Positions 1 through 64,000 of a stretch of 64,000 nt of DNA are shown here, piece after piece. Source of the stretch: Thermodesulfobacteriota bacterium (GTDB taxonomy: Bacteria > Desulfobacterota > Desulfobacteria > Desulfobacterales > Desulfosudaceae); contig JBFMDX010000003.1 in NCBI GenBank assembly GCA_040753795.1, positions 62,001-126,000 of the forward strand. Direction: 5' to 3'. Each line of letters starts with the position of its first letter. The stretch's first letter is position 1. A program made the position numbers and the translations under genes. The notes beneath the pieces are model-generated. The model saw only the letters and a list, made by a program, of their open reading frames with translations. It was not told the origin of the DNA and searched no databases.

Positions 1-260
1 TTTTACCTTTAAGACAACCCTTTTGGGAAAAAACAGAATTCCGGCGCGAGTCCTTTATCGGTGTCGACTGCAAGGCCGGCGAAAAAAGTTCTTCCACTGC
101 CAGATGTGTGACATCAGGCAAGACGGCCGGTCCCGGCAACTGGGCAACTGCGCTGTCTGAAAAGATTATATCTGCGACAAGCTGGCCTTACTTCGCACGC
201 CGGCGCCGGAATAGGTCAAAGGCTGGCGGGACGGCGAGGTTGAGTCTTTCAGGACTTTCT

Positions 261-1853
261 TTAAAGGCGGCCATAATGCCGGATGCGCGTGGGCGGCTGG
301 AGGGCGTCTCCGGTCAGACGGGTTCTGATCTCTCGCGCGCGGCCGAACAGGGCCATTCCGGCGGCCGCGGCTTTTTCAAAGACGGTGGCCGGCCCGAAGG
401 CGCTCTCGATATCGGCCAGCGTGTCAACCGCCATTTGCCGCATTTCCGGGCGGGGCAACAACCGGCCCATGGCCAGGAGCAGAATCCGGTACTTGCCCAT
501 ATCAGCGGCCAGGTCGGCCGCCCGGGCAACCAGATGCTGTTTGGAAGAATCCTTTAAAAAACGCCAGGCCTCGACATCCGTCCGGATATAGCGCAGCAGG
601 GACGGCCCCAACTCGTAAAAATCCCGGTCATAGGCCCGGTTCTGGATTATCTCGGCTTCCTTGAGGTTAAATTCCGGATGAACGAACCAGGGTTGTTTGA
701 ACGCGTGCCACTCCTCATAGGGAATGGCCGTCAACAGCCGACCCGTGGATTTCACGCGGTCATAAAGAGGTGTGCCCGGCAGGGGGGAATAAAAGGTGAA
801 CTGGCTGAACGTCGGCCGGCAGGCCAGGTGATCGTTGATGTCGGCCTCGATGTTCTCCCGGGTGTGTTCGTCCACCAGCAGGATGGAGCTTAAGATGACC
901 TTGATCCCGTATCGACCGAGCTCGGCCACCATCTCCCTGATGTTCCGGCCCAGGTTCTTCTGGTACGGGGAATAAATGCTTTCCCGTCCGATCCAGATCA
1001 GGTTGACGCCCATCTCGGCCAGTTTTTCGGCCCCGAACTCCGCCACCCGGTCGGCCGAGCCGAACGTAAACAGGCGGTAAATTCGTCCCGACCGGATCAT
1101 GCATTGCCGCAATTCTTCGGCCCGATCCAGATCCAGCAGGAAGTTATCGTCGCCGATCAGGCTGACGGCATTGGTTTTGTAACGCGCGGCCACCTTCTCG
1201 ATTTCGCGGAAAAGCGCCTGGCCGGTCTGAAAAAACCGGATGTGACGCTTGCCGAAAAAATGGCTGGGGCAGCAGAAGTCGCAACCATAGGAACAGCCCA
1301 GCCCCACCACGATATGGGGCGCGCCCACCATTCGCAGGGGGATGCCCATGACCTCCCGCAACTGGCTGACCACGTCCGGATTTTTAAAGGCAAACGCCTC
1401 CGGCAGGCCCAGGAGCCGGCGCATGAAACTGATGCCTTCGCCCACGCAGACGTGGTCCACGTCCATGATCTTGTCGATGTCGGGGATGGTGGCGCAGAAA
1501 CCGCCGATCACGACGGTGGACCGGGGAGACAGTTCCCGGACCGTCTCCACCATTTTCTTGACTTTCAGAAAATTGGGAACGATGGCGCCGATGCCGACGA
1601 TATCATAGCCCTTGCGGACCTCCCGCCGGAACCGGTCCAGGGACGGGAAATCCAGCACCGTCACGGGCGTGTCGTCCAGGTTTTCGGCAATGGCGTGCAG
1701 GCCAAAGGAAAAAAGGAAAAACCGCGGAGAATAAATGCCCTGGTTCTTGGTCAACTGGTTGTGAAACAGCTCGACCTTGGATTCTTTCCTGGCCTCGACC
1801 GTGTCCACGCCAAAAGGCTTGAATACCGAGGACAGCAGCACCTTTCTGGTCAT
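261..1853 (-). CDS. B12-binding radical SAM protein
   Basis: 530 aa. The N-terminal ~170 residues look like a Rossmann-type cobalamin-binding domain (VVIGGF around residue 115, VGEG around 137). It is followed by a radical SAM core with the cluster motif C187-x3-C191-x2-C194, directly followed by another Cys (C195). Family knowledge: such proteins use a [4Fe-4S] cluster and S-adenosylmethionine, usually with cobalamin, for methylations or rearrangements in the cytoplasm. The substrate cannot be read from the sequence. The next gene upstream on the same strand is cobT, which makes the lower ligand of cobalamin and is about 260 bp away across a large palindrome. A second member of the family lies beyond cobT on the other strand. 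The start ATG follows a weak ribosome-binding region. Confidence 0.85.
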   Translation of the reverse strand: MTRKVLLSSVFKPFGVDTVEARKESKVELFHNQLTKNQGIYSPRFFLFSFGLHAIAENLDDTPVTVLDFPSLDRFRREVRKGYDIVGIGAIVPNFLKVKKMVETVRELSPRSTVVIGGFCATIPDIDKIMDVDHVCVGEGISFMRRLLGLPEAFAFKNPDVVSQLREVMGIPLRMVGAPHIVVGLGCSYGCDFCCPSHFFGKRHIRFFQTGQALFREIEKVAARYKTNAVSLIGDDNFLLDLDRAEELRQCMIRSGRIYRLFTFGSADRVAEFGAEKLAEMGVNLIWIGRESIYSPYQKNLGRNIREMVAELGRYGIKVILSSILLVDEHTRENIEADINDHLACRPTFSQFTFYSPLPGTPLYDRVKSTGRLLTAIPYEEWHAFKQPWFVHPEFNLKEAEIIQNRAYDRDFYELGPSLLRYIRTDVEAWRFLKDSSKQHLVARAADLAADMGKYRILLLAMGRLLPRPEMRQMAVDTLADIESAFGPATVFEKAAAAGMALFGRAREIRTRLTGDALQPPTRIRHYGRL

Positions 1854-1928
1854 TTATAACTCCATGATCGTCTCGAAAAAATCGAGGTTGGTCGCTATGT
1901 TATCTCAACCAAGGTACCTCGCACGGCT

Positions 1929-2110
1929 GTTATGTGACAAGCCTTTTGTGAGCAACATTTGATTGTTTTGAGAAAAAAGGTCGCCAAGTCCCCGGCGTTA
2001 AAAATTTCTCGCTGTCTGAGGGCGCCAGCCCGAGTTCGAGAAATTTAGCCGGGGATTACGCGACCGTTCAAAACAATCAAGTTGCGAATCAAACCGGCGT
2101 GTCACATGAC
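1929..2110. repeat. Large imperfect palindrome (element A)
   Basis: A 182-bp interrupted palindrome between cobT and the radical SAM gene. Paired arms read directly: 1932-1939 with 2100-2107, 1952-1956 with 2081-2085, 1959-1971 with 2068-2080 (13 perfect bp), 1979-1984 with 2060-2065, 1990-1996 with 2048-2054, and 2002-2011 with 2037-2046 (10 perfect bp). The loop (2012-2036) begins CTGTCTGAG and ends CGAGTT. The outer arm ends 4 bp from the cobT stop codon. The core resembles that of a second palindrome at 28406-28608, which suggests a dispersed element; mobility or an RNA function is inference. Confidence 0.85.
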
Positions 2111-2113
2111 TGA

Positions 2114-3178
2114 CTATTTCTTCTGCACATCCTTTATCCTGACCTCATCAAAGGTCTTGATCTCGGCCAGTATACGGGGGGCCGCGTCGAGCAACTCCAT
2201 GGCCACGGCCGCGCCGGTTCCCTCCCCCAGCCGGAAGCGCAGGTCCAGCATCGGCTCCAGTCCCAGGCGGCCGTGCATGAACTTATGCCCCGCCTCCACC
2301 GAACGGTGCCCGGCAAACAGGTACGAGCGCGCGGCCGGCGCCAGTTCGCAGGCGATCAGGGCCCCGGCCGTGGAGATCAGCCCGTCGCAGACCACCGGGA
2401 TTTTCCGGGCGGCCGCGCCCAGCACCAGCCCGGCCAGGCCGCCGATCTCAAAACCGCCTACCTTAGCCAGGACGTCAATGGGATCACCCGGGTCCGGCCG
2501 GTTGATTTCAAGCCCTTTTCTAATCGCCGCCACCTTGAGTTTCCAGCCATCGTCGTTGATGCCGGTGCCCCGGCCGGTGACTTCAGCCGGATCAACGCCG
2601 GCAAAGGCGGCGATAATGGCGGCTGAAGGCGTGGTGTTGCCGATGCCCATGTCGCCGGTGCCGATCATGTCCACCGACCCGGAGGCAAACAGTTCGTCCA
2701 CGATCTCGATGCCGGCCCGTACCGAAGCCACGGCCTCTTCCCGGGTCATGGCCGGCCCCCGGGCAAAATTGGCGGTGCCCCGGCCGACTTTCTTGTGGAA
2801 TATCGGCAGGCCCGGATCAAAATCGTGACACACCCCCAGGTCCGCCACCCGCACCTCCGCTCCGGCATGCCGGGCCAGCACATTAATGGATGCACTGCCG
2901 GCCACAAAGGTGTCGACCATCTGGGCCGTCACTTCCTGGGGAAAAAGGCTGACGCCCTCGGCCGTGACGCCGTGATCGCCGGCACAGACCACAATGATCT
3001 TTCTCTTCAACCGCACATCCAGGGTTCCGGCAATGGAGGCCAGCCGGGCGGCGGCCTCCTCCAGCAGGCCCAGGCTGCCCGCCGGCCGTACCTGATTGGC
3101 CAGCCGCTCGCGGGCCTTTGCCAGAATGGTTTCGTCGACCGGCCCGATGGCGCCAATGGTTTTCTCAAGCTTATTCAT
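2114..3178 (-). CDS. cobT: Nicotinate-nucleotide-dimethylbenzimidazole phosphoribosyltransferase CobT
   Basis: 354 aa, the usual length of the family. It transfers phosphoribose from nicotinate mononucleotide to 5,6-dimethylbenzimidazole, giving alpha-ribazole phosphate for the lower ligand of cobalamin in the cytoplasm. Visible family motifs are AGDHGV near residue 66, GTGDMGIGNTT near 173, and RLGEGTGAA near the C terminus, which carries the catalytic glutamate position of CobT. The chosen start (MNKLEKT) has AGAGGAA seven bases upstream. An upstream in-frame ATG at 3211 falls inside the terminator tail and is rejected. A cobalamin riboswitch and an intrinsic terminator precede the gene, so B12 should repress it. 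Confidence 0.95.
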   Translation of the reverse strand: MNKLEKTIGAIGPVDETILAKARERLANQVRPAGSLGLLEEAAARLASIAGTLDVRLKRKIIVVCAGDHGVTAEGVSLFPQEVTAQMVDTFVAGSASINVLARHAGAEVRVADLGVCHDFDPGLPIFHKKVGRGTANFARGPAMTREEAVASVRAGIEIVDELFASGSVDMIGTGDMGIGNTTPSAAIIAAFAGVDPAEVTGRGTGINDDGWKLKVAAIRKGLEINRPDPGDPIDVLAKVGGFEIGGLAGLVLGAAARKIPVVCDGLISTAGALIACELAPAARSYLFAGHRSVEAGHKFMHGRLGLEPMLDLRFRLGEGTGAAVAMELLDAAPRILAEIKTFDEVRIKDVQKK

Positions 3179-3211
3179 AACATTTCCTCTTCTTTCTCCG
3201 CCGGAAAACAA

Positions 3212-3253
3212 AAAGGGCTCCGACAGGATCCAAGTTTCCTGCCGGAACCCTTT
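3212..3253 (-). terminator. Intrinsic terminator of the cobalamin riboswitch
   Basis: Read on the minus strand, the arms 3253-3237 and 3228-3212 form a 17-bp stem with only G-U wobbles, an 8-nt loop, and a run of U after the stem. It lies between the riboswitch aptamer and the cobT start, the standard position for a ligand-controlled transcription terminator. Confidence 0.85.
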
Positions 3254-3275
3254 GCCATCAGGTTCCAGACGCCAT

Positions 3276-3432
3276 GACCGGCCGGTTCGTCTTCTGGCTT
3301 CCCTGACAGCCTTCCGGGCCTTCCCGCGCCGCTTGACACAACGCAGTGACCATCCTTCGGAAGGGTATTTTCCGGGTTACAGCGGCGGGTCCGCCACGGA
3401 TTGGCACCGTGTTCCGTTAACCGGCCGACCGA
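3276..3432 (-). promoter_or_regulatory. Cobalamin (adenosylcobalamin) riboswitch
   Basis: The minus strand carries the hallmark segments in order: closing stem P1 (3426-3419 with 3287-3280), a GGTGCCAATCC-type segment, GCCGCTGTAACCCGG, a GTCACTG segment, and the B12 box GAAGCCAGAAGAC at about 3303-3290. The order and spacing fit the cobalamin riboswitch class. It controls cobT; with the downstream terminator it should switch transcription off when cobalamin binds. Confidence 0.95.
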
Positions 3433-3579
3433 TCAGATTTGTCTTTTTCCTACTAAAGCGACCCGGCCGTGTCAAGATGAAAACAAACGGGCCCGCTTCC
3501 GGTCATGCCTGCCGGCTCACGACCTGCCGATCTGAATAATCTATTGAATCCTGAAGATGATTGGCATATAAAAAAACCC

Positions 3580-4992
3580 ATGAAGCCGTACCGCGTACTT
3601 TTCATCAAACCGCCGGACAGCGATGTGAATGTCCTTTCGCTGGACGTGCCCCTGGGCATCCTGTACCTGTCCGCCTGCCTGAAGAAGAATTTCGGCGATC
3701 TGGTCAGGACGGACATCATCGACCTGCGCCTGGAACAGGAGGTGGAAGCGCCGCTCACGGCAAAAATCAGGGAATTTCCCCCCGACCTGATCGGCATCAG
3801 CCTGCTGGCCTTCAACAAACTGTTCATCAAGCGGTATATCTCGCTGATTAAAGCGCTGGCGCCGGCGGCGAAAATTGTCATCGGCGGGCCGGACGCCACC
3901 TACAGCTACCAGGAATTTCTGCGGCAGTACCCGGGAATCGACTTTGCCGTCATCGGGGAAGGGGAACGGGTCTTCACCAACCTGGTCAGAATGCTGATGA
4001 CCGGCGGAGAAGCCGGTTCCGTCAAGGGCATCGCCTTCCGGAAAGACGACCAGATCCTCGTCAACGAAAGGGAAGAATACATTCAGGATCTGGACAGTCT
4101 GCCCTTTCCGGATTACGGCCTGATCCGGTTTGACCGCTACTGGGGGGAAAAGCGGCACTCTCAGATGAACGGCGTGCTGGCGGACAAAAAATACACCCAC
4201 ATCATCAGTACCCGGGCCTGCCCTTTTAACTGCATTTACTGCCACAGCATTTTCGGAAAAAAACTGCGGAAAAGAAGCCCGGAAAATTTCGTCAATGAGA
4301 TCAAATGGCTCAACAGCACTTACGGCGTCCGGGAATTTCACATTGTCGACGATATCTTCAATTTTGACCGGGAACGGATGCACACCATCCTTAACATGAT
4401 CATCGACAGCGGCCTGAAGATCAAAATGGCCTTTCCCAATGCCTTGCGGGCCGACATGCTGGAAAAGGAGGACCTGGCCCTGCTCAAGAAAGCCGGCGTC
4501 TACATGGTCACCTTTGCCATTGAGACCGCTTCCCCGCGGATTCAGAAAATCATCCGCAAAAACCTGGATATCGACAAGGTCACCGAGAACATCAATTACG
4601 CCGAATCCATCGGCCTGCTCGTCAAGGGCTTTTTCATGCTGGGCTTTCCCGGAGAGACCCTCGAGGAGATCGAGCAGACCATCAACTTCGCGGTGAAATC
4701 CAAGCTGGACCTGGCCCATTTTTTCACGGTCACCCCCTTCCCCGGAACAGCACTCCGGCAGCTGGCCAAGGAGACCTATCCGGAATGGCAGGATGAGGCG
4801 ATGTATCATTACTGGCCGGACAAGCCGTTTTATCAGCAGGCCACCGGTTTTGATCTCAACCGTGTCCAGAAAAAAGCCTATCTGAAATTCTATGTTTCCC
4901 CCCGGATGATCAAGACCTTTTATAAGATCCCGCTGAAGCTGATGCGGATGAAGAAGTGGACGATCTTCGCCGCGGAAGTCCTGGGAAAATAG
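3580..4992 (+). CDS. B12-binding radical SAM protein (BchE/HpnJ-like architecture)
   Basis: 470 aa from the chosen ATG. Residues 1-150 form a cobalamin-binding Rossmann domain (IGGPDATYS near 104, VIGEGER near 130). The radical SAM domain carries C214-x3-C218-x2-C221. The C-terminal part resembles the usual TIM-barrel tail of this superfamily. An in-frame ATG at 3505 would add 25 residues of unconserved appearance that start inside the riboswitch-promoter region, so the MKPYRVLF start was preferred, although neither has a strong Shine-Dalgarno sequence. It diverges from cobT. The substrate is unknown; anaerobic ring chemistry or C-methylation are typical of the family. Confidence 0.85.
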   Translation: MKPYRVLFIKPPDSDVNVLSLDVPLGILYLSACLKKNFGDLVRTDIIDLRLEQEVEAPLTAKIREFPPDLIGISLLAFNKLFIKRYISLIKALAPAAKIVIGGPDATYSYQEFLRQYPGIDFAVIGEGERVFTNLVRMLMTGGEAGSVKGIAFRKDDQILVNEREEYIQDLDSLPFPDYGLIRFDRYWGEKRHSQMNGVLADKKYTHIISTRACPFNCIYCHSIFGKKLRKRSPENFVNEIKWLNSTYGVREFHIVDDIFNFDRERMHTILNMIIDSGLKIKMAFPNALRADMLEKEDLALLKKAGVYMVTFAIETASPRIQKIIRKNLDIDKVTENINYAESIGLLVKGFFMLGFPGETLEEIEQTINFAVKSKLDLAHFFTVTPFPGTALRQLAKETYPEWQDEAMYHYWPDKPFYQQATGFDLNRVQKKAYLKFYVSPRMIKTFYKIPLKLMRMKKWTIFAAEVLGK

Positions 4993-4993
4993 G

Positions 4994-5608
4994 CTATAAT
5001 TCCCCCAGCCGCGCAAAACAATACCGCCCCAGCACGGCCAGGCACTCGGCATCCAGGTAACGTTCGGCCCGCCGTTCAAACAGGACCGTGCAGCTCGCCG
5101 GAAAATCAGCGTCCGCCTCATTGAGCTGAATGATCAGGGGCACCCGGGGCAGGGCCTCAAACCGCAGGGCCGCGTCACAGGCCGCATCCAGATCCGGCGC
5201 CACCCCGCCGGCTCTTCTTCCCACGGTCATGAATTCCGCCGCTGAATGGCCGAAGCAGTCGGCCAGGGCCCGCTCCACGTCGTTGGCGAAATATTTTGTG
5301 AGCGGACCGGAGTCCTTCAGCCCCCGGTAAGTTACCCACTCTTTTTCAGCCGGAGGAGATTCAGGGCACAGCAAAAGATATTTGAGCAGAATGACACAGG
5401 CGGCAAAATCCGGCCGCCGGCCGGCCGCGTCCACCAGGCCTGTTTCCTTCAGAAAAAACGTCCGGTCAAACAGCGGCATGACTACCGCCCCGGACCGCAT
5501 GACCAGACCCAGCCGGTCCAGACGCGAAGTCACATCCTCCAGCGAACGGACCTGCGCCAGGTAATCATCGTAGGTCTTTTCAAATATGATATTCTGTTCC
5601 GGTTTCAT
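4994..5608 (-). CDS. DUF3786 domain protein
   Basis: 204 aa, soluble, without signal peptide or membrane segment. The pattern of an N-terminal YDDYL helix, FLLKETG, ILLKYLL, and a GPLTKYF segment near residue 100 matches the DUF3786 family, which is common in anaerobic Desulfobacterota and Clostridia and is sometimes found near corrinoid-dependent enzymes. No catalytic function is established for it. The gene converges on the B12-binding radical SAM gene with one base between the stop codons, so no terminator separates them. Confidence 0.75.
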   Translation of the reverse strand: MKPEQNIIFEKTYDDYLAQVRSLEDVTSRLDRLGLVMRSGAVVMPLFDRTFFLKETGLVDAAGRRPDFAACVILLKYLLLCPESPPAEKEWVTYRGLKDSGPLTKYFANDVERALADCFGHSAAEFMTVGRRAGGVAPDLDAACDAALRFEALPRVPLIIQLNEADADFPASCTVLFERRAERYLDAECLAVLGRYCFARLGEL

Positions 5609-5738
5609 ATTTGTATTATGAGCTCAATGGATGTCAGGACTCAATATATATTTGCAAAGCGCGGTCTGATCTGATATCAGCATACACTTGATCGGAAATC
5701 TCCGGTTTTAAACCTTAAATATTATTCGGGATTACAAC

Positions 5739-8375
5739 ATGATAAAGCGGATTCGAGATTTTTTTGCCGCGGCCGGCCGGCTTTTTGTCAATGGACGGCA
5801 GCGGCTGTTCGGCGGAACGCATAACCATTTTCTCTGTTTTCTTCCCTCCGCCCAGGGGCCCCTGTCGGGACGGATCTTTGATTTTCTTTTTGCCAGGGTA
5901 ACCGTCAATGATGAGCTGATCGACCGGGTCCGGGCGCTTCATGAAAACGGCATCATCGTCTATGCCGGCAAGTATAAAAGCCGCATGGAGTATCTTTTCT
6001 GCAACCGGCAGTATGAAAAGCACGGGCTGCCGGCGCCGGAACTGGCCTTCGGCTATCGTTTCATTTTCCTCCAGCCGCTGTCCCGCCTGCTGGTCGTCCT
6101 GCTGGCCCACATCGATCACCTGTTCACCCGTTTTTCTTTCCTGTCGCCCTACAAGAACCAGTACTTTAAAGAAGAACTGACCAACGGCCGGTCGGCCTTT
6201 TTCTCCCTGTTCGGCAACACGTCGTTTTACTCCCGCCTGGTCCGGTCCAAGAACAATCCTTCCCAGGAATTGATCGCCCTGCAGAAGACCCTTGACCGCC
6301 CCATTTATATTTTTCCTCAAAACATGTTCTTCTCCCGGAGGCCGGTCAGAAAAGTGTTCAACGTGCTGGATTTTCTTTTCGGCGGCCTGACCGAAAAGCC
6401 GGGCGCCCTGCGAAGGCTGTTTATGCTGATCTCAAGATCGAAGAACATCTTTATCGAAATGAGCGATCCCATCAACCTGCTGGAGTTTCTCGGCCTGCCC
6501 GAAATCCGGGAACTGTCGGGCGACAACCAGGCCCTGGCCCTGCGTCGGAGACTGCTGTCGGACATCAACCGTCTGCGGCAGCGCGTCACCGGCCCGGTCA
6601 TCAAATCCCGCGAAGAAATCAAGGAAAGCGTCATGGGCAGCCTGCGGCTCCAGTCCTTTGTCGAGGAAATGGCCATGAACACCGACCGGCCGGCCCGGGA
6701 AATCAACAAGGAGGCTTACCGGTACCTTGATGAAATAGCCGCCGACTACAGCATGAACTGGATCATGACGTTCGACCTGGTGCTGAACTGGATGCTCAAA
6801 CACATTTTCGACGGCATCGCCATCGATCAGGACCATCTGGAAAAGCTGAAAAAGGAATCGGAAAGAACCCAGGCCCCCATGATTTTCGTGCCCACGCACA
6901 AAAGCCACCTGGACTACCTGATCCTGTCCTATGTCCTCTATCACAACCACATGGCCTGCCCGCACATTGCCGCCGGCAAGAACCTCTCCTTCTGGCCCAT
7001 GGGGCCGGCCTTCCGGGGCGGCGGCGCCTTTTTCATGAGACGGACCTTCAAAGGCCAGAAGCTCTATGCCAAGGTCTTTCTGGAATACATTTACAAGCTG
7101 CTTCAGGAAGGGTTTCACATCGAATTCTTCCTGGAGGGTACCCGCAGCCGCACCGGTAAAACACTGACACCGAAGGTCGGCCTGCTATCCATCCTGCTGG
7201 AAGCTTACGAACACGGCGCCTGCCGGGACATGATCTTCGTGCCGGTCAACATCGGCTACGACCGGATCATCGAGGAGGCGGCCTATGTCCACGAATCCGA
7301 GGGCGGAGAAAAGACAGCCGAGAACCTGCCGGCCCTGATCAAGGCCAGAAAGTCGCTCAAGACCCGCTACGGCAAGGTTTACGTGAACTTCAACGACCCC
7401 ATTTCCTTAAACGACTTCCTGTCCCGGACCCGGACCACCCTGACCGGCAAAACCCAGGAAGACAAGAAGCAGTTCATCGACCGCCTCTCCCGGATCCTGA
7501 TCAATCGCATCGACGACATCACCACGGTCACGCCTTACGGTATCGTGTCCAGCGCCATTTTAAACAGCCCCCAGAAGCGCTTCACATACAGCCAGCTGCT
7601 GTCGATTATGGACAACTACCTGGCTACGCTCAAGTCCATGAACGTGCGTCTCTCGGACGCCATCATCACCGACCCCGGCCATGCCTTCAGCATTGCCCTG
7701 GATTCCTTTGCCCAGCGGAAACTCATCGAACGCCTCCAGATCGACACGGATCAGGATAATCCGCTGTATGTGGTAAACGAGAGCAAGCGGCCGGTCATGG
7801 AGTATTACAAAAACAACTGCATTATTTTCTTCATCCCGGCGGCTTTCACGGCCCTGGCCATTCTCAAGCTGGACACCTTTGAATTCGCCTACATCGACAT
7901 TCACAAGCAGTTCGAGTTTTTGAGAAAATTCTTTGTCAGTGAATTTACCCTGGAGGCGGACAAGTCGTCCGAACATTTCACCAAGAAAAGCATCAGCACC
8001 TTTATTGAGAAAGGTATCCTGGTGCCCCACGCCTCCATACCGGGCAATTACAACCTGACCCCGGACGGTCTTAAAAAGCTCAAGCAGTTCACCTTCTTCC
8101 TGACGCCCTATTTCGAATCCTACCTGATTGCCCTGACCTTCCTGCGCCAGGAGCAGAAACTGCCGGACGACAAGGAAATCGTCAAAAAAGCCCTGGGCCA
8201 CGGCAAACGCATGTACAAAAACAACGAAATCGAATGCCTGGAGGCGATTTCCACGCCCACCATCAAAAACGCCCTGCGGTTCTTCCTGAACGAAAAACTG
8301 GCCGCCGGCGACGACCGGTCCAAAGCTGATTATTATGAGGACACCATCCGCAACTATCTGATGCTCCTGGCATGA
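5739..8375 (+). CDS. plsB: Glycerol-3-phosphate acyltransferase PlsB
   Basis: 878 aa, slightly longer than Escherichia coli PlsB (about 807). It should acylate sn-glycerol-3-phosphate at position 1, the first step of phospholipid synthesis, at the inner membrane. All four acyltransferase blocks are visible: H387-x4-D392 in THKSHLD, GAFFMRRTF, FLEGTRSRTGK near residue 465, and VPVNIGYDR near 500. The N-terminal ~300 residues are the family's regulatory region. It overlaps the next gene by 4 bp (ATGA), so the two are translationally coupled. Its substrate is also the product of glpK further downstream on the same strand. Confidence 0.92.
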   Translation: MIKRIRDFFAAAGRLFVNGRQRLFGGTHNHFLCFLPSAQGPLSGRIFDFLFARVTVNDELIDRVRALHENGIIVYAGKYKSRMEYLFCNRQYEKHGLPAPELAFGYRFIFLQPLSRLLVVLLAHIDHLFTRFSFLSPYKNQYFKEELTNGRSAFFSLFGNTSFYSRLVRSKNNPSQELIALQKTLDRPIYIFPQNMFFSRRPVRKVFNVLDFLFGGLTEKPGALRRLFMLISRSKNIFIEMSDPINLLEFLGLPEIRELSGDNQALALRRRLLSDINRLRQRVTGPVIKSREEIKESVMGSLRLQSFVEEMAMNTDRPAREINKEAYRYLDEIAADYSMNWIMTFDLVLNWMLKHIFDGIAIDQDHLEKLKKESERTQAPMIFVPTHKSHLDYLILSYVLYHNHMACPHIAAGKNLSFWPMGPAFRGGGAFFMRRTFKGQKLYAKVFLEYIYKLLQEGFHIEFFLEGTRSRTGKTLTPKVGLLSILLEAYEHGACRDMIFVPVNIGYDRIIEEAAYVHESEGGEKTAENLPALIKARKSLKTRYGKVYVNFNDPISLNDFLSRTRTTLTGKTQEDKKQFIDRLSRILINRIDDITTVTPYGIVSSAILNSPQKRFTYSQLLSIMDNYLATLKSMNVRLSDAIITDPGHAFSIALDSFAQRKLIERLQIDTDQDNPLYVVNESKRPVMEYYKNNCIIFFIPAAFTALAILKLDTFEFAYIDIHKQFEFLRKFFVSEFTLEADKSSEHFTKKSISTFIEKGILVPHASIPGNYNLTPDGLKKLKQFTFFLTPYFESYLIALTFLRQEQKLPDDKEIVKKALGHGKRMYKNNEIECLEAISTPTIKNALRFFLNEKLAAGDDRSKADYYEDTIRNYLMLLA

Positions 8376-10117
8376 CCCGTTCTCCCCGACCCTGGAAAGC
8401 CCTGGTTCTCGCGGCCGGGTTCGGCACCCGCCTGCTGCCCTACACCCGGTACGTTCCCAAACCGCTCTTTACCATCGCCGAAGAGGCGGTACTGGACATC
8501 ATCATCCGGCGACTGGCTGAAGCCGGGTGCGGCGGAGCAGTGGTCAACACCCACCACCTGCACGAGCGGATCGAAAGGCACTGCGCCGGCCGATCTTACG
8601 AAATCCCCGTGCGGCTCTCTTATGAACCGGAAATCCTCGGCACCGGCGGGGCCATGAAAAACAACGCCGGCTTTTTCGGTGATGCCGCCTTTCTGGTCGT
8701 CAACAGCGATATTGTCACGGACATCGACCTGGCGGCCGTCTACCGCTTTCATCTGGAACATGCCCATGCCGTGACGATGGTCATGCATGACTGCGACCGG
8801 TTCAATTCCGTGGCTGTAGAGGACAACCGGGTGGTCCGGTTCTACAGAGCGGCGGACGAGCGTCCGGCCGATGCGTGCCTGATGGCCTTCACCGGTATTC
8901 ACGTTGTTTCTCCCCGGGTGCTGGACAATATCCCCGGTCCCGGCGTCAACGTGGACATTATCGACATCTATAAGCAGATGCTGGAACGGGGCCAGACCAT
9001 CGGCGCCATGATCGTCACCGGCCACCAGTGGCAGGACATCGGCACACCCGACGCCTATCGGGCCGTCGCTTTTAGGGAAATGGCGCGCCGGGCAGCGGGA
9101 ATCGCGTTCGGCGACGAGACTGTCACGGCCGTCGAACCCATTGCCCCGGACGGATCGGACACATGCTGGTTTCGGATCACCGCTCCCCGCGGCAGCCTCA
9201 TCGCCTGCCAGCGGGGCATCCGGCCCACGGACGCCGCGGGCGAGGCCGACGCTTTCACGCACATCAACCGGCATCTTTTCGACAAAGGGATCGCCGTGCC
9301 GAGGCTCTGGCTGTCCGACCCCCTGGCCGGCATCTCCTTCCTGGAGGACCTGGGCGACGTCAGCCTTCAGGCCGCGGTCCGGTCCGCCGCCGACCCGGCC
9401 GAGGTTTCGCGGCTGTACCGGCTGGTGATCGAACAACTATTGGCCCTGGCCCTGGACGGCGCCGACGGGTTTGACGACGCCTGGACTTACCAGACCCCGG
9501 CGTATGACCGGGAGGTTATCATCGAGCGGGAATGCCGGTACTTTGAAAAGGAATTTATGAACGGTTACCTGGGTCTTGATACCGGAGGCCTGAATCTGGA
9601 ACCGGAGTATCGGTCCCTGGCCGATCTGACCCTGGATTTTGCCGTTGCCGGTCTTGTGCACCGGGACATGCAGTCCCGCAACATCATGATCCGCGACGGA
9701 CAGCCTTATTTCATCGACGTCCAGGGCGCCCGCCGGGGACCCGTCCAGTACGACCTGGCCGCCCTGCTGATCGATCCTTACGTCAACCTGTCGACGGACG
9801 TTCAAACCCGGCTTCTGGAAGAATATGAAGCCGGGTTAACGGCAAGGCAGACCGTTGACCGGGACATGTTCCGCAAAGGCTATGCCTGCTGCGCCGTGAC
9901 CCGGAACCTCCAGGCCCTGGGCGCCTTCGGCTTTCTGACCCGCGAAAAAGGCAAAAAACAGTTCGAACCCCACATCCCGGCGGCCGTTGCCTCCCTGGTC
10001 CGCAACCTCAGCGCCATGGAAACCATCACCGAACGGCGTTTTCCGGAGCTGACCGCCGCGGCCGTCAGGGTGCAGGAAGCTTTAGGCGTAAGGGCGGCCT
10101 TCAGGCCGCCTTCTTAA
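8372..10117 (+). CDS. Nucleotidyltransferase-sugar kinase fusion (MurU-AmgK-like)
   Basis: 581 aa with two enzymes in one chain. Residues 8-235 are a nucleotidyltransferase (LAAGFGTRLLPYT, PKPL, GTGGA, NSDI) of the MurU/GlmU N-terminal type. Residues about 260-550 are an aminoglycoside-phosphotransferase-fold kinase with VHRDMQSRN (H430, D432) and an IDVQGAR...YDLA metal-binding segment, as in AmgK. In Pseudomonas, separate AmgK and MurU turn recycled N-acetylmuramate into UDP-MurNAc; this fusion could do both steps. The sugar specificity is inferred. It overlaps plsB by 4 bp. Confidence 0.85.
   Translation: MTRSPRPWKALVLAAGFGTRLLPYTRYVPKPLFTIAEEAVLDIIIRRLAEAGCGGAVVNTHHLHERIERHCAGRSYEIPVRLSYEPEILGTGGAMKNNAGFFGDAAFLVVNSDIVTDIDLAAVYRFHLEHAHAVTMVMHDCDRFNSVAVEDNRVVRFYRAADERPADACLMAFTGIHVVSPRVLDNIPGPGVNVDIIDIYKQMLERGQTIGAMIVTGHQWQDIGTPDAYRAVAFREMARRAAGIAFGDETVTAVEPIAPDGSDTCWFRITAPRGSLIACQRGIRPTDAAGEADAFTHINRHLFDKGIAVPRLWLSDPLAGISFLEDLGDVSLQAAVRSAADPAEVSRLYRLVIEQLLALALDGADGFDDAWTYQTPAYDREVIIERECRYFEKEFMNGYLGLDTGGLNLEPEYRSLADLTLDFAVAGLVHRDMQSRNIMIRDGQPYFIDVQGARRGPVQYDLAALLIDPYVNLSTDVQTRLLEEYEAGLTARQTVDRDMFRKGYACCAVTRNLQALGAFGFLTREKGKKQFEPHIPAAVASLVRNLSAMETITERRFPELTAAAVRVQEALGVRAAFRPPS
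10093..10115 (+). terminator. Possible terminator hairpin at the fusion-gene 3' end
   Basis: GGCGGCC and GGCCGCC (7 perfect bp) flank a TTCA loop, followed by TTCTT; the hairpin sits in the last codons and ends at the stop. The U tract is short, so termination may be partial. Confidence 0.5.
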
Positions 10118-10278
10118 ACCCATCCTGCATACTTGCATAGAGCATGTTTGTTCGCGCCCTGACTTTTTTGGTGTTTGTCCTGAAGCCAGACTGCCGGCGG
10201 TAAAAATAGCAGTGGAAAAATGAGGTCTTTTCTGGTAACCTGTCAGACTTTGTAATTAATAATGATAAAGGCACGACA

Positions 10279-11115
10279 GTGGAACGCATAAAAATCATGA
10301 TCAACGGCCTGCCCGGCAACGTGTCCGCCACCATCGCCTCGCGGCTGGCCGAAGACGACCGTTTTGAGATCCTGCCCTGGTCCCTGACCGGTCCGGAGAT
10401 CGAGCAGCCGGAAACCCGGGTGGGGTCAACGACCGTGAAGCTCGTTCGCCCGACCAGCCGGAATGAGCGCATTGACGAAATAAAACAAGCCTACGGCCGG
10501 TTTATCAGCATCGACTACACCCACCCTTCGTCGGTCAACGGCAACGCCGAGTTTTACTGCCGGCATGACTTGCCTTTTGTCATGGGCACCACCGGCGGCG
10601 ACCGCGTCCGGCTGGCCGAAGTCGTAAAAAAATCAAATATATGCGCGGTCATCGCGCCCAACATGGCCCGCCAGATCGTGGGGTTTCAGGCCATGATGGA
10701 ATATGCCGCCAGGGAATTTCCCGGCATGTTCGCCGGCTATTCCCTGACCATCAGGGAAAGCCACCAGCAGAGCAAGGCCGACACCAGCGGCACGGCCCGG
10801 GCCATGGTGAAAACCTTCAACGACCTGGGTATCGATTTTTCCGAAGACGACATTATCAGGGAGCGCGATCCCGAGCGGCAGGCCGGCCAGTGGAAGATCC
10901 CGGCGGAATACTTAGGGGGGCATGCCTGGCATACCTACACCCTGATCTCGCCCGATGGTTCCGCGAAATTCGAGTTCACCCATAATATTAATGGAAGAGA
11001 CATATACGCCGACGGGACCGCCGCCGCCGTTGTCTTTCTGGACCGGAAACGCGGTCTCGACAAAAAAGGAAATGTTTACAGCATGATAGACGTCTTAAAG
11101 GGGAACGAGTCATGA
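10279..11115 (+). CDS. dapB: 4-hydroxy-tetrahydrodipicolinate reductase DapB (plant-type)
   Basis: 278 aa. It reduces the dihydrodipicolinate precursor with NAD(P)H in lysine and diaminopimelate synthesis in the cytoplasm. Seen: a glycine-rich nucleotide motif (INGLPGNVS), MGTTGGDR near residue 100, the APNM loop, [14 protein letters not shown] near 158, and [14 protein letters not shown] near 237. The spacing and the ESHQ segment are closer to plant-type DapB than to the E. coli form. The start is GTG with AAAGG about 8 bases upstream; an internal ATG at 10297 is an alternative. It overlaps glpK by 4 bp, an odd pairing of a wall/lysine gene with a glycerol gene. Confidence 0.88.
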
Positions 11116-12632
11116 CCGGGAAGTATGTCGCCGCCATCGATCAGGGAACCACCAGCACCCGTTTTGTCGTCTTTGACGCCAGCGGCCGTATCGTTGCCAG
11201 TCACCAGCTGGAGCACCGGCAGATCTTTCCCAAACCGGATTGGGTGGAACACGACCCCATGGAAATCCGGGACAACACCGCCGCGGTCATCACCGGCGCC
11301 CTGAAAACGTCGGGCATCGCCGCCGATGCCATTGCCGCCGTGGGCATCACCAACCAGCGGGAGACGACCGTGATCTGGGACCGGCGGACCGGCCGACCCT
11401 TTTACAACGCCATTGTATGGCAGGACACCCGCACCGACGCCATCTGCCGCGAACTGGCCGCGGAGGGCGGCGCCGACCGCTTCCGGGAAAAAACCGGTCT
11501 GCCCCTGGCCACCTATTTTTCCGGGCCCAAGATCAAATGGATCCTGGACAACTGTCCCGAGGCGCAAAAGGCCGCGGACCAGGGGCAGGCCCTGTTCGGC
11601 AACATGGATACCTGGCTGACCTGGTGGCTGACCGGCGGTCCGGACAAGGGCATTCATGTCACCGACGTGTCCAATGCCAGCCGCACCCTGCTGATGAACC
11701 TGCGCACCCTGGCCTGGGACCGTGACATCCTGAAAATCATGAACATTCCCGAAAGTCTTCTGCCCGCCATCAAACCTTCCAGTGAAGTTTATGGCACCAT
11801 TGCCGCGGACTGGGGCATCCGGGAAGGAACGCCCGTGTCCGGCATCCTCGGTGACCAGCAGGCGGCCCTTTTCGGTCAGATCTGCTTTGAACCGGGAGAG
11901 GCCAAAAACACCTACGGCACCGGCTGTTTCATGCTGGTCAACACCGGCGAAAAGGTCATCCCTTCCCGCCACGGCCTGCTGACCACCGTGGCCTATCAGA
12001 TCGGACAAGAACCGGCCGCCTACGCCCTGGAAGGGTCCATCGCCATTGCCGGGTCCCTGGTGCAGTGGCTGCGGGACAATATCGGCCTGATCACCGAGTC
12101 CCCCCAGATCGAACAACTGGCCGGGACCGTGACCGACAACGGCGGCGTCTATTTCGTGCCGGCCTTTTCCGGTCTGTTCGCGCCCCACTGGGACAGCACC
12201 GCCCGGGGACTGGTCATCGGCCTGACCCATTACGCCAACAAAGGCCACCTGGCCCGGGCCGCCCTGGAGGCCACGGCCTTCCAGGCCGGGGAGATTTTTG
12301 AGGCCATGGCCCGGGATTCTGGCATCGCCTTAAAATCCCTGAAGGTGGACGGCGGCATGGCCCGGAATAATTTCCTGATGCAGTTCCAGTCGGACATCCT
12401 GGGGATCCCGGTCATCCGGCCGGCCGTGACCGAATCCACTGTTCTGGGCGCGGCCTATGCCGCCGGCCTGGCGGTGGGGTTCTGGGATAAAAAGGAATCG
12501 CTGAAAGCCAACTGGGAAAAAGAGAAGGAGTGGACGCCACAAATGCCGGCGGCGGAACGGGACAGGCTGAATCACGCCTGGAAGGAAGCGGTAAAACGAT
12601 CGCGGGGATGGACCGAGGCGATTGTGAATTAA
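11112..12632 (+). CDS. glpK: Glycerol kinase GlpK
   Basis: 506 aa, the full length of the FGGY family. It phosphorylates glycerol to sn-glycerol-3-phosphate with ATP in the cytoplasm. Seen: [10 protein letters not shown] at residues 8-17, GITNQRETT near 80, and TYGTGCFML near 268 in the ATP-binding region, with the adenosine motif [13 protein letters not shown] near 413. The start overlaps the dapB stop (ATGA). The glpABC genes for oxidation of the product lie 3.3 kb downstream on the same strand, with por genes between. An 8-bp repeat array starts at its stop codon. Confidence 0.96.
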
Positions 12633-12684
12633 CCACTTAACCACTTAACCACTTAATCACTTAATCACTTAATCACTTAAAACT
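12629..12684 (+). repeat. 8-bp tandem array TTAACCAC/TTAATCAC
   Basis: Seven consecutive 8-bp units, three TTAACCAC and three TTAATCAC followed by a decayed unit. The first unit begins at the glpK stop codon itself. It belongs to a family of degenerate intergenic arrays seen at about nine sites in the window. Confidence 0.9.
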
Positions 12685-12709
12685 TTATATATAAAAACAG
12701 GACTTCTAT

Positions 12710-13279
12710 ATGGAAGAAAACAAACAGATCGACATCCGCTGGCACGGACGCGGCGGCCAGGGCGCCATCACGGCGGCCAAAATCGTGGCCGCGGTGGCCC
12801 ATGCCTCGGGATTCCCTGGCGTGGCCATGATCCCCACCTTCGGCACGGAAAGACGCGGCGCGCCGGTATTCACCTCGCTGAAACTTTCTAAAAATGAGAT
12901 CTATGACCTCTCGCCCATCGAACAGCCCGACATTATCGTGGTGCTGGACGAGCGGCTGTTCGAAGAGGCGGGCGCCGCGGCCGGCCTCAGACCGGGCGGC
13001 ATGGTCATCATAAACACGCCCAGGCAGCCCGAGGCCTTTTCATTTGCCGGCGCCACCACGGCCGTGGCCGACATTTCGGAAATCGCTGTCTCCGCCGGCC
13101 TGCCCCGGGGCATCGTCAATTCCGGGATCATCGGCGCGTTTGCCCGGGCCACCGGCCTGGTACCCCTGCCTGCTCTTCTGGACGCCATCGGCAAGGAGTT
13201 CAAAGGGAAACATTGGGCCAAAAACGTCGAATCAGCCCGGCTGGCTTATGAAGCGACGGTCGTGGGAGGAAAACAATGA
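12710..13279 (+). CDS. porG: 2-oxoacid:ferredoxin oxidoreductase, gamma subunit (pyruvate type)
   Basis: 189 aa. Gamma domain of the four-subunit pyruvate (or related 2-oxoacid) ferredoxin oxidoreductase. The IRWHGRGGQGAITAAK motif at residues 9-24 is characteristic, followed by PTFGTERRGAPVF, which is typical of the pyruvate-type gamma chain. The complex makes acetyl-CoA, CO2 and reduced ferredoxin from pyruvate and CoA in the cytoplasm. Four subunit genes follow one another on the plus strand in the order gamma, delta, alpha, beta. The delta gene overlaps this one by 4 bp. Confidence 0.92.
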   Translation: MEENKQIDIRWHGRGGQGAITAAKIVAAVAHASGFPGVAMIPTFGTERRGAPVFTSLKLSKNEIYDLSPIEQPDIIVVLDERLFEEAGAAAGLRPGGMVIINTPRQPEAFSFAGATTAVADISEIAVSAGLPRGIVNSGIIGAFARATGLVPLPALLDAIGKEFKGKHWAKNVESARLAYEATVVGGKQ

Positions 13280-13587
13280 AAAACGATAAGTTCGCGATCA
13301 ACATATCCCACAGCGAGCCCGGTCCCGGCGATGCCGGCCAGACCGGCTCCTGGCGGGTGGAGCGCCCGGTGCTGGACGCGGCCAAGTGCATCCCGGCCAA
13401 AACCGGCAAGGAGTCCTGTTTCCTGTGCTGGATGTACTGCCCGGACGGCGTCATCTCCCGGACCATCCCCCCGGGCTTTGACTTTCAATACTGCAAGGGA
13501 TGCGGCATCTGCGCCGAGGAGTGCCCGGCCGACGCCATCACCATGGTCAGGGAAACGGAATCCGGGGACGAAACAACTGGCTGTTGA
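13276..13587 (+). CDS. porD: 2-oxoacid:ferredoxin oxidoreductase, delta (ferredoxin-like) subunit
   Basis: 103 aa with two [4Fe-4S] binding motifs. The first is CFLCWMYCPDG preceded by another Cys eleven residues upstream. The second is CKGCGICAEECP. This matches PorD, which passes electrons from the thiamine-containing subunit to external ferredoxin. It overlaps porG by 4 bp (ATGA). The roughly 40 N-terminal residues before the first cluster are the usual PorD extension. A stretch of degenerate repeats, not a gene, separates it from porA. Confidence 0.92.
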   Translation: MKNDKFAINISHSEPGPGDAGQTGSWRVERPVLDAAKCIPAKTGKESCFLCWMYCPDGVISRTIPPGFDFQYCKGCGICAEECPADAITMVRETESGDETTGC

Positions 13588-13589
13588 AG

Positions 13590-13770
13590 GTTTGATGTTT
13601 AAGGTTTAGGGTTTGATGGTCCGAGGGTTCAAGGGGTCTGAACAGAAAGGTTCATGGACAAAGGAGTTGAGTTGTTGAAGTGTTAAAAAAATGAGACTCA
13701 ACCCTTAATCACTTAACACTTAACACTTAATCACTTAACACTTAACACTTAATCACTTAACCACTTAAAT
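13590..13770. repeat. Degenerate repeat arrays in opposite orientation (porD-porA gap)
   Basis: 13590-13640 carries decayed units such as GTTTAAGG and GGTTTAGG. 13699-13770 carries CTTAACA, CTTAATCA and CTTAACCA units in the opposite orientation. The two halves could pair as an RNA hairpin inside the por transcript. Confidence 0.85.
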
Positions 13771-13795
13771 TTAAATACTACCGGAGTCAAACGAC

Positions 13796-14998
13796 ATGCA
13801 TTGTATCGAAACCGGCAACACCGCCGCCGCCACCGGCGTCAAGCTGGCGCGGACCCAGGTGATCGCGGCCTATCCCATCACCCCGCAGACGCCGTTGACC
13901 GAAAAGCTGTCCGAATTCGTGGCCGCCGGAGAGATGAAAGCCGAATACATCCCCGTGGAAAGCGAGCATTCCGCCCTGTCGGTGTGCATCGCCGCCTCCA
14001 GCGCCGGGGCCCGGGCCTTTACCGCCACCAGCGCCAACGGGCTGCTCTACATGCACGAACAGATCCACTGGGCCGCGGGCGCCCGCCTGCCCATCGTCAT
14101 GTGCGTGGTCAACCGCGGCGTCGGCGCCCCCTGGTCGGTCTGGAACGACCACCAGGACTCCATGTCCCAGCGCGACACCGGCTGGATCCACCTGCACGCC
14201 GCCAGCCACCAGCAGATCATCGACACCGTCATCCAGGCCTTCCGCATCGCCGAAACCGTGCGTATCCCGGTCATGGTCTGCTACGACGGCTACCTCCTGT
14301 CCCACACCTACATGCCCTATGAGGTCCCGGACCAGGACAAGGTCGACCGGTTTCTGGCCGGCTCCGCGCCGGCCCGCCTGCTGGACCCGTCGTCGCCCAT
14401 GAACTTAAACACCGTCACCCTGCCCAACACCCGGCCCGATGTCCGGGGCGACATTGCCCCGGCCTACATGGAAATCCGCCACTGCCTGCAGCAGGACCTC
14501 ACCCGGACCACGGCGGTGGTCGAGCAGGCGGACAGGGATTACCGGGACCTGACGGGACGGGGCGGCCATCCCCTGTATGAATGCTATCGCTGCGAAGACG
14601 CCGAGTTTATCGCCATCTGCCTGGGATCGCTCTCCCGGCAGCTGCGGGGCGTGGTGGACAGCCTCCGTTCCGCGTCCGTCAAGACCGGGGTGATCGCCCT
14701 GCGTCTTTACCGGCCGTTCCCGGCCGAGCAGCTCGTCCCGGAACTGGACAAGGCCCGGGGCGTGCTGGTGTTTGAAAAAGCCCTCAGCTACGGCTACGAA
14801 GGCCCCCTGTTCAGCGAACTGAAAGCCGCCCTGTACCACGGCAGCCGCCGGCCCGTCCTTCACAACTGTATCGTCGGCCTGGGCGGCCGGACCATCACCA
14901 CCGCCGATCTTCACACGGCCCTGGCCGATTTCTGCGTTGACCCCGAAACCGTCCGAAAGGCCTCCCCGCAATGGATCGGGCTGGCGCCGCTAAAGTGA
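13796..14998 (+). CDS. porA: 2-oxoacid:ferredoxin oxidoreductase, alpha subunit
   Basis: 400 aa. Alpha (pyrimidine-binding plus domain II) subunit of pyruvate-type ferredoxin oxidoreductase. Seen: AYPITPQTPLTEKL near residue 24, VESEHSALS near 58, TSANGLLYMHE near 80, the NRGVGAPWSVWNDHQDSM stretch near 107, and a C-terminal domain with LYRPFPAEQL and VFEKALSYG typical of PorA. The PWSVWNDHQD variant favours pyruvate over 2-oxoglutarate, though substrate choice is not certain from sequence. GGAG lies nine bases before the ATG. The beta gene follows after 31 bp. Confidence 0.93.
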   Translation: MHCIETGNTAAATGVKLARTQVIAAYPITPQTPLTEKLSEFVAAGEMKAEYIPVESEHSALSVCIAASSAGARAFTATSANGLLYMHEQIHWAAGARLPIVMCVVNRGVGAPWSVWNDHQDSMSQRDTGWIHLHAASHQQIIDTVIQAFRIAETVRIPVMVCYDGYLLSHTYMPYEVPDQDKVDRFLAGSAPARLLDPSSPMNLNTVTLPNTRPDVRGDIAPAYMEIRHCLQQDLTRTTAVVEQADRDYRDLTGRGGHPLYECYRCEDAEFIAICLGSLSRQLRGVVDSLRSASVKTGVIALRLYRPFPAEQLVPELDKARGVLVFEKALSYGYEGPLFSELKAALYHGSRRPVLHNCIVGLGGRTITTADLHTALADFCVDPETVRKASPQWIGLAPLK

Positions 14999-15029
14999 TT
15001 TTTGTAAAGACCATTGAAGGATATGCACC

Positions 15030-15929
15030 ATGAATACTGTTTCCAAAGCCATTGACCTGCCGATTGAAGAACTGGTTCACCCCGGAAACCGGGCCTGTTC
15101 CGGCTGCGGCCTGTCCCTGATCTACCGCACCGCCCTCAAGGCCCTGGGCCGCGACACCATCCTGGTGGTGCCGCCCAGCTGCCTGACCGTTCTACAGGGG
15201 CTCTACCCCATTGCCGCCACCCAGCTGCCCTGCGTCAACGTCACTTTCGCCTCCACTGCAGCAGCCGCTTCCGGCGTGCAGGCCGCGCTGCGGGCCCAGG
15301 GCCGGCAGAACACCCTGGTAGCGGCCTGGGCCGGGGACGGCGGCACCAGCGATATCGGCATCCAGGCCCTGTCCGGCGCCTGCGAACGCCAGGAAAATTT
15401 TATCTACATCTGTTATGACAACGAAGCCTACATGAACACCGGGGTGCAGCGCTCGGGCACCACGCCGGCCGGAGCCCTGACCACCACCACGCCCCTTGTC
15501 GGCAAAGCCCAGCAAAGAAAAAACGTGGCCCGGATCGTGGCCGCCCACGACATCCCCTACGTGGCCACCTGCTCGGCCTCCTACCCCCTGGACCTTTACA
15601 ACAAAATGGCCCGGGCCAGAACCATGACCGGGATCCGCTATTTTCACATCCACACGCCCTGCCCGGCGGGCTGGGGCTTTGATCCGCGTTTTACCGTCAA
15701 GATGGGCAAGCTGGCGGTGGAAACCGGGCTTTTCGAGCTGTATGAAATTGAAAACGGCCGCTTCTCGCTTACCGGCGCTTCCAAGAGGCTGCTCGACAAG
15801 GAGCGGACACCGGTGGAAAAATACTTTTCCGTCCAGAGCCGCTTCAAGGTCCTGCCCCGCGAGCAGGTCGAAAGAATCCAGCAGGAAACGGACCGGCGAT
15901 GGAACGAATTGAAACAGACGCAATCATAA
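15030..15929 (+). CDS. porB: 2-oxoacid:ferredoxin oxidoreductase, beta (TPP-binding) subunit
   Basis: 299 aa. It binds thiamine diphosphate and a proximal [4Fe-4S] cluster. Seen: CSGCGLSL near residue 24 for the first cluster cysteines, AGDGGTSDIG near 103, and the N of DNEAYMNTG near 131, which together are the TPP/Mg motif. The STAAAAS region and a later Cys in TCSASYP fit PorB. AAGGA is 8 bases before ATG. Its 3' end overlaps the glpA start by 31 bp in another frame, so the por and glp genes are physically coupled rather than merely adjacent. Confidence 0.93.
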   Translation: MNTVSKAIDLPIEELVHPGNRACSGCGLSLIYRTALKALGRDTILVVPPSCLTVLQGLYPIAATQLPCVNVTFASTAAAASGVQAALRAQGRQNTLVAAWAGDGGTSDIGIQALSGACERQENFIYICYDNEAYMNTGVQRSGTTPAGALTTTTPLVGKAQQRKNVARIVAAHDIPYVATCSASYPLDLYNKMARARTMTGIRYFHIHTPCPAGWGFDPRFTVKMGKLAVETGLFELYEIENGRFSLTGASKRLLDKERTPVEKYFSVQSRFKVLPREQVERIQQETDRRWNELKQTQS

Positions 15930-17554
15930 TCGGCGGCGGCGCCACCGGCTGCGGCATCGCCCGGGACTTCGCCCTGCGGGGCGTGGACTGCGTGCTGATC
16001 GAAAAGCACGATTTTGCCGCCGGCACCACCGGCCGTAACCACGGGCTGCTCCATTCCGGCGCCCGTTACGCCGTCAAGGACGAGTCCTCGGCCCGGGAAT
16101 GCATCGCCGAAAATATCATCTTAAAGAAAATCGCCCGGCACTGCATCGAGGATACCGGCGGTCTGTTCGTCACCCTGCCCGGAGACGACCCGGCCTATCA
16201 TGACCTGCTCCTGGCCGGCTGCCGCAAAACCGGCATCGCCGCCCGGGACATCGGCCGCAAGGAGGCGCTGGCCCGGGAACCCAACCTCAACCCGGAAATC
16301 ACCGCCGCCATCGCCGTGCCCGACGCCACCATCGATCCGTTCCGGCTGGCTTCGTCCAATATCCTGGACGCCGTGGAGCGCGGCGCCCGGGTACGAACCC
16401 ACTGCGAGGTGACCGGGATTATTCTGTCCGGGACCGCTGCCGCCGGCATCCGCTGCCGGGACCGGAAAAGCGGACAGCGCCTGGAAGTGCATGGCCGGGT
16501 GATCGTCAACGCCTCCGGCGTCTGGGGCCAGGAGATCTGCCGCCTGGCCGGGATCGAGCTGCTCATGTTCCCCTCCAAGGGGTCCATGGTCATCCTGGAC
16601 TACCGCATCAACAGCCTGGTCATCAACCGCTGCCGCAAGCCGGGGGACGGCGATATCCTGGTGCCCGGGGACACTGTTTCACTGATCGGCACCACCTCGG
16701 AGAAGATCCCCTACGAGTCCATTCACGACCTGGAAGTGACCCCCGACGAGATCCAGGCCCTGCTCCGGGACGGCGAAAAACTGGTGCCCAACCTCTCCCG
16801 GACCCGGGTGCTGCGGGCCTTCTGCGGCGTGCGGCCCCTGGTGGCCACGGGCAAAGGCGCCACCGGCCGGGACATCTCCCGGGGCATCGTCCTGGTGGAC
16901 CATAAAGAAAGGGACGGCCTGGACAACTTTATCACCATCGCCGGCGGCAAGCTCATGACCTACCGTCTCATGGCCGAACAGGCCACGGACCTGGCCTGCC
17001 GGAAGCTCGGCGTGACCGCGAAGTGCCGCACCCATCTCCTGCCCCTGCCGGGCTCGGAACGGTTCAAGGTGCCCATCCGGCGCCGGGCGAATTTCGGGGA
17101 GTCGGTCATCGAGTCCACCTATTACCGCCACGGCACCCGGGCGGGCGACATCCTGGCCGGCCCCGGGGCGGACGAAAGCCTGATCTGCGAGTGCGAAATG
17201 GTCACGGCCCGGGAAGTGGCCTACGCCATCCGCCATCTTCAGGCGGCCGACATCGTCGACCTGCGCCGCCGCACCCGCATCGGTATGGGCCCCTGCCAGG
17301 GGCTGCTGTGCGCCTACCGCTGCGCCGGCGCCTTCATGGACGTCAAGGGCGTGGACGGCAGCGAGGCCACCCGCATGCTGATCGATTTCCTGGAGGAACG
17401 CTGGAAAGGCATCCGGCCGGTGCTGTGGGGCGACACCCTGCGGGAGGCGGAGTTCGCCTACTGGATCTGCGAAGGCACCTTCGGGCTGGGCAAGATTGTG
17501 GCCAAGGGTGCGGGCAAGGGGGAGGGGGTCGTGATCGAAGAAGAATATAAATAA
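15899..17554 (+). CDS. glpA: Anaerobic glycerol-3-phosphate dehydrogenase subunit A (GlpA)
   Basis: 551 aa. FAD-dependent oxidation of glycerol-3-phosphate to dihydroxyacetone phosphate at the inner face of the cytoplasmic membrane. Seen: dinucleotide motif IIGGGATGCGIARD at residues 10-23, the TTGRNHGLLHSGARY flavin and substrate segment near 47, and a C-terminal BFD-type [2Fe-2S] domain with C430-x-C432 and C466-x4-C471. That domain is present in GlpA but not in aerobic GlpD. It starts inside porB. glpB and glpC follow after a repeat-filled gap, giving the full GlpABC complex that passes electrons to quinone. Confidence 0.95.
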   Translation: MERIETDAIIIGGGATGCGIARDFALRGVDCVLIEKHDFAAGTTGRNHGLLHSGARYAVKDESSARECIAENIILKKIARHCIEDTGGLFVTLPGDDPAYHDLLLAGCRKTGIAARDIGRKEALAREPNLNPEITAAIAVPDATIDPFRLASSNILDAVERGARVRTHCEVTGIILSGTAAAGIRCRDRKSGQRLEVHGRVIVNASGVWGQEICRLAGIELLMFPSKGSMVILDYRINSLVINRCRKPGDGDILVPGDTVSLIGTTSEKIPYESIHDLEVTPDEIQALLRDGEKLVPNLSRTRVLRAFCGVRPLVATGKGATGRDISRGIVLVDHKERDGLDNFITIAGGKLMTYRLMAEQATDLACRKLGVTAKCRTHLLPLPGSERFKVPIRRRANFGESVIESTYYRHGTRAGDILAGPGADESLICECEMVTAREVAYAIRHLQAADIVDLRRRTRIGMGPCQGLLCAYRCAGAFMDVKGVDGSEATRMLIDFLEERWKGIRPVLWGDTLREAEFAYWICEGTFGLGKIVAKGAGKGEGVVIEEEYK

Positions 17555-17561
17555 ACAGAAG

Positions 17562-17693
17562 AGTTTTAAGTGTTAAGTTTTAAGTTTTAAGTGTTAGGTG
17601 TTAGGGTTGAGGGGTCGGAACGGAAGGGTTCAAGATGCAGAATGTACCTTGAAACTTAAATCTTAATACTTAAAACTTAATACTTAAAACTTT
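17562..17693. repeat. Degenerate repeat arrays in opposite orientation (glpA-glpB gap)
   Basis: 17562-17610 has GTTTTAAGT and GTGTTAGG units, starting 7 bp after the glpA stop. 17646-17693 has ACTTAAA, CTTAATA and CTTAAAA units in the complementary orientation. The layout is the same as in the porD-porA gap, so both are inverted pairs of arrays. Confidence 0.88.
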
Positions 17694-17715
17694 TACCCTT
17701 GTTAATTTGACGAAA

Positions 17716-19047
17716 ATGAACGAATCCCACGATTACGACTGCTTGATTATCGGAGGTGGATTAGCCGGCCTGACCTGCGGGCTGGCCTGCCTGGAGGCGG
17801 GGCTGTCCTGCGCCGTGGTCTCGTCCGGCATGAGCGCCCTCCATTTTTCTTCCGGTTCCATCGACCTGCTGGGATATAACGCCGACCGGACCCTGGCGAC
17901 ATCGCCGGTGGACGCCCTGCCCGGATTCATCGAAAAAAATCCCGACCATCCCTATGCCCGTTGCGGGGCCGAAACCATCATGGAGGCCATGGCCTTTTTC
18001 GGCCGCGAACTCGAGGCGCAGAGCGCGCCTATGTATGCCAACGGCCGGGAAAACCATTTTCACATCACCGCCATGGGCACGCTCAAGCCCACCTTTCTCT
18101 CCCCGGCCAGCGTCTTTACCCGGGAAATCAGGGCGGCCTTTGAAAAGCGGCCGGCCATCGCCATTCTGGACGTCAAGGGGTTCCGGGATTTTCATCCCGG
18201 CCTGGCCGCCGCCAATCTGCGCAAGAACAAACTCTTTGCCGACTGCCCGATAACCTGCGGCGAGATCGAGCTGCCCGGCCAGACGCCGGCGGCCGGCGGC
18301 GCCAGGGACATGCGCTCCGTGGACGTGGCCCGGATCCTGGACGCCACCACCAACCTCGAGGCCGTGGCCGGGGCCATCACCGCCGCCGCGGGCCGGGCCG
18401 ATATCGTCGCCCTGCCGGCTTTTCTGGGGTTGAACCGTTATCAGGAAATTCTGGCCGGACTGCGCCGGGCCACCGGCCGCCTGATTTACGAAATCCCCAC
18501 CCTGCCGCCGTCGATCCTGGGCATGCGGCTGGACCAGGCGCTCAAGTCCCGGTTCGCCGCCCTGGGCGGAGTCTTCATCGCCCGGGACACCGTCGACGCC
18601 GGCCGGATCGAAGACAACCAGGTCATTTCCGTTCATACCACCGGCCAGAAAGATGACATCCGGGCCGCCTGCTATGTACTGGCCTCGGGCAGTTTCTTTT
18701 CCAAGGGACTGGTCAGCCGCTATGACCGCATGTTCGAGCCGGTCTTCGACTGCCGGCTGGACACCCCGCCGGACGGCCGGTCCCTGTCCGGGGCCGCCTT
18801 TCTGTCTCCGGAAAGCCACGCCTTTATCCGGGCCGGCGTGATCACCGACGGACAGTTGAACCCGCAGACGGCCGACGGCCGGACCATCGCCAACCTGTTC
18901 TGCGCCGGCGCCGTTCTGGCCGGTTACAACCCGGTCATCGAAGGATGCGGCGGCGGTGTGGCCATTGCCACCGGATACGCGGCCGCTAAAGCGATCCGTG
19001 CCCGTCTTCATCCGCCACAACCGACCGCCACGGCAGGGCCCCAATGA
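17716..19047 (+). CDS. glpB: Anaerobic glycerol-3-phosphate dehydrogenase subunit B (GlpB)
   Basis: 443 aa. GlpB is the FMN/flavin subunit of GlpABC. Seen: LIIGGGLAGLTCGL near residue 11, the ALHFSSGSIDLLG signature near 37, PTLPPSILGMRL near 260, VLASGSFFSKGL near 315, and IEGCGGGVAIATGYAA near the C terminus, all matching GlpB along its length. A TTG at 17707 would add three residues; the ATG at 17716 is chosen, though neither has a clear ribosome site because the gap is filled by repeats. The stop overlaps the glpC start by 4 bp. Confidence 0.93.
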   Translation: MNESHDYDCLIIGGGLAGLTCGLACLEAGLSCAVVSSGMSALHFSSGSIDLLGYNADRTLATSPVDALPGFIEKNPDHPYARCGAETIMEAMAFFGRELEAQSAPMYANGRENHFHITAMGTLKPTFLSPASVFTREIRAAFEKRPAIAILDVKGFRDFHPGLAAANLRKNKLFADCPITCGEIELPGQTPAAGGARDMRSVDVARILDATTNLEAVAGAITAAAGRADIVALPAFLGLNRYQEILAGLRRATGRLIYEIPTLPPSILGMRLDQALKSRFAALGGVFIARDTVDAGRIEDNQVISVHTTGQKDDIRAACYVLASGSFFSKGLVSRYDRMFEPVFDCRLDTPPDGRSLSGAAFLSPESHAFIRAGVITDGQLNPQTADGRTIANLFCAGAVLAGYNPVIEGCGGGVAIATGYAAAKAIRARLHPPQPTATAGPQ

Positions 19048-20246
19048 TCGATCTTGAAAATACCAGTTTCGACTGCTGCATCAAGTGCACCATCTGCACG
19101 GCCTACTGCCCGGTGGCCAGGGCCACGGACCTCTATCCCGGCCCCAAGTACTCGGGCCCGGACGCCGAACGGCTGCGCATCAAGTCGCCCCTGCTGGCCG
19201 ACCACTCCCTGTCCTTCTGCAACAACTGCAAGCGCTGCGAAACCGTCTGCCCGTCGGGCGTGCGGATAACGGATTTTATTTACAAGGCCAAGGGCAGCCG
19301 CCTGAAAAAAAGCCACCGCTTAAGAGATTTCGTGCTGACCCGCACGGATATCTCCGGCCGGCTCTCCGCCGGGTTCTCCTGGCTGGTCAATCCCCTCATG
19401 AAGCTGTCCGTGACCCGGTTCTTTTTAAGCGCTTTTTTGGCCATTTCCCGGGACGCGGTCATGCCCGCCTTTGACCGGGGGACGTTCGTGTCCGGGTTTC
19501 GCAACCAGGCCAAGGCACAGGAGGGATTTCCCCGGAAAGTGGCCTATTTCCATGGCTGTTACGTCAATTATTATGACCACGCCCTGGGCAATGACGTCAT
19601 CCTGGTGCTAAACGCCATGGGCATAGGCGTTACGGCCCCGCGCCAGAAATGCTGCGGCGTGCCGCTAATCGCCGCCGGCAACTTTAAGGCCGTCAGAAAA
19701 AACGCGGCCTTCAACATCGCCAGCCTGGGGGCGGCGGTGGCCGATTCGGACATGAAAATCGTTTTTTCGTCTTCGTCCTGCGCCCTGACGGTGACACAGG
19801 ACTACCCCCATCTGCTGGCCATGGACACCTCGGCCATCGACGACCGGCTGGAACTGCTCACCCGTTTCCTTCACCGGGAGTTCGCCGCCGGCAACAAACC
19901 GGCCATGGGGTCGCTCAACCTGACCGCCGCCTACCATTCCCCCTGCCACCTGGACCGCACCGGCGGCGTCCGGCACACCATCGCGGTATTGCAGTCCATC
20001 CCCGGCCTGCGGCTGATCCTGCTTCATTCGGAATGCTGCGGCATCGCCGGCACCTACGGATTTAAAAAAGAGTTTCACGCGATCGCCCAAGATATCGGCC
20101 ACCGGCTCTTTGACCAGATCGAGCAGGCCAACCCGGACATCGTCATCACCGACTGCGAAACCTGCAAATGGCAGATCGAGGCCAACACCAGGTTCCCGGT
20201 GCGGCATCCGGTATCGGTCCTGGCCGAGGCGGTAAAGAAGTTTTAA
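19044..20246 (+). CDS. glpC: Anaerobic glycerol-3-phosphate dehydrogenase iron-sulfur subunit (GlpC)
   Basis: 400 aa. It has two [4Fe-4S] motifs, C12-x2-C15-x2-C18-x3-C22-P and C59-x2-C62-x2-C65-x3-C69-P. Two CCG domains follow: HGCYVNYYD...QKCCGVPL near residues 175-215 and HSPCHLDRTG...SECCGIAG near 305-340. This is the membrane-anchoring electron-transfer subunit that links GlpAB to menaquinone. It overlaps glpB by 4 bp. The stop codon lies inside a TTAAGTG-type repeat array. Confidence 0.94.
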   Translation: MIDLENTSFDCCIKCTICTAYCPVARATDLYPGPKYSGPDAERLRIKSPLLADHSLSFCNNCKRCETVCPSGVRITDFIYKAKGSRLKKSHRLRDFVLTRTDISGRLSAGFSWLVNPLMKLSVTRFFLSAFLAISRDAVMPAFDRGTFVSGFRNQAKAQEGFPRKVAYFHGCYVNYYDHALGNDVILVLNAMGIGVTAPRQKCCGVPLIAAGNFKAVRKNAAFNIASLGAAVADSDMKIVFSSSSCALTVTQDYPHLLAMDTSAIDDRLELLTRFLHREFAAGNKPAMGSLNLTAAYHSPCHLDRTGGVRHTIAVLQSIPGLRLILLHSECCGIAGTYGFKKEFHAIAQDIGHRLFDQIEQANPDIVITDCETCKWQIEANTRFPVRHPVSVLAEAVKKF

Positions 20247-20316
20247 GTGGTTAAGTTTTAAGTGTTAAGTGATTAAGTATTAAGTGTTAAGGTGATCAGG
20301 TGGTTAAGGGGTAGAA
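20241..20316 (+). repeat. Degenerate TTAAGTG array after glpC
   Basis: Units of TTTTAAGTGG, TTAAGTG, TTAAGTAT and TTAAGG run from inside the glpC stop codon for about 75 bp and decay toward 20316. Only the stop-proximal orientation is present here; no complementary half follows. Confidence 0.87.
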
Positions 20317-20407
20317 GGAATTGGGGGGGCCGGTTTTACTTTTATATTGCCCTGTGATATTTAAGGACTCCGTTGTTAAAAGCAATCCGTGAACGAAAAC
20401 AAACGCC

Positions 20408-20596
20408 ATGTATAAGATACTGACCAACCGCATAAAATTCGATTTTGAAATCGGTTATTTTATCAAAAGCCCCTGCAGGGACTGTGACAGGAGAAAAGAG
20501 TTTCCGCGCTGTTTTGAAGAGTGCCTGACGCTGGACAAGGTCCGAACCGTGCTGGCGGAAAGCCTCTCCTGCTATAATCCCCGCTCCTCCGTATAA
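20408..20596 (+). CDS. Small Cys-rich protein, unknown function
   Basis: 62 aa, not recognised. It has five cysteines: CRDC at about residues 23-26, a CFEEC pair at about 38-42, and one near the C terminus. The first four could make a small zinc- or metal-binding fold. There is no signal peptide or membrane segment. The gene precedes the Mla operon by 21 bp on the same strand and may be its first gene. The ribosome-binding site is weak. The coding call rests on ORF position and the cysteine pattern only. Confidence 0.5.
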   Translation: MYKILTNRIKFDFEIGYFIKSPCRDCDRRKEFPRCFEECLTLDKVRTVLAESLSCYNPRSSV

Positions 20597-20617
20597 AAAA
20601 AATGGAAGAGCCGGAAC

Positions 20618-21769
20618 ATGCCGGACGAAACCGCCCGCGAATCCGTTACCGTGCAGACCGCAGAGCAGGCGGACGGCACGGCTATCATCCGGCTTTCCGG
20701 CGTCCTGGACATCGAGGCCTGTTCAAGCCTGCTATCGCGACTGACCGCCGTCATTGAAAGGCACAAGGCCGGTGCGGTGGCCCTTGATCTGGCCGACATC
20801 GTTCAGGTCGATGATTACGGCGTTTTTTTCCTCCGTGAGATTAAACGAATCGCCGTCAGTAATCACGCTGACCTTTTTATGACCAACATCCCGGACGCGG
20901 TCAGAAAAAGCATCGAAATATTCAGCCGGCCGGAAAAAACAAGGCAGCCGACCGGTTCCGCCCACAGGCTCAACCCTGCCCTGCTGGTCTCGGACGTGGG
21001 CGGCACGACCCTGGCGGGAATCAACAGGGTTGAGGCCTCCCTGACATTCCTGGGCGCCGCGGCCATCGCCGTTGTCAGCTCCCTGACCCGGCCCCGGACT
21101 ATCCGCCTGGGCGACACCATTTCCCTGATCCAGAAAAACGGCGTCAACGGAATCCCCATCACCGCCCTGATCAGCTTTATCACCGGCCTGATCATCGCCT
21201 TTGTCGCGTCCGTAAAGCTGGAACAGTTCGGCGGTCATATTTTCATCCCTTCGCTGATCACCTTTGCCATGGTGGCTGAAATCGGGCCCATCATGACCGC
21301 CATCATCGTTGCCGGGCGGACCGGTTCGGCCTACGCCGCCGAAATCGGGACCATGAAGATCTCCGAGGAAATCGACGCCCTGACCAGCATGGGCTTCGAC
21401 CCGGTCCTCTTCCTGGTAGTGCCCCGGATGATCGCCCTTTTCCTGTCCCTGCCGATTTTAGCCATGTTCTCGGTCATCGCCGCCCTTCTGGGCGGCCTGA
21501 CCGTGTGCGTCACCCTGCTCAATCTCATGCCGGGGCCCTATTTTCAGGGAGTAACTGACGCGCTGTTCCTGGAAGACATTGTCTGGGGGTTGTCCAAAAG
21601 CGCCGTCTTCGCCGTCCTCATTACCCTGATCGGATGCCTGCGGGGATTCCAGGTCAGGGGCGGGGCTTCGGCGGTGGGCAACGCGGCCACCTCGGCGGTG
21701 GTCAGCGGCATCTTTTTGATCATTTTTTCCGACTCCATTGCCGCCGTTATCCGGATTTACTGGGGGTAA
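20618..21769 (+). CDS. mlaE: STAS-MlaE fusion, phospholipid ABC transporter permease
   Basis: 383 aa. Residues 10-105 form a STAS domain (LSGVLDIEA, LDLADIVQVDDYG), equivalent to MlaB. Residues 125-383 form the MlaE permease with about five membrane segments and the family signature EIGPIMTAIIVAGRTGSAYAAEIGTM around residue 227. E. coli has MlaB and MlaE as separate proteins; here they are one chain. The complex moves phospholipids between the inner and outer membrane. MlaF starts two bases after the stop. Confidence 0.92.
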   Translation: MPDETARESVTVQTAEQADGTAIIRLSGVLDIEACSSLLSRLTAVIERHKAGAVALDLADIVQVDDYGVFFLREIKRIAVSNHADLFMTNIPDAVRKSIEIFSRPEKTRQPTGSAHRLNPALLVSDVGGTTLAGINRVEASLTFLGAAAIAVVSSLTRPRTIRLGDTISLIQKNGVNGIPITALISFITGLIIAFVASVKLEQFGGHIFIPSLITFAMVAEIGPIMTAIIVAGRTGSAYAAEIGTMKISEEIDALTSMGFDPVLFLVVPRMIALFLSLPILAMFSVIAALLGGLTVCVTLLNLMPGPYFQGVTDALFLEDIVWGLSKSAVFAVLITLIGCLRGFQVRGGASAVGNAATSAVVSGIFLIIFSDSIAAVIRIYWG

Positions 21770-21771
21770 AC

Positions 21772-22563
21772 ATGACACCGGAAAAAGTGATCGAGGTGAT
21801 GAACGTCGGCAAACGATACCGGGATCATATCGTTTTAGACAACGTCAACTTTGCGGTCTTCCGCGGAGAAATCGTCGCCATCCTGGGCTCCAGCGGATGC
21901 GGTAAAAGCACCCTGATGCGGATCATGGCCGGACTGGAAAGCCCCACTTCCGGTCAGGTTCTGGTTGACGGCATGGAACCCGGCTCGCGCAATATCATCC
22001 GGAAAGCGGGCATTCTCTTTCAGAACAACGCCCTCTTCGGATCCATGACCATCGGCGAGAATATCGCCCTGCCGGTTTCGGAATACACCCGCCTGGGAAA
22101 AAAGACCGTCCGGAAAATCGTGGAAATGAAACTGGCCATGGTAGGCCTGGCCGATTTTCAGGATTACCTGCCGTCTGAAATCAGCGGCGGCATGAAAAAG
22201 AAAGCAGCCCTGGCCCGGGCCCTGGCGCTCAACCCGCCCACCCTGTTCCTGGACGAACCCACTTCCGGCCTGGACCCGATCAGTTCCGCGGAAATCGACG
22301 AACTGATCCTTCACATCAACCGGACCGCCGGCACCACCATGGTGGTGGTGACTCATGAACTGGACAGCGTTTTTAAGATCGCGCCCCGGGTCATCATGCT
22401 GGATAAGGTCCGCAGAGGGATCATCGATGAGGGAGATCCGGAGTTTCTGAAACACAACAGCCCCCATCCCTTTGTCCGTCAGTTCTTCAACCGCCAGCCG
22501 CGGTCCGAAGACATTCCGGCGCCGGCCATCCCGGCATTGACCGGACCGGATGAGTTCCGGTAA
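21772..22563 (+). CDS. mlaF: Phospholipid transport ATPase MlaF
   Basis: 263 aa from the ATG two bases after mlaE. An ABC ATPase with Walker A GSSGCGKST near residue 39, Q-loop FQNNALF near 82, signature ISGGMKKKAALARAL near 138, Walker B LFLDEPTSGLDP near 158, and the switch histidine in VVTHE near 193. The ISGGM signature is characteristic of Mla-type ATPases. It powers the permease encoded just upstream. The C-terminal ~25 residues (NRQPRSEDIPAPAIP) are a flexible tail. Confidence 0.93.
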   Translation: MTPEKVIEVMNVGKRYRDHIVLDNVNFAVFRGEIVAILGSSGCGKSTLMRIMAGLESPTSGQVLVDGMEPGSRNIIRKAGILFQNNALFGSMTIGENIALPVSEYTRLGKKTVRKIVEMKLAMVGLADFQDYLPSEISGGMKKKAALARALALNPPTLFLDEPTSGLDPISSAEIDELILHINRTAGTTMVVVTHELDSVFKIAPRVIMLDKVRRGIIDEGDPEFLKHNSPHPFVRQFFNRQPRSEDIPAPAIPALTGPDEFR

Positions 22564-22598
22564 TATAGGCAGAAATCAAGAAAGGATGAAACGGTCAC

Positions 22599-23585
22599 AT
22601 GGCCGCGCTGAAAACCAACTTTGTCGTCGGCGTCTTCATGATTACCGGCATCGTCATCGCCACGGCCGTCATCATCTTTGTCGGCGCTTCCACCTACCTG
22701 CGGCCGGGAAAACTGTATTCGACTTTTTACAATGAATCCATCCAGGGGCTGAGCAAGGATTCGCCGGTCAAATACCGCGGGGTATCCATCGGCCAGGTTC
22801 ACGACATCCGCATCGCAACGGGCACCCAGCTGGTGGAGGTGCTGCTGCGCATCGAGTCGGAATGGACACCGGACGAGTCCATCGTCGCCCAGCTCAAATC
22901 CATCGGCATTACCGGCATCATGTACGTGGAGCTGGATGTCCGGCAGGCCGGGGAAAACGTCCTCTATCCCGCCCCGGACTATAAAACGGAATACCCGGTG
23001 ATCCCGACCAAGTCGTCGGATATCGAACAACTGCTGACCGGCATCAAAGAGCTGGTACAGCAAGTCAAGGGGACGGATCTCCAGGGCGTCTCCGTGAAGA
23101 TGAGGGACACCATCAACACCATCGATCAGACCATCGCGGACGCCCAGATCAGGAGACTGTCCGAGGGGCTGGACACCGCCATCGTCCAGGCCAATAAGAT
23201 CCTGACCGACCCGAGACTCCAGCGGATCATCGCCTCGGCGGAGAGCGCCGGTGTGCAGCTGGACCGGTTTTCCGGGCAGGCCGACGCCGTCACCGCCCGG
23301 ATCGAAAAACTGATCGCGGAAAACGAATCCGACCTTACGCTGACGATTCAGGAACTCCGGAGTACCATGGAACAGGCCCGCCTGCTCATGGAAAACGGCT
23401 CCAGGACCATGAACAAGGCCGGGGAAAGCATCGCCCGCGTCGAGGACAACCTGGTGCGGACCATCAACCATCTGGAGTCTGTCAGCCAGAGTCTGAAAAC
23501 ACTGACCGACCGGAGCGCCAGCCAGCCGTCCCTGCTGTTCTTTGCCGCGCCCCTGCCGGAAAAGGAGATTGAATCCGATGACTGA
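22599..23585 (+). CDS. mlaD: MCE-domain substrate-binding protein MlaD
   Basis: 328 aa. One N-terminal membrane anchor (residues 8-30) is followed by an MCE domain (residues about 38-115, GLSKDSPVKYRGVSIGQV). The rest is a long helical region (about 140-300) with heptad-like spacing. It sits in the periplasm and binds lipids for MlaFE. It is longer than E. coli MlaD (about 183 aa), as is common in Desulfobacterota, where the helical tail may bridge the periplasm. It overlaps the next gene by 8 bp. Confidence 0.9.
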   Translation: MAALKTNFVVGVFMITGIVIATAVIIFVGASTYLRPGKLYSTFYNESIQGLSKDSPVKYRGVSIGQVHDIRIATGTQLVEVLLRIESEWTPDESIVAQLKSIGITGIMYVELDVRQAGENVLYPAPDYKTEYPVIPTKSSDIEQLLTGIKELVQQVKGTDLQGVSVKMRDTINTIDQTIADAQIRRLSEGLDTAIVQANKILTDPRLQRIIASAESAGVQLDRFSGQADAVTARIEKLIAENESDLTLTIQELRSTMEQARLLMENGSRTMNKAGESIARVEDNLVRTINHLESVSQSLKTLTDRSASQPSLLFFAAPLPEKEIESDD

Positions 23586-24243
23586 AACCGGAAATCGCCG
23601 CATAAAAACGGGCTGGACACTTCTCCTGCTGCTGGTAATGGGGCTTTTCTGCGGCTGCGTCAATCTCTCGGAACTGACCCAGACCGGCGTGGAGATGACT
23701 TACTACACCCTTGAATATGAACCAACGGCGGCGGCGGCCGATAAGATCGACCGCGTTTTGAAAGTAAACCGCTTTACGGCCGCGCCGCTGTTCGCCTCAA
23801 AGAAAATTGTATACAAGCAAAAGGATTTCCAGACCGGGGAGTATCTTTATCACCAGTGGCATGTGGCCCCGACCGAGAGCATCGCCTCCCTGCTGGCCCG
23901 GGATATGAGTCAATCCGGCCTTTTCGCGGTGGTTCTGGATCCCGCCGCCGCAACCCCGGCGGCTTTTTCCGTGAGCGGCAATCTGGAGGTGTGCCTGGAG
24001 GACAATACCCGCCGGCCGTGGGAAGCCGTGCTGTCCCTGGGAATCCTGCTGACGGATGAAACCGAACCGGATATCAGCAAACGAGTCCTGATGCAGAAGG
24101 TGTATACGGCCACCGAACCCTGCGCCCGCAAAAATCCGCGCGCCACGGCCGAGGCCATGAGCCGTGCCCTGCAAAAAATATCCATGGAAATCGTGCGGGA
24201 TGTTTATGGTGCGATTAAAGAGCGGACGCGACGGAGCGACTGA
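23578..24243 (+). CDS. Transport-associated outer-membrane lipoprotein (PqiC/ABC auxiliary type)
   Basis: 221 aa. A lipoprotein signal peptide (LLLLLVMGLFCGC) puts the lipid-bearing Cys at about residue 27. The mature part has a pattern like ABC-type transport auxiliary lipoproteins: YYTLEYEP near the start, LKVNRFTAAPLF, a repeated Y...W.VAP segment, and a C-terminal ARALQKI-type helix. These lipoproteins accompany MCE transporters at the outer membrane. The start ATG overlaps the mlaD stop region by 8 bp, so it is coupled to the operon. An upstream in-frame ATG lies inside mlaD and is rejected. Confidence 0.8.
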   Translation: MTETGNRRIKTGWTLLLLLVMGLFCGCVNLSELTQTGVEMTYYTLEYEPTAAAADKIDRVLKVNRFTAAPLFASKKIVYKQKDFQTGEYLYHQWHVAPTESIASLLARDMSQSGLFAVVLDPAAATPAAFSVSGNLEVCLEDNTRRPWEAVLSLGILLTDETEPDISKRVLMQKVYTATEPCARKNPRATAEAMSRALQKISMEIVRDVYGAIKERTRRSD

Positions 24244-24591
24244 TGAAGGTCCAAGGTTTAAGGTTCAAGGTGTAGGGTATTAGATTTAAAAGGGGAAGGG
24301 TTGAAGCAAAGAAGGGGTGGCGTTCGTAATCGGCATCGGCTGTCCTGCCGGGCAGGAGCATTTTTCCATCCGGCTGGACATTTTCCTTGAACCTTTGAAG
24401 AATTGTTGTTATAATTAATTTAAAATACTGATAAAAATTTATCACAACAATTTGGCATACCCTTTGCTCCGTTACAACAATAAGGATTTTTAAATATTCC
24501 TGTTATTCCTTTAAACTCTTTCGTGCAATAAAGCGTTATAATAAAAAAATGACCATAGCAACCTCCTATCCTTTCCGGCATGAGGAAAAAC
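24244..24591. other. Gene-free interval with degenerate repeats and a promoter
   Basis: The first 60 bp after the lipoprotein stop are degenerate GGTTTAAGG-like units. The middle is AT-rich and contains a sigma70-like promoter. An AATTGTTGT/ACAACAATT inverted repeat lies at about 24400-24452. No open frame here looks like a gene. Confidence 0.7.
24387..24415 (+). promoter_or_regulatory. Sigma70-like promoter
   Basis: TTGAAC at 24387-24392 and a perfect TATAAT at 24410-24415, separated by 17 bp. It lies about 175 bp upstream of the AMIN-domain gene, which it probably transcribes. Confidence 0.65.
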
Positions 24592-26085
24592 ATGGCAACG
24601 AAAAATAACCCCGATAAAGGTGCCCGTCCCAAAAAGAAAGCGGACGATTCTTCCGATGAGTTAAGCGCCATAATGGCCATTGACGACGAGGATCTGGAAA
24701 TCCTTCAAATGACCGAACGAACGCTTACCGGCCCATCAACTGATGAAGAAGAAACCATTGCAATAAACGACAAACCCAACAAGAAAAAAAGCGGGAACGA
24801 AACCGCCAAGACCGCTGACCTTCCCTACGACTTTGATGATTTAGCTGAAGACACAGAGGAAGTGGAAGTTGTCCCGGAAGAGGTGAAGGCGGACGAAGAA
24901 GGGGATGAAGATAGCGAGGAAGTACTTGAACTTGAGGCGGATGAACCGGAAATAGAAATAGAAGAAGAAGCGCCCCCGCCGGTCCAGAAAACAACCAGGG
25001 CCGTGCCGGCTCCCAAGGCGGAGAAAACCGCGCCGAGCGCCAAAGCAGCCAAGCCGGCGGCACCGAAAGCTGCTCCGGCCGCGGCCGCTCAAAAAGCCGC
25101 CAAACCAGCCCCGGCGCCAAAAACATCCAAGCCTGCTCCAGCGCCTAAAGCCGCTCCGGTCACAAAAGCCGCTAAAGCCGCTCCGGCCGCAACAGAAGAT
25201 GCCGACGCCGCTATCCCTCAAAAAAGCAAGGGGATAGCGGGTTTAAAAAACTTATCCTATAAAACCCTTTTATTGATTCTCGTACCGGTTGTCGTAACGG
25301 CTATTATACTCATCCTGGTTCTCCACCGGCAGCCCGATGAATTTCAAATGATATCTTCGGCCTATACCGGTCAACCCGCAACGACACCGGCCCCTGTCCC
25401 AGAATCCGCATCGCAGACGAAGCCCGCCCCCCCACCGGCCGGTCCCGGGGCGACATCTCAGCCGCAGACCGCCAGGCCTGCCATCCAACCCGGGGCAGTA
25501 CCCCAGCCTCAGGATAGACCCGCCGTCCAAAGCACTCCGGTTATCGCGCCCGCGGCGCCGAAAGCGCCCGTCGTTAATGACGCGGCACAGGATAGGCCGG
25601 CGACTCCGGTGCCACAGCCGCCTCAGGTAAAACCGCAACCGGCCACGGCGGCTGCGCCACAAACGGTTCAGGCCATGCCTCCGGCCACGGCCCAAGCGAC
25701 TCAACCGCAACAACCTGCTACTGTCGCAACGGCACAAGCACCTAAGCCCGCTTCCGTCCCGGACAAGAACGCCGTGCGTACCCTGAAGGGCGTTGATTTT
25801 ACGGAATCCGCCGGAACGGTTCAGATGAAAATTTTGATCGATAACCCCGCGGTGGAGTACAAGTGTTTTGCCCTCTCCGGCCCCACCCGGGTGGTTGTCG
25901 ATCTGATGGGCAAATGGAACAAACCGCCGTTTGAGGACAAAAACGTCAGCACCAGCCGGGTCAGCCGTATCCGGGTCGGAAAGTATGACGATAAGGTGCG
26001 GATTGTGGCCGATATCAGCGGCGGCGGCGTTTCCTCTCCGACCGTTACCGCGGGGCCGGACGGGCTGGTTGTGAGCATACCCTGA
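24592..26085 (+). CDS. AMIN-domain membrane protein with acidic and Pro/Ala-rich segments
   Basis: 497 aa from the ATG with GAGGA five bases upstream. Residues 1-130 are highly charged and Glu-rich. Residues about 140-205 are Ala/Pro/Lys repeats. One membrane segment (LLLILVPVVVTAIILILVL) lies near residue 225. A Pro/Gln/Ala-rich linker runs to about 390. The C-terminal ~100 residues form an AMIN-like beta domain (LKGVDFTES, TRVVVDLMGKW, VRIVADISG). AMIN domains target proteins such as AmiC and PilQ to the wall or secretin complexes. The topology suggests a cytoplasmic acidic head and a periplasmic AMIN end. The role is unknown; an envelope or pilus link is inferred. Confidence 0.8.
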   Translation: MATKNNPDKGARPKKKADDSSDELSAIMAIDDEDLEILQMTERTLTGPSTDEEETIAINDKPNKKKSGNETAKTADLPYDFDDLAEDTEEVEVVPEEVKADEEGDEDSEEVLELEADEPEIEIEEEAPPPVQKTTRAVPAPKAEKTAPSAKAAKPAAPKAAPAAAAQKAAKPAPAPKTSKPAPAPKAAPVTKAAKAAPAATEDADAAIPQKSKGIAGLKNLSYKTLLLILVPVVVTAIILILVLHRQPDEFQMISSAYTGQPATTPAPVPESASQTKPAPPPAGPGATSQPQTARPAIQPGAVPQPQDRPAVQSTPVIAPAAPKAPVVNDAAQDRPATPVPQPPQVKPQPATAAAPQTVQAMPPATAQATQPQQPATVATAQAPKPASVPDKNAVRTLKGVDFTESAGTVQMKILIDNPAVEYKCFALSGPTRVVVDLMGKWNKPPFEDKNVSTSRVSRIRVGKYDDKVRIVADISGGGVSSPTVTAGPDGLVVSIP

Positions 26086-26134
26086 AAAAAGAAGGATTCA
26101 AGAGGCCAGGGGTCGAGGGTTCAAGGGGCCTCAA

Positions 26135-26181
26135 CGCCTTCCCCGTTTATGCGTTTCATGTCCGGAAGCTCGGCCCTGTGG
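26135..26181 (-). pseudogene. Relic of a membrane methyltransferase 3' end
   Basis: On the minus strand this encodes a fragment reading AELPDMKRINGEG, close to the C terminus of the intact gene at 26895-27605 (TELPDIKRIYGKG). At DNA level, 26141-26173 matches 26927-26959 at about 30 of 33 positions. Degenerate repeats flank both copies. It appears to be a leftover of a duplicate gene or of a repeat-mediated rearrangement. Confidence 0.6.
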
Positions 26182-26250
26182 CACGAACAAAGGCGTCAGC
26201 TTCAGCCCTGTTTTTGTTTATTCCATGCGATGTGATGATCAGCCCACCGA

Positions 26251-26781
26251 TCACCATAATTCCGGGTAGCGCAATGAGGTGACGCAGGTTATTGTCGCGG
26301 GCAAGTCTTCAATCTCACATTCCTTGAGTAAGATGGCCTGCCACCCGAACGGATACTGAAGTTTGTAAGGTGCGGTAAAGTCACGGGCCGCCTCAACGCT
26401 GAAGCCGAACCTGCTGTAATATTTTGGATCACCATAGACAAAGACAACATTCACCCCCATGGCTGACAGTTGCCGCATGCCAAACTCAATCAGTTTTGAT
26501 CCAAAGCGACATTTTTGATAATCCGGGCTCACCCCGAGCGGCGCCAGAATATAACCCAGGAAACGCTCATTGTCTTCAATCATCACGGGACTGAAAGCGA
26601 TATGGCCGACAATGGCGTCATCGGTTTCAGCGACCAGGGATATGATTTGCGGCGTCGTTTTTTCGGCAAGCAGATCAACGGCAAGCTTTGCGACAAGCCC
26701 GCTCTCGCTTTCGGGAAAGGCGCGCAAATGGACCTTTTGGATATCGTCGCGATCCTGGTTTGTTGCTGTTCTGATATTCAT
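26251..26781 (-). CDS. GNAT-family N-acetyltransferase
   Basis: 176 aa. The GNAT fold is visible: an N-terminal IRTATNQDRDDIQKV segment, VGHIAFSPV near residue 58, and the acetyl-CoA segment LGVSPDYQKCRFGSKLI near 80, where Q-K-C-R-F-G takes the place of the usual Q/R-x-x-G-x-G/A. FVYGDPKYYSRFGF near 113 is typical of YhbS-like members. It should be cytoplasmic; the substrate is unknown. The gene stands alone, facing the AMIN gene's 3' end, with a REP-like palindrome just upstream. Confidence 0.85.
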   Translation of the reverse strand: MNIRTATNQDRDDIQKVHLRAFPESESGLVAKLAVDLLAEKTTPQIISLVAETDDAIVGHIAFSPVMIEDNERFLGYILAPLGVSPDYQKCRFGSKLIEFGMRQLSAMGVNVVFVYGDPKYYSRFGFSVEAARDFTAPYKLQYPFGWQAILLKECEIEDLPATITCVTSLRYPELW

Positions 26782-26805
26782 AATTATTCCTGTTAAGCGG
26801 GCCGA

Positions 26806-26830
26806 CAGGACGACCGGCGGGTCGCCCCTG
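26806..26830. repeat. REP-like palindrome (GGGCGACC family)
   Basis: CAGGACGACC, then GGCG, then GGTCGCCCCTG. It is nearly identical to the palindromes at 51640-51665 and 51699-51724. It sits between the GNAT gene and the repeat array. Confidence 0.8.
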
Positions 26831-26866
26831 ATATGTCTAAATGATTGCTTCAGGCGGGACGAATCT

Positions 26867-26924
26867 CCACCCTCAACCCTCCACCCTCAACACCTTACAC
26901 CTTACACCTTGAGCCCTCAATCCC
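26867..26924. repeat. Degenerate CCCTCAA/CACCTTA array at the methyltransferase 3' end
   Basis: Units CCACCCTCAA, CACCTTA and TTGAGCCCTCAA. The array overlaps the last codons and stop of the minus-strand methyltransferase-like gene (stop at 26895), so its final residues (EGSRCKV) are encoded by repeat DNA. Confidence 0.75.
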
Positions 26925-27605
26925 TTTCCCGTATATGCGTTTGATGTCCGGAAGCTCGGTCGAATAGTAATGAACCCATATATACAGGTGGCTGAACAGG
27001 GCCGCGACTAAGGCCGCTGACGAGGCGAACCACAATGCCGGGACCCAGAGCAGGAGAAAACCGTAAACGTACATGCCGTTGCGCGTCAACCGGAAAATCC
27101 CCGTGCGCACGAACGGCAATGACCGGTAATCCGCATCGAAATGGTCGATGCCGAAGGCCCGCCTGAAGCCGAAATAGCGCATTACCGAGTAGGCCAGATA
27201 CGCCGCCGGAATCGCCGCGATGACGGCAAAAGTCCTGAGCACGAAGAAATTCACCGCCAACGAATCCCGGTTTGAACTGGCCAGGCAAAAGACCAGAACA
27301 ACACGCGCGACGCCCAGGGCGGCAAATCCCGCGGCATACACCGGGAACCCGGCGCGGCCAAGCACCCGGGTAAACAGAGATGCGTGCAGCTGGGTCCGCC
27401 AGCAGAACCACACGTATACCTGGTGCGCGACGGCGGAGGCGATAGCCAGCCGGAACCAGACCGGAGTCGGAACTCCCCACAGATGCCCGGTTCGAACCCC
27501 GTCCAGGCCGCTTGCCAGCCCCGCGCCGGCAAGCAGGACGCCGAGAAGCAGGGCATGAAGCCACTGCCGCTCAAGGATCAACCGAGTTCGAGACATGCCA
27601 CCCAT
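26895..27605 (-). CDS. PEMT/ICMT-like integral membrane methyltransferase
   Basis: 236 aa from the ATG at 27605 (GGAAG seven bases upstream); a start at 27596 is equally possible, and a longer upstream extension looks non-coding. About six hydrophobic segments span the chain. The C-terminal signature RTGIFRLTRNGMYVYG and YSTELPDIKRIYG resembles the SAM-binding and active-site end of phospholipid and isoprenylcysteine methyltransferases (the E-L-P-D-x-x-x-I-Y-G block). Substrate unknown. The last few residues are derived from repeat DNA. A relic of a similar 3' end lies 750 bp away. Confidence 0.65.
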   Translation of the reverse strand: MGGMSRTRLILERQWLHALLLGVLLAGAGLASGLDGVRTGHLWGVPTPVWFRLAIASAVAHQVYVWFCWRTQLHASLFTRVLGRAGFPVYAAGFAALGVARVVLVFCLASSNRDSLAVNFFVLRTFAVIAAIPAAYLAYSVMRYFGFRRAFGIDHFDADYRSLPFVRTGIFRLTRNGMYVYGFLLLWVPALWFASSAALVAALFSHLYIWVHYYSTELPDIKRIYGKGIEGSRCKV

Positions 27606-27668
27606 TATGGTCTTCCATGATCTTATTGATTGTAAACATACCCGGTAGTCGGTCCGGTCGCGGGTGGT

Positions 27669-27787
27669 CCCGGCAACTGGTTGCCGGGGTGCGATGCACA
27701 AGAGACTTTTTTTACCCAGGGTCAAGCTTCGCGGGCAACCCGTCAGACCTCCTGCCCTCCAGACACGGGCAACGAGTTGCCCGTGTC
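27669..27787. repeat. Two short perfect palindromes with GGCAAC/GTTGCC core
   Basis: 27669-27688 has 9-bp arms (CCCGGCAAC/GTTGCCGGG) and a 2-nt loop. 27762-27787 has 12-bp arms (GACACGGGCAAC/GTTGCCCGTGTC) and a GA loop. Both lie in the gap between the membrane methyltransferase and the lipoprotein gene and could act as transcript-end hairpins. No T-run follows either. Confidence 0.75.
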
Positions 27788-27800
27788 ACCCGTTTTTTGA

Positions 27801-28370
27801 TCACCTCTCCTCGTCTTGGGACCAATTCAACAGATATTTTCCTCTGTCATTATCCCAGACAACATCGGCACCAAAATCACAGTACATGCAAAACCAGATT
27901 ACCAATGGCCCTTTTTTAGATAATGCAGCGAAGGCAGGGTTGCCAAAGCTTTCAAGAAAAGATTTCCGCCAATTTCCGGTCTGATCTCTAGTAAGAATCA
28001 AAAGGAAGCTTCCACGTTTTCCAGTTTCGCCTTTGTAAACCCCTATAAGCGCAAGATCCTCAACCCCGTCATGGTTGAAATCATCGGATCGTGAGAAACA
28101 GACTTCATTCTCTTCCATGATATCCGATCCGTCCTCATAGAGCAGTTCCTTGGGTATGATGTCTTTTGTAAGTTCAGAGGCAAGATCCCATGAAGAATCC
28201 AGTTGCGGCAGAGGGATGCCTCTGACTTGTTTATGAACAGGGACGAACTCGGTGCGGAGCCACCATGCGTGGTTCTCCGGCACAGAAGATACGACGATTC
28301 CCGCGTGCCTGGTCGTGCAACCGGACAGTGCAATGAATAAAAGGACGCGTAACAGATTCAATGATTTCAT
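27801..28370 (-). CDS. Lipoprotein of unknown function
   Basis: 189 aa. A short lipoprotein signal ends in LSGC, giving a lipid-modified Cys at about residue 18. The mature protein has a DFNHDGVEDLALIG segment near residue 95, like the calcium-binding D-x-N-x-D-G loop of FG-GAP/VCBS-type repeats, and a pair of late cysteines (WFCMYCDFG). Probably periplasmic or outer-membrane bound. No family was recognised beyond that loop. It lies downstream of, and on the same strand as, the polysaccharide locus, from which a large palindrome separates it. Confidence 0.65.
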   Translation of the reverse strand: MKSLNLLRVLLFIALSGCTTRHAGIVVSSVPENHAWWLRTEFVPVHKQVRGIPLPQLDSSWDLASELTKDIIPKELLYEDGSDIMEENEVCFSRSDDFNHDGVEDLALIGVYKGETGKRGSFLLILTRDQTGNWRKSFLESFGNPAFAALSKKGPLVIWFCMYCDFGADVVWDNDRGKYLLNWSQDEER

Positions 28371-28405
28371 ATCTGGATCTCGTTCTATTAGGAATATTTC
28401 ATCCC

Positions 28406-28608
28406 CCCGCCCGTTGCAGCGCGGCCCCGGTTGCGGCCAGGTTTTTTCGGCATCAGTGGGCAGGCTGTTTGAGCGCCGAGTGACTGTTGCAACGCAAAAT
28501 TGAAGAAAAGAGAGTTCGCCGACAAACAGCCTTCAATGGTATTTTTCAAGCGAGTTCCTGCCCACGCCGAAAAAACGGTCGCAACCGGGATCAGCCGCGC
28601 TGCCGGGG
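28406..28608. repeat. Large imperfect palindrome (element B)
   Basis: About 200 bp. Paired arms: 28416-28425 with 28594-28603 (10 bp), 28426-28435 with 28580-28589 (10 bp), 28441-28451 with 28566-28576 (11 bp), 28457-28464 with 28557-28564 (8 bp), 28465-28471 with 28523-28529 (7 bp). The terminal region begins CTGTTTGAGCGC and later has GAGTTCG, like element A at 1929-2110 (CTGTCTGAGGGC and CGAGTTCG). No open reading frame explains it. It lies between the Sat-CysC gene and the lipoprotein gene. Confidence 0.88.
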
Positions 28609-28621
28609 AATGTTTCTTTTG

Positions 28622-28650
28622 GTCCTTTTCTTTGCGCCAAAGAAAAGGAC
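28622..28650. repeat. Perfect palindrome at the Sat-CysC 3' end
   Basis: GTCCTTTTCTTTG and CAAAGAAAAGGAC (13 bp each) around CGC, ending one base before the Sat-CysC stop codon. It adjoins element B and may be part of the same mobile or structural unit, or an end-of-transcript hairpin. Confidence 0.85.
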
Positions 28651-28651
28651 T

Positions 28652-30364
28652 TTAAATAAATCCCCGTTCCCCCAGGAGCACTAAAATCGCCTGCACCGCC
28701 TCGTCCGGCGTCAGGTGGGTGGTGTCGATGGAGATATCCGGGGATTCCGGGACCTGGTAGGGGTCGTCGATGCCGGTGAAGCCGGTGATGAGCCCGGCCC
28801 GGGCCTTGGCGTACATGCCTTTGCGATCGCGCTTCTCGCACTCCTCAATGGGCGTGGAGATATGGACCTCGATAAAACCGCCGTAGGCCTCGATCACCCG
28901 CCGCACCTCGTTCCGGGTGGCGGCATAAGGCGCGATAGGGGCGCAGATGGCAATGCCGCGGTTCTTGGTGATTTCACTGGCCACGAAACCGATGCGTTTG
29001 ACGTTGATGTCCCGGTGCTCCCGTGAAAAGGTCAGTTCACTGGACAGATTGTGCCGCACGATATCGCCGTCCAGCAGCGTCACCGGCCGGGTGCCGATCT
29101 CCAGAAACCGCGCGTACAGGATTTTGGCGATGGTCGACTTGCCGGCGCCGGACAGGCCGGTCAAAAACAAGGTAAAGCCCTGTTTGGCCGGCGGCGGGTA
29201 AGCGCGCTCCAGTTCTTCCAAAACCTCCGGAAATGTAGCCCATTCCGGGATTTTCTTGCCCGTGCCCAGGCGCTTGCGGATCATGGCGCTGGACAGGGCA
29301 ATGCACTGGCTTCCGTCCGGCACCTCGTCGACGGGCAGATAGGCGTCTTCAAAGGGAAGATAGACAATTTCCTTGAAGGGAATCACCTGAACGCCCACCT
29401 CCTCTGAACAGGCCCGGGCCAGTTCCGCCGCCTGGCCGCTGGAATAAAACGGTTCGCCATTTTCTTTTTTTTCCGGGCTGCCGTGATCCGGGCCGATGAT
29501 GAAATCCGTACACCCGAAGTTGGCGGAAATGATGAGGTGCAGCAGGGCTTCCCGGGGACCGGCCATTCTCATGGCCATGGGAAGCAGATTTAGCACAAAC
29601 GAGTCAGGCGGATAGTGTTCCGCCACCCGTTTATAACAGCGGACCCGGATGTAGTGATCAAAATCGCCGGGGTGAGTGGTCCCGACGCTGGGCAGACAGA
29701 GCAGGTTGGCCCGGGCGATTCTCATGGCCCGCATGGTCATTTCAAACTGCGGCCGGTGAATGGGCTGGCGGGTATGGAATCCGACCACCCGCTGCCACCC
29801 GAGTTTTTTATAAAGCTGCCGGATCTCCAGGGGCGTTCGCCGCAGTTGCCGGGAGTCGAAATGGATCGGCAGCTGCACCACTTCCAGTTGACCGCCGACA
29901 TAGTAATCCCGGCACACGGCCAGCAGGTAATGCACGCCGGGATGAGACGGGTCGCTGGTGCCGTAAACGGCTTCGGCCTCGCGTTCGCGTTCCACCGGCC
30001 AGATGTCGTCGATGTGCATGACCGCCAGGAGCAGCCCTTCCTGGTCCCTGAGCGCAACCGGCTGCCCGATTTGAAGGGTTTCCGCGACGTGGGCGCTGAC
30101 GTCCAGGCAGACGGGCACGGGGAACAGCCGGCCGTCGGTCAGTCGCATCCGTTCCAGCACGCTCTCATAATCGGCCCGGGACATGAACCCCCGCAACGGA
30201 GAGAAAACGCCGGTGGCCATCATGTCCAGATCGCACAGCTGCCGGTTATTGACGATGATCTCGCGGAAGCCCAGGGCCTCATCCTTCAGTACCGCGGCCC
30301 GCCGCTCGTCAGCCACCAGGTTTACCAGTTCGCTCTCGGAGATTACGCCTTCCCTGTTTGCCAT
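28652..30364 (-). CDS. Bifunctional sulfate adenylyltransferase/APS kinase (Sat-CysC)
   Basis: 570 aa. Residues 1-390 are an ATP sulfurylase and residues 395-570 an APS kinase with P-loop GLSGAGKST (403-411), DGDIVRHNLS and FSREHRDINVKRIG. Together they would make PAPS, the sulfate donor for the sulfotransferases encoded upstream in the same locus. The ATP sulfurylase active-site motif is altered. The usual QTRNPxHRxH reads HTRQPIHRPQ (197-206), and GRDHA reads GPDHG (291-295). The first His and the Arg remain. The domain may have changed kinetics or be weakened, while the kinase looks intact. Its 5' end overlaps the upstream dehydratase gene by 22 bp. Confidence 0.9.
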   Translation of the reverse strand: MANREGVISESELVNLVADERRAAVLKDEALGFREIIVNNRQLCDLDMMATGVFSPLRGFMSRADYESVLERMRLTDGRLFPVPVCLDVSAHVAETLQIGQPVALRDQEGLLLAVMHIDDIWPVEREREAEAVYGTSDPSHPGVHYLLAVCRDYYVGGQLEVVQLPIHFDSRQLRRTPLEIRQLYKKLGWQRVVGFHTRQPIHRPQFEMTMRAMRIARANLLCLPSVGTTHPGDFDHYIRVRCYKRVAEHYPPDSFVLNLLPMAMRMAGPREALLHLIISANFGCTDFIIGPDHGSPEKKENGEPFYSSGQAAELARACSEEVGVQVIPFKEIVYLPFEDAYLPVDEVPDGSQCIALSSAMIRKRLGTGKKIPEWATFPEVLEELERAYPPPAKQGFTLFLTGLSGAGKSTIAKILYARFLEIGTRPVTLLDGDIVRHNLSSELTFSREHRDINVKRIGFVASEITKNRGIAICAPIAPYAATRNEVRRVIEAYGGFIEVHISTPIEECEKRDRKGMYAKARAGLITGFTGIDDPYQVPESPDISIDTTHLTPDEAVQAILVLLGERGFI

Positions 30365-32280
30365 TCTTTTTCCCCCGGTTGATATTCAGGAACAATCTCT
30401 TTTAACATGGCCCGTATCTTCCCGTCTTCCTGATTTTCGGCAAATTCCATGAGCCGGAGGATCTTTTCGTTTAAGACCGCCAGGTCCGCCTCATGACCAT
30501 TTAAAACCAGAATCTTGGTGTGCGATGTCGGGACCACGCCCTCCCCTTCGATCATCAACTCCTCGAAAAGTTTCTCGCCCGGCCGGAGACCGGTATATTC
30601 GATGCGAATGTCCACATCCGGGCGGAACCCGGACAGCCGAATCAGATCCCGGGCCATATCGACGATTTTTACCGGCGTTCCCATTTTCAGAATATAGACT
30701 TCGGCGCTGGCGCCCTGTTCACTGGTAATGGCGCCCGCCTGGAGAATCAACTGGCAGGCTTCCGGGATGGTCATGAAATACCGCGTCACCTCCGGATGGG
30801 TCACCGTTACCGGCCCGCCCCGGGCGATCTGTTTTTTAAACAGCGGAATGACGCTGCCGGCGCTGCCGATGACATTGCCGAAACGGACGATTTTAAACTG
30901 GGTATTGGCCTGGTTGGTGCCGTTCTGGCTTTGCAGAAGAATCTCGGCGATACGTTTGGAAGCCCCCATGACATTGGCCGGGCGAACGGCCTTGTCGGTG
31001 GAGACGAAAACAAAACGCTCAACGGCATATTTTTTGGACACTTCCACCAGGTTTTGGGTGCCGTAGATATTGTTCTTGACCGCCTTCCAGGGATGGGCTT
31101 CCAGGATCGGGACATGTTTGTAGGCGGCCGCGTGGAAGACCACCTGGGGGGCATACTTTTCAAACACCGCTTCCAGCTGCGACCGGTCCTGGATGTCTCC
31201 CAGAACCGACGTGATCGCAATATCCGCGTCCCGGAACAGGTCCCGCAGTTCCAGGTCGATTTCATACAGGGATGTCTCCGCCCGCTCGAACAGGATCACC
31301 CGCCTGGGGTGGAAGCGGCAGACCTGGCGACTCAACTCCGACCCGATGGAGCCGCCGGCGCCGGTGATGATAACGGTTTTGCCCATAAGATAAGCGCCGA
31401 TCCGGTCCCGGTCCAGGGTGATGGCCTCCCGCCCCAGCAGGTCCTGGTAGGCGACCTCCCGGGCCGCTGAAATAGACACCTTGCCGTTGACCAGTTCCCC
31501 GTATCCCGGAACGGTCCTGAACCTGATGCCGCTTTCCTCACAATGCCGGACGATGGTCCGCATCTGGTCGGCGGTGGCCGACGGAACCGCGATGACAATT
31601 TCGTCCACATCCTCTTTGGCCACGACATCGTTTAAAAAGGTAATGGCGTTTAATACCGTCACACCGTGAATTTTCATGCCCACCTTGGCGGGATTATCAT
31701 CCAGAAAACCGACCGCGACATACCCCAGCCGCGAATCGGCCTGGATTTCACGCAGGATTTTTTCGCCGCAATTACCGGCGCCGATAATCAAAAGCCGCTT
31801 GGGTTCCGTGGGCGTTCCCTTGCGGAAAAGTGCCGCCAGAAACGACCGGGCCATCACCGTTACATTACCGCCGGCATTGTATTCGTAATAAAGCCGGACA
31901 ATGATCCGGAAAGCCGAAACGGACAGGACCGTCAGCAGCCAGTCGATCAGAAAAACCGAACGGGGAATGTTCTCGAACCGGTTCATAAAAAGAACCGCCC
32001 CGATAATAATCAGGCTGCTGAAGACGGTCGCCTTGACGATTTTGATCAGATCCGAGACGCTGGTATAGCGCCACATCCCCCGGTAAAAATCGGAATAATA
32101 AAAGACCACCAGCTTGATCAGCAGAATCACCGGGAACGTCTGCCACAGGGGAACGGCGTGGAACCGGGGCACGTTGAAATCAAACCGCAGCTGATGAGAG
32201 AGGTAAAACGCCAGGCTGATCAGAACGGTATCCATCAAAATAACGACGGCGCTGTTTCTGGTGAAATACAACCTTTTCAT
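30343..32280 (-). CDS. Membrane NDP-sugar 4,6-dehydratase/epimerase (WbpM/PglF/CapD type)
   Basis: 645 aa from the MKRLYF start. The N-terminal ~140 residues have four membrane segments. A CoA-binding-like Rossmann module (LLIIGAGNCGEKIL near 165) follows, then an extended SDR domain with TGAGGSIGSELSRQ near 312. VSTDKAVRPANVMGASK near 440 has Met in place of the catalytic Tyr, as in WbpM/PglF UDP-GlcNAc 4,6-dehydratases. It should make UDP-4-keto-6-deoxy sugar precursors for the surface glycan. An upstream extension to 32394 overlaps non-coding sequence and is rejected. A second, soluble dehydratase lies at 34200. Confidence 0.9.
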   Translation of the reverse strand: MKRLYFTRNSAVVILMDTVLISLAFYLSHQLRFDFNVPRFHAVPLWQTFPVILLIKLVVFYYSDFYRGMWRYTSVSDLIKIVKATVFSSLIIIGAVLFMNRFENIPRSVFLIDWLLTVLSVSAFRIIVRLYYEYNAGGNVTVMARSFLAALFRKGTPTEPKRLLIIGAGNCGEKILREIQADSRLGYVAVGFLDDNPAKVGMKIHGVTVLNAITFLNDVVAKEDVDEIVIAVPSATADQMRTIVRHCEESGIRFRTVPGYGELVNGKVSISAAREVAYQDLLGREAITLDRDRIGAYLMGKTVIITGAGGSIGSELSRQVCRFHPRRVILFERAETSLYEIDLELRDLFRDADIAITSVLGDIQDRSQLEAVFEKYAPQVVFHAAAYKHVPILEAHPWKAVKNNIYGTQNLVEVSKKYAVERFVFVSTDKAVRPANVMGASKRIAEILLQSQNGTNQANTQFKIVRFGNVIGSAGSVIPLFKKQIARGGPVTVTHPEVTRYFMTIPEACQLILQAGAITSEQGASAEVYILKMGTPVKIVDMARDLIRLSGFRPDVDIRIEYTGLRPGEKLFEELMIEGEGVVPTSHTKILVLNGHEADLAVLNEKILRLMEFAENQEDGKIRAMLKEIVPEYQPGEKEWQTGKA

Positions 32281-32446
32281 TGGCTTCTTAACCGGACGAT
32301 CAGTCGTTTGATGGTTCCCGGAGGGGCGGGAAATCAGCGTTTTAACGAGCCAGCATAAATAGATTGTGCGGCACAGCCGGGCCGTGCCGCACAATCTTCA
32401 GGGCGAAAAAAAGGAAAAAACATCAATTGTCTGCAAAAAACTTATC

Positions 32447-32770
32447 TTATTGAGCAGCCGTTTTGGCCGGTTTGTCCCCGACCGTGATGCGCTCCTTGTT
32501 CTGCTCAAACGTTTTATCTCCGATGCCTTTGACATTTTTCAATTCTTCAATATTGGAAAAAGGTCCGTTGGCTTCCCGGTATTCCACGATTCGCTTGGCG
32601 TAAGACTGCCCGATTCCGGGCAACTGCATCAGCGTCTCCGCCGAAGCCGTATTGATATTGATCTTTTCTACCGCCGCCGCCTTGGGCTCTTCAGCCGGAG
32701 CCGCAACGGATAACGCCATCAGAGCAACGACAACCAGTACCAGCAAACCTGCGATTTTTCTTGCAACCAT
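32447..32770 (-). CDS. ComEA-like secreted helix-hairpin-helix protein
   Basis: 107 aa. A signal peptide (hydrophobic [15 protein letters not shown], cleavage near residue 26) is followed by a helix-hairpin-helix pair: [23 protein letters not shown] and [12 protein letters not shown]. This is the DNA-binding module of ComEA-type competence proteins, which hold DNA in the periplasm. GGAGG is five bases before ATG. It sits inside the polysaccharide locus, but a hairpin with a short T-run lies upstream, so it may be transcribed separately. Small ComEA-like proteins are common in Desulfobacterota without other competence genes nearby. Confidence 0.85.
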
Positions 32771-32797
32771 TTCTTACCTCCCTGTAATCGGTTTAAA

Positions 32798-32826
32798 ACC
32801 GGCCAAAGCGTCATGCTTTTTCCGGT
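32798..32826 (-). terminator. Hairpin with short U-run upstream of the ComEA-like gene
   Basis: Stem ACCGG/CCGGT and AAAGC/GCTTT with a small internal loop, followed on the minus strand by TTTT. A second hairpin (GGACCC/GGGTCC) lies at 32832-32847. It may end transcripts from the SqdB gene or attenuate the ComEA-like gene. Confidence 0.4.
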
Positions 32827-33000
32827 CGCCCGGACCCTTCCGGGTCCCGGCTGTAATGATTTGTTTTTTCCTCCCCGCCCCCGGTCTCATAACGCGTGAA
32901 TACGGTTATGGCAACCGGACTTCAAATTCGTAAATGCCCAAATTTAAACGAAACAATATCGGCCTGTCAAGGGAAAAACCAGGCCGAACGGCCCCGCCGG

Positions 33001-34188
33001 TTACCAGCGGATGCCCCGGAAAATCACATCGGTCCGGACGTTGCCCCGGTATTTTTCCACCGCTTCGAAAAACTTTTCCAGGACGTCGTCGGTCAGATAA
33101 TGGGGCGTCACCCCGATATCCTTAAGCCCCTGGTATACCGGATTGTAATAATGCTCCTCGGCCTCCCGGCGGGGGTTTTCGATATGATCGACAACGACCT
33201 GGTGCCCCCGGCGGCTGCCCACCGCCCGGACTTTTTCGGCCAGTTCATTGGCCGAAAAGGTTTCCATGATCTGGTTGAAAATACGCAGCTCCCCCTCCCG
33301 GGCCGGCACTTCGTGGGACCGGTAAACACACTGCAGGGTGTCCCGGATGTTGAGATAACCGCGGGTCTGGCCGCCCTTTCCATAAACCGTCAGGGGGTAG
33401 CCGATCACCGCCTGAACGACGAAGCGGTTGACGATGGTGCCGAAAATTTCGTCATAGTTAAACAGGGTGTACAGCCGTTCATCCTCGCCGGCCTCATCGG
33501 TGGTAAACCCGTAGACCGGACCCTGCATCAGGTCGGTGATCCGCAGTTTCCACATGCGGACGGCAAACCACATCAGGTCCGTGTCCATGATCTTGGTGGT
33601 ATGGTAAAGGGAGCCGGCCTGGCGCGGGAACAGGAAGCGGTCGGTCCGGCCCTTGTGGGTAATGTCCAGCCAGCCCTCTTCGATGTCGATGTCGGGCGTG
33701 CCGTACTCGCCCATGGTGCCGATATGAATCACGTGGGTAGACGGGGAAAAATCCCTCAGGGCGAAGACCAGGTTGTTGGTCACCAGTAGATTGTTGGTCA
33801 GGGTGATGTTGGCGTACTTGTAATTGATCAGCGAATACGGCGCCGACGGTTGCTCGGCGTAGTGGATCACCGTGTCCGGCACACCCGCGAACTGGGTGTC
33901 CGCCGGCCAGGCATAGCGCACCCGGCCTTCAAACAGCCCCCGCATGATTTCCGGATCGGTCAGGTCCCCGATCACCACCCGGATCGTTCGGCCCGTTTTT
34001 TCGTGCCAGATCCTGGCCCGCTCCGCCAGGGTCGGTATGGGGAACAGCATGCCCACATCCAGTTCCGTGCAGGCGTTTCTGCGGAAATAGTTGTCCGCCA
34101 CGGTCACCTCATGCCCGCGCGCGGAAAAATACATGGCCGTCGGCCAGCCCAGATAACCGTCGCCTCCCAGAATCAGAACCCGTGCCAT
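33001..34188 (-). CDS. sqdB: UDP-sulfoquinovose synthase (SqdB/SQD1)
   Basis: 395 aa. It converts UDP-glucose and sulfite (or a sulfite donor) into UDP-sulfoquinovose. Close to plant SQD1 along its length: GGDGYLGWPTA at residues 8-18, AEQPSAPYS near 111, GTMGEYGTPDIDIEEG near 157, YHTTK at 195-199, YGKGGQTRGYL in the middle, and a FNQIMETFSANELA-type segment. The active-site residues T158, Y195 and K199 keep the same spacing as T145, Y182 and K186 of the plant enzyme. In plants and cyanobacteria the product builds the sulfolipid SQDG. Here it lies among polysaccharide genes and no sulfolipid synthase is seen, so a glycan role is inferred. Confidence 0.93.
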   Translation of the reverse strand: MARVLILGGDGYLGWPTAMYFSARGHEVTVADNYFRRNACTELDVGMLFPIPTLAERARIWHEKTGRTIRVVIGDLTDPEIMRGLFEGRVRYAWPADTQFAGVPDTVIHYAEQPSAPYSLINYKYANITLTNNLLVTNNLVFALRDFSPSTHVIHIGTMGEYGTPDIDIEEGWLDITHKGRTDRFLFPRQAGSLYHTTKIMDTDLMWFAVRMWKLRITDLMQGPVYGFTTDEAGEDERLYTLFNYDEIFGTIVNRFVVQAVIGYPLTVYGKGGQTRGYLNIRDTLQCVYRSHEVPAREGELRIFNQIMETFSANELAEKVRAVGSRRGHQVVVDHIENPRREAEEHYYNPVYQGLKDIGVTPHYLTDDVLEKFFEAVEKYRGNVRTDVIFRGIRW

Positions 34189-34199
34189 CGTCGCTCCCT

Positions 34200-35267
34200 T
34201 TAATACCTTCTGTCCGGCTGGAACGTATCCTCTTCCTCGCCCTCAATCAGATTATTATCCACCAGGAACCGGCGCAGCTGAACCTTGTCCAGGGGCGGTT
34301 CATTGGCCGAATGATAAGGCCGGTCGACCTCGCTGTTCACCACTCCGGGATAGCTATAGGTTACGTCCCGGTAAAGAGAGGTAAAGGCCGGCTTGACCAC
34401 GAAGTACCGCTCCAGCTCGATGCAGCGGCGGACCTCCTCGCCGGTCATCAGTTCCTCGTATTGTTTTTCGCCGGGCTTGCTGCCGATAATTTCGATTCCG
34501 ATGGCGGCAGGGGAGTGCCCGTATTTGGGCGACAGTTCGGCGATCATGACTTCGGCCAGGTCCAGGATCCGGATCACCGGCATTTTGGTGACAAACACTT
34601 CCCCTCCCCGGGCCAGTTCGACGGAGTCAATGACCAGCTGCACCGCCTGGCGGATGCTCATGATAAAACGGGTCATCTTCTCGTCGGTGATCGTGACCGG
34701 TCCGCCCTTGCGGATCTGCTCCCGGAAAATCGGAATGACCGACCCCCGGGAACCCAGCACGTTCCCGAACCGGGTGGAAATGAACCCCGAAGGGCCGCCG
34801 CGCAGGTTGCTGTTGGCGGCGGTCATCAGCCGTTCTCCCATGAGTTTGGAGGTACCCATGACGTTGGTGGGATTGACGGCCTTGTCCGAACTGGTAAACA
34901 CGACGGTTCTGACCCGGTTTTCCGTGGCCGCCAGGATCACGTTCTGCACGCCGTTGATATTGGTCTGCACCGCTTCAAAGGGAGACACTTCGCACAGGAC
35001 CACATGTTTGAAGGCGGCCGCGTGAAAGACGATGTCAACGCCGGAAAAAAGACGCACCAGTCGCTGCTGGTCCCGGACATCGGCCAGGAAAAAATTGGCG
35101 GGGCAGTCGGCATAGCGCTGCTGGGCGAAAAACAGCTCACTTTCGTTATTGTCCAGGCCCACCAGTTCCTTGACCGCGTAATCCTCCAGCAACTGGCGCA
35201 CCAGTTCGCTGCCGACCGTTCCGCAGCAGCCGGTCACCAGCACCCGCTTTTCCTGCAATGATCCCAT
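34200..35267 (-). CDS. UDP-GlcNAc 4,6-dehydratase/epimerase (PseB/CapD-like)
   Basis: 355 aa from the ATG at 35267, which has AGGGGA 8 bases upstream; a GTG at 35300 would add 11 residues. A soluble extended SDR with TGCCGTVGSELVRQL near residue 10, VFHAAAFKHV near 81, SSDKAVNPTNVMGTSK near 125 with Met at the catalytic Tyr position, and RFGNVLGSRGSVIP near 165. The pattern matches PseB/FlaA1-type UDP-GlcNAc dehydratases. It probably supplies a 6-deoxy-amino sugar for the exported glycan. It is 11 bp upstream of sqdB, so the two are likely cotranscribed. Confidence 0.9.
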   Translation of the reverse strand: MGSLQEKRVLVTGCCGTVGSELVRQLLEDYAVKELVGLDNNESELFFAQQRYADCPANFFLADVRDQQRLVRLFSGVDIVFHAAAFKHVVLCEVSPFEAVQTNINGVQNVILAATENRVRTVVFTSSDKAVNPTNVMGTSKLMGERLMTAANSNLRGGPSGFISTRFGNVLGSRGSVIPIFREQIRKGGPVTITDEKMTRFIMSIRQAVQLVIDSVELARGGEVFVTKMPVIRILDLAEVMIAELSPKYGHSPAAIGIEIIGSKPGEKQYEELMTGEEVRRCIELERYFVVKPAFTSLYRDVTYSYPGVVNSEVDRPYHSANEPPLDKVQLRRFLVDNNLIEGEEEDTFQPDRRY

Positions 35268-35395
35268 GGCTGATTCCCCTGTTTTGAGTGTTTGGCTCAC
35301 CGTTGTCCCTTTTGCCGGGATGCCGTTTATTACATTACCTTTTTCCCCGCGGATTGCAAGTCCGGCCGGGTTTCGTCACGATGACCGGGGCCGGG

Positions 35396-36187
35396 TCATA
35401 TCCAGCCCCGCAGGCGATAATAAATCATGCCCGTGTATTCCCTCAGGGCGATGGTGGTATCGTCCAGGGCGCCGGCATCCGGCAGAAAATCAAGAGCGGC
35501 TTTCTTTTTATATGGATCCGAACGGAAATCCGCCGGACATGGAACGACCGTCAGGCCGAGTTTCTCAAAACAGGCCCGTGCCCGGGGCATGTGAAAGGCG
35601 GAGGTCACCAGCAGCACCGGACCGCTCCATCCGTTTCCCCTTAAGATTTCCCGGGTGAACCAGGCGTTTTCCCGGGTATTCCGGCTGTGGCTTTCTCTGA
35701 TCAAGGCCTTTTCGGGAATGCCCAGTTCCCGGGCCAGCAGGAACATCTGTTGAGACTCCAGCAATGATCCGGGAGCCTGGCGCCATGAAATTCCGCCGCC
35801 GGACAGCACCACAACCGGCGCCTTTTTGTCCTGAAACAGGCGGCAGCCCAGATACAGACGGTCAAAGGACCGGCCGGGGAGAATATTCCGGCCGCCGGTT
35901 CGCTGCGCGGTCACTCCGCCGCCCAGGACGATAATGGCGACCGATTCCGGATAAGTTGCCGCCTCCCGGGAGACATAGCCATCCTCCAGAGCGGAGATCA
36001 GGCGATCGGCCACCGGGCGGCTGCCGGCCGTCCAGAGTGTCAGAAGACAGATCAGGATCAGCAGCATGGCGGTCTTCCGCCGGTTGACCGGTTTCCATAA
36101 GCAGATCAGACCGGCCGCCAGCAGCGCCGTCGAGAGGCCCAGGGGCAGCAGGAAAACAGTGATATACTTGGAAAGGATCAAATCCAT
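35396..36187 (-). CDS. YdcF/ElyC family membrane protein (DUF218)
   Basis: 263 aa. Two N-terminal membrane segments (about residues 8-30 and 38-55) precede a DUF218 domain with IIVLGGGV near 85, VVVLSGGG near 125, HSRNTRENA near 166 and LLVTSAFHMPRA near 191. DUF218 proteins such as SanA and ElyC are linked to envelope polymer and undecaprenyl-phosphate homeostasis; the reaction is unproven. Its ATG is adjacent to the stop of the WecA-like gene, implying coupling. In this locus, a role in lipid-carrier-dependent glycan assembly is plausible. Confidence 0.88.
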   Translation of the reverse strand: MDLILSKYITVFLLPLGLSTALLAAGLICLWKPVNRRKTAMLLILICLLTLWTAGSRPVADRLISALEDGYVSREAATYPESVAIIVLGGGVTAQRTGGRNILPGRSFDRLYLGCRLFQDKKAPVVVLSGGGISWRQAPGSLLESQQMFLLARELGIPEKALIRESHSRNTRENAWFTREILRGNGWSGPVLLVTSAFHMPRARACFEKLGLTVVPCPADFRSDPYKKKAALDFLPDAGALDDTTIALREYTGMIYYRLRGWI

Positions 36188-37180
36188 CTATCGCGCCATA
36201 AACCTTAAACCCTTAACCATTTTATTGATCAGCATAAACACACCCAGAACAAAAAACAGCAACGCCGATACCGCCAACAGGCCCAGAGTTTCCGCCTGCC
36301 AGACCGACAAACCGATAACGATCTGGGCCAGGCCGTACCCGCCCGATACTTTCCAGTGGGGCACTTTCCTTTCATTGGCCAGCACCTGATACAGGTGACG
36401 CCGGTGGGCCTTGAACGGGGACTCGCCGTCACGGATCCGCTCACGCAGGGTGACCAGTTCGTCGGCATAAAAAAGAAACAGAAAACCCGACAGGAGCAGG
36501 AACTCGGTCGCTGAATCGGACCACTGCACCACCAGGCAGGCAAAAACAAACCCCAGCAGGACGCTGCCCCCGTCCCCCATGAACACCCGGGCCCGCGGCA
36601 GGTTGAAGGGCAGAAAACCAGCGCAGGCCGCCGCCAGTGAAAAACAGACCGTGACCTGGGCCGCGTCCCTGCCTGCCGAAAGTCCGTACGCGCCCAGCAG
36701 GCCGAAGGCCGCCACGCCGGATATCCCGGCCATGCCGTTGATGCCGTCCATGAAGTTGTAAAAATTGGCCGTACCCACGATGAAGACCATAAAAAAGATG
36801 GATAATACCAGGCCCCGGACAGTGTCCAATTCGCACAGCGGGTCGACAGCGGCAAAATACAGGAACCAGGCGGCCAGGGAAAACTGGATCCCCAGCCGGA
36901 CCGTCACGCGCAGGTCAAACCGGTCCCCCAGGAAACTGATCAGGGACAGCAGAGCGGCCGGGGCCCAGAAGACCGGCGGAACCGGAAAAAAAATCGCACA
37001 AAGGACCAGTGCGGCCAGCAGCCCGATGCCGCCCCCCCGGGGCGTTGGCCGCTGGTGGGAGCTGCGCTCGTTGGGCCGGTCCAGCAGCGACCATTGCCGG
37101 CCGAAGATCGCCACCATCAGGGCACCCAGGGCGCCTGCAGCCAACGCTGCCCCGTATATCCATAGGCCGCTGATGGTCAT
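36188..37180 (-). CDS. Polyprenyl-phosphate sugar-1-phosphate transferase (WecA/WbpL-like)
   Basis: 330 aa, about ten membrane segments. It starts the glycan by moving a sugar-1-phosphate from a UDP-sugar to undecaprenyl phosphate at the inner membrane. Seen: DRPNERSSHQRPTPRGGG at residues 34-51, SFLGDRFDL near 84, NFYNFMDGINGMAG near 140, RARVFMGDGGSVLLG near 196 and the HRRHLYQ loop near 260, which are the conserved blocks of the MraY/WecA superfamily. WbpL-type proteins of similar form prefer FucNAc or QuiNAc precursors, in line with the dehydratases encoded nearby. Confidence 0.93.
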   Translation of the reverse strand: MTISGLWIYGAALAAGALGALMVAIFGRQWSLLDRPNERSSHQRPTPRGGGIGLLAALVLCAIFFPVPPVFWAPAALLSLISFLGDRFDLRVTVRLGIQFSLAAWFLYFAAVDPLCELDTVRGLVLSIFFMVFIVGTANFYNFMDGINGMAGISGVAAFGLLGAYGLSAGRDAAQVTVCFSLAAACAGFLPFNLPRARVFMGDGGSVLLGFVFACLVVQWSDSATEFLLLSGFLFLFYADELVTLRERIRDGESPFKAHRRHLYQVLANERKVPHWKVSGGYGLAQIVIGLSVWQAETLGLLAVSALLFFVLGVFMLINKMVKGLRFMAR

Positions 37181-37214
37181 GCCGACGCCGCCTTTCGTCT
37201 TTTTCGCGCCATCA

Positions 37215-38105
37215 TCATTGCCCTTCTTCCCGGATAAGGCCCATGGCCTCTATTTCCCGCCTTACCCCCGTTTCAAAAGAAACCGGGGCAAATTGAAAAT
37301 CAGCGGTTGCTTCATCATGGGCAAAGGACTTGTCTTCGTTGAGCCGCTCGATCTGGTCGGACCGCACGAAAAAGGACAGCCCGGCGGTTTCGGCCCGTTT
37401 ACAGGCGGCGACCAGGGGAGACACGGGCAGATGAATTTTCATGATCTTCCGCTTCAGCAGCGCCGACACCGTATCCACCAACGCGTTGAACGTCAGCGGC
37501 TCCCGGCCGGAAATATTATAACATTTCCCGATGGTCCCGGGAGTTTGCCAGGCGTCGGCAATGGCACCGGCCGCGTCATCGACATAAACCGGCTGGACCC
37601 GCCAGGTTCCCGGTCCGGGAATGAACAGAACCGGCCAGCGCGCCAGATACCGGATCAGCCGGCAGATGTTGCGGTCCTGTTCGTCGCCGTAAACCATGGT
37701 GGGACGGATGATGGTATAATCCAGGCCGCTGTCGCGGATCCGTTTTTCCGCCTCCAGCAGATGCCGTTTGGTGCTGGTATCCGGCCGGGTGAAGATCGAG
37801 GTGCTGGTGACGAACAAGGCCCGTTTGACGCCGGCGGCCACGGCCGCGTCCACCATGGCCGCGGCATGCCCGGTATGCAGGCCGACCATGCTGATCAGCC
37901 CGGAAACGCCCTCAAACGCCATCGCCAGGCTGCCGGGATCTTCCAGGTCCGCGAAAACCGGCTCGGCACCGAGTCGTTTAAAATATTGGGCGTCGCCCTC
38001 CCGCCGCACCAGACAGCGGAGGTCCAGTCCCCGCCGCGCCAGCATGGGAACCGTGCGGCTGCCCGTAAAGCCGGTTCCTCCGGCCACCAGAATGATTTCC
38101 GACAT
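37215..38105 (-). CDS. NAD(P)-binding sugar reductase/epimerase (extended SDR)
   Basis: 296 aa from the ATG at 38105 (GGAAGAG just upstream); 38120 and 38123 are alternative starts. N-terminal VAGGTGFTGSRTV nucleotide motif, LEDPGSLAMAFEGV near 60, and YTIIRPTMVYGDEQD near 140. The canonical catalytic Y-x-x-x-K is not evident, as in atypical SDRs of the NmrA/complex I NDUFA9 type. It probably reduces or epimerises a sugar nucleotide before the WecA-like transferase, the next gene in the transcript. The exact reaction is unknown. Confidence 0.8.
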   Translation of the reverse strand: MSEIILVAGGTGFTGSRTVPMLARRGLDLRCLVRREGDAQYFKRLGAEPVFADLEDPGSLAMAFEGVSGLISMVGLHTGHAAAMVDAAVAAGVKRALFVTSTSIFTRPDTSTKRHLLEAEKRIRDSGLDYTIIRPTMVYGDEQDRNICRLIRYLARWPVLFIPGPGTWRVQPVYVDDAAGAIADAWQTPGTIGKCYNISGREPLTFNALVDTVSALLKRKIMKIHLPVSPLVAACKRAETAGLSFFVRSDQIERLNEDKSFAHDEATADFQFAPVSFETGVRREIEAMGLIREEGQ

Positions 38106-38123
38106 GGCTCTTCCCGACATCAA

Positions 38124-39011
38124 TCAATCCGCCCGGCGGCCGCGCTGCCACAGGCGGATAACCGCCGCCAGCAGGAAATGGCTCCAGACAAACAGAGCGA
38201 TCAGGGGCATCCACACCCCGCCAAGCGGCCCCCCGTAATACCGGCGGTAAAAAAGCATCAGGCCGCGATGCTTGTGCCACTCCACGAAAACAGGGCGGCG
38301 ATGGCTGCACCCTCCCTTGGAATGAAAGACCCGCGCGGCCGGAACAAAAAGGACTTTCCGCCCCTGCCGCCGGATTCTCATGCACCAGTCCAGGTCCTCC
38401 ACGTGAAGAAAATAGGACTCGTCAAAACCGCCCACGGTGTCGATAATCCGCCGGGGCACCATCAGGCAGGCCCCGGAAACGGCCTCCACCTCCATGGGTT
38501 CGTCCGGCGTCTCTTCCTGATGCCGCAGAAAATCGGCGAATATATCCGGATAATGGTCTTTAAACCGGTAAAGGCCGGACAGCCGGACAAAGGCCCGCCA
38601 GGGTGTCGGCATGTGCCGTCGGCCGCCGGCCTGTTCTGTGCCGTCCGGATTCAGGAGCCGGGCGCCGGCCATGCCCGCGTCGGGACGGCTTTCCAGAGCC
38701 GAAACCAGGGCCGGGATGGTCCCCCCCTCGACGACGCCATCGGGATTCAAAAAAAACAGGTATTCGCCGCCGGCCTTCCGCGCCCCGATATTGCAGGCCC
38801 TGGCAAACCCCAGGTTGGCGGCGTTACGGATGATCCGCACCTCCTTCCGGCTGCCGTGGGCGGAAACAAGGCCGTCGAGGCTGCCGTCGCCGGAAGCATT
38901 GTCGACCACGATGATCTCGTCCGCGGCCGACGTGTCCAGCACGGAGGCCACGCAGGCCGTGAGCCGGGCGCCGGCATTGTAGTTAACGATGATAACGGAT
39001 ACGGCGGTCAC
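38124..39011 (-). CDS. Family 2 glycosyltransferase
   Basis: 295 aa. GT-A fold start (VSVIIVNYNAG), IIVVDNASGDGS near 33 and NLGFARACNIG near 65. The metal site region reads FLNPDG near residue 92, as in rhamnosyltransferase-like GT2 enzymes. EDLDWCMRIRRQG near 208 is the E-D-x-D acceptor/base block, and a hydrophobic C-terminal segment near 268-285 may anchor it. It is the only clear glycosyltransferase of classic type in the locus. It overlaps the upstream methyltransferase by 4 bp. Confidence 0.9.
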   Translation of the reverse strand: MTAVSVIIVNYNAGARLTACVASVLDTSAADEIIVVDNASGDGSLDGLVSAHGSRKEVRIIRNAANLGFARACNIGARKAGGEYLFFLNPDGVVEGGTIPALVSALESRPDAGMAGARLLNPDGTEQAGGRRHMPTPWRAFVRLSGLYRFKDHYPDIFADFLRHQEETPDEPMEVEAVSGACLMVPRRIIDTVGGFDESYFLHVEDLDWCMRIRRQGRKVLFVPAARVFHSKGGCSHRRPVFVEWHKHRGLMLFYRRYYGGPLGGVWMPLIALFVWSHFLLAAVIRLWQRGRRAD

Positions 39012-39667
39012 GCTTCTATTCTAACCTTCTGCCCTTCTTCCGTTACATTATCCGGCGACGCAACCGGCGGCGCCTGGAAAAAAACGTAAAGACAATATTG
39101 ACGTAGACAGCGGCCCAGCGGCGGAAAGTAAAAAGGCGCGTGAAAAATTTTGCGCCGGACACAGGCAAAGGAACCCATCAACCGGATCAGCTCGCCTTCC
39201 GTGTAGAAGCAGCGATGATCCTCATCCGCCGCGTATCCCCTGGGCCCCGGCATCCCGATGACCAGTGTTCCGCCGGGCATCAGCACCCTGAGCACTTCCC
39301 TCATTGTCTCGACAACCTCCGGACCGGGGATGTGTTCGAGCACGTTATCCATGACCACCCCGGAAAAATGCCGGTCGGCAAAGGGCAGCCGCCGGTCCCG
39401 GACCACGGTCGCGTCCAGCCCTCTTTTCAGGCAAACGGCCACGTTATGGGGGTTGCTGTCAACGCCGACGGCATTACGGCAGCAGGCCAGAAAATCGCCT
39501 ATCCCGCAGCCGAAATCCAGAATCCGCCCGTCCAGCCGATGGATGATCCGCGGATACAGCAGCCATTTTCTGTACAAAAACCCCTTGAGGGATCTTCCCC
39601 GCAGATATTCGCTGTAGGCCTCTTCCGCAGCCCCTGCCACTTTTCCACCTTCCTCTTCAGCCGCCAT
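39008..39667 (-). CDS. SAM-dependent methyltransferase (class I)
   Basis: 219 aa. Motif I ILDFGCGIGDFL near residue 48, VDSNPHNV near 69, motif with MDNVLEHIP near 107, and PGGTLVIGMPG near 130, all of the Methyltransf_11 type. It probably O-methylates a sugar of the glycan or acts on a polyprenyl-linked intermediate. The 4-bp overlap with the glycosyltransferase gene downstream implies coupled translation. Substrate not determinable. Confidence 0.87.
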   Translation of the reverse strand: MAAEEEGGKVAGAAEEAYSEYLRGRSLKGFLYRKWLLYPRIIHRLDGRILDFGCGIGDFLACCRNAVGVDSNPHNVAVCLKRGLDATVVRDRRLPFADRHFSGVVMDNVLEHIPGPEVVETMREVLRVLMPGGTLVIGMPGPRGYAADEDHRCFYTEGELIRLMGSFACVRRKIFHAPFYFPPLGRCLRQYCLYVFFQAPPVASPDNVTEEGQKVRIEA

Positions 39668-39715
39668 GTCCGGCCTCCAACCGCTTCCGCCGGTACAGGC
39701 CGCCTCCGGACCGGA

Positions 39716-40993
39716 TCAGTCCCGCCGGGTCTCGGACCGGAACAGACGCATCAGCCCGACCAGGATTTCTTTTATCTTCGGAAAACGATTGACCGCCAGT
39801 TTGACCCGTCCCAGAAAACCGTCCTTATGATAACGCAGAACATTTAACAAGTCCGCCCACAGGGTACGGTTGATACCGGCCAGATCGGCGGGCACCCCGA
39901 CGTCCTCGAATCGCTGCCTGTCGCCCGTGCCGTTTTTTACCCGCCGGGTCGCCTCCAGAAACCCCCGCTGAAAACGGACATCCGGCTCCAGGCAGCATCC
40001 CTCGGCCCATTCATTCCAGGCATTGATAAAAACAAGCCGTTCCTTGTCCGGAAAGTCACGGGCTGTTTTACGAACCGTCTCCGCCAGCCAGTATTCGTAA
40101 TTGGCCGGGGTGCCGTTCAGCACGACTACCGCCCGCGAACCGGTCCGGGCCGTATTATCCCAGCTGGGGAATACGGCCCGATAAACATTTCCGGGCGCGT
40201 ATCGCCGTCCCAGGTAGGACCGGGCAATATCTTCGTACTCCAGAACATTGCCCTGAAACGGCTGGAAAAAACTGATGCGGTTATTGATATTGGCGCATCC
40301 CTCCAGATTGTGCGGCGGAAACTCGACGCCGCTGTCGAAACCGAACCGGGCGTAATCTCTATTGCCATGGGTCAGCGCCGCGCAGATATGAATTTTTCCG
40401 ATTCCGATACGATTGCAGTAATCACGCCAGACGCCGGCGGACCGGCGGGCATCGGGCAGCTGCTGGGGGCGGTAGACAATTAAAAACGGGGCCCCGTCGA
40501 CCCTGATATAACGGGGGTCACTGAAGAAAGGGATGAGGCCTTTAATAAAATCAAGGTCATCGTCGGGCAGGTGCCGCTGGGCGACGAGGATGTCATGATC
40601 GGCCGCGTCCCAGCGCCGGGTCCAGTTTTCATTGGCCCAGCACAGGCAGAACGGCATGTCGCTGGCGGGGTCGGCCAGCATGTCGTCCAGGGGCCGATGC
40701 AGGAGCCTCTTGCCGGAAAACCAGTAATAGTGATAACAGAACCCGTCCAGGCCGTATTCCCTGGCCAGGGCGATCTGTTCATGACGCGTCTCCCGCAGCC
40801 GCAGATCGTAAAACCCCAGATCAGACGGCAGCCGCGGCTGATAATGGCCCGCGAACAGCGGCATGGCCCGGGTGACATTGGTCCATTCCGTAAACCCCTT
40901 TCCCCACCAGCGGTCATTTTCCGGCGTGGGGTGAAACTGAGGCAGGTAAAAAGCGATGAATCTGATCCTGCCGTTGTCGGACGCCTGATCCAT
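39716..40993 (-). CDS. WbsX/GH99-like glycan protein
   Basis: 425 aa. The FYLPQFHPTPENDRWWGKGFTEW opening at residues about 14-36, the HYQPRLPSDLGFYD segment, FCYHYYWF near 85, CWANENWTRRWD near 113 and INAWNEWAEG near 325 define the WbsX family (GH99-like). It occurs in O-antigen loci and is variously called glycosyltransferase or endo-acting hydrolase. Biochemical proof for most members is lacking. A second copy, fused to a methyltransferase, is encoded at 45868. The C-terminal ~70 residues are a basic tail. Confidence 0.85.
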   Translation of the reverse strand: MDQASDNGRIRFIAFYLPQFHPTPENDRWWGKGFTEWTNVTRAMPLFAGHYQPRLPSDLGFYDLRLRETRHEQIALAREYGLDGFCYHYYWFSGKRLLHRPLDDMLADPASDMPFCLCWANENWTRRWDAADHDILVAQRHLPDDDLDFIKGLIPFFSDPRYIRVDGAPFLIVYRPQQLPDARRSAGVWRDYCNRIGIGKIHICAALTHGNRDYARFGFDSGVEFPPHNLEGCANINNRISFFQPFQGNVLEYEDIARSYLGRRYAPGNVYRAVFPSWDNTARTGSRAVVVLNGTPANYEYWLAETVRKTARDFPDKERLVFINAWNEWAEGCCLEPDVRFQRGFLEATRRVKNGTGDRQRFEDVGVPADLAGINRTLWADLLNVLRYHKDGFLGRVKLAVNRFPKIKEILVGLMRLFRSETRRD

Positions 40994-41010
40994 TAGCCCT
41001 CGCGTGACCG

Positions 41011-42174
41011 TTACTTTTTCCGGAAGAGGTCGCTGGTGATGTACCGCAGGGGGGCGGTGATCCGCCAGGAACGGGATTTCCTCATCAGCTCGATCGTCTG
41101 CTCCAGCGCCCGCGCCAGGGCCTCCCGCTCGGCCAGACGGGCGTCTCGCTCGGCCAGGCGGGCGTCCCGTTCGGCGATCTGCGCCCGTCTTTCGGCCAGT
41201 TCAGCGTCACGACCGGCGATCTGCTCCCGGCTTTCGGCCAGACGGGCATCCCGCTCCGCGATCATGGCGTCGCGCTCGGCCAGCTGAACATAGCGCTTAT
41301 TGAACACCTGATTGATCTTGACAAACCGGGCCTCCGGCGTCAGCAGTTCCGGAAGCGGTTTGTTTTCTCCGGCGGAGCATGACGCCGGAACGGACGTTTT
41401 TTGCCAGTACACACCCACGCCGTCAATTTCGCAAATAACCGGCGCGATGTTCTTCAGGGCACAGAAATCCTCCACCGCCTGGGCGCACTGGGGGACGCAG
41501 TGGTAATCATCGATGATGATATAGCCGTTTTCGCTGACCTTGTCGTACAGGGCGGTCAGGGCCTGCATGGTCGACTCATACAGGTCACCGTCGAGCCGGA
41601 GCAGGGCGATCTGCTCCACCGGCGCCACGGGCAGCGTGTCCTTGAACCAGCCCTTTAAAAATACAACCTGGTCGTCCAGAAGGTCGTATTTACGGAAATT
41701 GTTTTTCACCTGTTCCATGTCCACGGCCAGTTCCGGACAGGTGTGAAACGCCGAGGCGCTGTCCGAAGGATAAGCCGCCTTGTCGGGGGCCGGCAGCCCT
41801 TCGAAGGAGTCGGCCAGCCAGACGCGGCGGCCGGCAACGCCGTAGGCGGACAGGACGCCGCGCAGCAGGATCCCGACCCCTCCCCGCCAGACGCCGGTTT
41901 CGAAAAAATCGCCGGGCACGTTTTCCCAGAGCACATTTTCCGCCAGCTGGCGGGCATTCATCAGCCGCTTCAAGCCCACCATGGTATGGGCCCGGGTGGG
42001 CCAGTCCAGGCCTTTTATTCTCGTGTCCAGGTCGAAGGTCCCGGACCCGAACCGGGGAAAAGGCGGATCTTCATAAATCAGCCCCAGAATGGATTTGACC
42101 AGCAGATCCAGATAGAGCTGCTGGCTGCTGCAAACGTAACGGCCGGAACCACCGCTGTCAGTCGTATGCGTCAT
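41011..42174 (-). CDS. TylF/MycF-like methyltransferase with heptad-repeat tail
   Basis: 387 aa. Residues 60-265 match the TylF/MycF macrocin O-methyltransferase family (GDFFETGVWRGG near 88, LADSFEGLP near 120, RLDGDLYEST near 193, IIIDDYH near 215), a metal- and SAM-dependent sugar O-methyltransferase. Residues about 295-358 are 7-residue tandem repeats of LAERDARIAERDA type, predicted coiled coil. A C-terminal SRSWRITAPLRYI motif follows; it is also found at the ends of large glycosyltransferases. The repeat is visible as 21-nt periodicity at 41100-41290. It may act as a scaffold or length ruler. Confidence 0.85.
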   Translation of the reverse strand: MTHTTDSGGSGRYVCSSQQLYLDLLVKSILGLIYEDPPFPRFGSGTFDLDTRIKGLDWPTRAHTMVGLKRLMNARQLAENVLWENVPGDFFETGVWRGGVGILLRGVLSAYGVAGRRVWLADSFEGLPAPDKAAYPSDSASAFHTCPELAVDMEQVKNNFRKYDLLDDQVVFLKGWFKDTLPVAPVEQIALLRLDGDLYESTMQALTALYDKVSENGYIIIDDYHCVPQCAQAVEDFCALKNIAPVICEIDGVGVYWQKTSVPASCSAGENKPLPELLTPEARFVKINQVFNKRYVQLAERDAMIAERDARLAESREQIAGRDAELAERRAQIAERDARLAERDARLAEREALARALEQTIELMRKSRSWRITAPLRYITSDLFRKK

Positions 42175-42240
42175 TTACCACCTCCGGTACCTATAGGGCG
42201 TGAAATAATTTCTTTCATACTATCAGAGAATGATCCGTTT

Positions 42241-44310
42241 TCAACCATGATTCGACGCGATAACGTCTCCGCTCTCCAGGAGTTCCTGGCGCCGGCGCCA
42301 GGCCGCGTCATAAAGCTTCCGGTCCCAGCGGGTCAGATCCTCCAGCAGCCCGATGACCCCGGCGGGAAGATCGCCAACAGCAACTTTCTCACTGGTGACA
42401 TTGTCCCTTCGGATATGATCCACCGGACCCATTTTCAACGCCCGCATGATCAGCCGGGCGTCCGCTTCAAAGGTTTCGGTAAAACCGACAAAGGACAATC
42501 GCTCCATATTCATCCGCGCCTTTTCAAACAGCCTTTCCGGCGCCACCCTCCGGTCGGCCAGCTCCCCGAAGCCCGGTCCGGAAGCCAGGCACCAGACCTG
42601 GCTGTCCCGGATATAGCTTCTGACCAGGTCATCGGTTTCGGCTGCCCGCAGAAAGCCCTCCAGATCATGCGCCGCCGCGGCTTTGTAAATGGGGAATTCC
42701 TCGGGGTCCCGGGTCCGGCAGAAATAGTAAAGCGAAACAATCCGTTCCATGGGCTTTCTCAAAAACGTGAACGAGAAGCGGCCGGGCATGAGCTCCCAAG
42801 CGTAATCAAAGCCGAAATGACCGGAAATAAAAGACAGTCTCTTCAAATCCCCCGGCGCCCGGCCCATGTAATCACCGTGATGGCAGACATTTTCATAACC
42901 ATAATGTTCCATGGCCTGCCGCACGATTGATGTCCCCGCCGTCTTACGGATGTGAAGAAACAAGGCCGGCACAAGTTCCCTGCTCCCGTCCGGAGCCGGA
43001 TCGGTCGGTGGCGAATCCTTTGCCGCTTTCATCACCAACCGCCCCATCAGCCGGGCGACACCCGGCGTGACCCAGGCAATGGGGACGATGGACATCACCG
43101 GACGCCGGATGTTCACCCGGGCCTTGAGCCGCTCCAGGACATACCCGGTGAACCGATGGTTCATCAGCGCCGCGACCAGTTTCCGCAGTTCGCGGTCGGG
43201 CCGGTCGGTCCGGAAAGCCGCCCGGGTCAGGGAGTCCAGAAGGAGCGGTTCCTTCTCGCACAACAACGATACCATGGCCTCCAGGGTTTTACGGCGGATA
43301 CCGGGGTAAGGCATCCATGCCTCAGCCTCCTTCGGTGCCGCCTCCCGGAACAGAACCCCGTCTTCCCGGTCGAGCCAGGTTCGGGCGATACGGGCATTGC
43401 CGTCGGCGCACCGCCGCAGGATTTCCATCCGCCGGGAAGGTGACAGCAGCACGTGTTCCTGAAAATCGCTCTGCGTGCCGGCATCCGTTTCCCGGGAATA
43501 CGCAAAAAGAAAAGGCAGGACGGCGTTTCTGGTTTCCCGGTCCATGGGCAGACGGTTGACCAGTTCCTTGAAGGCCAGAGCGTCCCGGCAAAGCCGCGGG
43601 TTCAGGTTGCCCTCCGGCAGCACGACGCCGGCGGGAACCGGCCGGTTGAGCAGGTGGTAAAAAAAATCCGTCAGGATATCCCCGCCGTGAAACTGCTCCC
43701 GTTCAAAGGGCCGCACCACCAGGTTTCCCCGACCGAGGGCATCCGACCACAGGGTGCAGATGGACTCATAGTCAAACTGCTTTGAATCACAGACGAAGCG
43801 GACGGCATTGTCAAGGTCGCTGTAATACTCCGGTCGGCCGTTGCATCCCTTGACCATCTGTTCGGCCAGAGAGGAGATATACTGGTCCTGGCGCCGCAGA
43901 TAAAGGATGGCCCGCACCGGATAATCCCGCAACCGGTCGCGGATATAGACGATCTGGTCCGGCGCCAGGGAGCAGAGCATTTCCGAGCTGATGATGACGG
44001 CGGTGGCAGTGCTGGCGACGATCTCCTCCAGCAGCCGGTCCCAGGCCCGCTCATATTCCGCCCAGGAAACTCCGCTGGTCCAGCCGGGGAAAAAATCCGT
44101 GGCCAGATAATGATGCGCGGTACCGTACGCCCCGGACCGCGGGTAATAGACATCGCCGCGGGGATCCGCGAAGGTGTGCCACAGCACCTCCTGAAGAAAA
44201 GTGGTGGCCGTTTTGTACGTCCCCAGGTGAAGGTAAACGGTCTTATCCGCGCGTGCGCTCATCAGGTTATGATATCCCGCCTTCCGGCCGCCGGGACGGC
44301 CGCCTTCCAT
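42241..44310 (-). CDS. Two-domain sulfotransferase
   Basis: 689 aa. The first domain has a PAPS-binding 5'-phosphosulfate loop HLGTYKTATT at residues 28-37 with a Thr/Ser pattern like other sulfotransferases, plus SSEMLC and ILYLRRQDQYISS (a 3'-phosphate-type L-R-x-x-x-x-Y/R-x-S block near 140). The second domain, from about 445, has FLHIRKTAGTS near 450 and FTFLRKPMERIVS near 517. The ATG at 44310 has AGGAA upstream; an alternative at 44262 fits the first domain better. Both domains should use PAPS, and they could sulfate two positions of the glycan. Confidence 0.82.
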   Translation of the reverse strand: MEGGRPGGRKAGYHNLMSARADKTVYLHLGTYKTATTFLQEVLWHTFADPRGDVYYPRSGAYGTAHHYLATDFFPGWTSGVSWAEYERAWDRLLEEIVASTATAVIISSEMLCSLAPDQIVYIRDRLRDYPVRAILYLRRQDQYISSLAEQMVKGCNGRPEYYSDLDNAVRFVCDSKQFDYESICTLWSDALGRGNLVVRPFEREQFHGGDILTDFFYHLLNRPVPAGVVLPEGNLNPRLCRDALAFKELVNRLPMDRETRNAVLPFLFAYSRETDAGTQSDFQEHVLLSPSRRMEILRRCADGNARIARTWLDREDGVLFREAAPKEAEAWMPYPGIRRKTLEAMVSLLCEKEPLLLDSLTRAAFRTDRPDRELRKLVAALMNHRFTGYVLERLKARVNIRRPVMSIVPIAWVTPGVARLMGRLVMKAAKDSPPTDPAPDGSRELVPALFLHIRKTAGTSIVRQAMEHYGYENVCHHGDYMGRAPGDLKRLSFISGHFGFDYAWELMPGRFSFTFLRKPMERIVSLYYFCRTRDPEEFPIYKAAAAHDLEGFLRAAETDDLVRSYIRDSQVWCLASGPGFGELADRRVAPERLFEKARMNMERLSFVGFTETFEADARLIMRALKMGPVDHIRRDNVTSEKVAVGDLPAGVIGLLEDLTRWDRKLYDAAWRRRQELLESGDVIASNHG

Positions 44311-44322
44311 CGATGATGTTTC

Positions 44323-45030
44323 CTATCTGCCGCGGCTCCGTCGCAGAGATCTGGCATGATCAACCAGCATCTGATCCATTTCGGTAATCCGCCGCAACCG
44401 GCTGCGCGTGGATGACGGCAGATCCTCCGGCCGCGGCCTGGCTCCCCCGGCGTTGATTCTGGGAATCCCTGCGGAAAGGGTAATCTTCAGCCGCTCCAGA
44501 ATAACCGCCATATCCCTGTCCAGGGTCTCCGTAAAACCGATATAGTCAAATTCGGCCAGGTGGTCCCTGGCATCCGTGATCATCTGTTCCGGATCGTAAT
44601 CCACAATGTACCGGCCGTCCCGATTGCCCCAGCCGCAGGCCAGTTGCCAGGTCTGGTGATTCCAGACATAAGACATGACCTGCGGCTGTTCCAGGGCAAG
44701 GTCCAGAAATTCATCCAGTGATTTTTCCCGGGCCAGGCGGTAAACCGGATACTGGCCCGGATCGGATCGACGGCAATGGTAATAAAACGACAGAACCCGC
44801 TCGACAGGATCGCGCAAAAAAGTAAAGCAGTACCGGGAGGGCATGAGCTCCCGGGCAAAGCCGTATCCGAAATGTCCGGAGACAAAATCCGTCCGGTCCA
44901 GGTCGTCGGGACGGCAGCCGTGATAATCGAGGTGGCTGACAACCTTTTCGTAATAACCGCTGACCGTCCGGACAACGGCTGTACCCGCTGTCTTCTGGAT
45001 ATGAAGAAAAAGGGCCGGTACAGGAATCAT
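44323..45030 (-). CDS. Sulfotransferase family protein
   Basis: 235 aa. ALFLHIQKTAGTA (about residues 5-17) is the 5'-phosphosulfate loop. FTFLRDPVERVLSFYYHCR (near 70) is the 3'-phosphate block of PAPS-dependent carbohydrate sulfotransferases of the heparan 2-O/6-O type. It resembles the second domain of the neighbouring two-domain protein, so the pair probably arose by duplication. Start choice: ATG with GGAAG upstream; a TTG at 45057 would add nine residues. The sulfate donor can be made by Sat-CysC in the same locus. Confidence 0.88.
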   Translation of the reverse strand: MIPVPALFLHIQKTAGTAVVRTVSGYYEKVVSHLDYHGCRPDDLDRTDFVSGHFGYGFARELMPSRYCFTFLRDPVERVLSFYYHCRRSDPGQYPVYRLAREKSLDEFLDLALEQPQVMSYVWNHQTWQLACGWGNRDGRYIVDYDPEQMITDARDHLAEFDYIGFTETLDRDMAVILERLKITLSAGIPRINAGGARPRPEDLPSSTRSRLRRITEMDQMLVDHARSLRRSRGR

Positions 45031-45086
45031 GATCGCTTTCTTCCGGTTTGTATCCAACTTGAAACCAACGTTCTTGTGCCCATCGG

Positions 45087-45908
45087 TCAGACCAGCAGCC
45101 GGACCTGCCTGCCCCGGTTCAGATATCGTCCGGAAAGATCAAAGCGTTGCCCGGAATCATTCTCCTGCTCTCCCCGCCGGATAACGGCGTAAGCCGGCAG
45201 CAGGAAAATCGATTCAACCCATTCCGGGCTGGAGGCCAGCGCCATGGTGATCTCGAAAATCAGGTTGGTCAGCGGCGGATCTTCCGGCCAGGGGCCGCCA
45301 TTTTCCTGCCAGTAGGCATCATGCCAGTGGGCCCAGCCCCAGTCCTCGATAATGTAGTACCCGCCGGGGGTGACCCGGGGGAAAAGCAGGTTGAACGACG
45401 CCCGGCTCTCGCGCAGAAAATGCGAGGCATCGTCCACCACCAGATCAATGCTTTCCCGGCCCATTTCCCCGTCAAGGATTTTCCGGATCGCCTCGTCATC
45501 CGCCTGATCCACGCCGTAATAGGTCCGGATAACCTGTCCCAGTTTTTTTTGTCCGATATAGGACTCCAGCGGCGCCACCGGTTCCTTGTTCAGGTCTATG
45601 GCAACGATTTTTTCCGGGGCAAACAGCTTGTGATAAAACATGACGCTGCCGCCCTGGTAAATGCCCAGGTCGAGGACCCTTTTGACGGGCCTGTCAAAGT
45701 TCAGCCCCATCAGGGTTTCCAGTTGCCGGCGGGATTTGCCGATGACGAACCCCTGGGCCGACGACGTCGCCGCGTATAACGGGTCACCCGTCTCGACGAT
45801 AAACGTCACGTCATCGATGGTGAACACATGGTCGCTTTTCCAGCGCAGCTTTCTTTTGCCGGGGATCTTATTCCGCTTTCCGGCAGCAGGCCACAAATTG
45901 AATGGCAT
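45087..45908 (-). CDS. Class I methyltransferase (CmcI/Methyltransf_24-like)
   Basis: 273 aa. RVLDLGIYQGGSVMF near residue 77 (motif I), VAIDLNKEP near 102, DLVVDDASHF near 155 and GGYYIIEDW near 180 identify a class I methyltransferase of the CmcI-like group, often found in surface glycan clusters. The D-D-x-S-H and E-D-W elements could bind a metal, as in cephalosporin-hydroxylase-type methyltransferases. The gene overlaps the end of the WbsX-methyltransferase gene by 41 bp in another frame. Substrate unknown; sugar O-methylation is the likely role. Confidence 0.82.
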   Translation of the reverse strand: MPFNLWPAAGKRNKIPGKRKLRWKSDHVFTIDDVTFIVETGDPLYAATSSAQGFVIGKSRRQLETLMGLNFDRPVKRVLDLGIYQGGSVMFYHKLFAPEKIVAIDLNKEPVAPLESYIGQKKLGQVIRTYYGVDQADDEAIRKILDGEMGRESIDLVVDDASHFLRESRASFNLLFPRVTPGGYYIIEDWGWAHWHDAYWQENGGPWPEDPPLTNLIFEITMALASSPEWVESIFLLPAYAVIRRGEQENDSGQRFDLSGRYLNRGRQVRLLV

Positions 45909-48045
45909 GGGCGTGCTCCTTGGCCGCCAGCAGTTTCCGCAGCCTGGCGGGCACCGTTGTTTTGTTCCACCGCGTTCCGCAGCCCCGGGGCAGGACCGGC
46001 GCCCGCACCGGCACCAGATCGCAGACCGCCAGGCCGGACTCCTCGATCATCTGGCGGAGGGTATCCGCGGTAAAAAACCGCAGGTGCGTCCTGTCCATGA
46101 TGCCGACATCGGCGTAGGAAAAATCGTTATTGTATAAACTCGCCAGGATCTGGGCATGGGCGATGTTCGGCACCGAAACGATGATCCGGCCGCCGGGTTT
46201 GAGCAGCCCCGCGGACGCCTGCAGCACGCGCCAGGGGTCGCGGAGGTGCTCCAGCACGTCGGCGAAAAGAATATAATCGTATGGTTCCCCGGAGAAGGCC
46301 CCCTGCCAGTCATACTGTTCGATATCACCGACGCAGCAGCGGCGGGCATAGGCGGCCGCCTGGCCGGCGCAACGGCTGTCCAGCTCGACGATGTCCACCG
46401 TGGCGCCTCGCTCCTGCTTTAAAAAACGCGTGAAGTATCCGGCCGCGGAACCGAACTCCAGGATCACCCGGCCGTCCTCAATAAACCGGTTGACCACGGC
46501 CAGGGAGTATTCGCCGTTGCTTTCGATGAGATACTTCAGCCACTCATAATCCCGGGTGTAACGGGCGGCCGAATCCGGATCCGGCTCACCTTCCGGAGCG
46601 GCGTCAAAGTCGGCGAAGGGAAGGTTGTAAAGGGCCCGGGCGGTGGTATTCAGGCAAGCGTACCCATAGCGTCGGTCCGGTTCCAGGTAGGCCCCTTCGG
46701 CCCATTCGTTCCAGGCATTGATGAACACCAGCCGCTCCTCCGGCGGAAACGAGGCCCGGGTATAGTCCATGACCCGGCGCAGCCACTGGTAGTATTTCTC
46801 CAGGGAAAAATTCAGGTACATGGTCACGTTGCGGGTGCCGAACCGGGCGGTGTTGTCCCAGCCCAGGGTGCATCCCTCATATATCCGGGTCCCCTGATGG
46901 GACGGCTGGAACATATCCACGCCCGAGGCGTAGTCCAGCCGGTATCCGCCCTCGAACAACCCCTTGTCCTCGGGAATGTGCTGGCAGGGGAAACTGTGCG
47001 GCGGAAAGGCGGCGTAGGCGTCAAACCCGATCTCCTCCAGGCGGACATGGGGGTACACCTCGCCGTGGCAGACTGCCACCAGATGGATCTCCCCGATGCC
47101 GTTGTCCCGGCACCAGGACCGCCAGCGGCTGACGGTTGCCAGGGGATCGGGCAGCTTGCTGACGCGGTAGACCAGCAGCAGGGGCCGGCCGTTGACGCGG
47201 ATGTACCGGGAATCCCGGAAGTAAGGCGCCAGGAACTCGATGAAGCGCAGGTCGTCTTCGGGGGAGAAGGTCTGCTTCATGAGAATGTGATGGTCTTTCC
47301 CGTCCCACTTCTTGCTCCAGGTTTCGTTGGCCCAGCAGAGACAGAACGGCATATCCAGATCGGCGTTGTTCAGCAGCAGGTCCACCGGCTTGCCCAGCAG
47401 CCGTTGGCCGTGAAACCAGTAATGGTAGAAACAGAAACCGTAAATCCCGTGCCGCCTGGCCATGTCCGCCTGACGGCGGAGAACGGCGACGTCGCTCAAA
47501 TCATAATAACCGATGTCGTCATGGGGCTCCCGGGGCTGATAATGACCGGGAAAGGACGGCACCGCCTTGCGGGTATTGCGCCACTCGGTAAAGCCCTCGC
47601 CCCACCAGGCGTCGTTTTCAGGGGTGGCGTGAAACTGCGGCAGATGATAGGCAATGGCCTTGATGTCGGTGGCCTGCCCGGAAAAATCCCGGGGACCTTC
47701 GTAATGGGCCTGGAAGGGCCGCAGGGGCGTCTCCAGATCGCCGTCATCGGTGGGCGTGATCTGGATCATTCCCTTGTCGGCGGCAATCTGCTGCCGGGAC
47801 GGGCCGAAGATCACCGCCGGCGGCTGGGTAATCCGGGGGAAACGCCGGCTGAACCACAGATAGATCCCGACCGCCAGTCCATATAACCGGGGGAAAGGAA
47901 GCAGACAGCGCTTGATGAGGTTAATCACCTTCTGCTGCAACGGCGGACGCTGTATCAGAGGTGCCCCGGCCGCGGGCGCCTGCCCGTTCATCTCTTTGGC
48001 CGGCGTTTCGGTATCGCTTCCTTTATGATCCGCCCTGTTTAACAT
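45868..48045 (-). CDS. WbsX/GH99-like protein fused to a methyltransferase
   Basis: 725 aa. Residues 1-125 are a linker with one hydrophobic helix near 50-65. Residues 127-480 are a WbsX/GH99-like domain (YHLPQFHATPENDAWWGEGFTEW near 133, FCFYHYWFHGQ near 203, CWANETWSKKWD near 236, INAWNEWAEG near 446). Residues 510-725 are a class I methyltransferase (VILEFGSAAGYFTRFL near 531, FADVLEHLRDPW near 591, PGGRIIVSVPN near 612). The architecture implies paired trimming or transfer and methylation on one chain. It is 6 bp downstream of the wzt-like gene. Confidence 0.86.
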   Translation of the reverse strand: MLNRADHKGSDTETPAKEMNGQAPAAGAPLIQRPPLQQKVINLIKRCLLPFPRLYGLAVGIYLWFSRRFPRITQPPAVIFGPSRQQIAADKGMIQITPTDDGDLETPLRPFQAHYEGPRDFSGQATDIKAIAYHLPQFHATPENDAWWGEGFTEWRNTRKAVPSFPGHYQPREPHDDIGYYDLSDVAVLRRQADMARRHGIYGFCFYHYWFHGQRLLGKPVDLLLNNADLDMPFCLCWANETWSKKWDGKDHHILMKQTFSPEDDLRFIEFLAPYFRDSRYIRVNGRPLLLVYRVSKLPDPLATVSRWRSWCRDNGIGEIHLVAVCHGEVYPHVRLEEIGFDAYAAFPPHSFPCQHIPEDKGLFEGGYRLDYASGVDMFQPSHQGTRIYEGCTLGWDNTARFGTRNVTMYLNFSLEKYYQWLRRVMDYTRASFPPEERLVFINAWNEWAEGAYLEPDRRYGYACLNTTARALYNLPFADFDAAPEGEPDPDSAARYTRDYEWLKYLIESNGEYSLAVVNRFIEDGRVILEFGSAAGYFTRFLKQERGATVDIVELDSRCAGQAAAYARRCCVGDIEQYDWQGAFSGEPYDYILFADVLEHLRDPWRVLQASAGLLKPGGRIIVSVPNIAHAQILASLYNNDFSYADVGIMDRTHLRFFTADTLRQMIEESGLAVCDLVPVRAPVLPRGCGTRWNKTTVPARLRKLLAAKEHAHAIQFVACCRKAE

Positions 48046-48051
48046 GACCCC

Positions 48052-48909
48052 TTACCCTGTTGATCGTCCATCCGTATCCCGCGGGGCCGCTGATGCCGTC
48101 GATGCCGCCGCCGCAGCCTCCTTTTTCCGGGAGGTCGGCCCTTTCCAGTCCGGACGCTTCCCGGGCCATGTGATCGTCTCCAGATAAGCGTCCAGCACCT
48201 CCGGCCCCGGTCCCTCCAGCCGGCTTTTTCCGTCCTCGATCCAGACGATACGGTCGCAGAGTTCCCGCAGTATCGGTATGCTGTGAGAAACCAGCACCAC
48301 GGTCTTGTCGGATTTGATCCGCTGTTTCATGGCGTCCGTGGATTTGTTCCGGAACGCCTCATCCCCTACTCCCATCACCTCGTCGAGCAGAATCACGTCG
48401 GGGTTCAAATGGTAGGCCACGGAAAACCCCAGCCGCGCCCGCATGCCGGTGGAGTAGGTATTGACCGGTTCATCGGAAAAATCTTTCAGCTCGGCAAAAG
48501 CCATGATGTCGTCCAGGCGCGCGACCACTTCCCGCTTGGTGGCGCCCAGAATCATCCCGTTTAAAATGGCGTTCTCCCGGCCGCTTAAAAACGGCACAAA
48601 ACCGGCTCCCAGGGAAAGCAGGGAGATACGCAGCCCCGGCTGGTAAACCGTCACTTTCCCGGTATCCGGGACGATGATGCCGGCCAGGACCTTCAGGAGC
48701 GTGCTTTTGCCCACCCCGTTCCGGCCGATGATGCCCAGGGTCTCGCCGGCGTAAAGATCAAAGGAAACATCCTGAAGCGCCCAGAACCGCGACCGTTTCC
48801 GAAAACCCTGGCGCCGGGTATAAAACAGACCGACATTCGTCACGCTTAACACCCGGTTATCGGCGCCGGTCTTCATAAGCTGGGGTGTATTGTCCGTTCC
48901 TGTTTCCAT
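48052..48909 (-). CDS. wzt: Polysaccharide ABC exporter ATPase (Wzt/KpsT/TagH type)
   Basis: 285 aa. Walker A IIGRNGVGKST near residue 74, a TYSTGMRARLGFSVA signature near 150, Walker B VILLDEVMGVGDEAF near 170 and LVSHS near 205. The TGMRARL signature and GVGDEAF after Walker B are typical of O-antigen and capsule exporter ATPases. The C-terminal ~40 residues are Ala/Thr/Lys-rich, short, and lack the long carbohydrate-binding domain of Wzt proteins that recognise a capped glycan end. The permease gene is 2 bp upstream. Confidence 0.93.
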   Translation of the reverse strand: METGTDNTPQLMKTGADNRVLSVTNVGLFYTRRQGFRKRSRFWALQDVSFDLYAGETLGIIGRNGVGKSTLLKVLAGIIVPDTGKVTVYQPGLRISLLSLGAGFVPFLSGRENAILNGMILGATKREVVARLDDIMAFAELKDFSDEPVNTYSTGMRARLGFSVAYHLNPDVILLDEVMGVGDEAFRNKSTDAMKQRIKSDKTVVLVSHSIPILRELCDRIVWIEDGKSRLEGPGPEVLDAYLETITWPGKRPDWKGPTSRKKEAAAAASTASAAPRDTDGRSTG

Positions 48910-48911
48910 GA

Positions 48912-49709
48912 CTACACGACAATTTTGGGGTAAACCCGGTCAAAACGGCGGAGAATCCAGACCGCCAGAATCAGAACGCCCGCGGAAAACAGCACCACCC
49001 CCGTCAGGGGCAGCCAGTCCGGCGGCGTTCCGTACAGAAGCACCTTCCGGTACATGGCAATCATTACGGCCATGGGGTTGAGCATCATATACCCCTTCAT
49101 GCCGGCGGGCAGATTGCCGATATCATAAAAAACCCCGGAAAGAAAGAGCAGCATCATCAGCACATTGTCGAAAATGCCTTTCAAGTCCGGGAAAAACGGT
49201 ATGACGGCCGCCAGCAGGCAGGTGATCGCGGCGATCAGCAGCAATTGAATCCCCATTAAAACCGGCAGCAGGAGCCAGGCCCGGCTCACAACGGCGGACG
49301 TGAACTGCAGGAACACCAGCAGGATCACCAGGATGAAAACAAATTTGAAGGTGTTGACGGCGACAGTGGTCAGGGGAAAGACGATCTTGGGGACATAGAT
49401 CTGGTTCATCAGGCCGGCATTGGCCACCAGGCTGTTGGAGCCGATGCTGAGGGTGGCATGGAACCATTTCCACATGATCAGGCCGGTGAGCAGAAAGGTC
49501 ACATAATTTTCATCCCCCCGTCCCAGCACGTGGGCAAAGGCAATGTAAAAAACGGTCATGTACAGGACCGGTTCAATGACCCACCACATCACGCCGAGAT
49601 ATCCCCGGGTGGCTTCGGCGCGCAACCCGGCCCGGGCTTCCTGGATGATCAGGTCAGTCAGGTAGTGCCAGTCCCTGTGATTCGAATTAAGCGTATACCC
49701 GGATTTCAT
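48912..49709 (-). CDS. wzm: Polysaccharide ABC exporter permease (Wzm/KpsM type)
   Basis: 265 aa, six membrane segments of the ABC-2 type. The N-terminal TDLIIQEARAGLRAEATRGYLGVMWWVIEPVLYMTVF stretch and the later NPMAVMIAMYRKVLLYG are characteristic of Wzm/TagG permeases. It moves a finished undecaprenyl-linked polysaccharide across the inner membrane with the ATPase encoded next to it. It is the first gene of the minus-strand polysaccharide locus; a sigma70-like promoter lies about 45 bp upstream. Confidence 0.93.
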   Translation of the reverse strand: MKSGYTLNSNHRDWHYLTDLIIQEARAGLRAEATRGYLGVMWWVIEPVLYMTVFYIAFAHVLGRGDENYVTFLLTGLIMWKWFHATLSIGSNSLVANAGLMNQIYVPKIVFPLTTVAVNTFKFVFILVILLVFLQFTSAVVSRAWLLLPVLMGIQLLLIAAITCLLAAVIPFFPDLKGIFDNVLMMLLFLSGVFYDIGNLPAGMKGYMMLNPMAVMIAMYRKVLLYGTPPDWLPLTGVVLFSAGVLILAVWILRRFDRVYPKIVV

Positions 49710-49750
49710 TATGTAAGCAACGGTCCTGCCATACGTTATAAAATTTGTTG

Positions 49751-49779
49751 AATATATAAATTTTTCCCCCGAAAATCAA
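49751..49779 (-). promoter_or_regulatory. Sigma70-like promoter of the polysaccharide locus
   Basis: On the minus strand TTGATT (49779-49774), 17 bp, then TATATT (49756-49751), 42 bp upstream of the wzm start. It would drive the run of minus-strand genes down to about 28.6 kb. Confidence 0.68.
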
Positions 49780-49958
49780 AGGATAAACAATCCTGATGCG
49801 CAAATTCTGAAAAAAACGATGCACCTGTCAGTACACGACTGGATATTTTTTACCCATTTTTCAAAAAAATGTATAAAATTTACCCACACAATTTATCATC
49901 GCGCTTGCCCGTTTTCTAATAAAACCAATAAAAACTGAGTCATAAAAAACATTTTTTG

Positions 49959-49974
49959 CGGCACAATTGTTGCT
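49959..49974 (+). promoter_or_regulatory. Candidate sigma54 (RpoN) promoter
   Basis: CGGCACAATTGTTGCT has GG at 49960-49961 and GC at 49972-49973 with the required ten bases between them, close to the TGGCAC-N5-TTGC consensus. Transcription would start near 49985, giving a leader of about 160 nt before the selenoprotein gene. No activator site was identified. Confidence 0.6.
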
Positions 49975-49982
49975 TCGCCTTT

Positions 49983-50075
49983 ATCCCTAGGATCTCCGTA
50001 GGGGATGACTGAACGTGATCGCCAAACTCCGGGTGCGAGGGTCGCGCGCGGGGAAAAATATTGCATAAAGAGCCT
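49983..50075 (+). other. Structured 5' leader of the selenoprotein gene
   Basis: A hairpin at 49983-50006 (ATCCCTA/TAGGGGAT) and a second around 50026-50055 (ACTCC...GTGCGA GGG TCGCGC...GGGGA). It was compared with the c-di-GMP-I consensus and lacks the conserved GNRA loop and GCAAAGCC segment, so no riboswitch class is assigned. The remaining 49710-49950 is AT-rich non-coding DNA between divergent promoters. Confidence 0.4.
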
Positions 50076-50144
50076 TGTCGTGATAAAGGCGACGCCTATA
50101 ACGCGACATTTCCGACAACGACATCTAACCACAGGAGGACGAGA

Positions 50145-51155
50145 ATGTCACCGCATCTTCGAACGAAACGCTTTGCCATCGCCTTGTTAGCCCTCATTGC
50201 CTGCTGCGCTTTCTTCCCCGGCGCTTCACCGGCCGCGGAGGTGAAGGATATTACCATTATTTATACCGGTTCGGTCAGAGGCAACTTTGAACCGTGTCAC
50301 TCCTGAGGCTCCAAATATTCGGGCGGTCTGGCCCGAAGAGCCAACGCGATCGAATCCTATCGAAAAGAAGGAAAACCCCTGCTGCTGGTGGACTGCGGCG
50401 AGCTGTTCGACCCTAACCAGGATACGGCCCTGTTCCTGCTCAAAACCATGGATCAGATGAAGTATGACGCCATGAGCCTCGGCGCGCCCGATCTCCAGTT
50501 CGGGTATGAGTTCATTGAAAAGTCGCGGTCGGAAGTTTCCTTCCCCTACGTTGCCTCCAATCTCATTTACAATGACGCGCCGCCCTCCTCCTCTTTCGGG
50601 TATGTCATCAAGGAGACCGGCGGCATCAAAGTGGCCATCTTCGGCGTGATAGATCCGGAGGAACTGGTCAAGTTCATTTCCCCTAAAGAAGCGGAAAAGC
50701 TGCGGGCAGTGCCGCCCGAGACCGCCCTGGCGCCGCTGGTTTCCGAGGCGAAGACAAAGGCCGATCTGGTTGTCCTCCTGTCCCAGCTTCCCAACACCAA
50801 ACTCGTTTCGCTGATGAACGCGGTCAAGGGAATCGATCTGGCCATTACCGCCGGATGCTATGAGCAGACCAAGGAAAAGCCGCCGGCGGAAAGCCAGATC
50901 ATCAATATCAGAGGGAACAAGGGCATAACCCTGGGAATCCTGAAAATCGCCCTGGATGCCAGGGGAGGTTTCAAGATCAAGGAAGACCAGCATGTCGAAC
51001 TGAACGATGACTTTACCGATGACCCGGAAATTGCCAGGCAGATGGAAGCGCACAAAAAAGCGTTGGAAATAAAGGAAGAAAAACAGAAAAAGGAACTCGA
51101 AGCGGGTCTGCAAATGACCCCGGAGGAGTTCATGAAACAACACCAGAAACAGTAA
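50145..51155 (+). CDS. UshA-like selenoprotein (Sec at residue 54)
   Basis: 336 aa if the in-frame TGA at 50304-50306 is read as selenocysteine. ATG has a perfect AGGAGG six bases upstream. Residues 1-31 are a signal peptide. The mature chain resembles a 5'-nucleotidase/UshA-type metallophosphatase N-terminal domain: IIYTGSVRGNFEPC, the redox-like C51-x-x-U54, GGLARRA, LVDCGELFD, and DLVVLLSQLP. The metal ligands of true UshA (D-x-H, G-N-H) are not conserved, so it is probably not a normal phosphatase. The reading frame continues without a break on both sides of TGA. A SECIS hairpin follows. A Glu/Lys-rich helical tail ends the protein. Confidence 0.88.
50304..50342 (+). promoter_or_regulatory. 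UGA selenocysteine codon and bacterial SECIS element
   Basis: TGA at 50304-50306 is followed at once by stem GGCTC (50307-50311)/GAGCC (50338-50342), a 6-nt bulge on the 5' side (50312-50317), and a perfect 7-bp stem TTCGGGC (50318-50324)/GCCCGAA (50331-50337). The loop GGTCTG (50325-50330) has the GGTCT seen in the E. coli fdhF SECIS loop, and the 18 nt between UGA and GGTCT equal the distance I recall for fdhF. Confidence 0.9.
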
Positions 51156-51181
51156 ACCAATAATCAGGAAGGAGAAGTACG

Positions 51182-51628
51182 GTGAAGAACACACATAAGA
51201 CCCTGACCGCGGCCGCGGTCTGCCTGATGATGCTGGCCCTGGCCGCCGGATGCGCCGCCTTATCCCAGATGAGCGCCAAACACCAGCCGCTGGAAGAACG
51301 GGTGAAGGGATACATGCAGGCCCAGATAGAAGGAAGGTGGGAGGACGCCTATGGTTATCTGGACGCCGCCACCCGCGGGAATACATCCCGGGACAGCTAC
51401 ATTCACAAGACCAGAAAAGCGAACTATACCGGCTATGAAATAGCCGAGGTTAACATTCTGCCTTCCGGAGATCAGGCCAAGGTGAAGGTCAAACTGGATA
51501 TCTCCTTCATGGGTTATGACATGAAGGGAGCGCCCCTTATGCAGAACTGGGTGAAAGAAAAGGGTGCCTGGTACGTCGTTCCCCAGCCGAAAGAAGGCGC
51601 CTTTGCTCCGGGAGAAAAAGAAAAATAG
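51182..51628 (+). CDS. Small lipoprotein of unknown function
   Basis: 148 aa. GTG start with AAGGAG seven bases upstream. The lipoprotein signal ends LALAAGC, putting the lipid on Cys at about residue 24. The mature part (EERVKGYMQAQIEGRWEDAYGYL, a DSYIHKTR segment, VKVKLDISFMG) looks like a small cystatin/NTF2-type alpha-beta domain, as in DUF4878-like lipoproteins. It lies 26 bp after the selenoprotein gene on the same strand and is probably cotranscribed. No partner function is known. Confidence 0.7.
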   Translation: MKNTHKTLTAAAVCLMMLALAAGCAALSQMSAKHQPLEERVKGYMQAQIEGRWEDAYGYLDAATRGNTSRDSYIHKTRKANYTGYEIAEVNILPSGDQAKVKVKLDISFMGYDMKGAPLMQNWVKEKGAWYVVPQPKEGAFAPGEKEK

Positions 51629-51639
51629 CGGGTTCCATA

Positions 51640-51665
51640 CAGGGGCGACCGGCGGGTCGCCCCTG
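51640..51665. repeat. REP-like palindrome
   Basis: CAGGGGCGACC and GGTCGCCCCTG, 11 perfect bp around GGCG, 12 bp after the lipoprotein stop. Family with 51699-51724 and 26806-26830. Confidence 0.88.
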
Positions 51666-51698
51666 CCCAACCCCGGTGCCATCCGGGTGACAGCCACA

Positions 51699-51724
51699 TA
51701 AGGGCGACCAACGGGTCGCCCTTA
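51699..51724. repeat. REP-like palindrome
   Basis: TAAGGGCGACC and GGTCGCCCTTA, 11 perfect bp around AACG, 34 bp after its sister copy. As a pair they resemble a BIME-type unit at a transcript end. Confidence 0.88.
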
Positions 51725-51738
51725 CCGTTTTGGACAAT

Positions 51739-51785
51739 CCCTTGCCCCTTAAGGGTACCTCTAAACCTTGGACCTTGGACCTTTT
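51739..51785. repeat. Short degenerate array (CCTTGGAC type) at the 51786 gene 3' end
   Basis: Units CTCTAAACCTTGGAC, CTTGGAC and CCTTAAGGG sit directly after the stop of the large minus-strand secreted-protein gene. It matches the general family of stop-linked arrays, though the units are more decayed. Confidence 0.6.
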
Positions 51786-54272
51786 TTACATATTCGATCC
51801 GCTCAGGATATTTTTGTTTTTGTGGTTGCCGTAAAGATAAAATCCGCCGATGGCCCCGGAGGCATTCTCCGTCCGGAAGACCATAAACGACAGGGTTGAA
51901 GCGGCCTGCCCGAAACGGGCCTTCACGTCAAAGACCTCATAAGCCCCGGCATTGAGATTCAGCGTCTGCACCCTATCGGCCATCAGATTCCCGTTCAGAT
52001 CGTAGGGTTCCATGCGCACCATCTGGGCCACGGTCAAGGGATTGCAGATCACGACTCCCGTCCACCAGTAGCTGTTGCCCGCGTAATGGGGAAGATGAAG
52101 AACATTTTTAAAGGCGTTTTCATCCAGCAGCGGATAACTGGCATTGTCGGTTCTGCCGGGGACGTTGTAGGTATAATATCCGGCCAGCGGATAGAGGCCG
52201 GTAATCTCCAGAGCCGAATGATACAAGGGATCTCCCGCGGGTTTGGCGAAAAGATCCTGGACCTCCACGACTCTTTTTTCCCGGGGCGCCAGCACGATGT
52301 TGTAGTCCCCGGAGCGGTCCGCGCCGGCCAGGGCCAGATGGAACCGGACGGAATTCTCCGAATTATTGGGATTGATGAGGGTCACCCGGGTAATCCACGA
52401 ACCGGGAGCGGCGACGTGAGGCACGATCTTCTTTTCGGCTCCCCGCATGGGCAGGGCGAACAGGGTTTCCACGCCGGAGGTGTTGGACAGATACTGGAAC
52501 CCGCTCAAGACGCTGTCCGTGTTTCCCTGCACATCGATCCAGCCCGAAGCCGGCATGTCATAAAAGGGGTAAGAGCCGGGTTTGATGGAAAGATACCCGC
52601 GGCCGGCGATGGTCTCGGTGACTTCCTTCTGAAGAATGCCGGTGGCGGAATACAGCCGGAGCCGCACCTGGGCGTCTTCAAACCCCTCGTTTCTGACGCC
52701 GGAAAACAACCTGACTTTCGGGGTCATGGGAGCGGCCGTATCAGGCAGGATCAGCCGGCTTGCCCGGGACTCCTGCTGGACAAAAGTGGCCAGAAAGGAA
52801 TTTGCCGATCCGATCAGGTTGAGCAGTTCAACCGGGCCGTCGGCTGCCAGGGTCAAGCGCTCGGTTTCAATCAGTTCATGCATGGGTATGGGGAAATCAC
52901 TGAAGAAAAAACGCCTTTTCTCGCCGGGTTCAAGACGCAGCGGGCCCAGAAGCGTCTGGATCGGTGCCCCTTCCCCGTCCCCGCTGGTCAGGGTCACGCC
53001 GTCTACCGCCGTCTCCCCCGCATTGGTCAGGGTAAAACCGGACCAGTCACCGGACTTGGGGATATAGGGGACCTCCTGGCTGAAGGCCCTGCTCAGGTCC
53101 AGGGCCAGGGTATAGATGTTCGGATCGGCCGTGTAATCGTCCTGGGTCAGGCGAATGGTATAGGGGGCGGTGACGGCCGTAATAGTATCATCCAGCGGCA
53201 CGCCGCTGGTGATGATTTTTCGCACCAGTTCATTGCCGTTGCCGTCAGTTACAACCGCCTCCATGTCCTTCCAGCTCCCGGCCTGTTTTTCGATCCGCAG
53301 AGAAAAGGTATCACCGGGCCGGGCGTTAACGGTATAGGTGTCCTCATTCAGCAGAACCAGCTGGTAGGTGCCGGGAGCGATTTCCGCCGCTGCATTGCCC
53401 TGATTCTCAAGCGGGTCATCCATGGATCTGGCCAGCCGCACGATCTCCTGATAATTCAGACCCGGGAAACCGGAGCCGATGGCCATGGGATAATTGAGCA
53501 GTTCCGGATGATCGGCAACGCTGTTGCCCGTCCACTGGCCGCCGGTGATGGCCCCGGCGCCATTTAAAAACAGATCATAGGTATAAGCCGTGGATCTCAC
53601 CTGGGTTCCCATGAAGTCCGGCGAGACAAAATCATCGGCGTAATACACCGTCGTCTCCACCGACTGGGTGCTGCCGCTGATACTGCTGCGCATCTCATAA
53701 CGGTATACAGGATAGGACCACACCTCGGTGCCGGCCGCCAGATCGGCCACAAAGGCCTTCTGCAGATCGCCGATATAGTGCAGCAGCCAGTAGTGAAACA
53801 CCTCGGGCCGGGAACCGTCGTCCGTCTCGACCAGATCGCCGTTGTGGATCAGGGTCAGCAGGCCTTTCTTGTCTCCCACCCGGAAGATGATATTCTGTTC
53901 GGAGGAGGGGAAAATATTGATATGTTCATAACAGGCCGCCCGGGCCCAGTAAGCGCAGAGCCCGTACCAGGCAGGCGCGTTGGGATCATAAAAGGCGTTC
54001 AGGTACTGGGTCAGGGCTTCGCCGCTGGTCACCCCGGTGGTCAGGAGATTGTATTTTTCAAGGGGCGCCGGCCGGCCCCGGTAATCGATGCCGGTACCGA
54101 GCCCGCCATACATGAAAGGCCACCAGTAACCGGACCAGGGCACGGATGTGGATTGAGCGGCCCCGGCGGAAACCGCGGAAAACAGGAGAATGGCTATCAT
54201 CAATACCGGCGTCAGCGCAGCCCTGGCCGGGGATATTACACGTGAACCATCGCGGGACATATTCTTCATCAT
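51786..54272 (-). CDS. Large secreted protein, transglutaminase-elicitor-like N terminus
   Basis: 828 aa. Signal peptide to about residue 39. Residues 46-145 (GYWWPF, PLEKYNLL, WYGLCAYWARA with Cys106, RVGDKKGLLTLIH) recall the transglutaminase-elicitor family, in which a W-x-G-x-C-x-x-W motif holds the catalytic Cys. Residues about 290-400 have a bacterial pre-peptidase-like beta domain. Residues about 500-828 contain at least two modules with W-x-x-x-V-x-x-x-N-P patterns, the last like the C terminus of the Cys-rich protein encoded at 55079. Export is clear; transglutaminase activity is only suggested. A small secreted-protein gene lies 9 bp upstream. Confidence 0.6.
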   Translation of the reverse strand: MMKNMSRDGSRVISPARAALTPVLMIAILLFSAVSAGAAQSTSVPWSGYWWPFMYGGLGTGIDYRGRPAPLEKYNLLTTGVTSGEALTQYLNAFYDPNAPAWYGLCAYWARAACYEHINIFPSSEQNIIFRVGDKKGLLTLIHNGDLVETDDGSRPEVFHYWLLHYIGDLQKAFVADLAAGTEVWSYPVYRYEMRSSISGSTQSVETTVYYADDFVSPDFMGTQVRSTAYTYDLFLNGAGAITGGQWTGNSVADHPELLNYPMAIGSGFPGLNYQEIVRLARSMDDPLENQGNAAAEIAPGTYQLVLLNEDTYTVNARPGDTFSLRIEKQAGSWKDMEAVVTDGNGNELVRKIITSGVPLDDTITAVTAPYTIRLTQDDYTADPNIYTLALDLSRAFSQEVPYIPKSGDWSGFTLTNAGETAVDGVTLTSGDGEGAPIQTLLGPLRLEPGEKRRFFFSDFPIPMHELIETERLTLAADGPVELLNLIGSANSFLATFVQQESRASRLILPDTAAPMTPKVRLFSGVRNEGFEDAQVRLRLYSATGILQKEVTETIAGRGYLSIKPGSYPFYDMPASGWIDVQGNTDSVLSGFQYLSNTSGVETLFALPMRGAEKKIVPHVAAPGSWITRVTLINPNNSENSVRFHLALAGADRSGDYNIVLAPREKRVVEVQDLFAKPAGDPLYHSALEITGLYPLAGYYTYNVPGRTDNASYPLLDENAFKNVLHLPHYAGNSYWWTGVVICNPLTVAQMVRMEPYDLNGNLMADRVQTLNLNAGAYEVFDVKARFGQAASTLSFMVFRTENASGAIGGFYLYGNHKNKNILSGSNM

Positions 54273-54281
54273 CTAACCACC

Positions 54282-54950
54282 CTAATTCAGAAGCCAGGAA
54301 CGCCGTTGCGGCGTTTCTTCATAAATCCACCAGGAACCATTTGCCGGCCAGAGCTGCCGGACGGCCAGGCGGCCCCTGTCATCGTTAACCCTTACCATTA
54401 CCAAATCCCCGGCAACATTCGGTGAGCCCGCTCTGATCCAGCCGTTGGTTCTGGCTTCATCAATACTGACGGTTTCAGAGGAAATCGTATAGGTACGGGT
54501 AAAAGCACTGTCTCCCGCCCGGATGATTTCCTGATACATCCGGCCGTCGTCTCTGGCATCGATCGGGATGATGTCGCAGGGAGCGGGAAATCCGGGGCAA
54601 AGCAGCAGGCCGGTGTCACTGGTCTTTTCGGCGTTCTGCGGACCCCGCCAGCGGATGAGGCCATCGGCGCCGGATGGCGGCAGAATGACTTCACAGACCG
54701 CTTGCGCTCCGGCCACGGCTTCCATGAAAAAACCAAGCGACATAGAGCCGTCCGCGGCCGATTCCGGCATCACTTTCCAGACCTGGGTCTGGGGGGGAGA
54801 AGCATCATTCATGGCCGTGTACTCGGAAGCGATACTCGCGGCGGTTCCAGTCCGGTAAAAATCCGCCGGACATTCAATCGCAATCATCGTCAGGATGACG
54901 GACAGCAAAAAGACAAATCCTGACCGCGGGAGGCTGTTGTGGTTTATCAT
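54282..54950 (-). CDS. Secreted hypothetical protein
   Basis: 222 aa from the ATG at 54950, which has AAGGTGA six bases upstream. N-terminal signal peptide (FVFLLSVILTMIAIECPA). The mature part has three cysteines and a beta-rich, W/R-containing middle (LIRWRGPQN) with a C-terminal WPANGSWWIYEE segment. I recognise no family. Same strand as, and 9 bp upstream of, the large secreted protein gene, so the two are probably coexpressed and may work together. A strong terminator just upstream isolates them from the Cys-rich protein gene. Confidence 0.6.
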   Translation of the reverse strand: MINHNSLPRSGFVFLLSVILTMIAIECPADFYRTGTAASIASEYTAMNDASPPQTQVWKVMPESAADGSMSLGFFMEAVAGAQAVCEVILPPSGADGLIRWRGPQNAEKTSDTGLLLCPGFPAPCDIIPIDARDDGRMYQEIIRAGDSAFTRTYTISSETVSIDEARTNGWIRAGSPNVAGDLVMVRVNDDRGRLAVRQLWPANGSWWIYEETPQRRSWLLN

Positions 54951-54978
54951 GTCATCACCTTCATTCACATCCCCATGA

Positions 54979-55012
54979 AAAAAGTGGGGGGTCTGTTTCC
55001 AAACCCCCCACC
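54979..55012 (-). terminator. Strong intrinsic terminator of the Cys-rich protein gene
   Basis: GTGGGGGG (minus strand 55012-55005 side) pairs with CCCCCCAC (54992-54985 side), 8 GC-rich bp extended by GTTT/AAAC in the loop, followed on the minus strand by six U (54984-54979). It lies 67 bp after the stop at 55079. Confidence 0.88.
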
Positions 55013-55078
55013 ATTTTTACTTAAAGACCCATCATGCGTTCCTGCTCACGCCGGAGCACACGATCGAGCGTTTACAAC

Positions 55079-56173
55079 TTAGTCAACGACGTAACCCATG
55101 GCTTCGTCGCCATTGCCCATCATGGCAAAGCCTTCGGCAGCGCCGTAATTGCAGGCCGCGGTGATGTAGCTGCGACCGTCAACATCGGCAGAACCGGTCC
55201 AGGTGATGCTGTCGACAGAGTCAACAAACATTCCGCCGGCCGGAACGGAAACCGTGGCGGTGGCGGTATTGCCGGCCACATCATGCAGGGTCAGGACGGC
55301 GGTACCGGCGGTGGTGCCCGGGTTCACGATGGCCATGCCTCTCCAGAAGGAGGTGTTGGCGGCAAAGTAGGGGAAAGTCAGGTTGGTCGTCGGAGCCGCA
55401 GCAGCGCAGCAGACCGTGGCGACATCGATGATGCATTCGCAGATGGTGCAGCCGCCGCAGATGGTGACGCCGGTGTTGTCCAGCAGGTTGACCTTGACCT
55501 GAACCTTGGCGCCGGAAGCGACCAGGGCCGGATCGATTCTCATGGGCGGAATATCAATCCACCACCATTCGCCGGACAGCGGCGGAATGACAAAACCAAT
55601 CACCGGAGCGGTCGATTCCAGAACGGTGGCCCGGGAAGCAGCAGCAACGGTGCAGGTGGGGTCAGACGGCAGAGCAGCCGGAGCAACCGGGGTGATCTCG
55701 TCGGACAGATAGTAGGTGTGAGCGCCGAAGGTGCCGAAGGTAACGCCGGTGCCATGGGCCAGCAGCGCGCAGGCGGCAGCCTGGGTAGCAGCGGTATCGA
55801 CCTGGATGGCAGCCGGAGCGGAACCCAGGGTGTTGGAGAAATAAGCGCCTCTGTCACCAGCCACGCCGTTGACCAGGATGGTCATTTTGATACCCACATC
55901 CAGGCCGGCCACGAAAGCGGTCGGATCCGGCAGGCAGTCGCAGACATGCAGGATGGCTTTGCAGTTGTTGGCCGGGTTCCAGGAGCAGTATCCGTCCAGA
56001 GCGGTGTTCAGGTCATAGTCAAATTCGTTGCAGACCGCGGCAGTCTGACCGCCGGCGGGGCAGGGAACGTTTCTCAGCGGGCATTTGCAGGTAGAGCACG
56101 CATCGGCAAAAGCGCCGGTGGTGAAAACCAGAGCGGTCGCCAGCACTGCGAGTAACACAAGAATCTTCTTCAT
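55079..56173 (-). CDS. Cys-rich secreted surface protein, probably highly expressed
   Basis: 364 aa from the ATG with GAGGAG eight bases upstream. Signal peptide to AFA at about residue 23. The mature chain has 18 cysteines, nine in the first 65 residues (CSTCKCPL, CDCLPD) and four in ICGGCTICEC near 240. The C-terminal ~100 residues form a beta domain with FWRGMAIVNPG, close in pattern to a module of the protein at 51786. A near-perfect ribosome site, uniform GC-ending codons, an AT-rich 5' region and a strong terminator suggest high expression. No family recognised; a structural surface role is inferred. Confidence 0.7.
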   Translation of the reverse strand: MKKILVLLAVLATALVFTTGAFADACSTCKCPLRNVPCPAGGQTAAVCNEFDYDLNTALDGYCSWNPANNCKAILHVCDCLPDPTAFVAGLDVGIKMTILVNGVAGDRGAYFSNTLGSAPAAIQVDTAATQAAACALLAHGTGVTFGTFGAHTYYLSDEITPVAPAALPSDPTCTVAAASRATVLESTAPVIGFVIPPLSGEWWWIDIPPMRIDPALVASGAKVQVKVNLLDNTGVTICGGCTICECIIDVATVCCAAAAPTTNLTFPYFAANTSFWRGMAIVNPGTTAGTAVLTLHDVAGNTATATVSVPAGGMFVDSVDSITWTGSADVDGRSYITAACNYGAAEGFAMMGNGDEAMGYVVD

Positions 56174-56411
56174 TTTTTTTCTCCTCATTGTAATTTTTTT
56201 TAACTGATGATAATCGTCAACGGTACCGACAAAACATTAACTACTTATACAATTTTCCGCTTATCCTCCTCCTTTCCCTTTACGTTTTTTTTGTTAGAAT
56301 AAACTTTTTTTACGTCTATAACCAAAGATCCCCTCCTTGTCAAGCTTTTCATTTTTCAGCTTTTTTACAAGTTCGGGATCAGGTCCCCGCTGATCGTTGT
56401 TTTTGAGTCGT

Positions 56412-57623
56412 TTATTGCTCGTCTGCTTCTGTTTCGCTTCTTGATCCCAGGTTCAGCACCATGAGAAGAATTCGATCACCGCAGATCCCCTTCAATGCGG
56501 CTGATTCTCCATATGCAATACCTATGCCTATTTCTTTTACCGAACCGTTCAACAAGTTTCTTTCATTTTTATTGGACGGATTCAGTTCATAGGAAAACAT
56601 GTTTTTAAAGACCTGCCCCATCAAATCCCGGATCCGGCCATAATCATTATTGTCCAGGTATTTCAGCCACTCGTCATCATCGCCCAGGCAGGCCCGCCAG
56701 AGCTGTTCTCTGGATTCGGCCGCCTCGTATCCGGCTTCGCGGATACGATCCTCAAAAGTCCGGCCATCCTGTGATTTATGGGAAAAGTACCCGTTTTCCA
56801 TCATGTCTTCGGCATGAGACTCGGCCGCTTCCTGCAGATCCAGATTGACGGTCAGCGGGGGAAGGCCTTGATTTAACATATCTTTCCAATCCGGAAAGTC
56901 CTTCAGCACCTGAACCGGATCCAAGCCCAGGGCTTCGGCCGTGCCCAGCGGATTGACCCGGGCCTGATTGACCAGCCGCAGGAATTCGGACTGGGCGCAG
57001 GGCATGACCGCCCCGAAATCACAGGTGGCCACGTAAACATTTCTCCGGCCGCCGCCGACCCGCAACTTGCCGGTCTGGACGCTGATGCCCGCTTCCATAA
57101 GACAAGGGTCCAGAATATTACGCTTTTCCTTCCGATCCGGATTCAACTCATCCAGAAACATATACTCGAATATCAGCCGGACGGCTTCATCTGGATTGAT
57201 AAAATTGGCAAAAACGATCATTCCCAGGGATTCACCCGATACGACAGCCGGATAACCGGCTTCCCGGATCCGTTCTTCATACCCCTGCCCGTCAGGAGAT
57301 GTGCTGGAATAGTAGTTCCGGGAGAGCATGTCCCAGTCATGGGCGCAGGCGGTTTCCGCCAGGGCCTGGTTAAAGGTCAGTGGAGAAAGCCCATTTATCA
57401 GAACCGTTTCCAGTTCCGGGAAATCCGCCAGAACCTTGTCCGGATCCAGGCCCAGGGAGGCGGCCGTTTCCAGCGGATTCAGACGGGCCTGGTTGATCAG
57501 GGCCAGCAGAGCCTCATCCTGGGGAGTGGGCAGATCGGATTCGGCCAGAAGGCTGCCGACGGCGCATACCGCCAGAAGAGCGGTTAACATCAGAACCAGA
57601 TATATTTTCTTTATCGTTGCCAT
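56412..57623 (-). CDS. Secreted protein with two tandem CAP/SCP domains
   Basis: 403 aa from the ATG at 57623 (57650 adds nine residues; neither has a clear ribosome site). Signal peptide with a long hydrophobic stretch, cleavage near residue 27. Two homologous halves follow: LINQARLNPLETAASLGLD near 40 and LVNQARVNPLGTAEALGLD near 218, each followed by a CAP core with an H-D-W or H-A-E-D-M metal-site helix. The second half keeps ESHAEDMMENGYFSH, the first has AHDWDML. YkwD-like CAP proteins bind lipids or have unknown extracellular roles. The internal duplication is clear. Confidence 0.85.
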   Translation of the reverse strand: MATIKKIYLVLMLTALLAVCAVGSLLAESDLPTPQDEALLALINQARLNPLETAASLGLDPDKVLADFPELETVLINGLSPLTFNQALAETACAHDWDMLSRNYYSSTSPDGQGYEERIREAGYPAVVSGESLGMIVFANFINPDEAVRLIFEYMFLDELNPDRKEKRNILDPCLMEAGISVQTGKLRVGGGRRNVYVATCDFGAVMPCAQSEFLRLVNQARVNPLGTAEALGLDPVQVLKDFPDWKDMLNQGLPPLTVNLDLQEAAESHAEDMMENGYFSHKSQDGRTFEDRIREAGYEAAESREQLWRACLGDDDEWLKYLDNNDYGRIRDLMGQVFKNMFSYELNPSNKNERNLLNGSVKEIGIGIAYGESAALKGICGDRILLMVLNLGSRSETEADEQ

Positions 57624-58085
57624 AGCGTAACAACTAAAAGCAAAATCCATGCAAAGAGAAGGAATATCGCAAATCTTTTTCAGAAATTTATGGCCACCAT
57701 GACGGATGTTTTATTTCAATAACTTGTTTTTATTAAACATATATTTTTTTTGTCCATACAGACAAACCGGATATGCATAATACTTTCAGATTAATGAAAA
57801 AGGCTTTTTTATCTGGATCACCCGGTCAAGCCGAGTGATAACGAGCATTTAAGCCTAATAACGATAAACCTTTATCCCGAACAATCAGATGAGGACGAAA
57901 ATTAATTCAAGCAAGCCTGGCGATGAAGGATTCGCCTCCATCCAATATTGGCTAAATTTAACCAATCATGGCTATTTTCAGCCATCCACCTAAAACCATA
58001 ACACCCTAAAGCCACTTAATCACTTAAAACTTAAAACTTAATCACTTAAAACTTAACCACTTAAAACTTAATCACTTCCCCCCAA
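57624..58085. other. Gene-free interval with several hairpins and a repeat array
   Basis: AT-rich DNA between the CAP gene and the TonB receptor gene. It holds a REP-like hairpin at 57817-57839 (ATCACCCGG/CCGAGTGAT), small hairpins near 57920 and 57950-57985, and the degenerate array at 58009-58080. No coding frame was convincing. Confidence 0.65.
58009..58080. repeat. Degenerate CACTTAA/AACTTAA array after the TonB receptor gene
   Basis: About nine units of CCACTTAAT, CACTTAAAA and CTTAAAA type, ending a few bases from the stop codon of the minus-strand TonB receptor gene. Read from that gene, it is the same TTAAGTG orientation seen after glpC. Confidence 0.88.
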
Positions 58086-60143
58086 TCACCATCTTTTTCT
58101 CAACTCCACCCACAACGTGGCCGGTTCTCCCTCGATCAGGCTGTAGGTTCCCGGGGTGTCGTATTCCTTGTCAAACAGGTTGCGCACGGTAATTTCCAGG
58201 TCAAGCCCCGGCATACCGATATCCCGGATGGTGGTGCTGGCATCAACCAGCCAGACGCCGGGAACGGAGCGGATCTCCTGGCTACGGGGGAAAATCAGGT
58301 CGCGGGAATCAAAATACCCCAGCCGCACAAAAGCGGTCAGCCGCTCCAATGGCTTCCACGTGCCGGTCAGGTTGAAAAGAGAGTCCGGCCCGCTGTCAAA
58401 GGGATAGACCAGGTCGGTATAATGCTTTTCCACGGACCCGTCGGGACGGACAAAGGAGTAATCGTTCCAGTGATAGATTTCGTCCGGCCCGTCGTTATCC
58501 AGCAGGGTCAGGTTGGCCGCCAGGTCCAGGCTCCTGACAGGCGACACATGGCCCTCCAGCTCCACCCCCTGAATGTCCTGATGGTTGGGATCTGAAAGGC
58601 CCGCGTAGGGGTCTTCGTTGATGTGATTTTCTATCCGGCTGACGAAACCGCAGACGCTGAGCCCCGCCCGGGAAGAAGGCCGCCAGGAGAGCTGGAGATT
58701 CACGGTCTGGATTTCCTCGGTGTCGGGGCTGTCTTCCTCCAGCAACTGACGGGCAAAAGGCGTGCGGTAGGCCACCCCGTAAAGCAGTTTGGCCATCCAC
58801 TGGGATTCCGGAGACCAGACGGCCCCGACGTTGTAACTCAGGCAGTCGTCGTACTCGCCATGGGCGTCGTTCCGCAGACCGGCCCAGAGGTCGAGATTGC
58901 CGAACTTCTGATTGTACTGACCGAAGAGGGACCAGAGGGCGTCGTTGTAGTCGTTTTCGGCCAGTCCCGGCACGAGATTAAAGTTGTCCTGTCCCAGGTA
59001 GTCCGGCAGATACCCGTCCCAGATCGGCGCGTCCTTGACCCGCTTGTTGCGGTAGGAAACGCCGCCGGTAAAAAGGCCCCGGCCGGACAGGAAGGAACGG
59101 TCATAGATCATCTCACCGTAGGCGGTCTGTTCCCGCTGTTCCAGGGTGTTGTCGATGATCTTGTTCTCCGGGGCAAGAGCGCTATACGAACCGGTAAAGC
59201 GAAGCGCCGAGGAGCAATCCAGGTCTTTTGTCGCCTCCATCTTGACAAAACCGAAGGGATTGCTTCGTTCCTCCTGCCAGGAGAGGTTTCCGTCCGGCTG
59301 GGATAAAACGAACTCTTTGGTGTAATCTCGGATCATGCTGGAAACGGTCAGCCAGTTTTCATAGGAAAAGTTGCCCGACGCCTCCAGGTAATGGGACTCT
59401 CCCGGCTCATTATCGCCGTACCGTTCATCCGGAGGGAAAGCCGTTGCCTCGTCCTGCCAGAAACGGATGACATTGTAATCGGTGTCGCTTTCCTTGCCCT
59501 GGCGGGCGGTGATCGACAGAAAGGCGTCCCAGGGTCCTTCGTCGTGCCCGATGTTGGCGTAAACGGCCCTCTGCCCCGAGGGGCTGCCGCCGATGAGACC
59601 GGTTTCGGCCCCTTCCAGATCCTTGCCGGTCATGGGCACCAGATTGACGATGCCGGCAAAGGCGTCCGGTCCCCAGAGCACCGAACCGGGGCCGCGGAGG
59701 ATCTCGATGCGCTTGATGGGGGCCATGGATAGTTCATTATCCAGGGGGTGGATGGACTTGCTGGTATCCGATCCGGTGGGGACCGTGTCGTAAAGGAACA
59801 GGACCGAATCGGGGATTCCCCGCAGGTACGGCTGTGAACCCCACTCCTTTTGAGCCATGTAGAATCCCGGCTCCATCCCCAGGGCATGGCTCACGGTCTG
59901 GATCCCTTTTTCCGCCATCTCCTCGCGGGTGATGACGTTGGCCACGGCCGGCGCCTGCCAGGCGCTCTGCTGGCGCTTTGACGCAATGGAAAGGACCTCC
60001 AGATCCTCGCCGACAAACATCAGCAGGGTGTCATTCCGGCCGGCGCCCGGTTCTTCGTCGGCGGCCCGGGGCACACCCGGCAGCAGCAGGGCCGGCAGCA
60101 GGACAAGAATCATTACCGCCATGTTTAAAAATCGATGAATCAT
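58086..60143 (-). CDS. TonB-dependent outer-membrane receptor
   Basis: 685 aa. Signal peptide to about residue 28. A plug domain (residues about 45-170) with a TonB-box-like EDLEVLSIASK near 46, VANVITREEMAEKG and RIEILRGPGSVLWGPDAFAGIVNLVP follows. A 22-strand barrel ends in aromatic Trp. It imports a metal complex, cofactor or sugar across the outer membrane with TonB energy; the ligand is unknown. It is preceded by a sigma54-type regulator gene, a kinase gene and an ABC_sub_bind-type binding-protein gene on the same strand, suggesting that those genes control it. Confidence 0.93.
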   Translation of the reverse strand: MIHRFLNMAVMILVLLPALLLPGVPRAADEEPGAGRNDTLLMFVGEDLEVLSIASKRQQSAWQAPAVANVITREEMAEKGIQTVSHALGMEPGFYMAQKEWGSQPYLRGIPDSVLFLYDTVPTGSDTSKSIHPLDNELSMAPIKRIEILRGPGSVLWGPDAFAGIVNLVPMTGKDLEGAETGLIGGSPSGQRAVYANIGHDEGPWDAFLSITARQGKESDTDYNVIRFWQDEATAFPPDERYGDNEPGESHYLEASGNFSYENWLTVSSMIRDYTKEFVLSQPDGNLSWQEERSNPFGFVKMEATKDLDCSSALRFTGSYSALAPENKIIDNTLEQREQTAYGEMIYDRSFLSGRGLFTGGVSYRNKRVKDAPIWDGYLPDYLGQDNFNLVPGLAENDYNDALWSLFGQYNQKFGNLDLWAGLRNDAHGEYDDCLSYNVGAVWSPESQWMAKLLYGVAYRTPFARQLLEEDSPDTEEIQTVNLQLSWRPSSRAGLSVCGFVSRIENHINEDPYAGLSDPNHQDIQGVELEGHVSPVRSLDLAANLTLLDNDGPDEIYHWNDYSFVRPDGSVEKHYTDLVYPFDSGPDSLFNLTGTWKPLERLTAFVRLGYFDSRDLIFPRSQEIRSVPGVWLVDASTTIRDIGMPGLDLEITVRNLFDKEYDTPGTYSLIEGEPATLWVELRKRW

Positions 60144-60228
60144 TGCCGTATCACACGCACCTTACCAAAATTATCGTTTCATCATACAACACATCCCGCC
60201 GGAACGGGCTATGAAATATTGGTGTTCC

Positions 60229-61581
60229 TCATCCTTCTTTTATCTGATTCAGCAGCACCCGGAATTTGGCCCGGGTCAGCCCGAGAAGCCGGGCCGCCGC
60301 AGTCTGGTTGTCATGGCAGACCGCCATGGCCTGCCGGACCATCTCCTTTTCAACCTCTTCCAAAGACAGTCCTTCCGGCGGAAGCCGGAATCCGGCCGGA
60401 GACGGGTTCTGTGACCGGGTGGCGTCAAGAAAGGAAAGGGTCTCGGAGGTGATCTTTTTCGTCCCCCGGGACAGGATCATGGCCCGCTCCATGGCGTTGG
60501 AAAGTTCCCGGACATTCCCCGGCCAGGAATACTCCTTGAGGACCCGCAGCGCCCCGCTGGACAATTCCGTCACGGCCTGCCCCCCTTCCAGGCGGGCCAG
60601 GAAATGCCGGGCCAGAAGAATGGCGTCATCCTTGCGTTCCCGCAGGGGCGGCAGATTGATCGGAAAGACATTGATGCGGAAAAACAGGTCCTCGCGAAAT
60701 TTCCCTTTCTTGACGTTTTCCGCCAGACTCTGGTTGGTGGCGCAGACAAAACGGATATCCACCGGGATTTCCTCGTTGCCGCCCACCCGCTGGATCTTCT
60801 TCTCCTGCAGGGCGCGCAGGAGCCTGGCCTGGGCCTCCAGGGAGAGGTCGCCGATCTCATCCAGAAACAGAGTGCCCTTATGAGCGTACTCGAACTTGCC
60901 CAGGCTTTTCTGAATGGCGCCGGTAAACGACCCCTTTTCATGGCCGAACAGTTCGGACTCCACCAGGCTGGGGGAGATGGCGGCGCAGTTGAGGGTGACG
61001 AACCGTTCTTTCCGGCGCGGGCTGCAGGTATGAATGTACCGGGCCAGCAGTTCTTTGCCCGTGCCGGACTCCCCGCCGACCATGACGGCGGCGTCGGTTT
61101 CGGCCACCATCCGGGCCAGGTCCATGATCTCGCCCATCCGGGGAGAGGCGTAAACGATTTCATCGCTTCCCGCCGCCCGGCGGATTTCGTTTTTAAGATC
61201 GCGGTTCTCGGCCATGAGACGGGACAGACCGAGGGTCTTTTCCACGGTCAGCAGGATGCGCTCCTCTTCAAAGGGTTTGGTGATATAATCCACGGCTCCC
61301 TGACGCATGGCGTCCACGGCCGAATCCACCGTGGCAAAGGCGGTGATGAACACCACCGGGGGAGGAATCTCCATCTCCGTGATCTTTTTAAGCAGACTGA
61401 TGCCGTCCAGCCGCGGCATCTTGATATCCGTGATGACCATGTCAAAAGGAGTGGCGGCGACCATCTCCAGCGCCTCCACGCCGTCCCCGGCCTCTTCCAC
61501 ATGATAACCGTATCGGCCCAGCATCATGGACAGCAGGTGACGCATCTTTTCTTCATCGTCCACAACCAGTATACGCGCCAT
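60229..61581 (-). CDS. NtrC-family sigma54-dependent response regulator
   Basis: 450 aa. Receiver domain with phospho-acceptor D52 (VITDIKMP), AAA+ domain with Walker A GGESGTGKE near residue 168, the sigma54-contact loop GSFTGA (the consensus is GAFTGA) near 220, Walker B TLFLDEIGDLS near 240, and a C-terminal Fis-type helix-turn-helix (NQTAAARLLGLTRAKFRVLL). It activates RpoN promoters after phosphorylation by the adjacent kinase. No clear RpoN site was found in the 85 bp before the TonB receptor gene. Confidence 0.95.
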   Translation of the reverse strand: MARILVVDDEEKMRHLLSMMLGRYGYHVEEAGDGVEALEMVAATPFDMVITDIKMPRLDGISLLKKITEMEIPPPVVFITAFATVDSAVDAMRQGAVDYITKPFEEERILLTVEKTLGLSRLMAENRDLKNEIRRAAGSDEIVYASPRMGEIMDLARMVAETDAAVMVGGESGTGKELLARYIHTCSPRRKERFVTLNCAAISPSLVESELFGHEKGSFTGAIQKSLGKFEYAHKGTLFLDEIGDLSLEAQARLLRALQEKKIQRVGGNEEIPVDIRFVCATNQSLAENVKKGKFREDLFFRINVFPINLPPLRERKDDAILLARHFLARLEGGQAVTELSSGALRVLKEYSWPGNVRELSNAMERAMILSRGTKKITSETLSFLDATRSQNPSPAGFRLPPEGLSLEEVEKEMVRQAMAVCHDNQTAAARLLGLTRAKFRVLLNQIKEG

Positions 61582-61632
61582 ATTTGTTTTTACCTCATTC
61601 AGTAATTTGATGATCTATTCCGCATGACTTTT

Positions 61633-63015
61633 TCATGAAATCACCGGGATCTCCACCCGGAACAGGGCGCCTCCCCCGGGCGGATTGTCGGCACTGATCA
61701 TGCCGCCATGGGCCCTGACCGCCCGGGCGGTGTACGCCAGGCCCAGGCCGGCGCCCTTGGTCCGGGTGGTAAAAAAGGGGTTGAAAATCTTGTCGATATT
61801 TTCGGCAACGATTCCCTCCCCGTTGTCGGCGATCTCCGCCGTCCAGAGATTTCCCGCGCGGATTGCCTTCACCTCCACCCGGCAGTCGTTACCGTTGACA
61901 TCATACGCATTCTTCAGAATATTGCTCACGGCCCTCATCAGCAGGTCCGAATCCGCCTGGGCAAAACAGGGCTCGGGCGGAATTTGCACGCTGATGTCGG
62001 GAACAGTGCCGGCGGCCTGAAGCTCGAACCGCTTGACGATCTCACGGAGCAGGGCGTTTAGGTCCGTGCGCTGGAAAGCGGGCGCCACCGGACGGGCAAA
62101 CATCAAAAAATCTCCGATCAGTCGGTTCAACCGCGCGATCTCATCCTCAATGTAAAAAGCCAGTATATTATCCTTGGGGATGTCAAAATCTTTTCTCAAC
62201 ATATCCAGGGAGCTCTTGATGATGCCCAGCGGATTTTTCAGCTCGTGGGCGATCATCAGGGAAAACTCGCCCATTTCGGCCAGGGTCTTGTTCCGCCGGG
62301 CCTGCTCCGTGGCTTTTTCCAGGGACAATCGGTGCCGCTCCAGGGAATCCAGCATGACGTTGAAGGCCACCGCCAGTTCCCTGGCTTCGGGCAGATTGCC
62401 CGGCTCGGCCCGGGAATTGAAATTGCCCAGGGCCACCCTCCCGGCCGCCTTGGCCAGTTCCTTGACCGGCGCCACCAGGGAGCGGGAGATAAAATAGAAA
62501 ACCAGCCCCGCCAGACAGGTCAGGCCGGCGGCGATCCAGATAAAATAGAGGACCATGGTTTCCCAGAGCTGATCGATACCGGCAGTGCTGTACCGGATCT
62601 GCACCTGGCCGATCCGTCGTTCCCGGGATTGCCCCTCGTACCCGAAAGCCCGGCTCTCCTCCCGCGTCTCCGCCAGCAATACCGGCGCTTCCATGACGGG
62701 AAATTTTTCGGAAAAAACACCGGGTGCCCGGATCATCTCCCGGCCGTTGGCGTCCAGGATCACCACGCCGACCACGTCCCTTTCCGACAGCAGGTTGACG
62801 GCCAGCCGCTCGAGCATGGCCCGGTCGTCGAGCAGGATACCCAGTTCGGCGTTGAGGGCCAGATACTTGGCCAGAAACGAAATGTGCTCCTCGAACCGTT
62901 TCTGGGCGAACTGGTGGGTGATGCTGACACCGATATAGCTTAACGTCGAGGTGGTCAGCCCGATGATCATCACGGTGGCCAGAAGGACCCTGACATGGAT
63001 GCCCGGATTTTTCAC
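61633..63015 (-). CDS. Sensor histidine kinase
   Basis: 460 aa. Two membrane segments (about residues 8-30 and 153-178) bound a periplasmic sensor domain of about 120 residues. A HAMP linker (about 178-232), the dimerisation/phosphoacceptor helix with H257 (MIAHELKNPLG), and an ATPase domain with NILKNAYD, DNGEGI and GAGLGLAYTARAV follow. The first residues overlap the upstream binding-protein gene by 4 bp. It should phosphorylate the regulator encoded 51 bp downstream. The coupled ABC_sub_bind-type protein may present the ligand to the sensor domain. Confidence 0.94.
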   Translation of the reverse strand: MKNPGIHVRVLLATVMIIGLTTSTLSYIGVSITHQFAQKRFEEHISFLAKYLALNAELGILLDDRAMLERLAVNLLSERDVVGVVILDANGREMIRAPGVFSEKFPVMEAPVLLAETREESRAFGYEGQSRERRIGQVQIRYSTAGIDQLWETMVLYFIWIAAGLTCLAGLVFYFISRSLVAPVKELAKAAGRVALGNFNSRAEPGNLPEARELAVAFNVMLDSLERHRLSLEKATEQARRNKTLAEMGEFSLMIAHELKNPLGIIKSSLDMLRKDFDIPKDNILAFYIEDEIARLNRLIGDFLMFARPVAPAFQRTDLNALLREIVKRFELQAAGTVPDISVQIPPEPCFAQADSDLLMRAVSNILKNAYDVNGNDCRVEVKAIRAGNLWTAEIADNGEGIVAENIDKIFNPFFTTRTKGAGLGLAYTARAVRAHGGMISADNPPGGGALFRVEIPVIS

Positions 63016-63986
63016 GGTCCCTCCTCGATCGGCGGTGCAGCCGTTTCGGGAACGCCGAGCCCCAGTTTGTTGATCACCCGGCGGTTCCGCCAGACGCGGA
63101 AGACCGGAGACTCTTTTTCACAGGGTCTGCCGCCGAGTACGCCGGCCGCCAGCCGGCCGGTCTGCCGGCCCAGGTCTTTGTAGTCAAAGACAAAAGCCAG
63201 GGCGGCGCCGCTCTCGTAAAAAAACCGGTTATAACCGACCACCGGCACGCCCGCCAGCAGGGCCTCCTTGATAATGTACTGCACGATGCTTTCCGATATG
63301 ACGGTCTGATCGGGAATCAGCCACAGGGCGTCGATATCCTGCCAGTGCTCTTTTAAAACAGCGGGGATATCCTTTTTGGACGAAACCGGCAGGGGAACAA
63401 GGCTCAAATGGAAAGAACCGGCTTCGCTGGCGGCGGTACCTGAAAAATCGCCGTTGCACTGGGGATCGAAGAGAAGACCCAGGCGTTTGACGGCGGGCAG
63501 CCCCCGGGCGATCATCTCGAGCTGCTGGCGCGCCGGTAGATCCAGGGAAACGCCGCAGGCCGTTTCCGCCTTCCGGCACACGCTGGGCGGATTGAGAATC
63601 ATGGAATACATCCAGGGCGGCTTTCCCGGAGATTCCGCCTGAGACACGAGTTTCACGGCTTCCGGCCCGATAGCGATGGAAAGGGCGAATTCCGCGTCGG
63701 TCACCCGCTCCAGAAGAAGGTCGCGGCTTTTCCCCTCGATCTTGGCCAGGGAGAACACCTCAACATCCGCTTTCCCCTCCTCCGCCAGAGCCGCGTTTAT
63801 GCCCTCCACGGCTTCAATATATGGCCGGATATCCTGGGAGACAAAGACCGCCGCCCTGGGCGCACCGGCATCGACCCCGCGCGGACCGATCGCCGCCGGG
63901 AAAGTCAGGCAGAGCAGAAATAAAAGCAGCCGCCCGCTGAAAACGCGCGGCGGGCAGGATTTACGGATAATAGCCGGTACTTTCAA
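63012..63986 (-). CDS. ABC_sub_bind-type periplasmic binding protein
   Basis: 324 aa. TTG start, since an in-frame stop lies immediately upstream in the repeat array and no other Met is near. Signal peptide (LLLFLLCLTFPAA). The mature chain matches the ABC_sub_bind (TrpX-like) fold: AAVFVSQDIRPYIEAVEGI near 45, SIAIGPEAVKL near 103, RLGLLFDPQCNGD near 168 and VVGYNRFFYESGAALAF near 251. No ABC permease or ATPase is visible. Coupled by a 4-bp overlap to the kinase gene, it may serve as a ligand sensor rather than an importer. Confidence 0.85.
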   Translation of the reverse strand: MKVPAIIRKSCPPRVFSGRLLLFLLCLTFPAAIGPRGVDAGAPRAAVFVSQDIRPYIEAVEGINAALAEEGKADVEVFSLAKIEGKSRDLLLERVTDAEFALSIAIGPEAVKLVSQAESPGKPPWMYSMILNPPSVCRKAETACGVSLDLPARQQLEMIARGLPAVKRLGLLFDPQCNGDFSGTAASEAGSFHLSLVPLPVSSKKDIPAVLKEHWQDIDALWLIPDQTVISESIVQYIIKEALLAGVPVVGYNRFFYESGAALAFVFDYKDLGRQTGRLAAGVLGGRPCEKESPVFRVWRNRRVINKLGLGVPETAAPPIEEGP

Positions 63987-64000
63987 TTAAGTGGTTAAGT
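63985..64000. repeat. TTAAGTGG repeat at the window edge
   Basis: AATTAAGTGGTTAAGT abuts the TTG start of the ABC_sub_bind-type gene; the array continues beyond the window. Here the array touches a start codon, whereas others adjoin stop codons. Confidence 0.6.

What the first reader, a model, noticed from the sequence alone, without database searches (positions are those of the whole stretch)
50145..51155. UshA-like selenoprotein with a textbook SECIS element
The in-frame TGA at 50304 splits one continuous reading frame, with signal peptide and AGGAGG before it and family-like sequence after it. Right behind TGA lies a two-stage stem (5 bp, bulge, 7 perfect bp) with a GGTCTG loop, 18 nt from the UGA. 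The resulting C51-x-x-U54 is a redox-type motif in a protein that keeps the fold pattern of a 5'-nucleotidase but has lost its metal ligands. I recall that UshA-like (seleno)protein families exist in public naming, so the family may not be new, but its chemistry is open. A gene caller would report a truncated pair.
Basis: partly seen in the sequence, partly recalled or inferred. Interest (0 to 1): 0.85.

Follow-up and report, generated by a model that had tools for sequence, protein, structure and literature searches.

The report
Exported selenoprotein on degenerate nucleotidase fold
A bacterium of or near the order Desulfobacterales reads a 'stop' codon as the rare amino acid selenocysteine to make an exported protein built on a worn-out 5'-nucleotidase fold; the kind is known, but this branch is overlooked, recurs in a fixed gene neighbourhood, and its job is open.

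Summary
Window 50145-51155 is one reading frame broken only by an in-frame TGA at 50304. A 7-bp stem with GGUCUG loop lies 18 nt behind it. The genome carries selA, selB, selC and selD.

In 40 aligned proteins the residue at this place is selenocysteine (30) or cysteine (10), never anything else. Sec and Cys change places at least seven times on the tree, and the SECIS stem shows compensatory base changes. Independent genomes with the same TGA, including complete Desulfonema magnum, exclude a read error.

One correction: only Sec54 is invariant. Cys51 is present in about a third of homologs, so C51-x-x-U54 is not the defining motif.

The kind is known: NCBI models UshA-like (seleno)protein NF041198 (CxU, often fused to cytochrome c554) and family 2 NF049981 (CxxU). 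This protein is related to both but scores well under both cut-offs. It belongs to a short branch without haems or nucleoside-binding domain, and has lost all metal ligands.

New here: that branch sits in a conserved locus, with an NTF2-like lipoprotein directly behind (once fused) and a secreted transglutaminase-like protein with invariant Cys/His. Most likely function: exported selenol redox protein (inferred).

The parts
50133..50138 (+). Shine-Dalgarno AGGAGG before the ATG
   Evidence: sequence read directly
50145..51155 (+). UshA-like selenoprotein gene, 336 aa with Sec54; signal peptide about residues 1-31 (ASPAA|E), mature mass about 33.8 kDa
   Evidence: translation with TGA=U; AlphaFold2 pLDDT 93.2; mass; cleavage site inferred from sequence
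50304..50306 (+). TGA codon read as selenocysteine 54
   Evidence: Sec or Cys in all 40 aligned proteins; at least 7 Sec/Cys changes on the tree
50307..50342 (+). bacterial SECIS: lower stem 50307-50311/50338-50342, upper stem 50318-50324/50331-50337, loop 50325-50330 GGTCTG
   Evidence: folds; covariation
51024..51152 (+). C-terminal helical tail (helices 294-322 and 326-335) with LxPxEF-type motif, in the place of the interdomain linker helix of 5'-nucleotidases
51182..51628 (+). NTF2-like lipoprotein, 26 nt behind; conserved partner
   Evidence: cluster present in 23 of 39 loci; related domain fused in L022/L058
51786..54272 (-). exported transglutaminase-like protein (PF16683, 64.6 bits), invariant Cys106 and His160; conserved neighbour
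55079..56188 (-). exported cysteine-containing protein; homolog next to the same cluster in L057 and related proteins at 15 loci
56412..57650 (-). CAP-domain exported protein (PF00188, 80.8 bits), recurring neighbour

Best explanation
It is a genuine selenoprotein gene. SelB and tRNA-Sec decode the UGA at 50304 with the help of the SECIS hairpin in the coding region right behind it (shown as far as sequence can show it; I put this part at 0.97). The product is exported by a signal peptide (inferred from sequence). It is the N-terminal calcineurin-type domain of the 5'-nucleotidase/SoxB fold (shown by sequence profile and model), but it has lost all six metal ligands and the C-terminal nucleoside-binding domain (shown by alignment), so it is very unlikely to be a nucleotidase. 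What selection keeps is Sec/Cys54, the GG..R motif behind it and a few scaffold residues. Most likely (inferred) the fold holds one reactive selenol that exchanges electrons with thiols or sulfur species in the periplasm or at the surface, using an external thiol, or Cys51 where present, to resolve it. It probably works with the lipoprotein encoded directly behind it, and may serve the transglutaminase-like cysteine enzyme and the cysteine-bearing exported proteins of the same locus.
For: Sec decoding: sel genes; Sec/Cys only at position 54; seven Sec/Cys changes forced by supported branches; covariation of the SECIS, 15 double-change cells and score 0.252 with 0 of 500 shuffles reaching it, sharp peak at slide 0; Sec members fold better than synonymous recodings and Cys members hardly do (mean z -1.36 vs -0.28, p = 0.0016); all four criteria of the published bSECIS model met. 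Fold and loss of the enzyme: VIA Z 31-32 to 5'-nucleotidases, 29.5 to SoxB; S/R/E/A/Q/G in place of D/H/D/N/H/H; no 5_nucleotid_C domain, while an ordinary UshA of the same genome has it. Redox: broader relatives are fused to four-haem cytochrome c554; some Cys-type relatives lie with thioredoxin and DsbD-type genes. Partners: lipoprotein in 23 of 39 loci, fused once; transglutaminase-like protein in 21 loci, invariant Cys and His; co-occurrence across 389 genomes p = 5.5e-14.
Against: No experiment. The redox role rests on residue type and gene company. Much of the branch has a lone Sec with no nearby Cys, which is unusual for thiol oxidoreductases, and no thioredoxin gene was seen next to the window gene. 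The transglutaminase-like neighbour in the window is on the opposite strand, so it is not in the same transcript there. The co-occurrence p-value ignores shared descent.
Confidence: 0.6

Rival explanations
1. Sec54 (or Cys54) is a metal ligand or catalytic nucleophile of a remodelled hydrolase, taking the place of the lost His38 of the 5'-nucleotidase site, rather than a redox residue.
For: In the CGU/CGC branch four of six ligands are usually kept (D.D.HH) and His38 and Asn117 are replaced; Sec54 follows closely on the loop that carries the first two ligands; SoxB, a hydrolase of sulfur groups, has the same fold.
Against: The window's branch keeps 0 to 2 ligands in most members yet keeps Sec/Cys54 without exception, so Sec54 is conserved independently of a metal site.
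Confidence: 0.13
2. Sec/Cys54 is mainly structural: it corresponds to a loop cysteine of the CD73-type nucleotidases, which I recall as part of a disulfide.
For: In the profile alignment position 54 lies opposite a cysteine of snake venom 5'-nucleotidase in the loop before GGVARR.
Against: No second invariant cysteine exists in the family to pair with it; selenocysteine is costly and retained or regained repeatedly, which is unusual for a structural bridge.
Confidence: 0.1
3. The TGA is a real stop, a pseudogene lesion or a sequencing error.
For: Stop-limited gene calling ends the ORF there.
Against: Aligned TGA in 29 relatives from other loci, including the complete chromosome of Desulfonema magnum; full Sec machinery; conserved SECIS.
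Confidence: 0.01
4. UGA is reassigned or read through as another amino acid such as Trp.
For: The frame is open under such a code (trivially).
Against: The replacing residue in homologs is always Cys, never Trp; several relatives of the gene end in TGA as a stop; tRNA-Sec with TCA anticodon is present.
Confidence: 0.01

Closest known systems
UshA-like (seleno)protein, NCBIfam NF041198 (UshA_like_PCGU; COG0737 CxU family of PMC2398784 and PMC13188914)
   Same: Best family match (160.8 bits over residues 16-327); signal peptide, same domain, Sec in the PC..U loop before GGLARR
   Different: Below the 275-bit cut-off; CxxU instead of CxU; lacks the four-haem cytochrome part; ends in a helical tail with LxPxEF; metal ligands all lost
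UshA-like (seleno)protein family 2, NCBIfam NF049981 (CxxU)
   Same: CxxU followed by G.K..GGLARR, as in the one member over the cut-off found here (L148, CPSUGGKTVGGLARR)
   Different: 66.9 bits against a cut-off of 140, matched over residues 36-117 only; 262-position family without the tail
Ecto-5'-nucleotidase CD73 / UshA / venom 5'-nucleotidase
   Same: N-terminal calcineurin-type fold (VIA Z about 31, rmsd 2.4 over about 276 residues)
   Different: All six metal ligands replaced; C-terminal nucleoside-binding domain absent; Sec54 present
SoxB thiosulfohydrolase
   Same: Same fold (Z 29.5); SoxB is periplasmic and works on sulfur carried by a partner protein
   Different: Metal ligands and C-terminal domain missing; 34.4 bits against 550
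fdhF SECIS of Escherichia coli (as I recall it)
   Same: GGUCUG loop motif 18 nt behind UGA
   Different: Different stem sequence; the loop here also encodes the conserved Gly-Leu of GGLA

Membership tests
Bacterial selenoprotein gene | selA, selB, selC, selD in the genome | tested here: met
   all over curated cut-offs
Bacterial selenoprotein gene | bSECIS: apical loop 3-9 nt, upper stem 4-16 bp, G in the first two loop positions, 16-37 nt spacing, MFE at most -7.5 (model in PMC13188914) | tested here: met
   6-nt loop GGUCUG, 7 bp, 18 nt, -20.5 kcal/mol
Bacterial selenoprotein gene | Cys homologs at the Sec position | tested here: met
   10 Cys, 30 Sec of 40
Bacterial selenoprotein gene | selenium in the protein | not testable with these tools
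   needs 75Se labelling or mass spectrometry
UshA-like (seleno)protein NF041198 | score at or over 275 bits | tested here: not met
   160.8 bits
UshA-like (seleno)protein NF041198 | CxU motif | tested here: not met
   CHSU, that is CxxU
UshA-like (seleno)protein family 2 NF049981 | score at or over 140 bits | tested here: not met
   66.9 bits
UshA-like (seleno)protein family 2 NF049981 | CxxU motif | tested here: met
   C51-H-S-U54; family motif from PMC13188914
5'-nucleotidase / UshA | N-terminal calcineurin-type fold | tested here: met
5'-nucleotidase / UshA | six metal ligands (D36 H38 D85 N117 H220 H243 in CD73 numbering, from established knowledge) | tested here: not met
   S43 R45 E86 A114 Q214 G237
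5'-nucleotidase / UshA | C-terminal domain PF02872 | tested here: not met
   no match; the genome's own UshA has it
SoxB | score at or over TIGR04486 cut-off of 550 | tested here: not met
   34.4 bits

The most novel reading that the evidence does not exclude
The short branch is a functional system of its own: a haem-free, metal-free pseudo-nucleotidase that carries a single exported selenocysteine, works as a pair with an NTF2-like lipoprotein, and supports a secreted transglutaminase-like cysteine enzyme and cysteine-bearing proteins at the cell surface of Desulfobacterales.
Probability: 0.3. Interest if true: 0.72.

Novelty: new variant of a known kind. Interest (0 to 1): 0.52.

Why it matters
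UshA-like selenoproteins are listed in reviews with no chemistry assigned, and were named in 2008 among the few major families without a conserved Cys-based redox motif (PMC2398784). This branch shows that the phosphoesterase apparatus can vanish completely while Sec/Cys54 stays, which puts the chemistry on that residue. It also gives concrete partners to test: a lipoprotein whose domain is once fused to it, and a secreted cysteine enzyme. And it shows that the current models miss a common branch, so its genes are likely to be called as truncated pairs.

Tried and rejected
Named relatives of the window protein in genome contigs with the single protein: none; alignment A1 was too divergent for that search; a sub-branch alignment worked. 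CxxU as the defining motif: rejected, Cys in that column in 13 of 39. Metal-ligand role as the general explanation: rejected for this branch because the ligands are gone while Sec54 stays. Reassignment of UGA, pseudogene and read error: rejected (see rivals). Promoter and terminator scans around the gene gave no usable site on the gene's strand upstream of it. Literature search for a link between transglutaminase elicitor proteins and selenoproteins: no paper.

Full report
Observation. Window 50145-51155 is a single frame of 336 codons broken only by TGA at 50304. It begins with a signal peptide behind AGGAGG. Plain ORF calling gives a truncated pair. The RNA behind the TGA folds into a 7-bp stem with GGUCUG loop on top of a 5-bp stem, -20.5 kcal/mol, z -3.30. 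The loop starts 18 nt behind the TGA. This meets every criterion of the bacterial SECIS model quoted in PMC13188914.

Machinery. The genome (4.75 Mb, 41 contigs, 99.8% complete) has selA, tRNA-Sec with anticodon TCA, selB and selD, whose own gene has an in-frame TGA.

Homologs. Searches of 58 relatives, 395 genomes of the phylum and 389 of the order found a very widespread family: 225 of 395 phylum genomes match the profile at 1e-15 (ordinary UshA proteins are part of that count), and most of the strong matches contain one TGA. I collected 39 loci with relatives (window included), mainly from the order and of the short type. In all 40 aligned proteins position 54 is Sec (30) or Cys (10). The other invariant residues are G60, G61, R64, G85 and N139. 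Cys51 is not conserved: 13 of 39 have Cys in that column, others V, I, T, S, L, K, W and so on. Many relatives have a lone Sec. Supported branches of the tree require seven Sec/Cys changes. Named holders include Desulfonema magnum 4be13 (complete chromosome), Desulfococcaceae bacterium HSG8 and Desulfatirhabdium MAGs.

SECIS across relatives. In 17 Sec genes with the same spacing the upper stem is paired in 94% of cells, with changes on both sides at three of its seven pairs. Covariation score and double-change cells are reached by none of 500 shuffles, and the score falls off at every slide. These 17 were picked by hand for spacing; L056 and L145, with other spacing or loop, were left out. 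The lower stem is not conserved (48%). Against synonymous recoding, Sec genes fold better than Cys genes do (mean z -1.36 against -0.28, p 0.0016). The loop codons also encode the conserved Gly-Leu, so loop conservation alone would not be independent evidence; the stem covariation is.

Fold. AlphaFold2 on 39 sequences: pLDDT 93.2, pTM 0.87. The model matches 5'-nucleotidases (VIA Z about 31-32, rmsd 2.4 over about 276 residues) and SoxB (29.5). The six metal ligands of the nucleotidases are S43, R45, E86, A114, Q214 and G237 here: none kept. In the branch with CGU/CGC motifs four of six are usually kept; in the window's branch mostly 0 to 2. Ligand positions were mapped by hand from the profile alignment to venom 5'-nucleotidase. 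The C-terminal nucleoside-binding domain is absent. The protein is therefore very unlikely to be a nucleotidase.

Known families. NCBIfam NF041198 matches with 160.8 bits (cut-off 275) and NF049981 with 66.9 (cut-off 140). Reviews list them as UshA-like CxU and UshA-like family 2 CxxU. Of the ten relatives tested, the one that passes NF041198 (L063, 450 bits) carries a four-haem cytochrome c554 part behind the domain, as do many others in the phylum. In 198 phylum genomes only one protein passed NF049981, a CPSU protein without the tail. The window protein thus belongs to the same superfamily but to neither curated family: it is of a short, haem-free type with an LxPxEF helical tail. In the structural alignments the tail lies where 5'-nucleotidases have the residues between their two domains (read from ranges; inference).

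Neighbourhood. An NTF2-like lipoprotein follows the gene by 26 nt in the window. Homologs occur at 23 of 39 loci, in 16 of them within about 30 nt on the same strand, and in D. magnum the two genes overlap by an ATGA. In L022/L058 the Cys-type protein is fused to a domain that matches this lipoprotein (E 5e-5 in a two-sequence comparison, 18% identity). A large exported protein with PWSGYWWP and PF16683 matches occurs at 21 loci; Cys106, His160 and Asp219 (window numbering) are invariant in 19 of 19. Genomes with the short protein (26, counted by me: at least 185 bits, plus G603) and genomes with PF16683 (21) share 14 of 389, Fisher p 5.5e-14; shared descent inflates this. Exported cysteine-bearing proteins (15 loci), CAP proteins (11) and polysaccharide exporter genes (13) recur as well. 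A few Cys-type relatives (L052, L129, L139) lie instead with thioredoxin- and DsbD-type genes, ArsR-type regulators or ArsP-type permease homologs, and a DGC-domain protein at L052, which points to thiol redox.

Reading. Shown: frame, SECIS, machinery, Sec/Cys exchange, fold, ligand loss, gene company. Inferred: export, selenol redox chemistry, partnership with the lipoprotein and with the cysteine enzyme. The chemistry cannot depend on an internal CxxU pair in general, because many members have a lone Sec.

Verdict. The kind is known; the branch and its locus were not found in the papers that I could search. New variant of a known kind.

Noticed in passing
window 51786-57650 (-) and L057 5805-12738: Conserved cluster of exported proteins (transglutaminase-like PF16683, cysteine-bearing protein, CAP protein) around the selenoprotein gene in several families of the order.
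   Followed up: partly
window 3267-3440 (-): Cobalamin riboswitch (RF00174, 76.9 bits) directly before a cobT-like gene (2114-3211, -): ordinary.
   Followed up: partly
L048 1501-2427 (genome C2:321613-322539): selD of this genome itself has an in-frame TGA, so SelD is probably a selenoprotein too.
   Followed up: no
L052, L129, L139: A Cys-Cys form of the protein lies with thioredoxin- and DsbD-type genes, ArsR-type regulators or ArsP-type permease homologs (plus a DGC-domain protein at L052): a second, thiol-redox type of context.
   Followed up: partly
L142 (G603) 6030 onward: Two Cys-type copies of the domain lie in tandem (L142, L142b).
   Followed up: no
window 42241-49709: Polysaccharide export ABC genes and transferase-like genes lie upstream; such exporter genes recur near the family at 13 loci.
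   Followed up: partly
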